43,810 nt of DNA from Bacteroidota bacterium (lineage in GTDB: Bacteria; Bacteroidota; Bacteroidia; Chitinophagales; UBA2359): contig JAHDBT010000007.1 of NCBI GenBank assembly GCA_020630215.1, forward strand, positions 1-43,810, in the 5' to 3' direction. The position numbers and the translations under genes are program-made. Positions within the stretch are counted from its first letter, which is position 1. Each line of letters begins with the position of its first letter. This document shows positions 1 through 43,810 of the stretch, piece by piece. The notes below the pieces were generated by a model. That model was not told the DNA's origin and ran no database searches. It saw only the letters and a program-made list of their open reading frames with translations.

Positions 1-77
1 CTAAAAATTTTCGCCCCATTAAGCCAATCTACCATAGATTGATTTAATCCACGAATTCGTAAATTTGTAAATCTCAT
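1..77 (-). CDS. Possible 5' end of a gene running off the left edge
   Basis: On the minus strand an ATG at 77-75 opens a frame that stays open to the window edge (25 codons, beginning MRFTNLRIRG). The piece is too short to identify and could be a chance open frame. The AT-rich DNA to its right would then be its upstream region, making it divergent from the gene at 448. No function is proposed. Confidence 0.25.
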   Translation of the reverse strand, partial: MRFTNLRIRGLNQSMVDWLNGAKIF

Positions 78-447
78 AATTTTTTGTTTTAAATTTGCTA
101 ATATATTCTAAGAAATGATTAATTTATTCACGATTATAATGGTATTACAATTAAATTTAATAAGCACTGATAATTGAGCGTAATACGATTAAAAGAAATG
201 CAGTGTTAATGGTAAGCTATTAATGAGGTGTTGATGTTTTGTACAAATTTATCTTTTTTAAATGATTTATTATCAACAAGAAGGTCAAAACGATATGCAA
301 GTTACAATTATTTTGGCTTATTTTCAGTAAGACAAAAATGGGATAAAATAAATAATTTTTGAGAAATTAATAATACTTAAAACCTTAGTTAAAAGTGTTT
401 AGCGAAACTTTGACTTTGCATTAAAAAGTAAAAAAAAGGGAAGGCTG
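78..447. other. AT-rich intergenic region
   Basis: This stretch of about 370 bases is very AT-rich and stop-dense on both strands. I see no convincing terminator, repeat or RNA gene. It probably holds the promoter of the gene at 448. A weak purine run (GGGAAGG, about 438-444) precedes that start at short spacing and could act as a ribosome binding site, which is unusual among the genes in this window. Confidence 0.4.
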
Positions 448-1959
448 ATGAAAAAAAAACAGGACAAACTATTTGCCCTCATCAAAACGATGAGTATGCC
501 TGAAAAACGATACTTTAAGTTATCTGCACAATCTGATAAAAAGTATGTTGGAATGTTTGATGCCATTGATAAGCTTGATGCATATGACGAAGCTACGCTT
601 ATTCGCTTGTTGAAAAAAAAGGATATGATAACAACTTATCTAGCAGGCGACAAAAACTACCTTTACAAACTCTTACTAAAAAGTTTACGGGCTTTTCATG
701 CAGGCAAGTCGATTAATTTGCAAGTGAAAGAATACTTAGATTATGTGGAAATACTATATTACAAAGGTTTACATAAGCAATGTTCTAAAATTTTAATCAA
801 AGCCAAAAAAATGGCTGCCCAATTGGATTTACATGCTTTGCTGCTAGAAATAATGATTTGGGAACGCAAAATAGAAGGGGCTAAATTTACCCCCAAAAAT
901 ATTGAAGATTTGTTTGAAGCTTTTAATAAAAACGCCAATATTTTAATTAACCTCAACCAATACAACCGCCTTTATTACCAATCGGTGCTGCTGCGAAAAC
1001 TCACCAACAAAGCTCGTAACTTAGAAAGCACAACCAACTTTGAAGAACTAGCGAAAAATCCATTGTTGCAATCGCAAAACGCCGCTTTATCCAGAACCGC
1101 TAAAATTAGGTATTACGAAATTTACGCCAATTATTATTACAGCATCGACCAACCCCATAAAGAATACGAATGTAATGAGCAATTGCTTAATTTAATGAAT
1201 GAAGAGATTAATTACCTCGACGAATATCCGTATGAATATGTGGTTATTTACAGCCGAATATTAACCCTACAACGCAAGCTGTTTCCCAAAAAATATCCTA
1301 GTACCTTAGCCCATTTTAGAGAAATACCAAATAAGGTAAGTCGAGCCAAGCAAGAAATTACCATCCTCGTTTTTACCATTTCTCATGGCGATGAAATGAG
1401 TATGTATTTAAATAATGGGCAATTTAAACAAGCTTTGCCCTTAGTTGCTATTTCGGAAAAGTTTTTTGAAAAACACCAACAAAAAATTCCCAATAACTTT
1501 AAACTCACCGCCTACTACCGCTTTGCCTATTTGTATATTGGATTGGAAGATTATCCAAATGCCCTCAACTATATTAATAAAGTACTAAACGAATTTGATG
1601 AGCAAACGCGCCCCGATGTGTATTATTGGGCTAAAATAGTAAACCTCCTTATTCACTACGAATTACAAAATTACCAACTCCTAAAATACATCATCCGTTC
1701 TACTCAAAATTACCTCAAAAAACGCAAGCAACTTTACAAAGCCGAAACCCTTGTTATTGATTTTTTAAACAAAGCCCTACGTACCAACGAAGCCGAAAAA
1801 TTAAAACCAATTTTAATTAAGACCCTCGAAAAATTTAATTTGTTATACCAAGATGAATACGAACAACGGGCCGCTAACTATTTTGATTTTACTAATTGGT
1901 TAGCAGCCAAAATTAAAGGAAAAACTTTTGCCGAAATAATACAGCAGAATAATAAATAG
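448..1959 (+). CDS. Helical-repeat protein of unknown function (503 aa)
   Basis: I do not recognise a named family. The protein has no signal peptide or membrane segment, so it is probably cytoplasmic. It is rich in Lys, Leu, Tyr and Asn and appears almost wholly alpha-helical, with spaced aromatic and small-residue patterns like degenerate TPR helices (for example residues 330-420, with YRFAYLYIGLEDYPNALNYI). The N-terminus (MSMPEKRYFKL, about 15-25) looks like the conserved part. The start is the first ATG, preceded by a GGGAAGG purine run. It is followed by a 194-bp gap and the 1826-aa secreted protein on the same strand; no functional link is evident. A scaffold or protein-interaction role is only a guess from the TPR-like look. 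Confidence 0.8.
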   Translation: MKKKQDKLFALIKTMSMPEKRYFKLSAQSDKKYVGMFDAIDKLDAYDEATLIRLLKKKDMITTYLAGDKNYLYKLLLKSLRAFHAGKSINLQVKEYLDYVEILYYKGLHKQCSKILIKAKKMAAQLDLHALLLEIMIWERKIEGAKFTPKNIEDLFEAFNKNANILINLNQYNRLYYQSVLLRKLTNKARNLESTTNFEELAKNPLLQSQNAALSRTAKIRYYEIYANYYYSIDQPHKEYECNEQLLNLMNEEINYLDEYPYEYVVIYSRILTLQRKLFPKKYPSTLAHFREIPNKVSRAKQEITILVFTISHGDEMSMYLNNGQFKQALPLVAISEKFFEKHQQKIPNNFKLTAYYRFAYLYIGLEDYPNALNYINKVLNEFDEQTRPDVYYWAKIVNLLIHYELQNYQLLKYIIRSTQNYLKKRKQLYKAETLVIDFLNKALRTNEAEKLKPILIKTLEKFNLLYQDEYEQRAANYFDFTNWLAAKIKGKTFAEIIQQNNK

Positions 1960-2153
1960 TTTGCCAAGTACTAGTAGGCGGCAGTAAAAACGGTTGCTAC
2001 CTGTAGTTTTATTTGCCTCCTAATCAACAATTCTACCTTTTCTTTTTATACACCTCCATAGAAATAACTATCTTGCTAAGGTTTTGCAACTCAAATATAC
2101 ATAGCAAAATAAATTAACCACTAAAAACTTATAAAAAAGCCAAACTAAACAAC

Positions 2154-5100
2154 ATGAAACTTACGAACTTCCCTATTTTATTACTCTTTTTTTTACTAGC
2201 TACTACTACCCTAAAAGCACAAACCATACTCATGCCCGAAGATGGGCAAGGCGAAACCCAAATCCTTTGCGAAGGCACGATACAAGATCCTGGCGGCGAT
2301 GAAGACTATCCTGGCAATATGGACGGATGGCTAACTATTGCGCCTGCTGGTTCGGGCGAATTGGTACTTACCTTTACCCAATTTAACATGGAGTTTGGTT
2401 ACGATTACCTCTCTATTTATGACGGCCCAGACTTAGATGCGCCCTTAATTGGACAATTCTCTGGAACGGATTTGCCAGGTATGGCGGGTGCTACCGATGG
2501 CATCATTATCGCTTCTGAACAAGTGCTTACTTTACAGGTGCTTAGTGACCCAACTGTTAATTACGAAGGCTTTACCGCTACCTGGGCAACGGGCACTACT
2601 AGCGGCGGTACTCCCGAAGCCGATTTTGAGACTCCCCCCTCTCCCCTAGCCTTTAATGCCGCCATTACTTTTACCGATGCCTCCACAAATGCCGACGGCT
2701 GGCTTTGGGATTTTGGCGATGGCAATACTTCTACCGAACAAAACCCTACCCATAGCTATACACAATCGGGCGATTTTGAAGTTACCTTAACCATAAACAA
2801 TTGCTATGGCGAAATGGCAACTACTAGCCAAACCATTAGTGTGCAAGAAGCTCCCATAGTAAGCGCATCGCCCAGTAGTTTGGAAGCAACATTGGCTTTT
2901 GGCGACTCGCTTACCCTACCCATTAATATTAACAATACGGGCAACGGAAACTTGGTGCTTAATATAACAGGTGCAGCTTTAAGCAGCGAAAAAGATTTGC
3001 AAATTTTAGCTTTGGTTAATGGTGCCAATACCGACAACGAATACCTTAATGCGCTAGAGGCAATTGCTACTTTACCCGTAGATTACCAGTTAATAGAACT
3101 AACAACTTACGATGCCGAAGAACTAGCAAACGCACTAGTAGGAATGGATGTATTATGGATACCCGAACAAGCCGAATGCGATTCGATAGCCTTTAGCAGC
3201 TTTATGCCCGTACTGCAAAGTTTTGCCAATTTGGGAGGAACCATTGTGATGAATGGAAGCAATCAGCACGAATGCATTTTTAATACGGGTTTGTTTGAAG
3301 GCGAGTATATTGGTTTTGCAAATGGCGAAGTAAGTTTAAACAATCCCGAAGACCCTATTTTGGAGGGCGTAGCCAATCCTTATGAAGCCTTAAACATTAC
3401 CTATCTTTTCGATATTACCAATACCGATGCTACTCGACTAGTAGAATACGATAATGGCGATGGGATTTACGATATTTTGTGCTACAGAAACATAGGCGAA
3501 GGAAAAGTGATTTTAATTAACCACGATTTCCTATTTCATAACGAAGATATTGATCGAATACTAACCAATAGCCTACAAACTAACTCTGAGGCTAGTTTGC
3601 TTAATTGGCTGTTTATTCCACTTAATGAAATTACCATAGAACCAGGAGGTAGTTGGGAACTCCTCGTAGAGTTTAATGCCACAACGGTTTATGGTGGCAC
3701 TTACCAAACCGATTTGGTTATTGCAACCAACGACCCCAATAATCCACAAATTATTATTCCTTGTACTATACATATTGAAGGAACGCCCGACTTTGCCATT
3801 GCTCCCGAAACGATAGACTTTGGCGAGGCAATTGTAGGACAAAATATAGCGCAAACGATTCAAATTTTTAATCCAGGAACCGACTCGCTATATATCCAAA
3901 ACATCACCGTTAACAATCCTGCCTTTAGTTTATCTACTACGAGTTTAGGCGTATACGGTGGCAATGCTTTCGAAATAGTTACCCTTACATTTTCGCCTAC
4001 CGAAATTACCAATTACGATGCAACCTTAACCATCGAAACAAATATTGGCGTTTTCGATATTCCTATTAGTGCCATAGGGCTAGGTGCGCCATTAGTTAGC
4101 GTAACGCCTACCCCAGTAAATATTACGGTAAACGCTGGCGAAACTACTACTTTTCCTTTAAGCATTAGCAATACTGGCGAGGGACCCCTAACATTTGAAA
4201 TGGATACGTCCTTGTTAGTCAAAGACCTGCAAATATTGGCTTATATAAATGGAGCCGATTATATAAATGAATACACTAACACCCTCGATGCACTGAATTT
4301 GTATTATACCGATTATGATTTAACAGAAACCGCTACAGAAAACCCTGGCGAATTAGCAGACCTACTAGTAGATAAACAGATTATGCTAGTACCAGAAATT
4401 GAAGATTTTTCAACAACTTCGATATTTACCGTACTAGGAAACACCATGGAGGAATTTGTTGCCAATGGAGGTACGATTATTTTTACAGGCACCTCTGGTA
4501 CCAATCCTCTTTTTAATTCGGGCATGATGTCTGGCGAACAACGCTTCGACTCTTTTTTACAAGCAGAAGTCCTAGAAGAACATCCTATTGTAGATGGACT
4601 AACCGATTTGTTTTTCCCTTCTAATGGCACTTATCCTGCCCTATTTTATGAAGACGATATTATTGATTTGGTTGTACAAGAGGATACGCAATATGGCGGC
4701 TACAGTAGCATTGTTGCTTACCGACCTATAGGTAACGGAAATGTAGTTTTTATAGCTTTTGACTATTTTGAATATGACGAAAAAACGGCTTTAGTTTTAG
4801 GCAACACAGTACAATGGGTTGCCGACGAATTGGTATCGTGGTTGGATTTTGACACGACTAGTGGCACACTCGATTTTCCAGCAGAAAGCACCATTGATTT
4901 AGCAATAGACGCTACCGATTTGCTAGGAGGAACTTACACCACCGAAGTGGTTATTTTTACCAACGATCCCCTCAATCCTACTATAACAATTCCTATTACC
5001 CTAACCGTTATTGGTATTCCTCAAATAAATGTTTCCGAAACCACACTAGACTTTGGCAACGTTATCATTAGCACGTTCGAAACGCTAAGTTTTACCATTA

Positions 5101-7634
5101 CAAACCCTGGTACCGATAGCCTCTTTATTGATAATATTAGCTCTAACTTAGATAATTTTGTTACCAATATTACCAGCATTACCCTAGCACCTTACGACAG
5201 CACTACCATAGAAGTAATTTTTGTGCCTCTCGAAATGCAAGATTACGATGCAACGATTACTATTGCCAACAACGTAGGCGATGTAGTAATAAATGTAACT
5301 GGTGTTGGACAAGGTGCGCCTATTGGCAACATTAATCCCGAAGGTGTAGAAGCCATGCTTTTAGCGGGCGAAAGTACAAGCCAAACCGTTAGCATTAGTA
5401 ATACAGGAGCTGGCCCACTTAATTTTAACAACCTTGGCAACAGTGCCCAACCTGCCGAAATATTATTATTGAGTTATGGTGCGGCAAATTCGTATACGGT
5501 TATTGAAGACTTGCTTGCCGAATATTACGACAACTACAACTTTACAGAAATAAACACCAACGATGTAAACGATTTAAATGATGCCCTAGAAGGCAAAAAT
5601 ATATTAATTATTCCGCCGCAAGAAACCTTTGCAGTAAACCCTGCCGTTTTAGCGACCTTTGTTGCACCTTTGCAAAATTTTGTAAATAACGGAGGCACCA
5701 TCATTTACACAGGCACCTCCTGCGAAAACTGTTTAAATGCTGCGGGCTTTTTTGATGCTTCTTTTTCGCTTACCATTTTATCCGACGAGCTAACCGTTCA
5801 AAATGCCGAACATCCAATTACACAAGGTTTTCCCGAAACCTTTTTGCTCGAACCAACCGTTTACTCCTACGCCTTTAACAATCCAGACCTTAATATATTG
5901 GTATCCGATTTTTTAGGCGGAACCGTTGTTGCCTACCGAGAAATAGGTATTGGAAAAGTATTGTACTTAGGGCATAACTTTCAAAATCCAGTACCCGCTA
6001 TTCCGCTGATGTTAACCAATGCCCTCGATTGGGGAAGGGGCAATTTACCCGATTGGTTAAGCATATCAATTTATGAAGGCACTCTAGCAGTAGGAGAAAC
6101 CATAGACATAGACATTAACTTTGACGCAACCGATATGCTGGCAGGCACTTACGAATTTACCCTTACCTTTTTTACCAACGATCCTGATAATCCGATTATC
6201 TTCCTCCCTTGCACTTTAATGGTAGAAACTTTCCCACAGGCTAACTTTAGCTCTAACCAGCAACTAAGCTGCGATGGCGTGGTAAACCTCGAAGATATTT
6301 CCTTAAACTTCCCTACCTCCTGGTACTGGGATTTTGGCGATGGCAACACTTCCGAAGAGGAAAACCCTAGCCATACTTATGCCGAAGAAGGCACTTATAC
6401 CGTTAGCCTAGAAGCTTGTAATGATATAGGCTGCGATACCCGAATTAAAGAAGATTATATTACCGTTGATTTTGCCTCTTTGTTTTGCGATACCATCCCA
6501 ATGCCTACTACGCCAGAGGTAGAATTGTTTACGGGCTGCACAGGCGTACTAACCGACCCAGGAGGTAATGAACCCTATGAGGATGGGCTAATGGGCATCA
6601 TTACAATTGCGCCTCCCGATGCTTACTTGCTAACCCTGACCTTTAACTTTATGGATATGGAAGCCTGCTGCGACTATATACGCATATACAATGGAACCGA
6701 TAATGTTTTTGGGTTTTTAGGTACTTTTACAGGCGCAGCATTGCCCAATAGCCTTGGCATTATAGAAGCCAATTCGGGAGCAGTAACCATTGAGTTTTTT
6801 AGCGATGAACAAGCAAGTACTAGCAGCTTTGAAGGATTTGAGGCATCGTGGCAATGCGCTGTTCCTACAGAAGCACCAGCCCCTAATTTTGAATTTGACA
6901 TTTTAGAGGATTGTGCAGGCACTACTATCTTTACCGATTTATCTGCCTATCAACCTAGTTCGTGGAATTGGGATTTTGGCGATGGCACGACTTCCGAAGA
7001 ACAATCACCAACCCATAGTTTCTTGCAGAGTGGCACTTATACCGTTAGCCTAGAAGCTTGTAATATTGCAGGTTGCGAAACCTTTAGTCAGGAGCTAACC
7101 GTTAGCGATGTGTTGTTTGTTAATTTTACCACACTAGGTACAGTAGAAGTTGGCCAAGTAGCCTTTTTTGAAGACCTTACCGAAAACGCCATTAGCTGGC
7201 AATGGAATTGGGGCGATGGCTCCTTGCCTGTTAATGGAACCGCTACCCCCTTGCATGTATATGAAAACCCAGGCGTTTATACCGTTTCGCTTACCGTAGA
7301 AGATAGCGACGGCTGTAGTAGAACCGTTAGCCAAGTTATTGATATTGTGCCTGTTGGAATTGGAGATTTACCAGCCCCTCAAAGCTTGCAAGTTTACCCT
7401 AACCCTGCACAAGATGTAATACATCTGCAATGGACGCAAGCCGAAATAAATACCTTAAACAATGCAGTGCTAAAGATGTATGATGTTACGGGAAAACTTA
7501 TTTTTGATAAAACATATCCCAATGCCCATTCCTTACCTACCAATATGAACTTAGCCCATTTACCGCAAGGCAGGTATTTTATTTTGTTGGAGATGCAAGA
7601 TGGAGTTGTTGTAGAATCGTTTGTAAAAAAATAG
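2154..7634 (+). CDS. Large secreted T9SS cargo with CUB, PKD and triplicated GATase-like/choice-of-anchor-D modules (1826 aa)
   Basis: An N-terminal Sec signal peptide (about 1-23, hydrophobic then LKAQ) is followed by a CUB-like domain (25-150, with YDYLSIYDGP) and a PKD domain (155-232, WDFGDGNTS). Three repeated modules follow (about 234-543, 643-953, 1054-1357). Each starts with an NTG.G.L strand and carries an alpha/beta segment with GGTI..G..., reminiscent of the class I glutamine-amidotransferase fold. Each ends with a beta-sandwich containing GTY...TNDP.NP.I. Choice-of-anchor-D-like domains (VDFG-type, TDSL) separate the modules. The C-terminal part has PKD, a second CUB (about 1445-1570), two more PKDs and a type A T9SS sorting domain (about 1745-1826, VYPNPAQD). 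It is expected to be exported and anchored or released by T9SS. Its role is unknown; adhesion or matrix binding is inferred from the domains. No protease or glycosidase active site was recognised. Confidence 0.9.
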   Translation: MKLTNFPILLLFFLLATTTLKAQTILMPEDGQGETQILCEGTIQDPGGDEDYPGNMDGWLTIAPAGSGELVLTFTQFNMEFGYDYLSIYDGPDLDAPLIGQFSGTDLPGMAGATDGIIIASEQVLTLQVLSDPTVNYEGFTATWATGTTSGGTPEADFETPPSPLAFNAAITFTDASTNADGWLWDFGDGNTSTEQNPTHSYTQSGDFEVTLTINNCYGEMATTSQTISVQEAPIVSASPSSLEATLAFGDSLTLPININNTGNGNLVLNITGAALSSEKDLQILALVNGANTDNEYLNALEAIATLPVDYQLIELTTYDAEELANALVGMDVLWIPEQAECDSIAFSSFMPVLQSFANLGGTIVMNGSNQHECIFNTGLFEGEYIGFANGEVSLNNPEDPILEGVANPYEALNITYLFDITNTDATRLVEYDNGDGIYDILCYRNIGEGKVILINHDFLFHNEDIDRILTNSLQTNSEASLLNWLFIPLNEITIEPGGSWELLVEFNATTVYGGTYQTDLVIATNDPNNPQIIIPCTIHIEGTPDFAIAPETIDFGEAIVGQNIAQTIQIFNPGTDSLYIQNITVNNPAFSLSTTSLGVYGGNAFEIVTLTFSPTEITNYDATLTIETNIGVFDIPISAIGLGAPLVSVTPTPVNITVNAGETTTFPLSISNTGEGPLTFEMDTSLLVKDLQILAYINGADYINEYTNTLDALNLYYTDYDLTETATENPGELADLLVDKQIMLVPEIEDFSTTSIFTVLGNTMEEFVANGGTIIFTGTSGTNPLFNSGMMSGEQRFDSFLQAEVLEEHPIVDGLTDLFFPSNGTYPALFYEDDIIDLVVQEDTQYGGYSSIVAYRPIGNGNVVFIAFDYFEYDEKTALVLGNTVQWVADELVSWLDFDTTSGTLDFPAESTIDLAIDATDLLGGTYTTEVVIFTNDPLNPTITIPITLTVIGIPQINVSETTLDFGNVIISTFETLSFTITNPGTDSLFIDNISSNLDNFVTNITSITLAPYDSTTIEVIFVPLEMQDYDATITIANNVGDVVINVTGVGQGAPIGNINPEGVEAMLLAGESTSQTVSISNTGAGPLNFNNLGNSAQPAEILLLSYGAANSYTVIEDLLAEYYDNYNFTEINTNDVNDLNDALEGKNILIIPPQETFAVNPAVLATFVAPLQNFVNNGGTIIYTGTSCENCLNAAGFFDASFSLTILSDELTVQNAEHPITQGFPETFLLEPTVYSYAFNNPDLNILVSDFLGGTVVAYREIGIGKVLYLGHNFQNPVPAIPLMLTNALDWGRGNLPDWLSISIYEGTLAVGETIDIDINFDATDMLAGTYEFTLTFFTNDPDNPIIFLPCTLMVETFPQANFSSNQQLSCDGVVNLEDISLNFPTSWYWDFGDGNTSEEENPSHTYAEEGTYTVSLEACNDIGCDTRIKEDYITVDFASLFCDTIPMPTTPEVELFTGCTGVLTDPGGNEPYEDGLMGIITIAPPDAYLLTLTFNFMDMEACCDYIRIYNGTDNVFGFLGTFTGAALPNSLGIIEANSGAVTIEFFSDEQASTSSFEGFEASWQCAVPTEAPAPNFEFDILEDCAGTTIFTDLSAYQPSSWNWDFGDGTTSEEQSPTHSFLQSGTYTVSLEACNIAGCETFSQELTVSDVLFVNFTTLGTVEVGQVAFFEDLTENAISWQWNWGDGSLPVNGTATPLHVYENPGVYTVSLTVEDSDGCSRTVSQVIDIVPVGIGDLPAPQSLQVYPNPAQDVIHLQWTQAEINTLNNAVLKMYDVTGKLIFDKTYPNAHSLPTNMNLAHLPQGRYFILLEMQDGVVVESFVKK

Positions 7635-7651
7635 ATCTTTTCGATCTATTT
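7629..7651 (+). terminator. Hairpin overlapping the stop codon of the 1826-aa gene
   Basis: A perfect 9-bp stem (AAATAGATC / GATCTATTT) with a 5-base loop includes the TAG stop codon. The trailing T-run is weak, so this may be an RNA-stabilising hairpin rather than a full intrinsic terminator. The larger palindromic repeat starts 21 bases downstream and could add termination. Confidence 0.45.
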
Positions 7652-7671
7652 ATCGAAGTGGTTTACACTTT

Positions 7672-7798
7672 TTGCTGCAAGCCAAGAGGCTTGAGTACCG
7701 TTTGGCTCAAGCGAGACGCTTGACCCTGCGTTCCTTTTTTGTAAAAAAAGAACGCCTGGCTGGAGCGTAACGGCTTCAAGCCTCCTAACTTGCAGCAA
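7672..7798. repeat. Palindromic intergenic repeat, copy 1
   Basis: This 127-bp imperfect palindrome has outer arms TTGCTGCAAG / CTTGCAGCAA, then GAGGCTTGA / TCAAGCCTC. The core stem is GCGTTC plus a T-run against an A-run plus GAACGC. It lies between convergent genes, where it could terminate transcription both ways. About 55 bp of one arm recurs in inverted orientation at 12393-12518 and 26464-26730. Smaller nested stems are visible (CTTGAG/CTCAAG, CAAGCG/CGCTTG). Confidence 0.75.
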
Positions 7799-7833
7799 TT
7801 ACTTTTAAAATTTAGAGTAAATAGGTCATTTCC

Positions 7834-8616
7834 TCAAATATTAGGAACAATAGCAGGTTCCCCAACTTGCGTTAATTTATACTCCATGTACTTAAATTTT
7901 CGCAAGGCTTTTTCTGCGTATAAGCCAAAGTTGAGTCCGCCAGCTTTAAAGGCTTTGCGGTGTGCTATCCAAACACTTAGCGTAATTACGTAAAATAAAA
8001 CTTTGTAAAAAACAAGACTTATTTGTTTACCCCAAAAACTTTTATGAGCCACAATTTGGCTGAGGCGTTCTTGCTGAAACTTAATGTGGTAGGCTTCATC
8101 TTTAAGAATATCCACACAAATTTCTTTAAGTAGTTTACAGTTGGTAGCATCGTGTACCGCCTTGTAAAAAATTTGCGCATAACTCTCTACAATAATTACC
8201 GTAATGGTCCACATTTCAATGCTGGTATTAAAATAGCGCACCCATCTAAAAAGGCTATCTCCTAAATCCCATTTTTTTCTTTTTTCTCCAATTAAATCTA
8301 GGTAGCGTCCTAGGTTATTTCCATGTTTTTGTTCTTCTTTAATAAATAAACGAATGGCTTGCAAATAGACGGGGTCGTTAGTGGCAGCAGCATATTTAGT
8401 AGCGGCTGCAATTAAATGTTTCCCGTCAGAAGTTTCGCCTAATTGCCAGGCTTTTAAGGAAGGGATAATGCGCTTTTTTTCCTTGGAAGTAATGCTAGGA
8501 GCCTGCTGCCAATTGACCCGCTCTTGTGTTAAATTGTGCTGAAAATGTTGTACCCAAAAATGAGCAGTAGAGGCATTGCTTAAAGACAGCGGCGATGGAT
8601 TGCTTTTGTTTTTCAT
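7834..8616 (-). CDS. Ferritin-like diiron protein (260 aa)
   Basis: The sequence fits a ferritin-like four-helix bundle. It has an ExxH pair in a central helix (E95/H98, in EEQKHGNN), an acidic residue in the next helix pair (E134 or E144), and a second ExxH with preceding Asp (D173, E174, H177 in DEAYHIKF). These residues are the usual ligands of a carboxylate-bridged di-iron site. A hydrophobic stretch at about 198-217 might touch the membrane but is more likely a helix of the bundle. There is no signal peptide, so it is probably cytoplasmic. Substrate is unknown; the family includes oxygenases, desaturase-like enzymes and iron-handling proteins. It is transcribed convergently to the 1826-aa gene with a palindromic repeat between them. 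The start is the ATG at 8616; no alternative start is better. Confidence 0.75.
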   Translation of the reverse strand: MKNKSNPSPLSLSNASTAHFWVQHFQHNLTQERVNWQQAPSITSKEKKRIIPSLKAWQLGETSDGKHLIAAATKYAAATNDPVYLQAIRLFIKEEQKHGNNLGRYLDLIGEKRKKWDLGDSLFRWVRYFNTSIEMWTITVIIVESYAQIFYKAVHDATNCKLLKEICVDILKDEAYHIKFQQERLSQIVAHKSFWGKQISLVFYKVLFYVITLSVWIAHRKAFKAGGLNFGLYAEKALRKFKYMEYKLTQVGEPAIVPNI

Positions 8617-8763
8617 GATGAGATAGGTTTAAAATGATGTTCAATTTTAATGCAGATAGATATACAAGGAAGCAGAAGAAAGGTTCACTAGGTAATTGCC
8701 AGCTAATACCGTTTGTGTGAAAAATTGATTTAGTTTTTTATCATCGCAGATTACGCAAATTAG

Positions 8764-9048
8764 CACCGTAAGGTAGCATTGGAAACAGAGATGGACTTAA
8801 TAGTTACCCCTAACCCTGTGGTAGACCAAGCTACGGTAACCTTTAGTATTCCTACTACCGAACGAGCTAGTATTAGTTTATTTAATGTAAATGGGCAAAT
8901 CCAAATTCCGTTACAAGAAGAGGTATTTGATGCCAACACTTCTTATCAAATCCCAATAGCAGCTCAACATTTAGCGAAGGGGATTTACATTTGTCATTTA
9001 GTTACGGAAAGCGGCTTGCAAATGAGTAAGAAGGTGGTGATACATTAA
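8764..9048 (+). pseudogene. Orphan T9SS sorting domain, 5'-truncated remnant of a giant cargo gene
   Basis: An open frame of about 89 codons (TTG at 8779, ATG at 8791) encodes only a type A T9SS sorting domain. About 90% of its residues match the last 85 residues of the 4454-aa protein; both end KKVVIH. Similarity continues a few codons upstream of the TTG (RKVxL in both) and stops at an in-frame TAG at 8761-8763, which points to a truncated copy rather than a designed small gene. No signal peptide is present, so the fragment could not be exported by itself. The shared 3' untranslated sequence and terminator (9294-9361) show that the whole gene end was copied. It could still be translated, or serve as donor for gene conversion. 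Confidence 0.75.
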
Positions 9049-9085
9049 CCCATTTTCGCCTGTAGTTTCTAAATTCAATTTTACT

Positions 9086-9225
9086 GGTTAAATTGCTAAA
9101 TAGTTAAATTGTTTTACCTTCTGGCAAAAGCAACTTACCAAAACTTCCTTTTAGTAAACTTTTGGAAGTCTGCTTCGCCAGCAGATAAAAAAACAATTTG
9201 GCAATAAAGCCATTTAGCAATAACC
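9086..9225. repeat. 140-bp imperfect palindrome (MITE-like)
   Basis: The arms start GGTTAAATTGCTAAAT on the left and, read from the right end on the minus strand, GGTTATTGCTAAAT. They continue with matching blocks (AAATTGTTTT, CTGGC, ACTTCC, CCAAAA) to a centre near 9150-9165. It sits exactly where the copied 3' end differs in length from the parental 3' end at 26295-26324, so it looks like a later insertion. No open reading frame is inside. Confidence 0.55.
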
Positions 9226-9325
9226 AACAAAAGTTGGGGACTACATAGGCAACCTGGCTTAAGCTTAGGTAGCTTCAAACACTACAATCAAATAATGGTT
9301 GAGATATTAGTTTGATTAGTAAGAT

Positions 9326-9362
9326 AGCCAGTCTGTTTGTTTAGCAGGCTGGCTTTTTTTTA
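9326..9362 (+). terminator. Intrinsic terminator
   Basis: Stem AGCCAGTCTG / CAGGCTGGCT (one G-U pair) with a 9-base loop, followed directly by a T-run. It is the counterpart of the terminator after the giant gene and ends the sorting-domain remnant. Confidence 0.8.
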
Positions 9363-9572
9363 TTTTTTATTACCTGCTCCAAGTCCATTTTCCTAATAGA
9401 GAACTTATTACACATATCACATTACACATTTTTAGTGGATATTTTGTATAAAAAAAACAAGGTAACATTAAAAATTTTGTCATTTCGATAAAATAGAGTA
9501 ACTTAGAGTGTCACAAAAATGCAATTAAGTGATTATTATTTTTCAATAGTCAATTGTTTCAACCATCATATA

Positions 9573-12389
9573 ATGAATACCACATTCAAAACACTAAAAT
9601 CACAACTTCCAGATACAATAGGTAAAGAACGTATTGACTTAATTTTGCAAATCATAAGAGCAGCGCTTTATCATCCATTTGAAGAAACAAAGTCTTTAAT
9701 AGAGGAAGCAAAAGAAGTAGCTAAGGATTTAGGGAAAAAGGAAGTGTTGATGGAGGTGTTTTATGAAGAAGCTTATTTCTATGGAGAACATAAAGCGTTT
9801 GAGGAAACCTATAAGATTTTAGAAAAAATATTAGTGTGGGCAAAAGAAAAAAAGAATGATCCTTTACTGGCTAAAGTATTGTTTAAATATGCCACTTGTT
9901 ATAGGGGGGAGTTTAATTTTTCAAAAAGTAGAACCTATTATTATAAAGCATTAGCTATAGCCGAAAAAAATGATTGGAAAAATCCTCCTCAACCCATGAT
10001 TTACAATAATATCGGTCTCACTTATTGGCAGGAAAATTTGAAAGATAAAGCGGCCGATTATTTTCATAAAGCAATAATTGGTTTCAAAAAATTTGGGCAA
10101 GAACCCAATGTTGCTTTAGCTTACCACAACTTGGCATTAGTGATGCGTGATCCATTAGAGGTAATTGACTATCTTAAAAAAGCAATTGACATCAACTTGC
10201 ATTTTGAAAATTCATTAATGTTATGTCGAAATTATAGATTAATTGCTACCACCTATAAATCCATTGACCAAAGCACCGAGGCTAAAAGTTATCTTTTAAA
10301 AATGTTTGCTATTGCGGAGGAAATAAAATCACCCAACTTTATTATGCAAAGTTGTTACCAAATGGGGCAATTAGCAGTAGTAGGTGAAGATGAAAATGCT
10401 TTAAAAGAAGCCAAAAAATGGTGTAATAAACTGTTTAGCCTCCTCCATAAAGAAACAAAAATGGATCGAATTACAGAAGCCTATTTTCTAAGAGCCAATA
10501 TATACCTGAAAGAAAAAAAATATGAAGCCATTAAGCTTTCCATCACCGAATTACAAGCCCGCATTGCTACCCACAATTTGCCTAGACGTGTACACTACAA
10601 CATCGCCTATTTTTTATATTTAGCTTATGAAGGCCTAGAAGATTTTAAAAATGCTTTTATCTATTTAAAGAAGTTTATGGCAGAAGAGAAAAGTAAAAAT
10701 GACCTAGAAATTCAAAAGAAAACAGAAGAGATAAACACACAATACGAAACCAAAGAAAAAGAAGCTGAAGTAAAACGCCTACAAGAAATGGAGGAAATAA
10801 AAACTCGTTTCTTCTCCCAAATTACCCACGAATTACGCACACCTCTCACCCTCATTCAAGGCCCTGCTCAACAAATTTTAGCCGCCAATGCTTATCCCAA
10901 AATACAAGGGCCAATGCAAATTATTAACCGCAATGCCAACCGCTTATTACTACTCGTTAATCAGTTGCTAGATGTAAACAAACTAGAAGCTAAAAAAATG
11001 GCACTTAACAACAGTCATGGTGATTTACCACCCTTTGTTGAAGCCATCATCTATGCCTTCCAAACATTGGCCAAACAAAAGCAAATACAACTAAACTTTA
11101 GCAGCGATGTAGACGCTTTAATTGTAAATTTTGATGTCGATAAAATCGAAAAAATACTCTACAACCTCTTATCAAACGCTTTTAAATTTACGCCCACAAA
11201 CGGGCAAGTAAAAGTGCAGTTATTGCTATTAGATACGATAGAAGAACAAACACAAAACATTCAAATTACCGTAGCCGATACTGGCAAGGGTATTAGTAAA
11301 GCAGCCCTCCCTCACATTTTCAACCGCTTTTACCAAGCCGATGATAGCTACACCCGTGAAGCCGAAGGAACAGGCATAGGCTTATCACTTGTAAAAGAAT
11401 TGACAGCATTAATGAATGGCAATATTGAAGTACAATCAACACTAGGAAAAGGAACAACCTTTACCCTCTCCCTCCCCCTAGAAATCTCCTCCAAAAAAGC
11501 TATACAAACAACAAATGAAAAAGAATTGAAATTAAAAACCGTCCTTCCTGCATTAAACTACCAAACAACAACTAATAGCAATCAAACATCCTCTGAAAAG
11601 AAAAAAACAAACGCTAATGCCAAGCCCACCCTATTACTCATCGAAGATAATACAGACATACACCAATACATCAAAAGCATATTAGAAAAAGAATACAACA
11701 TCCTAGCAGCTTACAACGGCAATAAAGGATTAGCAATAGCACAAAAACAAATTCCCGATATTATTATTAGCGATGTAATGATGCCTGGCAAAAATGGTTA
11801 TGAGGTGTGTAACATCATAAAAAATGATGTAGCTACCAGTCATATCCCCCTAATCCTCCTAACCGCAAAAGCAGCCCTCTCTAGCAGATTAGAAGGACTA
11901 GAACAAGGCGCAGATGTCTATCTCTCCAAACCATTTAGTGCAGAGGAATTACGCTTGCAAACCCACAATTTACTAAAAACCCGTAACAACTTACAACAAA
12001 AATATCAGGACTATTTACTAGGAAACCAATCACCAACAAATGCCCACACTAGTCTAAATCAAAAAGAAACCACCTTTCTACAAAAAGCCATTCAAATAGT
12101 AGAAGCACACCTTAGCGACGAATCATTTACAGTAAATAAATTGGCCAAAGCTTTGCATTTGAGCAATTCTCATTTATACCGTAAAATACAAGCTTTAACC
12201 AACACCACCTCCACACAGTTTATCCGCAATATTCGTTTGGCTAAAGCTAAAGTAATGCTAGAAAATCAGGTGGGCAATGTATCCGATATTGCCTTTGAAG
12301 TAGGGATGACTCCTAACTATTTTACCAAAGCATTTACAAAACAGTATGGCTATTCCCCTAGAGCATTGCTTACCAAAACTAATAACTAA
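9573..12389 (+). CDS. Soluble hybrid two-component regulator: TPR, histidine kinase, receiver, AraC DNA-binding
   Basis: One polypeptide carries both sensing and output. It has an N-terminal helical TPR region (about 40-385; YNNIGLTYW, ALAYHNLAL), a short coiled coil and HisKA (phospho-accepting His about 419 in THELRTPLTL). HATPase_c follows (N531 in NLLSNAFKF; DTGKGIS; GTGIGLSLV), then a receiver (phospho-accepting Asp about 734 in SDVMMPG; Lys in SKPF) and an AraC-type double HTH (about 836-936). Unlike classical hybrid two-component systems of polysaccharide loci, it has no signal peptide, periplasmic propeller or membrane helix, so it probably senses through TPR partners in the cytoplasm. 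An upstream ATG at 9519 would add 18 residues; 9573 was preferred because the hydrophilic, family-like part begins there. The giant surface-protein gene follows, and a direct-repeat site upstream of it is a candidate target. Confidence 0.9.
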   Translation: MNTTFKTLKSQLPDTIGKERIDLILQIIRAALYHPFEETKSLIEEAKEVAKDLGKKEVLMEVFYEEAYFYGEHKAFEETYKILEKILVWAKEKKNDPLLAKVLFKYATCYRGEFNFSKSRTYYYKALAIAEKNDWKNPPQPMIYNNIGLTYWQENLKDKAADYFHKAIIGFKKFGQEPNVALAYHNLALVMRDPLEVIDYLKKAIDINLHFENSLMLCRNYRLIATTYKSIDQSTEAKSYLLKMFAIAEEIKSPNFIMQSCYQMGQLAVVGEDENALKEAKKWCNKLFSLLHKETKMDRITEAYFLRANIYLKEKKYEAIKLSITELQARIATHNLPRRVHYNIAYFLYLAYEGLEDFKNAFIYLKKFMAEEKSKNDLEIQKKTEEINTQYETKEKEAEVKRLQEMEEIKTRFFSQITHELRTPLTLIQGPAQQILAANAYPKIQGPMQIINRNANRLLLLVNQLLDVNKLEAKKMALNNSHGDLPPFVEAIIYAFQTLAKQKQIQLNFSSDVDALIVNFDVDKIEKILYNLLSNAFKFTPTNGQVKVQLLLLDTIEEQTQNIQITVADTGKGISKAALPHIFNRFYQADDSYTREAEGTGIGLSLVKELTALMNGNIEVQSTLGKGTTFTLSLPLEISSKKAIQTTNEKELKLKTVLPALNYQTTTNSNQTSSEKKKTNANAKPTLLLIEDNTDIHQYIKSILEKEYNILAAYNGNKGLAIAQKQIPDIIISDVMMPGKNGYEVCNIIKNDVATSHIPLILLTAKAALSSRLEGLEQGADVYLSKPFSAEELRLQTHNLLKTRNNLQQKYQDYLLGNQSPTNAHTSLNQKETTFLQKAIQIVEAHLSDESFTVNKLAKALHLSNSHLYRKIQALTNTTSTQFIRNIRLAKAKVMLENQVGNVSDIAFEVGMTPNYFTKAFTKQYGYSPRALLTKTNN

Positions 12390-12392
12390 TAA

Positions 12393-12518
12393 CCAAAGGC
12401 TTTCATACCGCCACACGCTAGCCTAAAGACTAGAACAGGCGTTCCTTTTTATAAAAAAAAGGAACGCAGGGTCAAGCGTCTCGCTTGAGCCAAACGGTAC
12501 TCAAGCCTGTGGCTTGCC
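12393..12518. repeat. Palindromic intergenic repeat, copy 2
   Basis: This starts 4 bases after the hybrid regulator stop codon. The right half (GGAACGCAGGGTCAAGCG..., CAAACGGTACTCAAGCC) is the near-exact reverse complement of copy 1. The left half (TACCG, CGCT, AGACT) is more degenerate. The core is GCGTTCC plus T-run / A-run plus GGAACGC, which may terminate the regulator transcript. Confidence 0.7.
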
Positions 12519-12630
12519 ATAATACAAAATGGGGAATAAAACACAAGACCAAGCAAAACACATCAAAATTTATTTCATAGTATACTAACCAGTCTTTCAA
12601 GGCAAAAAAAGCCGTTCAAAAACCCAAAAA

Positions 12631-12670
12631 TGCAAGATATGACCACATTCTTGCAAGATATGACCACATT
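12631..12670 (+). promoter_or_regulatory. Tandem 19-bp direct repeat (21-bp period), candidate activator site
   Basis: The unit TGCAAGATATGACCACATT occurs twice with no mismatch, separated by CT. The 21-bp period equals two helical turns, so a dimeric or tandem regulator would contact one face. The repeat ends 18 bp before a TACCTTTG box, where an activator would normally sit in place of a -33 element. The AraC-type regulator encoded just upstream is the obvious candidate binder; this is inference. Confidence 0.55.
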
Positions 12671-12688
12671 TCACAATCCAATAAGGCT

Positions 12689-12696
12689 TACCTTTG
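12689..12696 (+). promoter_or_regulatory. Bacteroidota-type -7 promoter box
   Basis: TACCTTTG fits the TAnnTTTG consensus of Bacteroidota promoters. No TTG -33 element lies at the usual distance, consistent with an activator-dependent promoter. Transcription would start near 12702, giving a leader of about 230 bases before the ATG at 12930. Confidence 0.45.
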
Positions 12697-12929
12697 TAAG
12701 GAACTCAAACACAAAAAGCCCCTTCTATTCTTAACATTCCTAGCCAAAATTTTTCTGTCAAAAAGACAAGCCTTATAGCACCTCTTAAAAAACAACAGCC
12801 CCTATCTTTCACAAATACATATTAATATGTTTTTTAACAAAAAAAAGTGTTGCAATAGGAAAGTTATATCTATAGGGCTAGTATGTAGCCTCATCTCTAG
12901 CCATTTTTTTTACACCAAAAATTTCAGTT

Positions 12930-15900
12930 ATGCATTACAATCTCAACCATCTTTTTCTGCTACTTATTTGGTGCTTACTACCAACCAGTTTATTCGCCTA
13001 CGATATAGTAAACGATGTTAGTCCTGACGATGCAACCGCAAGCCAACTCTACGGTACAGCCGTTGCCGTAGGACAAGAAACTGTAATTGTTGGCGCACCT
13101 GGCGATGACAACAGCGCAGGCGCAGCCTACATCCAAACCTACAATCGAGCAACAGGAATATGGGAAGAAACCGAAAAACTGACCGCCAGCAACGCCGCTG
13201 ATTTCGACAACTTTGGCGAGGCAGTAGCTATTACGAAACCCATAGAAACAGGAGGCGAATTTTATGCAGCCGTTGGCGCACCACAACAAAATGCGGGGCT
13301 TGGCGCAGTGTATGTGTACCAATTTGGCAGTCAGTGGACAGAGGCACAAGTAATTACCGCCCCCGATATTACCCCCAATTTACGCTTTGGCACTTCCATT
13401 GCCATGAGCGATGATTTACTATTAATTGGTGCAAGTGGCGACATCAATTACGGCTTAGATGCTGGAGCAGCCTATTTATACAAACGCTCAGGCAGTAGCT
13501 GGATGTTTGTAGATAAAATACATGCCACCAATAATTTAGGCAATATTGAAGCTACACCAAGCGAATTGTTTGGGCAAAGTGTTGGAGTAGATGGAAACCA
13601 TTTAATAATAGGAGCACCGCTAAATCTTAATAACTTAGGACAAAGAGTAGGTGCTGCCTATATTTTTAATTTTGATGCCACTAGCAACAGCATTTCCTTC
13701 GTACAAAAATTAAACGCCCAACAAACAGGCGGCGCAAACGATGCAAACAATTTTGGTTACTTTGGCTATAGTGTGGATATGGCAGATGGCTATGCTATTA
13801 TAGGCGGCTATGGCGATACGTCGGCAGGAGCTAATACAGGTGCAGCATACATATACGAACTCAATGGCGCAACCTGGCAAATACACGAAAAATTACTCGC
13901 CGCTACTTCAGCAGCTAATAGCTATTTTGGTTGGAGCGTTGCCATCGAAAAAAATGGCGATGTACCTATTGCCGTTGTAGGAGCTAAATTTTACAACAGC
14001 GCACAAGGCTCCCTAAATGTATATGCTTTTGATGGAACCAACTGGACAAACAATAGCGAAGAAATTTTAGCAAGTACTACTACCGCTCAAGCACAGCTAG
14101 GTTTTTGTGTAGGTATTTGTGGCGCAGTTGTAGCAGCAGGCGCACACCAAAATACAAACAATGGCTTTAACTCAGGAGTAACTCAAATTTACGAAATGGT
14201 GGCTATACCTAGCAATTTAGTAGCGAGTGATGGCACAAGCGAAACAAGTGTAAGTGTTACTTGGAACAACCGTTCTACTACACAAAACGATGTGCTTTTG
14301 TGGAAAGATGAACAACTAACACCTTATACAACCAATACAACTTTTAACGATAATGCGGTTACTTTTGATGAAACCTACACCTACTGCATAGCTGCCGAAC
14401 ATGTAATGTGGGGCAACTCTCAAATGCTATGCGATGAGGGCTTTATTTTAGAAATGGCCGCACCAGTAAATATACAAGCCACAAACACCGCTTCTGGACT
14501 TACCAATTACGAAGACCATATTGATGTAACTTGGAACAATACCACAACAGCCACTAATTACCGTTTAGAAATTTATAAAAATGGCAGCTTAATAGAAGGC
14601 CTACCTACTAACCCTACAGCTACTTACGCAAACGCCGCCGCAGCCCCAACAAGCTATACTGACTACGATGTACTATCGCCTTCTACCAATTATGCTTACG
14701 AATACTGTTTACAAATTTACGAACCCATTTTTGCCAACCTATACGAAATAGAAATTCCTAACTTTGGTGTAGCTACCTATTTAGGGACTAATGTGGATAT
14801 TACCACCAATCAATACGGAGACCTTACTTATCATTTTTACAACGAAGCGGGTGAAATACATTCAACTTACGAAGATGTAACTGGACAATTAGTACTGAAC
14901 CAATTTCCTGCACCTAGTGGCCCACTAACTACGTACACATTTATATACCCCAATTATACCGCTACAATATTCCCTCCCGAAACAGATGCCGTAGTTGATT
15001 CCTTAAACGAAGATGGTAATGTAGTACAAGTACTAGCCCTTGATGCAAATGGCGAAGTAATTGCCCAATGGAATGTACCTGATAGAGAAGTGGGTAATGC
15101 CGCCTATTTCAATACTATTCAAGCTACAACACCTACCGAAGTTGGACGAGCTAAAGAATCGGTACAATCGTGTAGCAATTTAGGAACCATTGATATTGGC
15201 GCACCAACTAATGTAACTGCTTCTTATGCATCAGGGTTTATTGATTTAACTTGGACCGACAGCTCTGCCTTAACCGATAGCTTTTTTATTTACCGTGACG
15301 ATACTTACATAGGATTAGCGACAAGTAATACCTTTACCGACTATGCCGTACAATCGGGTACAGCACATTTATATTGTGTAACAGCCGTAGCCTATTTGCA
15401 TGGCGAATCGCAAATAAGCCCAACAGGTTGTGTAGAAGCAGGTTTTAATTTAGCAACACCTACCAATGTAGTAGCAAGCAATAATTTAGAAGACCAAGTT
15501 GATCTAAACTGGACCTACCCCAACCTAAGTGCTATACAAGGCTATTATGTATATAAAAATGGTGTACTCATTGCCGATTTACCTCCCTTCAATTCCATAT
15601 TTACCGATACAGAGGTAACTACAGGCAACACTTATAATTACTGTGTAGCCGCCTACAATATAGCCAATGGTACAAGCGATAAGGGTTGTGCCGAAGGCAT
15701 TATTGATTTGGCGGATGCTAGCCCTATAACAGCTTCAGATAATACTTTTGAAGATAAAGTAGAAATAACTTGGACCGATAACTCTACCGTAAATACTCAT
15801 TACCGCATTTACCGTACAAAAGTACCACAAGCTACAAACGATACCATTTTAATTGCCGAAGTGCTAGATGGTACGATCAGCTTTGACGATACCAATGTGT

Positions 15901-18900
15901 TATCGAACGTAGTATACGAATATTGTGTGGAAACCTATAGCACCACATTAGGTGCCGATATTAATCAAGTATGCGATATAGGTAGTGCTTTAATTTTTAG
16001 TCCTACCTTTACAAGTGCTTCGCAAGGCACGTCTGCCACCCAAGTTAATTTAGCCTTTAATTATGCAGGTGTAGCTACTAATATTAACATTTACCGCAAC
16101 GACGACCTTATTGCAACCGTACCTACTACCACCACCACTTATACCGATGTAAATCCTCCTAGTAATATACAAAGTACTTATTGCCTTATTGCTACCCAAC
16201 CAGGGCTGGGCGAATCCTTGCCTGCTTGTTTAAATGGTTGGACTACTACAACGCCCAATACACCACCTGCTGCTGTGCCTACGGCTATTGTGCCTAACCA
16301 AATTATTGATGATGATTTTACGTCAAATACTAGAAGCATAGCCGCCGACGAACATACTTTGATAATTGGAGATGGAGATAATGATCAAGCACGTATATGG
16401 GTTTTGAGTGATGGACTTTGGAGTTTTAGTCAAGTCATCTCAAAAATCCCCCTAGATGATATTAAATCTGATTTTACTGGAGGCCCCGAAGATGATGTTG
16501 ATTATTCGGATGATAATAGCACTTTTGGCAATAGTGTTACTATTGATGGGAATCAAATTGCAATAGCTAATGCGGGTAGAAGGGTTACTGAAGTAATATA
16601 CGATTATAATACTGCTTCTGTATTTCCAGATGTTACGTTTTTGCTTACAGAAGGTTTAATATCGTTTTATGAGAAGGATGCTTCTTCAGGTTTATGGCAA
16701 CTTGTTCATGCACATCAAAATACTAACTTTAATCAGGCTGAATATGTAGGAGTTGATATTTCTATGAGTAATGGCAAACTAGTAACAAGTTATACTTCTC
16801 CACTTAATGCTATAAGAGTATTCGAATCAACTAACTCAGGCTGGGAAGCAGGCACTTTTTTTCCAGGCATACCTAGCTTAAATCCATCTATTGCACCTAT
16901 TAATAGTGTTGCAGTAAATGGCAATTACCTTGCCTTAGCTAACGATGCTAGTTCAGTTAGCTTTAACGATTTCCCAGCGCTTTCAAATCCACCTATATTC
17001 TCAACAAACAGTGCATCTAGTTGCGCTATTAATAATAACCAAGATGTTATAATAGGTGGATATGAATCGGGATTGAACGAATATGTATACATACAAAATA
17101 ATGACGGTAGCAATCAAGTTGTTTTTGCTGGCAACGATTTTCTACCAATCGTCAATAATTTTGGCAAGCAAGTCGCTGTCAATAACAATCATATCGTTGT
17201 TTCGAGCGATAACCATGTTACGATATTTGATAGACGGTCATCAGGCACCTGGTCTAGATATGAAACCCTAGAAAAACAGAACCCAGATGCTCGTGGCGAA
17301 GTTGCTATTGCTGGTAAATCCGTATTTTTTAATACAGCAGATGGAGTCATGCACTACGTTATTCCTCCACGGGAATTAACTGCAACCAATGGAGAATTTA
17401 CTGATAAAATTCAGGTAAAATGGGAAGGCTATACCAATTATGATGAGGAACTAGTAGAAGGTTTTAAAATATACCGAGATGATGATTTCTCAAGTCCTAT
17501 TGCTACAACAGCCAACATCAATATTAATAGCATCGACGATGAAAATGTTGAACCAGGTAACATCTATAAATACTGTATTAAACCTTATCATTCTAACTGG
17601 GCAACCGACCATCCTATAGAAACCGTTTGCGCTACAGGTTACGCACGCAGCACAGGGCAAATATCAGGCGATGTAACTACGATTTCTCAAATAGGCATCC
17701 CCAATGTACAAATTTGTGCAGAAACAACAGGCACTACTTACTCTATGAAGTTTGACGGGGTAGATGATTATGCCGAAACAGCCAACAATATTCCTTTGTA
17801 TAACCGAAGTTTTACCATAGAATTTTGGGCTAAAAACGAAATAACAGGTATTGACAATATACTCCTAAGTCATGATAAAGACCAAACATTACACCGCCAT
17901 TTACATATGGGTTACTTAGCAAGTGGTCAATTTAGATTTGGCTTTTGGGGCGACGACTTAGATACGCCTACTGCCTATGGCGATGAAGGTGAATGGCATC
18001 ACTGGGCATGTGTGTACGATACAATAAGCATGTTAAGAACAATTTATAGAGATGGAATAGCAGTTGCTAGTGATAACCCTGGTGGGCATTATACAGGTGC
18101 TCGCAAACTTAATTTTGGCAGCTATAAAGATACCGATTACGGCAAAGGTCAACTCGACGAAGTACGTGTTTGGGATTATGCTCGTACCGCTACAGAAGTG
18201 GCCAATAATTACCAAAACATTATAGGCGGCAACGAACCTGGCTTAATAGGCTATTGGAATTTTGATGATCCGCAAAATGGCAATCTTACCCGCGATGGCA
18301 AAGTAGGTGTAGGCAATCATGCCAACGTTTACAATGGAGCAGTACGTACCTACAACACCCCGCTTAACCTATCTTACTGTGCTTTTACCAGCATTGATGG
18401 CAGCTACCAAATAATAAACCTGCCTTTTAGTGATACAGGTATTACTTATGCCGTAACACCGTTTTTTGATAGTGGAAGTGGGCCACATGAATTTAATCCA
18501 ACACAACAAATTAACCAACTAACTACCGTACAAAGTACCGCTAACTATGTTAACTTTACCGATAATACAACCTTCTCTGTTTCTGGTACGGTAAACTACG
18601 GAAGTGCCAACAATTATTGCCCTGTAGACAGTGTGGCTATCTACCTAGATGGCACTTATACAGGCGTACTTACAGATGATTATGGTGATTATAATATTGT
18701 AGTAAACAACCCTGGCGAACATGAAATAGCAGCGGTATATCCAGACAATTCCATACCACACATCATCAGCAACTCGCCACAAACCATTAATGTACAAAAC
18801 AATATTACTGATATTGATTTTACCGACATCACCAGCCGCAGCTTAATTATGAGTATTGGTGGTGCTTGTGGTGCCGATATTGGCATAGCCGATTACGAAA

Positions 18901-21900
18901 TTAAAGGCGGTTATAGCGATTGCCTAATCCGTACAGGCACTACTGCTGCTAGTGGAATAGCCGTAATAGAACATTTACCGCCCGGCCAATACAATGTAAA
19001 AATAACCGATATTCCCAACAGTTTTTCGGCCGAATACTACTTTGCCAACCTAAATATACAAGTAGATTTAAACGAGCAAGATTCTACCTTAAACCTAATT
19101 TACAACCGCCCATTTGTAGTAGAAATTACCAACTTTGATGAACTCCCCCTTACCTGTGAAGGCGATAAATGGGTATTTGAACAAAACGAAACCTACAACC
19201 TAAACTTTTTAGTGTACCAACAATTTCCTGATGGCACACAATGCCCTGCCGAAAATGGCAGCCTGTTTATTAACGACAATATCTCTGGATTAGGTAGTGT
19301 AAACCTACCTATTGCCGATGACGGTACGGCTAGTTATACCATGATTGCAGGCGCACCAATGATTATTGAGCCATATACCCAATCCTTAACCCTTACCGCA
19401 CAAGTAAATGGTGTTTTAACACCTTCCCAAACCGTAGAAGCCATTATTACAGGTGTACGCCCAAGAACCGCTACGTTTGTTACTTTAGTAGAAAATTTAC
19501 CCGACCTTATCCTACGAGACCCTCCTGGCGATAATAGCCATAGTTATGTAGATGCAGGACAACAGCGATGTTATGAAAAAGGCTTTTATTACAATACAAC
19601 GGATGGGCTCAATCTTAAATCACAAATTAAATTCGGCATTGAATCTTGGTTAGGTTTGGGGATAATCATTGAGAATAAGGCAACGGGCTATATAGGTTTA
19701 GATATAAGTACTGGCTTTGAACATTCACAGGATAATAGCACCGAATATTGCATCAATTTTAACGAAACATTTTCGACCTCTACCAACCCATTAATACCTG
19801 GCCCACAAGGAGATTTGTTTATGGGCAATGGCTTAAATTATATTTACGCCCTAAGCGATGAGGTAACTTACGATGGCTGTATGGCTCAAAGATTGGATCC
19901 CTCCATTAATATGTTACCCGACGATTTTGTTACCACCTATATCTACTCCAGATGGCATATCGAAAATGTGCTACTACCACAACTAGCAAACGATTTCCAA
20001 TCAGCCGAGCAAACCATACAAGCCAATGCAGCCAATAGTTTAGCCAATTGGCAAAATATCCTAGCAATGGATGAGTCCATCTATGCCGTATTTACCCAAC
20101 CTTTTAACGACCTTGGAAAGCCTGATACTGCCGATTTAGCCGCCTACGGCTATGTTCCTGATGAAGGACAAAGCATTGGAGATTACAATGCCGCTTATAA
20201 CGAAGCCTATCAAGATGTTGTTAATACCAATGAAGACCGAAACATCCTTACTGGCTTTCCAGGCGGATATACAATTGACAATTTCAATAATTATCCAACC
20301 AGTGAAGGCTATAGCCCCGTTTATTTAATTGGAGAAACAACGTTTAATGAACTTCCAAGTAATGCTATTGATGCTTTTGAAGAACTTGGCAACTTCCCCA
20401 ATCCAGTCAATTATTCTTTTGATGGAGGCGTTAACTATCAGTACAGCACTACCGTTGATAGAAACTGGAAAGCAAGCGCACAAAATGGCTTTTTTATAGA
20501 TGCACAAGTAGGCGTTGGAGCTAAAGTAGAAGCTGGTGGCAGTGGATACGACCAATATTTTGGTGCAATAACAGAACACCATGTAGGAGGCACTGCTGGA
20601 GAAAGCTCTAACATTAACTTTACTACAGGTTTTGAGTTTTCGGATGACGACCTCGGCGATTTCTTTACCGTAAATGTGAATAAGGATTTTGTTTATGGCA
20701 CTTCTGTTTTTGATTTACGTTCTGGTAGAACAAGCTGCCCCTGGGAGCCTTGGATTTACGACGAATCTGACCCCGACGACCGCCCTCGCACCCAAAGCCG
20801 TGATTTACTAGAACTACAACTCCTTGGCTCAGATACACAAACAGGATTAGACCCAAGCGAACCTGCTAATTTTGTAGTACGCCTATTTAACTGGAATGAA
20901 AGTGGCGAATTTAGAGCTTATGCTTTAAGTGGCATACCAGATTACAATCCGCATAATGCAACCATAAAAGCCAATGGTGCTCAAATTACCAATAGCAATG
21001 CACAATACTGGATAGATGCACAAGATTTCCTAGATGTAGATGTATCCATTACAAGAGGCCCCGACCATTACGATTATGTAAACGACTCTATTGCATTACT
21101 GTATTATGTTCCTTGCGAATATGCCTTATTTAATGATGGCGGCAACTTAGTAAATGCCGATACCCTATGGCTAAAAATTGGCTGGACTCCGCCTTGCAAC
21201 AATATCAGCATTATCGAACCTTACGAAGGCAAGGTTATCAACAGTCAATACCTCATCGAAAAGCAAGATACCATCGAGGTGGCACTAGGAGGCATTAATA
21301 CCGAAAACCTTAGCAAAATTGATTTTCATTACGTGCAATACAACCCAGTAACAGGAGCAATTATTACTACTTCCGCAGGTATCAGTCCTTGGACTTTTAT
21401 TAACAGTATTGACACCGCCTACATTAATGCCGACCCAGATTTTGACAACCAAACTGGACTAGTTAGTATTCCGTTGTGGTACGTAAATGGCTTGCCAAAT
21501 GGCTACTATAAAATTAGAGCAACCCCCCATTGTAATGTTATTAATAGCACCCTCGGCGCGCCAGATGTCACTACAGAAGTAGCTGGCTCCCCACAAATTG
21601 TCAACATCCAAATTAACAACAACAACTTCACCCTGCTAGGCTACACCGAACCTACCGACGGACTACTAGAACAAAGCGACCCCATTTTTGTACGCTTTAA
21701 CGATGATATTGATTGCGGCTATACAGATGTACAAAGCATTGTAAGCATTATTGACGAAACAACAGGTACAATAATACCCGATTGGGAATATACCATCGTA
21801 CCAGAACTAGTATTAGGACAATGTGGCGACCAAATAGATATTGTATTTAATAATGGCATCTTAGCCAGTCAATACGAAGGACATTTACTAACCGTTACAA

Positions 21901-24900
21901 TTGACACCTTAGACCAAAATTTACATCACGTACAAGGCAATGCTGGCAACAGTTTGCAAGAACCAATAAGCTGGTCATTCGTAGTACAATACAACTCCGT
22001 ATTCTGGAATCCATCCTCCTATAGTGGAGCTAACGAAATTACTATTTACGGTGGTACAGATACTACTTTAACCGCTATTTTAGATAATACCCGACCAGGC
22101 AACAGAGCCTACGATTTAGTAAGTGGCAATGGTTTCGCTCCTTGGATGTCAACCCCAACTCCACAAAACCTAGCACTAGGTTCTAACGGGCAGCAAACGA
22201 TTAGTTTTACGCTCAATCAAAATCAAAACTTAGCTCCTGGCACTTACCAAGATACCATCATTGCTAATATTGATGACAATACATTAATTGATAGTAGCGG
22301 CGATGCGGTGAATGATAATGATGTTAATTTTGTACCTGATTTACCAATTACCTTAAACGTACTACCCGTACCACCAAACTGGAACATCCCTACCAATCTT
22401 AATCCAGCCGATTATCAATACGATATGACGATGTTCTTACAGCTAGATTTTGATGTGCTAGGATACAATCCGCTTAACCCAAGTGATGATCCATTCGATA
22501 TGGTAGCCGCTTATGTGGATGGCGAACTAAGAGGCCTAGCCAATGTAGAATTAGTCAATGGCGAATACATAGCCATCCTAACCGTTTATAGCAACGATGC
22601 CAGCAATACAGAGGAAGTGACCTTCCAAATGTGGGATGCAGATATTGCAAATGGCATCTTATATGGCGGCGAAATGTTGAACGATGGCGCACTAACCGTC
22701 AATGGCAACTTAAGCATTGGTATAGGCGCAGCCAACACCTATGTACAAGCCGTTCAGTTTACGAGTAATGCCATCATCGGTTCCCCTGCAGAACCTCACC
22801 CAATACATGCTTATGGCAGGGTACAATGTTTCGACTTAGTACAAGGCTGGAACTGGATTTCCTTTAATGTAGCAAGCCCTGATATGAGTGTGGCAGCCAT
22901 ACTCAACAACCTACAATACGAGCAAGATGGCTACGAATTAAAAACGCAAAACGATTCCTACATCCGTTATAGCAGCGCACTTGATGCTAACGGACAAGCA
23001 TTAGGATGGAGCGAAGGAGACTTAGCAATGGTTAACAACGAAGAGGGCTACTTACTCTACGTATCTAACCCAACAGGCGACCATTTATGCGTAGTAGGCG
23101 AACCTTACGACTATGCAAATAATACCATTGATGTAAGTGATGCAGGCTGGCATTGGGTAGCTTATACTAAGCAAGACCCAACAGATATTAACACCGCTTT
23201 AGCAAGTATGACCCCAGCTACAGGCGATTTAGTGAAAACTAAATTACGTCCTACAGGTATCGAATCCTCCGTATATGATGCGCCTAGCAGTACCTGGTCG
23301 CCCAACATCAGCCTAAAACCTGATTACGGCTACAAAATGTACTTAGAAAATGGTTCTAACAGTAACATTGCTTATGCGGTTCCGCAATGGAGCGTTAACC
23401 CACAATGCTACGAAAACTCCATGACCATTACAGGCGTACTACAAATCGATCAAGTAGAAAGTGTGGATATTCAAGACATTATTTCTGCATCCGTTACAAC
23501 AGGTACAGGCGCATGTAATCCAGTAAGTGCTACACAAGGCATCAATTACATACAGTACATTCCAGCATTGGATCGCTACTACGTATTCTTAACCGTTTAT
23601 GGCGACCAAATCTCTAATGGCGAAATTATTACCTTTAGTGCTTATGATGCCAATGTAGATAGTGTATACACCGTAAGTAATTCCCTAATTTTTAACGATG
23701 GCGACCGTATTGGCAGTTTCGACAATCCGCATGTATTTATTATTGGCACTTGCCCAATACCTGTTATCACCTCAACAGAGGAAGGATGCAGCGGGGCAAA
23801 CAATGGTACTGCAACAGCTAATGCCATTACTGCTTGTGGATTAAGAGGCCATGATTGCAACACCCCTACCCTTTATCAACTAGGCACTAGCACAACTAGC
23901 AACGATGAAGTCAGCCCATTTCAATCTGGCTGGTCGGATGCTCGTTACCAATTTTTATATACCGCCGAGGAGTTAAATACAATGGGAATGCACGAAGGAA
24001 CGCTTAGTAGTTTAGCCTTTAATGTATTGCAGAAATTTAGCAATGTACCATTCAATAATTTCAATTTAAAACTGAAATGCATTGACGATGAAGCCTTAAC
24101 GCCAAGCAACTTTGAGTCGGGCTTAAAAACCGTTTACTCAGGCAATTGGACAACCCAAACAGGCTGGAACACCATCAACTTCCAACAAACTTACGATTGG
24201 GATGGCACGTCTAATTTACTAGTAGAAGTTTGCTTCGATAATGTAGTTGCCAACTACTTTACCGATAAAATTGCGAGTACCGCCACTACCAATATTAGCA
24301 CCATATCTATGTACGATGACAATATGGTTGGCTGCGATTTCCTCTATCCATTATACGCACACAACGAACGTCCAGATATTACGCTAGGCGCATGTAATGT
24401 AAGCTATGTTTGGAATGATGCCAATGGTATAGCTATTGGTCAAATAAATGCTACTGCTACGGGTTTAGCAGGCGGCACTTACCAAGTAGCAAGCACGTTT
24501 GGCAACGGTTGTACAAGCACTACTAGTGTAGTAATTGGTACTACGCCAGCCATGACATTTACCACCAATAGTATTGCCGTAAGTTGTACCGATTTAGGCG
24601 AAGCAGGTATTGCAGTTGCTAGTGGAGGCACTCCCCCATTTACTTATCAATGGGACGATGCGAATGCACAAACAGCCGCAACTGCTACAGGCTTAAACAC
24701 AGGTACGTACTATGTAACAATTACCGATGCTAGTGCTTGTAGTGCAGTAGAAAGTGTAGTAGTAGCGGGTATTCCTGCCCCTTACTTAACCGTAACGGCT
24801 ACGGGCATAGATGCAGGCTGTATACCAGATGGACAAGCAACCGCAACACCTGTAAATGGTTTAGCACCATTCACCTATATTTGGGATGATGCCGATGCAC

Positions 24901-26294
24901 AAACAACCGCAACAGCTACCAACTTAGGCGCAGGCACTTACAATGTAACCATTACCGATAACAACAGCTGTATTGCAACAGATGTAGTAACAATAAGTGG
25001 TTCGGAAGCGGTGGCGGTGGATATTAGCACAAGCAACGCGTTGTGTAATAATGACAACAGCGGTTCTGCAAGCGTTACACCAACCAATGGTACTGCTCCA
25101 TTCACTTATCAATGGAATGATGATGCAGCACAAACCACCGCAACCGCTACCAACTTACTAGCAGGCAACTACGAGGTAACCGTAACCGACTCCAATGGCT
25201 GTATCAATATACAAACCATTGAAATTACAGAACCTACTGCCTTAACTTGTAGTGGCGTAGCACAAAATATTGATTGCAATGGCGGCACTAATGGGTCCGT
25301 AACAGGCTCGGCAACAGGCGGTACAGGTGTTTATACTTATACTTGGCAAGATGCCAATGGCACTACCCTACCAGGCGCATTCCAAAACAACCTACCAGCA
25401 GGTGCTTACACACTTGAAGTTAGCGATGACAATGCTTGTACTTGTAGCACTACCACCACCATTATCCAATCGTCAGATATGGAATTGGTTTCGGTAGAAA
25501 GCAATACCAATCCAAGTAATATTTCCTTGTACAATACGGTAGTAGTAGAATTTACAGGCGGCACCGCCCCTTATACTTTTGAATGGAACACCACAGACAA
25601 TGCCTATTACGAATCGGATATTACCAGCACCCCTGCTACCATAATTATTTATTATGTAGATGGTGCAACTTGGGACATTAGCGTGTACGATATTAATGGT
25701 TGTTCTTCTAGCGACCTGATGTTATCGAGCGATAACTACGATACCGAAAACGTTATTTTAGATATTGTTGATTACACAATAGGCTCAGATAGCGGCAGTG
25801 AAAATGGGAGTGTAAGTGTTAACGTAACAGGCGGCACTGCCCCTTACAATTACTACTGGGCAAGCTCTACCGATTGGGATGGCAGTACCATTAATAGTCC
25901 AACTATTAGCGGACTTGCAACAGGCTGGTATACTGTAACTGTTACCGACACAGGCGAGCCACAGCAAACAACAATTGGTTGGTATTGGGTACCTAACGAA
26001 CGAAGAGGACGTGGGAAAGTAGAATTAGCTGAAGGAATAGATTTAGTCGTTGCGCCTAATCCTATAGTAGAACAAGCTACTATAACCTTTAGTATTCCTA
26101 CTACCGAACGAGCTAGTATTAGTCTATTTAATGTAAATGGGCAAACTCAAATTCCGTTACAAGAAGAGGAATTTGATGCCAACACGTCTTATCAAATTCC
26201 TATAGCAGCTCAACATTTAGCGAAGGGTATTTACATCTGTCATTTAGTTACGGAAAGTGGCTTGCAAATGACTAAGAAGGTGGTGATACATTAA
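12930..26294 (+). CDS. Giant modular T9SS surface protein with two propellers, FN3, LamG and SprB-type repeats (4454 aa)
   Basis: Signal peptide 1-24 (ends SLFA). Seven FG-GAP-like repeats (about 34-425; FGxSVA...VGAP) could form one seven-bladed propeller. FN3-like domains follow to about 1107, each with a late YC...C pair. A second, more divergent set of about seven FG-GAP-like repeats spans 1120-1475. Then come an FN3 (1478-1570), a LamG/concanavalin-like domain (about 1603-1785, KFDGVDDY, WNFDDP) and a carboxypeptidase-regulatory-like domain (about 1877-1955). A long uncharacterised region includes RDPPGDNS (about 2195), and a Big_5-like Ig domain lies near 2904. A block near 3300 has QGWNWISFN. 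About seven SprB-type repeats span 3610-4365 (GGTAPYTYxW...AGTYxVTVTD...C), and a type A T9SS sorting domain covers 4370-4454. It is expected at the cell surface. SprB of Flavobacterium johnsoniae is a gliding adhesin with such repeats, so an adhesive role is plausible but unproved. The frame is intact over 13.4 kb. Confidence 0.92.
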   Translation: MHYNLNHLFLLLIWCLLPTSLFAYDIVNDVSPDDATASQLYGTAVAVGQETVIVGAPGDDNSAGAAYIQTYNRATGIWEETEKLTASNAADFDNFGEAVAITKPIETGGEFYAAVGAPQQNAGLGAVYVYQFGSQWTEAQVITAPDITPNLRFGTSIAMSDDLLLIGASGDINYGLDAGAAYLYKRSGSSWMFVDKIHATNNLGNIEATPSELFGQSVGVDGNHLIIGAPLNLNNLGQRVGAAYIFNFDATSNSISFVQKLNAQQTGGANDANNFGYFGYSVDMADGYAIIGGYGDTSAGANTGAAYIYELNGATWQIHEKLLAATSAANSYFGWSVAIEKNGDVPIAVVGAKFYNSAQGSLNVYAFDGTNWTNNSEEILASTTTAQAQLGFCVGICGAVVAAGAHQNTNNGFNSGVTQIYEMVAIPSNLVASDGTSETSVSVTWNNRSTTQNDVLLWKDEQLTPYTTNTTFNDNAVTFDETYTYCIAAEHVMWGNSQMLCDEGFILEMAAPVNIQATNTASGLTNYEDHIDVTWNNTTTATNYRLEIYKNGSLIEGLPTNPTATYANAAAAPTSYTDYDVLSPSTNYAYEYCLQIYEPIFANLYEIEIPNFGVATYLGTNVDITTNQYGDLTYHFYNEAGEIHSTYEDVTGQLVLNQFPAPSGPLTTYTFIYPNYTATIFPPETDAVVDSLNEDGNVVQVLALDANGEVIAQWNVPDREVGNAAYFNTIQATTPTEVGRAKESVQSCSNLGTIDIGAPTNVTASYASGFIDLTWTDSSALTDSFFIYRDDTYIGLATSNTFTDYAVQSGTAHLYCVTAVAYLHGESQISPTGCVEAGFNLATPTNVVASNNLEDQVDLNWTYPNLSAIQGYYVYKNGVLIADLPPFNSIFTDTEVTTGNTYNYCVAAYNIANGTSDKGCAEGIIDLADASPITASDNTFEDKVEITWTDNSTVNTHYRIYRTKVPQATNDTILIAEVLDGTISFDDTNVLSNVVYEYCVETYSTTLGADINQVCDIGSALIFSPTFTSASQGTSATQVNLAFNYAGVATNINIYRNDDLIATVPTTTTTYTDVNPPSNIQSTYCLIATQPGLGESLPACLNGWTTTTPNTPPAAVPTAIVPNQIIDDDFTSNTRSIAADEHTLIIGDGDNDQARIWVLSDGLWSFSQVISKIPLDDIKSDFTGGPEDDVDYSDDNSTFGNSVTIDGNQIAIANAGRRVTEVIYDYNTASVFPDVTFLLTEGLISFYEKDASSGLWQLVHAHQNTNFNQAEYVGVDISMSNGKLVTSYTSPLNAIRVFESTNSGWEAGTFFPGIPSLNPSIAPINSVAVNGNYLALANDASSVSFNDFPALSNPPIFSTNSASSCAINNNQDVIIGGYESGLNEYVYIQNNDGSNQVVFAGNDFLPIVNNFGKQVAVNNNHIVVSSDNHVTIFDRRSSGTWSRYETLEKQNPDARGEVAIAGKSVFFNTADGVMHYVIPPRELTATNGEFTDKIQVKWEGYTNYDEELVEGFKIYRDDDFSSPIATTANININSIDDENVEPGNIYKYCIKPYHSNWATDHPIETVCATGYARSTGQISGDVTTISQIGIPNVQICAETTGTTYSMKFDGVDDYAETANNIPLYNRSFTIEFWAKNEITGIDNILLSHDKDQTLHRHLHMGYLASGQFRFGFWGDDLDTPTAYGDEGEWHHWACVYDTISMLRTIYRDGIAVASDNPGGHYTGARKLNFGSYKDTDYGKGQLDEVRVWDYARTATEVANNYQNIIGGNEPGLIGYWNFDDPQNGNLTRDGKVGVGNHANVYNGAVRTYNTPLNLSYCAFTSIDGSYQIINLPFSDTGITYAVTPFFDSGSGPHEFNPTQQINQLTTVQSTANYVNFTDNTTFSVSGTVNYGSANNYCPVDSVAIYLDGTYTGVLTDDYGDYNIVVNNPGEHEIAAVYPDNSIPHIISNSPQTINVQNNITDIDFTDITSRSLIMSIGGACGADIGIADYEIKGGYSDCLIRTGTTAASGIAVIEHLPPGQYNVKITDIPNSFSAEYYFANLNIQVDLNEQDSTLNLIYNRPFVVEITNFDELPLTCEGDKWVFEQNETYNLNFLVYQQFPDGTQCPAENGSLFINDNISGLGSVNLPIADDGTASYTMIAGAPMIIEPYTQSLTLTAQVNGVLTPSQTVEAIITGVRPRTATFVTLVENLPDLILRDPPGDNSHSYVDAGQQRCYEKGFYYNTTDGLNLKSQIKFGIESWLGLGIIIENKATGYIGLDISTGFEHSQDNSTEYCINFNETFSTSTNPLIPGPQGDLFMGNGLNYIYALSDEVTYDGCMAQRLDPSINMLPDDFVTTYIYSRWHIENVLLPQLANDFQSAEQTIQANAANSLANWQNILAMDESIYAVFTQPFNDLGKPDTADLAAYGYVPDEGQSIGDYNAAYNEAYQDVVNTNEDRNILTGFPGGYTIDNFNNYPTSEGYSPVYLIGETTFNELPSNAIDAFEELGNFPNPVNYSFDGGVNYQYSTTVDRNWKASAQNGFFIDAQVGVGAKVEAGGSGYDQYFGAITEHHVGGTAGESSNINFTTGFEFSDDDLGDFFTVNVNKDFVYGTSVFDLRSGRTSCPWEPWIYDESDPDDRPRTQSRDLLELQLLGSDTQTGLDPSEPANFVVRLFNWNESGEFRAYALSGIPDYNPHNATIKANGAQITNSNAQYWIDAQDFLDVDVSITRGPDHYDYVNDSIALLYYVPCEYALFNDGGNLVNADTLWLKIGWTPPCNNISIIEPYEGKVINSQYLIEKQDTIEVALGGINTENLSKIDFHYVQYNPVTGAIITTSAGISPWTFINSIDTAYINADPDFDNQTGLVSIPLWYVNGLPNGYYKIRATPHCNVINSTLGAPDVTTEVAGSPQIVNIQINNNNFTLLGYTEPTDGLLEQSDPIFVRFNDDIDCGYTDVQSIVSIIDETTGTIIPDWEYTIVPELVLGQCGDQIDIVFNNGILASQYEGHLLTVTIDTLDQNLHHVQGNAGNSLQEPISWSFVVQYNSVFWNPSSYSGANEITIYGGTDTTLTAILDNTRPGNRAYDLVSGNGFAPWMSTPTPQNLALGSNGQQTISFTLNQNQNLAPGTYQDTIIANIDDNTLIDSSGDAVNDNDVNFVPDLPITLNVLPVPPNWNIPTNLNPADYQYDMTMFLQLDFDVLGYNPLNPSDDPFDMVAAYVDGELRGLANVELVNGEYIAILTVYSNDASNTEEVTFQMWDADIANGILYGGEMLNDGALTVNGNLSIGIGAANTYVQAVQFTSNAIIGSPAEPHPIHAYGRVQCFDLVQGWNWISFNVASPDMSVAAILNNLQYEQDGYELKTQNDSYIRYSSALDANGQALGWSEGDLAMVNNEEGYLLYVSNPTGDHLCVVGEPYDYANNTIDVSDAGWHWVAYTKQDPTDINTALASMTPATGDLVKTKLRPTGIESSVYDAPSSTWSPNISLKPDYGYKMYLENGSNSNIAYAVPQWSVNPQCYENSMTITGVLQIDQVESVDIQDIISASVTTGTGACNPVSATQGINYIQYIPALDRYYVFLTVYGDQISNGEIITFSAYDANVDSVYTVSNSLIFNDGDRIGSFDNPHVFIIGTCPIPVITSTEEGCSGANNGTATANAITACGLRGHDCNTPTLYQLGTSTTSNDEVSPFQSGWSDARYQFLYTAEELNTMGMHEGTLSSLAFNVLQKFSNVPFNNFNLKLKCIDDEALTPSNFESGLKTVYSGNWTTQTGWNTINFQQTYDWDGTSNLLVEVCFDNVVANYFTDKIASTATTNISTISMYDDNMVGCDFLYPLYAHNERPDITLGACNVSYVWNDANGIAIGQINATATGLAGGTYQVASTFGNGCTSTTSVVIGTTPAMTFTTNSIAVSCTDLGEAGIAVASGGTPPFTYQWDDANAQTAATATGLNTGTYYVTITDASACSAVESVVVAGIPAPYLTVTATGIDAGCIPDGQATATPVNGLAPFTYIWDDADAQTTATATNLGAGTYNVTITDNNSCIATDVVTISGSEAVAVDISTSNALCNNDNSGSASVTPTNGTAPFTYQWNDDAAQTTATATNLLAGNYEVTVTDSNGCINIQTIEITEPTALTCSGVAQNIDCNGGTNGSVTGSATGGTGVYTYTWQDANGTTLPGAFQNNLPAGAYTLEVSDDNACTCSTTTTIIQSSDMELVSVESNTNPSNISLYNTVVVEFTGGTAPYTFEWNTTDNAYYESDITSTPATIIIYYVDGATWDISVYDINGCSSSDLMLSSDNYDTENVILDIVDYTIGSDSGSENGSVSVNVTGGTAPYNYYWASSTDWDGSTINSPTISGLATGWYTVTVTDTGEPQQTTIGWYWVPNERRGRGKVELAEGIDLVVAPNPIVEQATITFSIPTTERASISLFNVNGQTQIPLQEEEFDANTSYQIPIAAQHLAKGIYICHLVTESGLQMTKKVVIH

Positions 26295-26356
26295 TTAATC
26301 AGCTTTAAATATTATAAGTCAAACAATGGTTGAGATATTAGTTTGATTAGTAAGAT

Positions 26357-26410
26357 GGTCAGTTTGTTAAATGGCATATAAAATGTTACTTTATCAGACT
26401 GGCTTTTTTT
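26357..26410 (+). terminator. Intrinsic terminator of the giant gene
   Basis: Stem GTCAGTTTG / CAGACTGGC (with G-U pairs), a loop of about 28 bases and a strong T-run (26404-26411). The preceding 32 bases (26325-26356) are identical to 9294-9325, before the terminator of the sorting-domain remnant. Confidence 0.65.
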
Positions 26411-26463
26411 TAAAAATTAAAAAATCCTAGTTCTAAGATATTTGGGGGCCAAATTTCAATTAT

Positions 26464-26730
26464 GGAAGCCACAGGCTTCAGTACCACTACGCTCCAGTCT
26501 GGAGACTGGACCGGCAGTCTGTGAAAAAACTCCTTGTTTTCAATTAGTTGCAAAATTTTTAAATGCTTAATATTCAGTAAGTCATGCGAATTGAAAATAA
26601 ATAAAGTGCAATGTATTGAGCTAGGCTTTGTTTTTTCACAGACTGCCGGACGTTCTTTTTTTTTATAAAAAAAGGAACGCAGGGTCAAGCGTGCCGCTTG
26701 AGCCAAACGGTACTCAAGCCTTTGGCTTGC
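26464..26730. repeat. Palindromic intergenic repeat, copy 3 (interrupted)
   Basis: The right arm (26655-26730: GGAACGCAGGGTCAAGCG, CAAACGGTACTCAAGCC, GGCTTGC) is nearly identical to copy 2. The left arm (GCCACAGGCTTCAGTACC, CGCTCCAGTCTGGAGACTGG) pairs with it but is split by a 131-bp insert. Removing the insert restores an uninterrupted palindrome like copies 1 and 2. Confidence 0.7.
26515..26645. mobile_element. 131-bp inner MITE-like insert
   Basis: Termini CAGTCTGTGAAAAAAC and GTTTTTTCACAGACTG form a perfect 16-bp inverted repeat. CCGG flanks both sides (26511-26514, 26646-26649), making the inverted identity 20 bp because CCGG is a palindrome. CCGG may be a 4-bp target duplication or part of the ends. 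A shorter internal inverted repeat (TTTTCAATT / AATTGAAAA) is present. No coding capacity. Confidence 0.6.
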
Positions 26731-26789
26731 TAACAATATTAAAATATATCAGCCCCCAAGTATCTTAGAACTAGAAAAAATCCAAAAAA

Positions 26790-27878
26790 ATGCGAAACTA
26801 CACTTATACTTTATTACTCCTATTAAGCACCTCTCTCTTTATTACTTGTTCTGATACTACAACAACAAGTGAGAACACAACAAGCTCAAAAAAAGATTAC
26901 AAAGCACTAAATGAAACCGTAGACGAAATATTGGAAACGGTTTCTAAAGAAGAAACCAGAGCTTTAAAAGTTGCAGAAAGCTACTTTATGCAATACGATT
27001 ACAGCAATGCTAAAAAACACTTTGAGGAAATAAGCGCAAACACCAAAAATAGCAGCCTAAAAAACTACGCAAAAGGGCAAGTTGCCGTTTGCGAGAAAAA
27101 ACTACTCAAATACCCTCCTAAAGAAGATGAGGTAATTCCAGGTCCACCAACGACCGCTTGGTGGAACAAGTTAGATGACCAATGGAAAGGCGTTTTTGAA
27201 GGTTTGTACTTTAAAGGTATACCAACCGATAAGGACTTAAAAAAAATGTACGAAAACTATAAAGTAGTAGAAATAGCTGGCACCAACATCACCGATTTAT
27301 CTGCCATTGCCCCTTTGTATTTAACACTAGGCGTAAACTGTACCAACACCAAAGTAGCCGATTTAAGTCCTTTAAAAAAATTGAGGAAACTACGAAGTGT
27401 GCAATGCTCTAATTCACAGGTTAAGGATTTAAGTCCCGTTTTAGCCCTTGAAGATTTACAACAAATTAGAGCAGGTTTTACTCCCTTAGCTTCCCTAGCA
27501 GGATTGGAAACCGTTCAAAAACTCAATTACCTAGATATTCGCAATAGCAAGGTAACCGATTTTGAAGTATTGGGTAAATGTTATGAACTAAAAACGCTCT
27601 TTTGCGATTACCTGCCCATCAGTAATTTAAGTCCAATAGCTAATTTAAAATACCTAGAAAAGTTTAGTTGCCCATCTACAAAAATTACCGATATTAGTCC
27701 ATTAGCCAAACTATCTAATCTTAAATATTTAAACATTAGCTCTACCAAAGTAAGCAGTTTAAAAGGAATAGGAAACTTAAAAAACCTAGCACAACTACAC
27801 TGTAAAAACACCAGCATTAATGCCGAGGAAATTACTGCCTTTAAAAAAGCGCATCCCAGTTGCAAGGTTTTTCATTAA
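26790..27878 (+). CDS. Leucine-rich-repeat lipoprotein (362 aa)
   Basis: An N-terminal lipoprotein signal ends with FITC (lipidated Cys about 20), followed by a Thr/Ser-rich linker, so it is anchored in the cell envelope. Residues 30-110 are helical (YSNAKKHFEEI, TPR-like). Residues about 160-350 hold seven to eight LRRs of about 22 residues of the internalin/LRR_4 type (ITDLSPLAKLSNLKYLNIS pattern). Such LRRs bind proteins or glycans; the ligand here is unknown. There is no acidic run directly after the Cys, so surface export is not indicated. The 5' side is 15 bp from a MITE-like element. The next gene is the PUL regulator, about 100 bp downstream on the same strand, without an obvious terminator between them. 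Confidence 0.85.
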   Translation: MRNYTYTLLLLLSTSLFITCSDTTTTSENTTSSKKDYKALNETVDEILETVSKEETRALKVAESYFMQYDYSNAKKHFEEISANTKNSSLKNYAKGQVAVCEKKLLKYPPKEDEVIPGPPTTAWWNKLDDQWKGVFEGLYFKGIPTDKDLKKMYENYKVVEIAGTNITDLSAIAPLYLTLGVNCTNTKVADLSPLKKLRKLRSVQCSNSQVKDLSPVLALEDLQQIRAGFTPLASLAGLETVQKLNYLDIRNSKVTDFEVLGKCYELKTLFCDYLPISNLSPIANLKYLEKFSCPSTKITDISPLAKLSNLKYLNISSTKVSSLKGIGNLKNLAQLHCKNTSINAEEITAFKKAHPSCKVFH

Positions 27879-27979
27879 AGAATTAAGACAGATGTTGCGT
27901 GCATGATTGGTATTGTAAAATTTTTAACTTATTTTGTAGCGTAATTTTTACAAACCATCTAAATACCCATCATAATACA

Positions 27980-30847
27980 ATGGCTTGTGTGCATCCATCA
28001 ATCTATAATAAGCAAACCACGCCTGTACTAGTATGGGCATTGGGCTGCTTGTTATATGCATTGCTTTTTTGCACCAATAGTTATGCCACGCACTTCCCTC
28101 CTATCTCCCAGTTCGATCCTAGCACCTATAATGCAGGCAACCAAAACTGGATGCTCGACCAAGGAAGCGATGCCCCTATTTTTGCGGCTAACAACGAAGG
28201 TCTCCTCCTGTACAATGGCGTACAATGGGAAGTGTTTAGTTCGCCTAATGGTACCATTCTTAGATCGGTAAAAGTAGTAGGCGAAAAAGTATACACGGGC
28301 AGTTTTATGGATTTTGGTTACTGGGAACAACAAGGAACAGGACAGTATTTTTATACCTCCCTAGTAAGCCAACTAAAACTACAACTAGGAGCCGACGAGC
28401 AGTTTTGGAATATTTTATCACACAACAATCACCTCTATTTCCAATCCTTGCGACAATTATATGTGGTAGATAAAAAACATCAGCGAGTAAAAAAAATAGC
28501 CCATCCCAAAGGGATTAGCCAAATATTTAAGGTGAGAAATGCCTTGCTCTATCATGTTAATGGGGAAGGGCTTTTTAAAATCGAAAATGGAGTATCAATC
28601 CCCTATAATCAGCAGGAAGTCACAGCCAATAACCGCATCATCAATATTTTTTCTACCGACGAAGGCATTAAAATACTTACCAAAGAAAACGGCTTTTACG
28701 AATTAGAAAATGGGCAGTTTAAAAAATGGAATATCCCTGCAACAAATCTTTTAAATTCGGTAGATATTTTTAGTGGCATTCAATTAAAAAATGGGGGCTT
28801 TGCCATCGGCACTATTGCTAAAGGCTTAATTATTTTAGACAAAACAGGAAGGCTACAATACCAAATTAACCAAACCAATGGACTAAGCAACAACACCGTT
28901 TTATCTTTACTAGAAGACCAAGCCAATAATATTTGGTTGGGTTTAGATAATGGGATTGACTGTGTGAATCTAGCTTCGCCCTTTATGGAATATGTAGATA
29001 AAAAAGGCATTCTAGGAACGGTATACACCTCTATTGTTTTTAACAACAAATTGTATGTTGGCACAAACCAAGGCCTTTTTGAAAAAGCCATAAACGATGC
29101 AGGCGATTTTAAATTAGTACCCAAAACCAATGGGCAAGTTTGGACACTTTTCTCCTACGATAATCACCTCTTTTGTGGACACAATAATGGCACTTTTTTA
29201 GTACAAAACAACCAAGCACAACTCGTTGCCAACACACCTGGCACTTGGCGTGTTGCTGCCATTCCTAATCAGCCAAATAAATTAATACAAGGCAATTACA
29301 GCGGATTTAATGTGCTAGTAAAAAAAAATAATACATGGATGTTTAGCCATGCTATTGCAGGCTTTGGCGGTTCGGCACAGCAATTTGTTTTTTTTAAAGA
29401 TAAGTTATATTTGAACCAATACACCAAAGGTTTGTTAAGTTTAAAACTAGACGAAAAACTGAGAAGGGTCACTAAAAGCACTTGGGTAGAAACGGATTTA
29501 ACAACAGGCAATGCTGGTCTTGTTTTATTTAACAACCAGTTGCACTATGCCTGTAGAAATGGTATTTATATCCTTAATTCGGAAAAAGAAGTGTTTGAAA
29601 AAGAACAGCAATTAAGCAATTATTTAGCCGAAAACGAACAAGTACCTCGTAAACTTATTTCCGATACCCATAATAGCATGTGGCTGTTTACCAAAACAGG
29701 TATCCTCCACTTTAGCCAACAACAAACAAAAAATACCAGTATCTCAGAAATATGGGTAGATGCCAAACTGCTTAAACCAATGCATGGCTATGAAAACATT
29801 GCTCGTTTAGCCCTTGATACGTTTTTAATTGGCTTAACCAATGGTTATGTAGCCATCGACTTAAATCGCTTAGACAAACTCGATCACACTTATGAGGTAG
29901 GTATTAGTTCGGTAAAGATGCAGGTAACAGAACAAGAACCTAATGCCCCCAAAGTAATTACAGATAAAACCACCCTAGGAAAATTCCATTACAAAAACAA
30001 CAACATCCATTTTGTATATCATGTGCCACAAACCCTAAAATATCAACCTATAAAATACCAATATTGGCTAGAAGGAAATCAAGAAACGTGGAGTAATTGG
30101 ACAGATAAACCAACAGTTACATTTGCCAACTTATCGCATGGCAATTACCAGTTTAAAGTGCGTGCTAAAATAGGAAAACACCTTACACAAAATACGGCTA
30201 TCTACAATTTTAAAATCAATACGCCTTGGTATTATCATCCTTTAGCTTGGCTATTATACCTATTACTATTTTGCTTAGTAGCCTACTTAATTAATAACTG
30301 GTACAAAAAATATTACAGCCAACAACAACAAGCACTACTAGACAAAAACAGGAAAGAAATGGAATTGCTGCGCCTAAAAAGCGAGCAAGAATTAATGCAA
30401 CTAAAAAACGAACAACTACAATTAGAAATAAAGAGTAAAAACAAAGAACTAGGTGCGACCACCATGAATCTTATTAAAAAAAATGAGTTTTTAATTGAAA
30501 CCCGAGAACTACTAGAAACAGGAAAAAACAAAAACAAGGCTACTATAGAAAAGGTAATTAACACCATTAACGAAGAATTAGAAAACGAAGAAACCTGGGA
30601 ATTCTTAAAAAAAGCATTCGAAAATGTGGACAAAGATTTTTTCCAGAAAATAACAAACAAGCACCCCCAACTAACCCCCAACGATTTAAAATTGTGTACG
30701 TATTTGCGTCTCAATTTAAGCTCTAAAGAAATTGCGCCTTTACTAAATATGTCGGTACGCAGTATGGAAACTAAACGCTATCGACTCAGAAAGCGAATGG
30801 AACTTCCACATGACGTTAACTTAGTAGAATATATATTATCTATTTAA
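27980..30847 (+). CDS. Membrane-tethered transcription regulator: beta-propeller sensor, Y_Y_Y, TM, coiled coil, HTH
   Basis: A signal peptide (to about 36, TNSYA) leads a periplasmic two-component-regulator-type propeller (about 50-660; repeats such as NTVLSLLEDQANNIWLGLDNG) and a Y_Y_Y domain (about 670-745; YWLEGNQETWSNW). One membrane helix (about 750-773), a Lys/Glu-rich coiled coil (778-840) and a C-terminal LuxR-type HTH (about 890-953; LSSKEIAPLLNMSVRSMETKRY) follow. There is no kinase or receiver, so ligand binding must be passed directly across the membrane to the DNA-binding domain. It sits upstream of susC and probably controls the PUL in response to a glucan oligosaccharide. An ATG at 27899 would add 27 residues but bury the signal peptide; 27980 is preferred. 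A TTG-N20-TATTTTG match (27907-27936) may be its promoter. Confidence 0.88.
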   Translation: MACVHPSIYNKQTTPVLVWALGCLLYALLFCTNSYATHFPPISQFDPSTYNAGNQNWMLDQGSDAPIFAANNEGLLLYNGVQWEVFSSPNGTILRSVKVVGEKVYTGSFMDFGYWEQQGTGQYFYTSLVSQLKLQLGADEQFWNILSHNNHLYFQSLRQLYVVDKKHQRVKKIAHPKGISQIFKVRNALLYHVNGEGLFKIENGVSIPYNQQEVTANNRIINIFSTDEGIKILTKENGFYELENGQFKKWNIPATNLLNSVDIFSGIQLKNGGFAIGTIAKGLIILDKTGRLQYQINQTNGLSNNTVLSLLEDQANNIWLGLDNGIDCVNLASPFMEYVDKKGILGTVYTSIVFNNKLYVGTNQGLFEKAINDAGDFKLVPKTNGQVWTLFSYDNHLFCGHNNGTFLVQNNQAQLVANTPGTWRVAAIPNQPNKLIQGNYSGFNVLVKKNNTWMFSHAIAGFGGSAQQFVFFKDKLYLNQYTKGLLSLKLDEKLRRVTKSTWVETDLTTGNAGLVLFNNQLHYACRNGIYILNSEKEVFEKEQQLSNYLAENEQVPRKLISDTHNSMWLFTKTGILHFSQQQTKNTSISEIWVDAKLLKPMHGYENIARLALDTFLIGLTNGYVAIDLNRLDKLDHTYEVGISSVKMQVTEQEPNAPKVITDKTTLGKFHYKNNNIHFVYHVPQTLKYQPIKYQYWLEGNQETWSNWTDKPTVTFANLSHGNYQFKVRAKIGKHLTQNTAIYNFKINTPWYYHPLAWLLYLLLFCLVAYLINNWYKKYYSQQQQALLDKNRKEMELLRLKSEQELMQLKNEQLQLEIKSKNKELGATTMNLIKKNEFLIETRELLETGKNKNKATIEKVINTINEELENEETWEFLKKAFENVDKDFFQKITNKHPQLTPNDLKLCTYLRLNLSSKEIAPLLNMSVRSMETKRYRLRKRMELPHDVNLVEYILSI

Positions 30848-31152
30848 CTTCAATAGCTTAAATAAGCAAATCTACCTAAAAAAACACCACAACATTACCA
30901 CTACAAGCATTTTTTTTACCTCATTTTCTACAAATAGGTAATGTTTAATCAGCATATGTAACCTTTTGTTAACGTTTGCTTAACATTAAAAAAACAAAGC
31001 ACAAAGCTTTTATTATCACCTGTATAGTTTTTGATGAGGCATAATGTTTGATTTTTTGTTTTTTTTACAAGATATTTATTGCATAACTAACTCACGTTCG
31101 TATGTTCTTGGTGATTAGTTATCTACTTGAAATCACCAAATACCCATCTCTT

Positions 31153-34100
31153 ATGAAAAAAAAATGTACCATAATTCTTGTATTAAGTTGGCTATTACCA
31201 ATAATTATTTTTGCTCAAACGTCAACCATAAAAGGAAACATTACAGATGTTACTACTAGCGAATCTTTAATAGGTGCTACCATTATTATTAAAGATACCG
31301 ACAACGGTGCTATAACTGATATAGATGGAAACTTCTCTCTGCCCAATGTCGCTACAGATGCCATCTTAGTCGTTTCTTTTGTTGGATACGAAACCCAGGA
31401 AATACTAGTAGACAATACTACTTATTTCGATATTGCACTTAATCCTAGTGCCGAAGCTTTAAGCGAATATGTAGTAGTAGGCTATGGTAAGCAAGAGAAA
31501 AAAGTAGCCACGGGTGCTATTTCGCAAATTTCTGCCGAAAACATTGAAGGTATTAAAGTGGCCAACGTACAATCGGCCCTCGAAGGACAAGTAACGGGTT
31601 TAATTGTTAACGAATCGTCTGGCCAACCAGGGGCTAGTAAAACCATTTTAATTAGGGGCATTAGTACCAATGGCGATAACTCGCCCCTATTTTTGGTAGA
31701 TGGTTTACAAGTCTACAGTATTGACAATATCAGCCCTGGCGATGTAGAAACCATTGATGTATTAAAAGATGCTGCTTCTTGTGCTATTTATGGTGCAAGG
31801 GCCGCTAATGGCGTGGTAATTATTACCACCAAAAAAGGTAAAAACGCCAAAGGTGGTAATATTACCTACGAAGGGTTTACCTCCATTGCCCAACCTTGGA
31901 AACTTCCAGAAATGCTAGGCAAAGAGGACTATTTAATGCTAACCAACGAAAAATTTGCTAATAGTGGTCAACTCGGTTCCCTAGAAACACTTGGCTTTCC
32001 TGGCGACGAAACAGCAAGTCTTCCAGATACTGATTGGATGGATGTGATTTTCACCCCTGCCTCCACCCAAAACCATCGTTTAGCAGCCACCGTAAAAAAT
32101 GCATTCGTCTCTCTAGGCTACTGGAATCAAGAAGGGGTAGTTGGTGGTAAAAAAGCCAATTATACCAGGTACTCGTTGCGCCTAAACTCTCAAAAAGAAA
32201 TTAATCCATATATAAACGTTGGCGAAAATATTTTTATTAACCGAGTAGATAACCAAAATATTGGCGTTAACAATGCCTTTGGTACGATTATCTCCGATGC
32301 CTTTGCTTACGACCCAATTACCGAAGTTTATAACGAAGACAAACAATACGGTTATGAGCAATCTAACTGGGTGCAAAAAGAATATATCAACCCTTTAAGC
32401 CGCTGGCATGTTTCCAATAGTTATGGACATGGCGATCAGGTTTTAGGAAATGTATTCGTGTCTATTAAACCAATAAAAAACCTAACCTTTCGCTCTGATG
32501 CAGGCATAGAAACAACTTGGTTTAAATACCGCCTTTTTACTCCCGATTATGACTTTCACGAAGCCTTTACCAATGTAAGCAACGACTTAGTACAAGGCTA
32601 TGGCTTTAACCAAACACTCCAATTTGAAAACTATCTTAATTACAATAAAAGTTTTAACGACCTCCATAATTTCGATCTGCTATTAGGTACTTCTTACCGA
32701 AATATTATTGGCGACAGTGCGGGCGGCTCTACCTCCTCTATTCCTGATGCCGTCCAGTTTCAAAACACTTGGCAGTACATTGATGCAGGGGAAGATACCA
32801 CCGATTTAGCTTTTGGTACTGCCAATGTAGATTACCATGCCATTAGTTATTTTGGTAGGGTTTTATACGATTTCAACAAAAAATACTTATTCACCGCTAC
32901 CCTTCGTAGAGATGGCTCTTCTAATTTTGGGGCAAATAATCGCTGGGGACTTTTTCCTTCCTTTTCGGCAGGATGGGTTATTAGTAAAGAACATTTTTTC
33001 CAGTTTGCTCCTATCAGTTTCTTAAAGCTAAAAGCAAGCTGGGGGGTTAATGGCAACGACCGTATCAATCCATTAAGTTATGCCGCTACCATTGCAAACT
33101 CCTACACCTATCCCTTTGGTCAAGACCCAACGCTAATAACAGGAGCCGCATTAGCTACTCCTCCCAACCCCAATATTAAATGGGAAGAAAGCCAACAAAT
33201 AGATATAGGACTAGAGGTAGAACTACTAGAAGGAAAATGGAATGCCGAAGTAGATGTATATCGAAAAACAACCAAGGATTTACTGATGGAGCAATTGATA
33301 CCTGGCTATATTGGCGCAACCAACAACCCCATTAGCAACCTAGGAGAAATCCAAAACCAAGGAATCGAATTGTCAATTGGGCATCGTACAAAATTTGGCG
33401 ATTTAACCTTTACCCCCAATTTTACTTATACCCACTTTAGAAACAAAGTGCTAAAAGTAGCAGGCGATGCAGGCTACCTTCCTGGCTGGTCGTGGCCCGT
33501 AAGAAACGTGCCCATTACTCGCATGACAGAAGGCTATGCCGTAGGCCATTTTGTAGGACACGAAACCGATGGCATTTTTCAATCGCAAGAAGAAGTGTTT
33601 GCCCATATTAATAAAGAAGGCGACCTGCTACAACCAAATGCTGAAGCAGGAGATCTTCGTTTTGTAGATAGCAATGAAGATGGCATCATTAACTCGGATG
33701 ATATTACCGACATTGGTGACCCATGGCCCAAACACATTTTTGGTTTAAGCCTAAATTTTAATTACAAAGGCTTCGATTTATCAGGCGTATTTTCTGCTCA
33801 ATTAGGACACCAAATTTTTAGAGCCTATGAACGTTCGGATGTAACCTTTACCAATTACCAAACCTTTTGGCTCGACCGTTGGACTCCCGAAAACCCTAGC
33901 GACGAATATCCTCGACTGGTTTCTAATGATGTAAATAACAACCAACGTCCTTCCGATTTTTATTTGGAAGATGCTTCTTTTCTACGATTAAAAAACTTGC
34001 AAATTGGCTATAACCTGCCAAAAAACTTGCTAGAAAAAGCTAAAATTAAAGCCATTAGAGTCTACTTTTCTGCCAATAACTTATTTACGGTTACTGGTTA

Positions 34101-34215
34101 CAAAGGCTTCGACCCAGATATTGGTTCTAACGGATGGATTTTAGATACAGGTATTGATAAAGGCTATTATCCTGCTAATAAAACCCTTGGTGGAGGATTG
34201 AAAATATCCTTTTAA
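31153..34215 (+). CDS. susC: SusC-like TonB-dependent outer-membrane transporter
   Basis: A signal peptide (MKKKCTIILVL...IIFAQ) is followed by a CarboxypepD_reg-like domain (about 22-105; VTTSESLIGATI, GNFSLPNV, VSFVGYET). The plug has the SusC hallmark LFLVDGLQV and DVLKDAASCAIYGARAANGV (about 195-225). The 22-strand barrel extends to the C-terminus. Length (1020 aa) is normal for the family. It would import oligosaccharides released at the surface, with SusD as lid and energy from TonB. The start at 31153 gives a proper signal peptide; the upstream ATG at 31102 adds 17 residues without reason. susD follows after 138 bp, and the locus genes point to beta-1,3-glucan as substrate. A 19-bp sequence just after the stop recurs after the GH16 gene. 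Confidence 0.95.
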   Translation: MKKKCTIILVLSWLLPIIIFAQTSTIKGNITDVTTSESLIGATIIIKDTDNGAITDIDGNFSLPNVATDAILVVSFVGYETQEILVDNTTYFDIALNPSAEALSEYVVVGYGKQEKKVATGAISQISAENIEGIKVANVQSALEGQVTGLIVNESSGQPGASKTILIRGISTNGDNSPLFLVDGLQVYSIDNISPGDVETIDVLKDAASCAIYGARAANGVVIITTKKGKNAKGGNITYEGFTSIAQPWKLPEMLGKEDYLMLTNEKFANSGQLGSLETLGFPGDETASLPDTDWMDVIFTPASTQNHRLAATVKNAFVSLGYWNQEGVVGGKKANYTRYSLRLNSQKEINPYINVGENIFINRVDNQNIGVNNAFGTIISDAFAYDPITEVYNEDKQYGYEQSNWVQKEYINPLSRWHVSNSYGHGDQVLGNVFVSIKPIKNLTFRSDAGIETTWFKYRLFTPDYDFHEAFTNVSNDLVQGYGFNQTLQFENYLNYNKSFNDLHNFDLLLGTSYRNIIGDSAGGSTSSIPDAVQFQNTWQYIDAGEDTTDLAFGTANVDYHAISYFGRVLYDFNKKYLFTATLRRDGSSNFGANNRWGLFPSFSAGWVISKEHFFQFAPISFLKLKASWGVNGNDRINPLSYAATIANSYTYPFGQDPTLITGAALATPPNPNIKWEESQQIDIGLEVELLEGKWNAEVDVYRKTTKDLLMEQLIPGYIGATNNPISNLGEIQNQGIELSIGHRTKFGDLTFTPNFTYTHFRNKVLKVAGDAGYLPGWSWPVRNVPITRMTEGYAVGHFVGHETDGIFQSQEEVFAHINKEGDLLQPNAEAGDLRFVDSNEDGIINSDDITDIGDPWPKHIFGLSLNFNYKGFDLSGVFSAQLGHQIFRAYERSDVTFTNYQTFWLDRWTPENPSDEYPRLVSNDVNNNQRPSDFYLEDASFLRLKNLQIGYNLPKNLLEKAKIKAIRVYFSANNLFTVTGYKGFDPDIGSNGWILDTGIDKGYYPANKTLGGGLKISF

Positions 34216-34353
34216 TTTTTAGTAGAACGTAGAAGGTATTTTAGTAGAAAGATATAGAACGAAGTAAATGACTTCAATGGAAAAAGACATACTATTTTTT
34301 AAAAAACAGGATGTCTTAACTAAATCTCGAAACGCACATCAAAAGAAAATAAA

Positions 34354-35985
34354 ATGAACAAAATACAACTATATATAACTCCAATTTTAGCCATACTTTT
34401 ACTGGTACTACCAATGGCTTGCAAAAAAAGCCTGCTAGATGTAGACCCCGTAAACGAGTACCTTTCTAGCAACTTTTTTATTACCGAAGAGCAAGTCTTT
34501 TCTGCCCTAGTAGCCGCCTACGACCCTATGGGTTGGTCGATGGCTTATGGGCAATGGATTTCGGGGGTAATGTATGGCGAAATACGTTCGGACAATGCCA
34601 ATGCTGGCGGCGATCAATCCAATGGCGACCAACCTGGCTGGCAAGAGTGCGACGATTTTACCAATACCAATTCTAACACCCTTTCGCAACCCATTTACAA
34701 ACGCAGCTACATTGGCATTGCAAGGGCCAATACGGTACTTACCCAAACCGATTTAAACACCCCATTAGTACAACAATACCAAGCCGAAGCTAAATTTTTA
34801 AGAGCCTATTATCACTTTGAATTATTTAAACACTTTGGCCCAATTCCAGTAGTAACAACACTCTTAGAACCTGCCGAAAACGGCTTGTCGAGAAATACCA
34901 TGACCGAAGTATTTACCGCTATTACTACCGATTTAAAAGAAGCCTTGGTACTACTTCCGGTTACGGTTTCGACTAATGAAACAGGACGAATTACCAAAGG
35001 AGCCGCCTTAGCATTACTAGGTAAGAGCTACCTCTATTGGGCAGATTTATCTAACGACGATCCTGACAAGTTCGATTTAGCAGCCGACTACTTACAACAA
35101 GTAGTAGACTTAGGCACTTACCAACTAGAAGACGATTACCAAGACTTGTTTAAATTCGGCCTCAGAAACCCACAAGAATCGGTTTTAGAAATACAACACA
35201 GCAACCTTTTTCCTAGCGATTGGGGATGGTTTGAAGGGATTGATGGCAATGGCATCATCCAACTATGTGGCATTAGAGGGCTTTGCAGCGAACACCCCGA
35301 TTATATAGCTGGCTGGGGTTTTATGTTGCCTACGCCTAGCCTTGTAAACTCCTATTTACCTGCCGACAGCTACCGTAAAGATGTTGCCATAACAGACGAA
35401 GCAGAACTTACTGCCGAAATTACTTACAATGGAGGAAGCTGCTCGCCAGTAATTGACCAAACCCAAGTAAATCCAGCAGATTATACGGGTTATTTTCAAG
35501 AAAAATATGCCAACTACAAAGGCTACGAAGGCAATAATGTAAATGGCGGCACGCCCGAACTCACCAAAGATGGCAATACCTATGTTATTAGATATGCCGA
35601 TGTTTTGCTGATGCTTGCAGAAGCTCTACACCGAGGAACGGGAGGCGATGGGGATGCCATGATGTACATCGACCTAGTGCGAGAACGTGGCGCAGGCCCT
35701 AGTGGCGGCACGGGTGATTTTGTAACCGCTATGGAACTCATGAGCCAAAACGGATGGAGCTTACTAGACGTGATTTGGTACGAACGCCGCATAGAATTTG
35801 CGCTGGAAGGCGACCGCTGGTACGACCTAGTACGCTCTGGAAGAGCCAACGCCAACCTATTTGCCGACGACTCCGAAAAAGCTGCCAATTTTGAGGAGAA
35901 ACATTTATGGCTGCCCATTTCCCTAGAAGAAACCGCCACAGCTTCTAACTTAACCGAGTATCCTGATGCTAGTCTTTTTCAGTAG
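34354..35985 (+). CDS. susD: SusD-like outer-membrane glycan-binding lipoprotein
   Basis: Lipobox LPMAC gives lipidated Cys23, followed by the typical SusD start CKKSLLDVDP. Helical TPR-type units include AEAKFLRAYYHFELFKHFGP (about 145-165), and the C-terminal family signature is present (RRIEFALEGDRWYDLVRSG, about 472-490; final region LWLPI). Length 543 aa is normal. It forms the lid of the SusC channel and captures the glycan. It lies directly after susC, probably co-transcribed. The specific ligand cannot be read from the sequence; a laminarin-type glucan is inferred from the GH16 and GH3 genes nearby. Confidence 0.95.
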   Translation: MNKIQLYITPILAILLLVLPMACKKSLLDVDPVNEYLSSNFFITEEQVFSALVAAYDPMGWSMAYGQWISGVMYGEIRSDNANAGGDQSNGDQPGWQECDDFTNTNSNTLSQPIYKRSYIGIARANTVLTQTDLNTPLVQQYQAEAKFLRAYYHFELFKHFGPIPVVTTLLEPAENGLSRNTMTEVFTAITTDLKEALVLLPVTVSTNETGRITKGAALALLGKSYLYWADLSNDDPDKFDLAADYLQQVVDLGTYQLEDDYQDLFKFGLRNPQESVLEIQHSNLFPSDWGWFEGIDGNGIIQLCGIRGLCSEHPDYIAGWGFMLPTPSLVNSYLPADSYRKDVAITDEAELTAEITYNGGSCSPVIDQTQVNPADYTGYFQEKYANYKGYEGNNVNGGTPELTKDGNTYVIRYADVLLMLAEALHRGTGGDGDAMMYIDLVRERGAGPSGGTGDFVTAMELMSQNGWSLLDVIWYERRIEFALEGDRWYDLVRSGRANANLFADDSEKAANFEEKHLWLPISLEETATASNLTEYPDASLFQ

Positions 35986-36167
35986 CCAGTTTCCAGTAGT
36001 CAGTGATATGCTGGCGATTGCTTTGTGGTTATTTTGATTTTTTAAATTGAAGAGGAATGGCAGCGAAACAAAAAACTTTGTGCAACTCAGTAGGCAACCT
36101 AAAAAACATTTAATAAATTCATTACAAAATACATTCATCTAACTTTAATTCATAAAAAAAACAAACA

Positions 36168-37874
36168 ATGAAACACTATTACCAATTTTTGTTCAACAGC
36201 AAATGGTCATTAATGACGATTGCCCTTGCCGCTATTTGTTTAGTAGCAGGCTGTAAAAAAGACGACGACGACGACAACACCCCCGTTGCAAGTTTTCAGT
36301 ACGAGGTAAGTGCCGATAATTTCCTCGAAGTTGCTTTCTCCGATTTTTCTCAAAACGATGATAGTCACGCTTGGGATTTTGGCGATGGCAATACAAGTAC
36401 CGAAGAAAATCCTACACACACTTATGCAGAAGTAGGCGATTACGATGTGGTATTAACCGTAACCAACACGGATGGCGACAGTGCCAGCAAAACCGAAAGT
36501 ATTGCTTTAAGTGATCCTGACGAAGCCTTAACCGTATTGGCTGGTGCAGATAGTAAAACGTGGTACCTTGCACGAGAAGGCGTAGCACTAGGCGTAGGCC
36601 CTGCTATTGACGACAATCAATGGTGGTCGTTTGGAGGCATCACTCCATTAGGAGATCGTCCTTGTATTTTAGATGATAAATACATTTTCCACAGAAATGG
36701 CACTTTCGAGTTCCAATCTAACGGTACTATTTTTATTGATTCGGAAGGCAATGGCGGCTGGTTAGGTCCTGATTCGCCAGAGGCTTGCTTTGAGGAAGCG
36801 GGTAATTTAACTTCTGCTAGTGGCGAAGACCTTAGTGCCTATGGCGATGGCGGCGATTATACCTACGATTTTAATCCAACTGCTAGTACCCTCACTTTAT
36901 TAGGGGAAGGAGCTTATATTGGTTTAGCTAATAAAACTGCTAGTGGAGGTGGTTACACGCCAATAAGTAGTAAAGAATATACCTACTCTTTAGCAGAAGG
37001 AGCTATTGCCGATACTTTAAAGGTACACCTTGTTGGTACAGACGTTTGGAATTTTTACTTAGTAAGCTACCATAACGAAGCCGATTTACCAGCGATTCCT
37101 TCTGCAATACCAAGTTCTTACTTTGATTTTACGAAAGACAATTTCACCGTAACATTCAATAACTTATCTGCTAATGCGACTAGCTACTCTTGGGATTTTG
37201 GCGATGGCAATACCTCTTCAGAAGAAAACCCTGTACATACCTACACCGAAGAAGGTGATTTTACGGTTGTGTTACTTGCTATAGATGATGATGGAACCAG
37301 CTCAGAGTTTTCACAAACGGTAACCATTAGCACGGCTGCTTTTACTCCCGAAACTTTATCGAATGCTAGTGGTAAGGTATGGCGTTTAGCAGGTGCCAAT
37401 TCTTACTATGTAGGCCCTTTTGCAGGTAGCAGCGAATGGTATCCTGGCCCTAGCGAGGAAGAACTAGAGGCGCGTGCTTGCCAAATGGATGATGAGTTTA
37501 TTTTCTCAGATGGTGGCGTTTTCGAGTACGATTCAAAAGGAGCAGTATTGGATGATGATTTTCTTGGAAACACCTTTGCTTGTCTTCCTGATGCCGACTT
37601 AGCGGCTCCTTTCGATGCGCTTGGTTCTGGTACTCATTCTTTTTCTGCAACAGCAACAACTGTAACCGTAACAGGTTTAGGTGCTTATATTGGTTTTGCC
37701 AAACCTTTTAATGGTGGCGAACTAAGCCTTGCTAATGGCGTAGCTCCTGCATCAGAAATTACTTACGAAGTACTAGACTATGCCGCTACACCAGATAAGG
37801 AAATCTTAACCTTAACCATCGACATTGCTGGCGACGGTACTGCTTGGTGGACAATGGTTATGGAGTCGAACTAG
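36168..37874 (+). CDS. Two-fold repeated PKD surface lipoprotein, probable glycan-binding protein (568 aa)
   Basis: Lipobox LVAGC gives Cys29, followed by KKDDDDDN, an acidic run like the lipoprotein export signal that sends Bacteroidota lipoproteins to the cell surface. The rest is two similar halves. Each has a PKD domain (38-116 and 315-391, both WDFGDGNTSxEENPxHTY) and a beta-rich domain of about 175-190 residues starting SKTWYLA / GKVWRLA. The beta-rich domains share WW/WYPG, an xxDDxxIF strand, GAYIGxA and a final W. Exposed aromatic residues suit carbohydrate binding. The position after susD is where surface glycan-binding proteins are usually encoded, so that role is likely. No catalytic motif was recognised in either beta-rich domain. 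Confidence 0.82.
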   Translation: MKHYYQFLFNSKWSLMTIALAAICLVAGCKKDDDDDNTPVASFQYEVSADNFLEVAFSDFSQNDDSHAWDFGDGNTSTEENPTHTYAEVGDYDVVLTVTNTDGDSASKTESIALSDPDEALTVLAGADSKTWYLAREGVALGVGPAIDDNQWWSFGGITPLGDRPCILDDKYIFHRNGTFEFQSNGTIFIDSEGNGGWLGPDSPEACFEEAGNLTSASGEDLSAYGDGGDYTYDFNPTASTLTLLGEGAYIGLANKTASGGGYTPISSKEYTYSLAEGAIADTLKVHLVGTDVWNFYLVSYHNEADLPAIPSAIPSSYFDFTKDNFTVTFNNLSANATSYSWDFGDGNTSSEENPVHTYTEEGDFTVVLLAIDDDGTSSEFSQTVTISTAAFTPETLSNASGKVWRLAGANSYYVGPFAGSSEWYPGPSEEELEARACQMDDEFIFSDGGVFEYDSKGAVLDDDFLGNTFACLPDADLAAPFDALGSGTHSFSATATTVTVTGLGAYIGFAKPFNGGELSLANGVAPASEITYEVLDYAATPDKEILTLTIDIAGDGTAWWTMVMESN

Positions 37875-37899
37875 GTAAAGGGCTGAATGGCTGAATAAT

Positions 37900-37965
37900 G
37901 GTAGAGGTTGTAACGGTGAAGCGAAGCGAAACCGTCCAAGTACCAAGTACCATGTACCCTCTACC
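37900..37965 (+). terminator. Stem-loop after the PKD lipoprotein gene
   Basis: Outer stem GGTAGAGG / CCTCTACC with an inner stem ACGGT / ACCGT, within the spacer before GH16. No T-run follows, so it may stabilise or separate transcript segments rather than terminate. Confidence 0.35.
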
Positions 37966-38112
37966 AAATAAAACTACCAATGGATTGACTTAGATGAAAA
38001 GGATGCACCGTGTAAAAGCGGTGTGTCTTTTTTCTTCCTTGTTAAAATAAGTACCTTTACAGTCCCCCAAAAGTCCTTGTTTAGCAATGTTCAAAAATCA
38101 AAAGCAATAAAC

Positions 38113-39324
38113 ATGAGAATGCATATCCTAATTTTCCTTTTACTATCGTTACTAAGTCTCTTTGCTTGTACTGACGACGGTGATGATCCGAATAACAATT
38201 CCAATAACAACAATAATATGGAAGACGGATTGCCCATCATCAGCATCGATCCGATAGACGTTTTGGAAGGAGATGAAAACAGTTTCATCTACCTCAATAT
38301 TCGTTTATCTAAAGCATCGGAAGATACGGTTAGTGCGGTTGTTTCTACTATTAGCAACACTGCTATCGCCAACGAAGATTTTGTAGCAGTTGAATCGGAA
38401 CCTATTGTTTTTGAACCAGGGCAAGTACTCCTTAATTTCAAAATAGAAATATTAGGCGATACGGAATACGAGCAAGATGAACTGTTTTTTTTACAAACAT
38501 ACATACCTGTTAACGCTGATTTAGGCGACCATATAGCCGCCAACATTACCATTCAAAACGATGATTTAAATACCAATATACCCATTCCAACTAGTGGCAC
38601 AACTAGCCCATTAAGTTACGATGGCATGGAGTTAATTTGGCAAGATGAATTTGATGCTACAAGCGACCTCAGCCAAAACTGGACCTTCGAAATAGGAAAC
38701 GGCAATAGCGGTTGGGGCAACAACGAATTACAATACTACAGAGCCGAAAATGCCTCCTTAGTGGATGGACATTTGGTAATAGAAGCAAGAGAAGAATCTT
38801 TTGGAGGAAGAGCCTATACTTCTTCTAGGATGATCACTAAAAACGATTTTAACTTCCAATACGGACGAGTAGATATACGTGCCGCCTTACCTAAAGGACA
38901 AGGTATTTGGCCTGCACTATGGATGCTAGGCAATAATATTTCTACCGTAGGTTGGCCACAATGCGGCGAAATCGACATCATGGAAATTGTAGGACATGAG
39001 CCTAATCTTTTACATGGCACGGCGCATTGGTCGGGCGGAGGTTCGCATCAATACAACACGGGAACCATCCAATTAAGTAGTGGTAGTTTTAACAGTTCCT
39101 TCCATATATTTTCTGTTATTTGGAACGAAACAAGCATTGAATGGCTACTAGATGATGTACCTTATCATACTATGCAAATTACCGCTGCCGAGTTTAGTGA
39201 ATTTCAATCCGAATTTTTCTTTATCTTTAACGTCGCAGTTGGCGGAAATTGGCCAGGCAGCCCAGATGCCACCACCAATTTTCCACAACGCATGATAGTA
39301 GATTACATTAGAGTATTTCAATAA
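38113..39324 (+). CDS. GH16 endo-beta-1,3-glucanase (laminarinase-type) lipoprotein with Calx-beta domain
   Basis: The signal ends LFAC (Cys19), followed by TDDGDD, an acidic run suggesting surface export, and an Asn-rich linker. A Calx-beta-like domain covers about 39-153 (VLEGDENSFIYLNI, ANEDF, ITIQNDD). GH16 covers about 167-403, with WNN-type substrate loops (GWGNNELQYY), GIWPALWMLG and the catalytic motif GEIDIMEIVG. In that motif E286 is the predicted nucleophile, D288 the assisting Asp and E291 the acid/base. The ExDxxE spacing with Met belongs to the beta-bulge laminarinase/lichenase-like group. It should cut internal beta-1,3 (or mixed-link) glucan at the surface. The ATG at 38113 is chosen because it starts the signal peptide; the ATG at 38023 adds 30 residues of non-signal sequence. 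Confidence 0.92.
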   Translation: MRMHILIFLLLSLLSLFACTDDGDDPNNNSNNNNNMEDGLPIISIDPIDVLEGDENSFIYLNIRLSKASEDTVSAVVSTISNTAIANEDFVAVESEPIVFEPGQVLLNFKIEILGDTEYEQDELFFLQTYIPVNADLGDHIAANITIQNDDLNTNIPIPTSGTTSPLSYDGMELIWQDEFDATSDLSQNWTFEIGNGNSGWGNNELQYYRAENASLVDGHLVIEAREESFGGRAYTSSRMITKNDFNFQYGRVDIRAALPKGQGIWPALWMLGNNISTVGWPQCGEIDIMEIVGHEPNLLHGTAHWSGGGSHQYNTGTIQLSSGSFNSSFHIFSVIWNETSIEWLLDDVPYHTMQITAAEFSEFQSEFFFIFNVAVGGNWPGSPDATTNFPQRMIVDYIRVFQ

Positions 39325-39334
39325 ATAGTAGAAC

Positions 39335-39396
39335 GTAGAAGGTACGCTTCGCTAAAGGTATAAAGAGGGCTTCGGATTATTCTTTCTACCTTCTAC
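39335..39396 (+). terminator. Stem-loop after the GH16 gene
   Basis: GTAGAAGGTA / TACCTTCTAC, a perfect 10-bp inverted repeat with a loop of about 42 bases. Its left arm belongs to a 19-bp sequence (39326-39344) identical to 34220-34238 after susC. No T-run, so a true terminator is doubtful. Confidence 0.35.
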
Positions 39397-39452
39397 CAAA
39401 ATACCTTATACAAAAGTACACTCATTACCGAACAGTAACAATAAAACAAACT

Positions 39453-41039
39453 ATGGCAATTATTTCCTTTTTTGCATTTACCATCCTAGTAGCGGTAATT
39501 GCTTTTGTAGCCACTAAAAATACCAACGAAGAATCGGAAGATGGGTATTTTTTAGCTGGACGAAGCCTTACCGCAGGCGTAATAGCAGGGTCTTTACTAC
39601 TCACCAATCTTTCTACTGAACAAATTGTAGGTTTAAACGGACAAGCCTATACCGAAGGGATTTTGGTAATGGCTTGGGAAACTTTAGCCGCCATTGCAAT
39701 GGTAGTAACCGCTTTATTTTTACTGCCTCGTTATTTAAAACAAGGCATTACTACCGTGCCGCAATTTTTAGAAAGCCGCTACGATAAAATGACCAAAAGT
39801 ATTACCTCCGCATTATTTTTATCGGGCTATGTGGTCGTGCTACTACCTATTGTATTATACTCTGGTGCATTAGCCATTGTTACTATGTTTGACCTCCCTA
39901 CCGCCCTCGGCATGTCCGAAACAAATGCCTTGTGGTTGTGTGTATGGGGCATTGGCATTATCGGTTCTATTTACGCCATTTTTGGTGGACTAAAAGCTGT
40001 TGCCGTTTCCGATACCGTAAATGCCATTGGCTTATTAATTGGCGGTATCATGATTCCGCTTTTTGGCTTGGCTTATATTGGCGATGGTTCGATGATGGCA
40101 GGTATGAGCGAATTGTGGAATAGCAATCCTGATAAGTTTAAGGTGATTGGTGACAATAAAAGTTCTATTCCTTTTTCTACTATTTTTACAGGGATGATGT
40201 TAGTACAATTATTTTATTGGGGAACCAATCAGGTAATTATTCAGCGAGCATTAGCCGCAAAAAATTTAAAGGAAGGACAAAAGGGTTTACTACTAGCCGC
40301 AGGTATTAAAATACTAGGGCCACTAATTGTAGTACTACCTGGTATTATTGCCTACCACATTTTTGAAGGGCAATTAGCCGTACCCGATCAAGCTTATCCT
40401 AAATTGGTAAGTACGGTATTGCCAAGTGCTTTGGTAGGCTTATTTGCTGCTGTACTTTTTGGAGCCATTTTAAGTTCGTTTAACAGTGCCTTAAACAGCT
40501 CCGTAACATTATTTGGTTTAGATATTTACAAAGCCTACCTCAACAAAGATGCTACGGATAAACAGGTGGTAAAATACGGAAAACTATTTGGCGTTTTACT
40601 CGCCTTTTTCGCCATGTTTATTGCCCCCTTAATTGCCAAAGCTCCCGATGGATTATTTGGTTATTTACAAGAGGTAAATGGTTGTTACAGTATTCCTATT
40701 TTAACCATTATTGTAGTAGGCTACTTTACGAAACATGTGCCCGCTATTGCTGCAAAAATAGCCATGTTATCGGGCGTAATATTATACAGTATTAGTCAGT
40801 TTGTATTAAAACCTATGGTATTTGGTGCCGACAATTACCCCCACTTTTTACACGTCATGGCCATTTTATTTGTCCTTAATGTAGGCATTATGTTATTAAT
40901 TGGGCAACTACAACCACGACCACAAGCATACAGTTTACCCTACAACGAAAAAGTAGATATTACCCCTTATGCTTACACCAAACCTGTAGGCGCACTTATC
41001 TGTTTAATTGTTGTATTCTCGTACCTCTATTTCCGTTAA
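39453..41039 (+). CDS. Sodium/solute symporter family (SSS) transporter, SGLT-type
   Basis: About 13-14 hydrophobic helices span the whole 528 residues, with family signatures: DGYFLAGRSLTAGVIAGSLLLTN near the N-terminus, GGLKAVAVSDT in the middle, and the region around FGAILSSFNSALNSSVTLF. It is an inner-membrane sodium-coupled symporter. In PULs such members usually take up the mono- or oligosaccharide produced in the periplasm, here most likely glucose or short beta-glucans. It lies between GH16 and GH3, all on the same strand. The 980-bp gap before GH3 suggests a separate promoter for the latter. Substrate is inferred from context only. Confidence 0.9.
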   Translation: MAIISFFAFTILVAVIAFVATKNTNEESEDGYFLAGRSLTAGVIAGSLLLTNLSTEQIVGLNGQAYTEGILVMAWETLAAIAMVVTALFLLPRYLKQGITTVPQFLESRYDKMTKSITSALFLSGYVVVLLPIVLYSGALAIVTMFDLPTALGMSETNALWLCVWGIGIIGSIYAIFGGLKAVAVSDTVNAIGLLIGGIMIPLFGLAYIGDGSMMAGMSELWNSNPDKFKVIGDNKSSIPFSTIFTGMMLVQLFYWGTNQVIIQRALAAKNLKEGQKGLLLAAGIKILGPLIVVLPGIIAYHIFEGQLAVPDQAYPKLVSTVLPSALVGLFAAVLFGAILSSFNSALNSSVTLFGLDIYKAYLNKDATDKQVVKYGKLFGVLLAFFAMFIAPLIAKAPDGLFGYLQEVNGCYSIPILTIIVVGYFTKHVPAIAAKIAMLSGVILYSISQFVLKPMVFGADNYPHFLHVMAILFVLNVGIMLLIGQLQPRPQAYSLPYNEKVDITPYAYTKPVGALICLIVVFSYLYFR

Positions 41040-41185
41040 AAAACGAAACAGTATTATTGTTTTTGCCAAGTCCTTTTTCAAACATTTTGTAAAGGGATAA
41101 TGGCGAAGCCTTTGCCCAAAAGGGAAATAAATGGCAATACTTGGGGAGAGGATTTTTGATTTTTGATTCTTGAAATATGAGTTTT

Positions 41186-41415
41186 GATTTTTTATATGCT
41201 GATGCTAGGGGGAGATTTAAAATTTAAGATCGAAAATTTAGAATTTAAAATTTTTATATGCTGATGCTAGGAGGTTTGATTTTTGAAATATGATTTTTTA
41301 TATGCTGAATGATTAGGGATTTTTATGTTGACGCTAGAAAGGTTTGAAAATTATGATTTGGTAATTGATTATTATTTGAAAATCGGGAGTTGGTAATTGA
41401 TTATTATTTGAAAAT
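41186..41415. repeat. Degenerate AT-rich direct repeats
   Basis: TTTATATGCTGATGCTAGG occurs at 41191-41209 and 41253-41271, with decayed copies near 41296-41317 and 41320-41337. Separately, a 26-bp unit starting TTGGTAATTGATTATTATTT occurs without mismatch at 41358-41383 and 41390-41415 (32-bp period). They look like slippage or recombination products; no coding frame runs through them. Confidence 0.6.
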
Positions 41416-41487
41416 ACCCTTTTAAATTTAACTAGATCCCATAATCAAAGAAACTATATTCCCCTCCTGGGAGGTAGGGCTGAACAG

Positions 41488-41708
41488 TTAGGTGTGGAAT
41501 ATAGACGTAAAGTTGTAGCTAACACGCTGTTTCAATCGGATGCGGTGTACTTAACATGAGGTGCTTCGACTATCTGTTAATATACTTGTTGGTAGATCGG
41601 GTAAGCTGCATTCCATCAGGAGATGATAATGTACAGATGCTTCGAGCTGCTGTTTGTTCCGCAAGTATTTAGTTACAACTTTATGTCCTTTTATTGTCTC
41701 CATCCTAA
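41488..41708. repeat. 221-bp element with imperfect inverted ends (MITE or structured RNA)
   Basis: The left arm, 41488-41522 (TTAGG...GACGTAAAGTTGTAGCTAA), pairs with the right arm, 41669-41708 (TTAGTTACAACTTTATGTC...CCTAA). The innermost 19 bp match at 17 positions. The interior is less AT-rich than the flanks, has a small local stem (ATTCCATC / GATGATAAT) and two GTGCTTCGA / ATGCTTCGA words. No coding frame. It could be a non-autonomous transposable element or encode a folded RNA. Confidence 0.5.
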
Positions 41709-42018
41709 AGTCGGAAGACAGAGGGGCAAGGGAGGGTTCGTTCTCCCTTAAAATTTTTGATATGCAGGGGGGAGATTTAAAATCGAAAATTAAAAATTTC
41801 CATACTGCCCGGTCCAGCCTCCCGGCTTGATGTCAAAACTTTTAAAGCTATAACATCGAATTCGAGAGACTTCGACGAACAAAAATGAAACATCCCTCAA
41901 AAAAACTAACTAACCATTAACAACAAAACATCAGCCTAAAAACTGACTGCTGACAGTAAGCCAAACGAACGTTCTGACTACTGACTGCTAAAAAAACCGA
42001 CCACTAAAAAACACAGCA

Positions 42019-43810
42019 ATGAAGTTAAGCAACAATAAATTTCAACGATACATTTGGGTACTATTAATACCCATTTTTTCTGCCTGTTTAATAATGGCGC
42101 AAGACAAACCCATGTCGATAGATGCCAAAGTAGACGCACTACTTAAAAAGATGACCCTAGAAGAAAAGATAGGGCAAATGAACCTCTACAATGGCTTTTG
42201 GGAAGCTACTGGCCCTGCCCCTACCGAAGGGCAAGCCAAAGAGAAATACGAGCATCTACAACAAGGCTTAGTAGGCGGCGTACTCAATGTACGAGGAGCC
42301 GAAAATGTGCGTAAAATGCAACAGCTAGTAGTAGAAAAATCTCGCTTGGGTATTCCCTTACTATTTGGTTTTGATGTGATACATGGCCACAAAACCCTCT
42401 CCCCCATTCCCCTAGCAGAATCGGCAAGTTGGGATTTGACGGCCATCGAAAAATCGGCAAGAGTGGCAGCTATTGAAGCGTCGGCAGTTGGTATAAATTG
42501 GACCTTTGCGCCAATGGTAGATATATCGCGGGATGCTCGTTGGGGCAGAGTGATGGAAGGCGCAGGCGAAGATCCTTATTTAGGAAGTAAAATTGCCGAA
42601 GCTCGTGTAAAAGGTTTTCAAGGAGACGATTTAGCCGCCAACAATACCATTGCTGCTACCGCCAAACACTTTGCAGGTTACGGTTTTTCCGAATCGGGCA
42701 AAGATTACAATACCGTAGATGTAGGCACTTCGACTTTGTATAACATCATTCTTCCGCCCTTTAAAGCGGCTGTTGATCAAGAAGTGCAATCCATCATGAA
42801 CAGCTTTAATGTACTGAACGGCATCCCTGCAACTGGCGATCATTTTTTACAGCGAGACGTATTAAAAGACGGCTGGAATTTTAATGGTTTTATCGTATCC
42901 GATTGGAGTTCGGGCAAAGAAATGATAGCGCATGGATTTGCCAAGGACCTTAAACACGTAGCCAAATTATCTGCCAATGCAGGTTCTGATATGGACATGG
43001 AATCGTATGCTTATATTAGCCATTTAAAAGAGTTAGTAGACGACGGCAAGGTGAAAATGGACGTAATAGACGATGCCGTGCGACGCATTTTAAAAGTTAA
43101 ATTTAAATTAGGTTTGTTCGACGATCCGTACAAATATTGCGATGCTGCTAGAGAAAAAGACCTCCTTTACCACGACGACCATCAAGCAGCCGCATTAGAC
43201 ATTGCCAAAAAATCTATTGTACTCTTAAAAAACGAAAAAGCTTTATTGCCCCTTGATAAAAAACAAAAAAAATTAGCCGTTATTGGTGTATTAGCCAACG
43301 AAAAAAACAGTCCACTAGGAAACTGGCGTTTTGGTTCAGACGATAGCACAGCCGTTTCCGTACTAGAAGGATTAGCAGCCTATAACAAAAACATTCCTTA
43401 CGCCAAAGGTGCCGATGTAGCCATTGACAAAACCGATTTTTTCCACAAAGTAAAAATTAATGAAACCGATAAAAGCGGTTTTGAAGAGGCGATAAAATTA
43501 GCCAAAAAATCGGAAGTAGTAATTATGGTATTAGGCGAACATGGCTATCAAAGCGGCGAGGGTCGCAGTCGTGCCGACATAGGATTACCAGGCGTACAAC
43601 AAGATTTATTGGAAGCCGTACATGCCGTTAATCCCAACATTGTACTCGTATTAATGAACGGTCGCCCCCTAGCCATTCCGTGGGCTGTCGAAAACGTTCC
43701 TGCCATTTTAGAAACGTGGCAGCTAGGCAGTCAAAGCGGCCATGCCATAGCCCAAGTATTGTACGGCGACTACAACCCTAGCGGCAAACTCCCCATGACC
43801 TTCCCTAGAA
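42019..43810 (+). CDS. bglX: GH3 beta-glucosidase, 3' end beyond the window
   Basis: A signal peptide (hydrophobic core to about 31, ending LIMAQ) suggests the periplasm. The GH3 N-terminal barrel starts with VDALLKKMTLEEKIGQMN and includes GFDVIHGHKT, GRVMEGAGEDPYLGS, the substrate-binding AKHFAGYG (K216, H217) and the nucleophile in VSDWSSGKE (D295). The second alpha/beta domain starts near 390 (AKKSIVLLKNE.ALLPLD) and includes VVIMVLGEHGYQSGEGRSR. 597 residues are present, against about 750 in the BglX-type family. It cleaves terminal beta-linked glucose from oligosaccharides, completing laminarin breakdown to glucose. The start is the ATG at 42019, which gives the signal peptide. The frame is open at the window edge. 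Confidence 0.92.
   Translation, partial: MKLSNNKFQRYIWVLLIPIFSACLIMAQDKPMSIDAKVDALLKKMTLEEKIGQMNLYNGFWEATGPAPTEGQAKEKYEHLQQGLVGGVLNVRGAENVRKMQQLVVEKSRLGIPLLFGFDVIHGHKTLSPIPLAESASWDLTAIEKSARVAAIEASAVGINWTFAPMVDISRDARWGRVMEGAGEDPYLGSKIAEARVKGFQGDDLAANNTIAATAKHFAGYGFSESGKDYNTVDVGTSTLYNIILPPFKAAVDQEVQSIMNSFNVLNGIPATGDHFLQRDVLKDGWNFNGFIVSDWSSGKEMIAHGFAKDLKHVAKLSANAGSDMDMESYAYISHLKELVDDGKVKMDVIDDAVRRILKVKFKLGLFDDPYKYCDAAREKDLLYHDDHQAAALDIAKKSIVLLKNEKALLPLDKKQKKLAVIGVLANEKNSPLGNWRFGSDDSTAVSVLEGLAAYNKNIPYAKGADVAIDKTDFFHKVKINETDKSGFEEAIKLAKKSEVVIMVLGEHGYQSGEGRSRADIGLPGVQQDLLEAVHAVNPNIVLVLMNGRPLAIPWAVENVPAILETWQLGSQSGHAIAQVLYGDYNPSGKLPMTFPR

Follow-up and report, generated by a model that had tools for sequence, protein, structure and literature searches.

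Why should a T9SS sorting domain stand as an orphan, with a terminator of its own, some 17 kb away from the closely similar end of a giant cargo gene? The question arises in a 43,810-nt stretch of DNA (hereafter the window) comprising positions 1 to 43,810 of the forward strand of contig JAHDBT010000007.1 from a Bacteroidota bacterium (UBA2359; GCA_020630215.1), whose genome is a fragmented draft of 767 contigs with a contamination estimate of 5.02. The giant gene (12930-26294, plus strand) encodes a 4454-aa protein with FG-GAP_2, Laminin_G_3, SprB repeats and a sorting domain. Between it and the orphan domain lies a plus-strand gene (9519-12389) for a 956-aa hybrid regulator with TPR, HisKA, HATPase, receiver, and AraC-type HTH domains. 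The left neighbour of the orphan domain is a divergent gene on the minus strand (7834-8616), the 260-aa product of which belongs to no Pfam family at E<=0.001 and has relatives in 6 of the 39 other genomes searched: identity is 33-57% in five, and the sixth is a partial match at 30%. A repeat of about 70 nt (GGAACGCAGGGTCAAGCG...) stands on either side of the giant gene as direct copies at 12446-12517 and 26659-26730 (92%), with an inverted copy at 7687-7750, and the giant gene could be lost or gained via the direct copies.

The orphan domain, read on the plus strand from 8770 to 9048 with its stop codon included, aligns without gaps to the last 279 nt of the giant gene (26016-26294), the part that encodes the sorting domain of the giant, at 89% identity over 279 nt. 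A DNA search of the organism's own assembly with the fragment matched the giant gene at 91% over 258 nt (E 4.7e-100). The initial annotation had put the protein identity of the two copies at about 90%; the homology holds, but the figure is 86% over 92 aa and the identity is unevenly spread along the copy. Against the Pfam family PF18962 (Por_Secre_tail) the remnant scores 44.6 bits, above the gathering cut-off of 27, over profile positions 3-75 of 75, i.e., nearly the whole profile, which makes it a T9SS sorting domain by this measure. An in-frame stop codon, TAG at 8761-8763, stands two codons ahead of the alignable sequence, which begins at about 8770 and is strong from 8791. The first description of the locus as an orphan sorting domain with its own terminator hairpin, homologous to the giant's 3' end from just past an in-frame stop, is thus borne out.

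From stop to stop, the remnant spans 94 codons, nearly all of them sorting domain, and the longest frame of the fragment encodes 89 aa from a TTG at 8779, beginning METEMDLIVTPNP... Judged by eye, this 89-aa frame has no signal peptide or hydrophobic leader, and the stop-to-stop frame holds no secreted passenger ahead of the sorting domain, so that neither the Sec signal peptide nor the passenger of a functional T9SS substrate is in evidence. Because both are missing, the remnant is most likely not a working cargo now. In one published account, all T9SS effectors are said to carry a Sec signal peptide, and three orphan CTDs are described as belonging to type B substrates that have one shuttle protein in common (PMC12618676). 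The remnant is unlike the effectors of that account, having neither a Sec signal peptide (by eye) nor a passenger. No clear promoter was found for the fragment, with 3 promoter-like sites seen against 3.0 expected by chance. No stop or frameshift interrupts its 92 codons, and the loss is visible in the absent 5' part only. As such, the remnant has a homologous intact gene whose body it lacks, as a gene remnant should, but no decay inside the frame that remains.

The left edge of the remnant abuts a short intergenic motif on the plus strand (8734-8766, ACCACAGATTACGCAGATTAGCAC type) that recurs at four other places in the genome (C266, C616, C332, and C507), 83-85% identical over 33-41 nt. By eye, the motif stops short at the junction with the remnant, and the in-frame TAG falls within it. 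The initial annotation had allowed that the fragment might be the tail of a longer gene that a sequencing error upstream had interrupted. We reject a simple error of this kind, since a tblastn comparison of the giant's linker with 7601-8830 gave no match, and the whole giant protein, compared with the same region, aligned only to the opening residues of the remnant itself (E 0.007) and, at chance level, to two further places (E 1.2 and E 5.6), with no linker or body among them. A fault of assembly would be another matter: the junction at 8769 could join sequences that are not adjacent in the cell, and the fragmented state and contamination estimate of the draft speak for this. The fragment lies well within a 43.8-kb contig, however, and differs from the giant gene at many sites, and the longest exact run between the two window copies, 41 nt from 8837, sits inside the domain and not at the junction. 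An assembly artefact is the least probable of the explanations weighed here.

If a second giant-like gene once stood at this place, its body is gone from the assembly as far as we could see. No second copy was found in searches with the protein sequence of the central 701 aa, which matched nothing in the genome besides the giant itself, or with the 13-kb body DNA (40 of 155 candidates scored). The DNA search gave 46 short matches elsewhere, the best-scoring at 81% over 97 nt, and all 46 fall in query positions 11668-12312, an SprB-like repeat part, or 12949-13065, a linker.

Homology resumes beyond the stop codon. In the 3' untranslated stretch of the fragment, 9271-9337 is 87% identical to 26301-26368, and 9340-9362 is 91% identical to 26390-26412, so that 9271-9362 (plus strand, terminator stem at 9326-9354) has its counterpart in 26301-26412 behind the giant gene. 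The two untranslated stretches have an exact run of 32 nt in common, a 31-nt part of which was found in 10 of the 357 loci examined, all of them on the window's own contig around the two copies. Both terminator hairpins fold more stably than all 200 of their shuffles, at -20.8 kcal/mol for the fragment and -19.3 kcal/mol for the giant gene, and the four differences between the stems are one-sided with pairing kept each time (by eye). A simple terminator scan detected the hairpin of the fragment and missed that of the giant gene, whose loop region is longer. The fragment's terminator may still end transcription. The untranslated stretch, with its 32 identical base pairs, and the terminator had been taken to be part of the copy from the start, and the sharing is real; in the fragment, however, they do not directly follow the stop codon.

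What separates them from it is a foldback repeat of about 213 bp, from 9049 to about 9262, which the initial annotation missed. The insert is a near-complete palindrome with a minimum free energy of -60.4 kcal/mol, where shuffled sequences average -39.0 (z -5.5), and it retrieved 67 matches in its own genome at E<=1, itself included and some double-counted, with 40 of 154 candidates scored. It thus combines a long inverted repeat with several genomic copies, the others being partial, and we take it to belong to the class of foldback or MITE-like dispersed palindromes. The assignment is putative: the insert resembles such elements in being a near-complete palindrome with partial relatives at many genomic places and is unlike a typical one in that its copies are partial and diverged. 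TTAA stands at 9045 and 9259, but with roughly one copy per 108 nt of the window this tetranucleotide is too common to prove a target duplication.

The differences between the fragment and the giant gene are far from evenly spread. They affect 21 of 69 nt in a first block (8770-8838) and 11 of 207 nt in the core (8839-9048 on the plus strand, stop codon excluded from the count; Fisher 2e-7), a break that none of 20,000 codon permutations over all sites reached. At synonymous sites alone, divergence falls from 0.97 in the first block to 0.21 in the core, a contrast with Fisher p 0.011 when the synonymous counts are rounded. The core holds 8 synonymous changes and 3 nonsynonymous ones, where about 15 nonsynonymous changes would be expected under neutrality (P 2e-4, rising to 0.008 once the low number of synonymous changes is taken into account), given the assumptions that the giant has been unchanged in its residues and the fragment neutral since the split. 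Because nonsynonymous changes are so few against this neutral expectation, the core appears either to have been under constraint during most of the period after the split or to have been overwritten by gene conversion, two causes that so few changes cannot separate. Judging from these counts, it probably belonged to a working gene, or was being overwritten, until fairly recently. Either reading agrees more readily with a gene that once worked than with an old, loose copy, though the numbers are small.

This pattern bears on the idea that there was never a full second gene and that local recombination placed a copy of the 3' end alone, sorting domain through terminator, at 8770. The copy does begin almost exactly at the sorting-domain boundary, as such an event would have it, and searches of the rest of the assembly turned up no body. 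Nevertheless, a single copying event predicts even divergence and not a drop in synonymous divergence from about 1.0 in the first 69 nt to 0.21 in the core, and a dead copy should hold more protein changes than the three seen in the core against some fifteen expected. We consider a partial duplication of this kind unlikely.

The same core could have been kept for a purpose, either for expression as a small product or as a silent donor that repairs or varies the giant's 3' end by conversion. An intact frame, few nonsynonymous core changes, the pairing kept in the terminator and a conversion-like break in divergence are all what this would predict. On the other hand, without a signal peptide (by eye) the product would be no T9SS substrate by itself, if the requirement stated in PMC12618676 applies; the count of promoter-like sites equals chance; and the locus has put up with a foldback repeat immediately behind the stop codon. 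A retained function or donor role is accordingly rated as improbable. A related proposal, to which we give a low probability though a somewhat higher one than to the preceding, is that the orphan domain might act as a standing gene-conversion partner of the giant's 3' end, with sorting signal and terminator homogenised or varied across 17 kb. It overlaps in part with the relic reading set out below, and if it were true, conversion and not selection would explain why a conserved core lies beside a diverged first block.

The initial annotation had gone further and proposed that a loose sorting cassette, moving by recombination, could spread through the genome and convert genes into T9SS cargo. 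The extent of the fragment, a sorting domain with a terminator, is right for such an element. In the own-assembly DNA search, however, the giant gene was the sole coding match among the 28 listed (40 of 137 candidates scored), the remaining ones falling in the foldback insert or the giant's untranslated stretch, and the fragment's DNA did not turn up in any third cargo gene. The protein sequence of the fragment's sorting domain had 81 matches in its own genome, of which the 79 besides the window copies are at most 40% identical; the best match outside the genome reached 45%.

A DNA-level alignment of the sorting domains of the genome, the check that the initial annotation itself had suggested, was performed on the places retrieved by this protein search, which scored 150 of 180 candidates, and by a PF18962 search, which scored 150 of 408 first-look candidates and listed 150 matches. 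Together with two window places, whose coordinates were set approximately by hand and one of which (37600-37874) is out of frame, these gave 185 distinct places. Comparison with flanks covered 184 of them, 183 being usable; C733:9318 was the one left out, and a further match of the protein search, C615:21855 on the minus strand, is not among the 185. In the all-against-all comparison of sorting-domain DNA, 82 of 16,836 pairs matched, and 23 did so at >=75% identity over >=150 nt. Among the 23 strong pairs, 15 are also alike upstream in protein or DNA (within 500 aa or 300 nt before the sorting domain, less where the available stretch was shorter), 7 lie within one tandem FG-GAP family, and 1 is the window pair itself. 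None of them joins unrelated genes, and near-identical copies at unrelated cargo genes were not seen among the 184 places. Nor do sorting domains appear to be specially homogenised, because in the 12 paralogue pairs with both values, out of 19 picked by hand, similarity is higher in the domain than in the 300 nt upstream for 5 and lower for 7, a result that likewise does not favour a moving cassette.

The 3' flanks were compared for 177 places, and 111 of 15,576 pairs match at E<=1e-4. Of these, 17 begin within 30 nt of both stop codons: 8 are paralogues or members of the FG-GAP family, and 9 are motifs of 35-61 nt that sit behind sorting domains without a mutual DNA match at E<=1e-5. Shared 3' flanks as a general cassette are rejected on this composition. 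As an observation on such flanks, motifs of 35-56 nt that begin within about 13 nt of the stops recur at C175, C658, C767, and C307, and also at C281, C31, and C555, behind sorting domains that have no DNA match to each other. At the other edge of the domain, a linker of the form TIGWYWVEPxRRGRGK directly precedes the sorting domain at 17 of the 184 places, including the giant gene (window 25878-26018) and a broken gene at C218, and appears to be a conserved boundary module.

The nearest approach to the cassette idea is the tandem FG-GAP family at C145, C291, C517, and C218, whose members are alike in the sorting domain, the 3' flank, and the start of the next gene and can differ in the last part of the body. 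For instance, the C145 gene and the second C291 gene share all three of these parts, and the 600 nt preceding the sorting domain do not align between them at the DNA level. Pfam hints at the reason: a DUF7619 domain lies in the C-terminal half of the C145 gene and is absent from the 845-aa C291 gene, and both genes are FG-GAP_3 arrays. Across the family, these arrays resemble each other in DNA among the matches listed. The C517 contig begins inside the sorting domain and offers no upstream sequence to compare. These are tandem paralogues nonetheless, and we read the pattern as suggesting domain gain or loss among them and not the capture of unrelated genes. The tandem FG-GAP_3 cargo genes at L199, L200, and L201 (C145, C291, and C517) thus show a variably present DUF7619 part and a conserved intergenic stretch. 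At C218 (L190), a C145-like FG-GAP gene whose upstream DNA is 88.7% identical to that of C145 has an in-frame stop (9080-9082) just ahead of RRGRGK and the sorting domain, at the contig end.

With strong 3'-end sharing staying within paralogue families, the notion of a mobile sorting cassette is contradicted in this genome as far as it was searched, and we regard it as very improbable.

Short sorting-domain frames are not peculiar to the window. Five others occur among the compared places, at C117, C658, C745, C496, and C78. By eye, those at C117 (131 aa) and C658 (136 aa) consist, from stop to stop, of a leader, a short linker, and a sorting domain only, and thus look like small genes (C117:2285-2506 in L108 and C658:1819-2022 in L153). 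Those at C745 (121 aa) and C496 (92 aa) have no leader (by eye) and are similar in this to the window fragment. The frame at C78 (114 aa) seems, by eye, to lie downstream of an open frame that is read in a different phase. For the related genomes G007 and G018, short frames of 89-109 aa with a sorting domain are listed as well.

We looked for relatives of the locus that might preserve an earlier state. No syntenic locus was found in the related genomes, which are of the same family at best, and a contig-level scan of genomes with the giant's sorting domain gave no relative. A search of genome contigs with the regulator retrieved 178 relatives, and in the best 80 of the 178 the best segments are 25-43% identical; the middle of the giant is 23-38% identical to sequences in related genomes. 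In none of the genomes searched did we find the ancestral locus or a full-length gene at the place of the fragment.

A keyword search for literature on T9SS sorting domains with domain shuffling or tandem duplication found nothing. The closest precedent comes from Porphyromonas gingivalis, where recombination between the neighbouring T9SS cargo genes hagA and kgp, with remnants, is described in PMC9328147; the products in the hagA-kgp variants BE1 and BR1 are, in that account, in-frame shortened hagA genes. Domain rearrangement is reported for P. gingivalis surface proteins in PMC5266723. By analogy, the window locus fits the known kind seen at hagA-kgp, with neighbouring cargo genes, near-identical sorting-domain 3' ends, deletion of a gene part, and remnants at the locus. 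It is unlike hagA-kgp in that a bodiless sorting domain is left and a regulator gene stands between it and the giant gene; moreover, a parent strain can be compared for hagA-kgp, whereas the window locus was judged from one genome.

Taken together, the locus is most likely an ordinary genomic relic in which gene conversion may have left a trace and which carries a foldback insertion behind the stop codon. More specifically, we favour, at a probability of about 0.68, descent from a second T9SS cargo gene. A full paralogue of the giant gene would have stood beyond the regulator gene, with the fragment as the relic of its 3' end; its body would have been lost, leaving the sorting domain, stop codon, untranslated stretch, and terminator; because no relative with the ancestral locus was found, the lost body is something we infer. 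The core and the 3' end would have been kept under selection or homogenised with the giant's 3' end by gene conversion, and the foldback repeat would subsequently have been inserted after the stop. In support of a relic, the homology spans all four of the parts left behind, the body is absent, the left edge is a dispersed motif, and leaderless short orphan sorting-domain frames (by eye) stand also at C745 and C496. On the opposite side, the intact sorting-domain frame is compatible with retained function too, and some of the same traces would be expected from a one-step copy of the 3' end that the repeat later interrupted. Either of the two window copies could be the original.

If the relic reading is true, it would counsel caution with draft genomes of Bacteroidota, in which an orphan sorting domain should not be taken for a cargo or a mobile tag before one has looked for a body and a signal peptide. 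That the two copies diverge unevenly also points to the 3' ends of cargo genes as sites at which gene conversion should be examined, consistent with the recombination at hagA-kgp.
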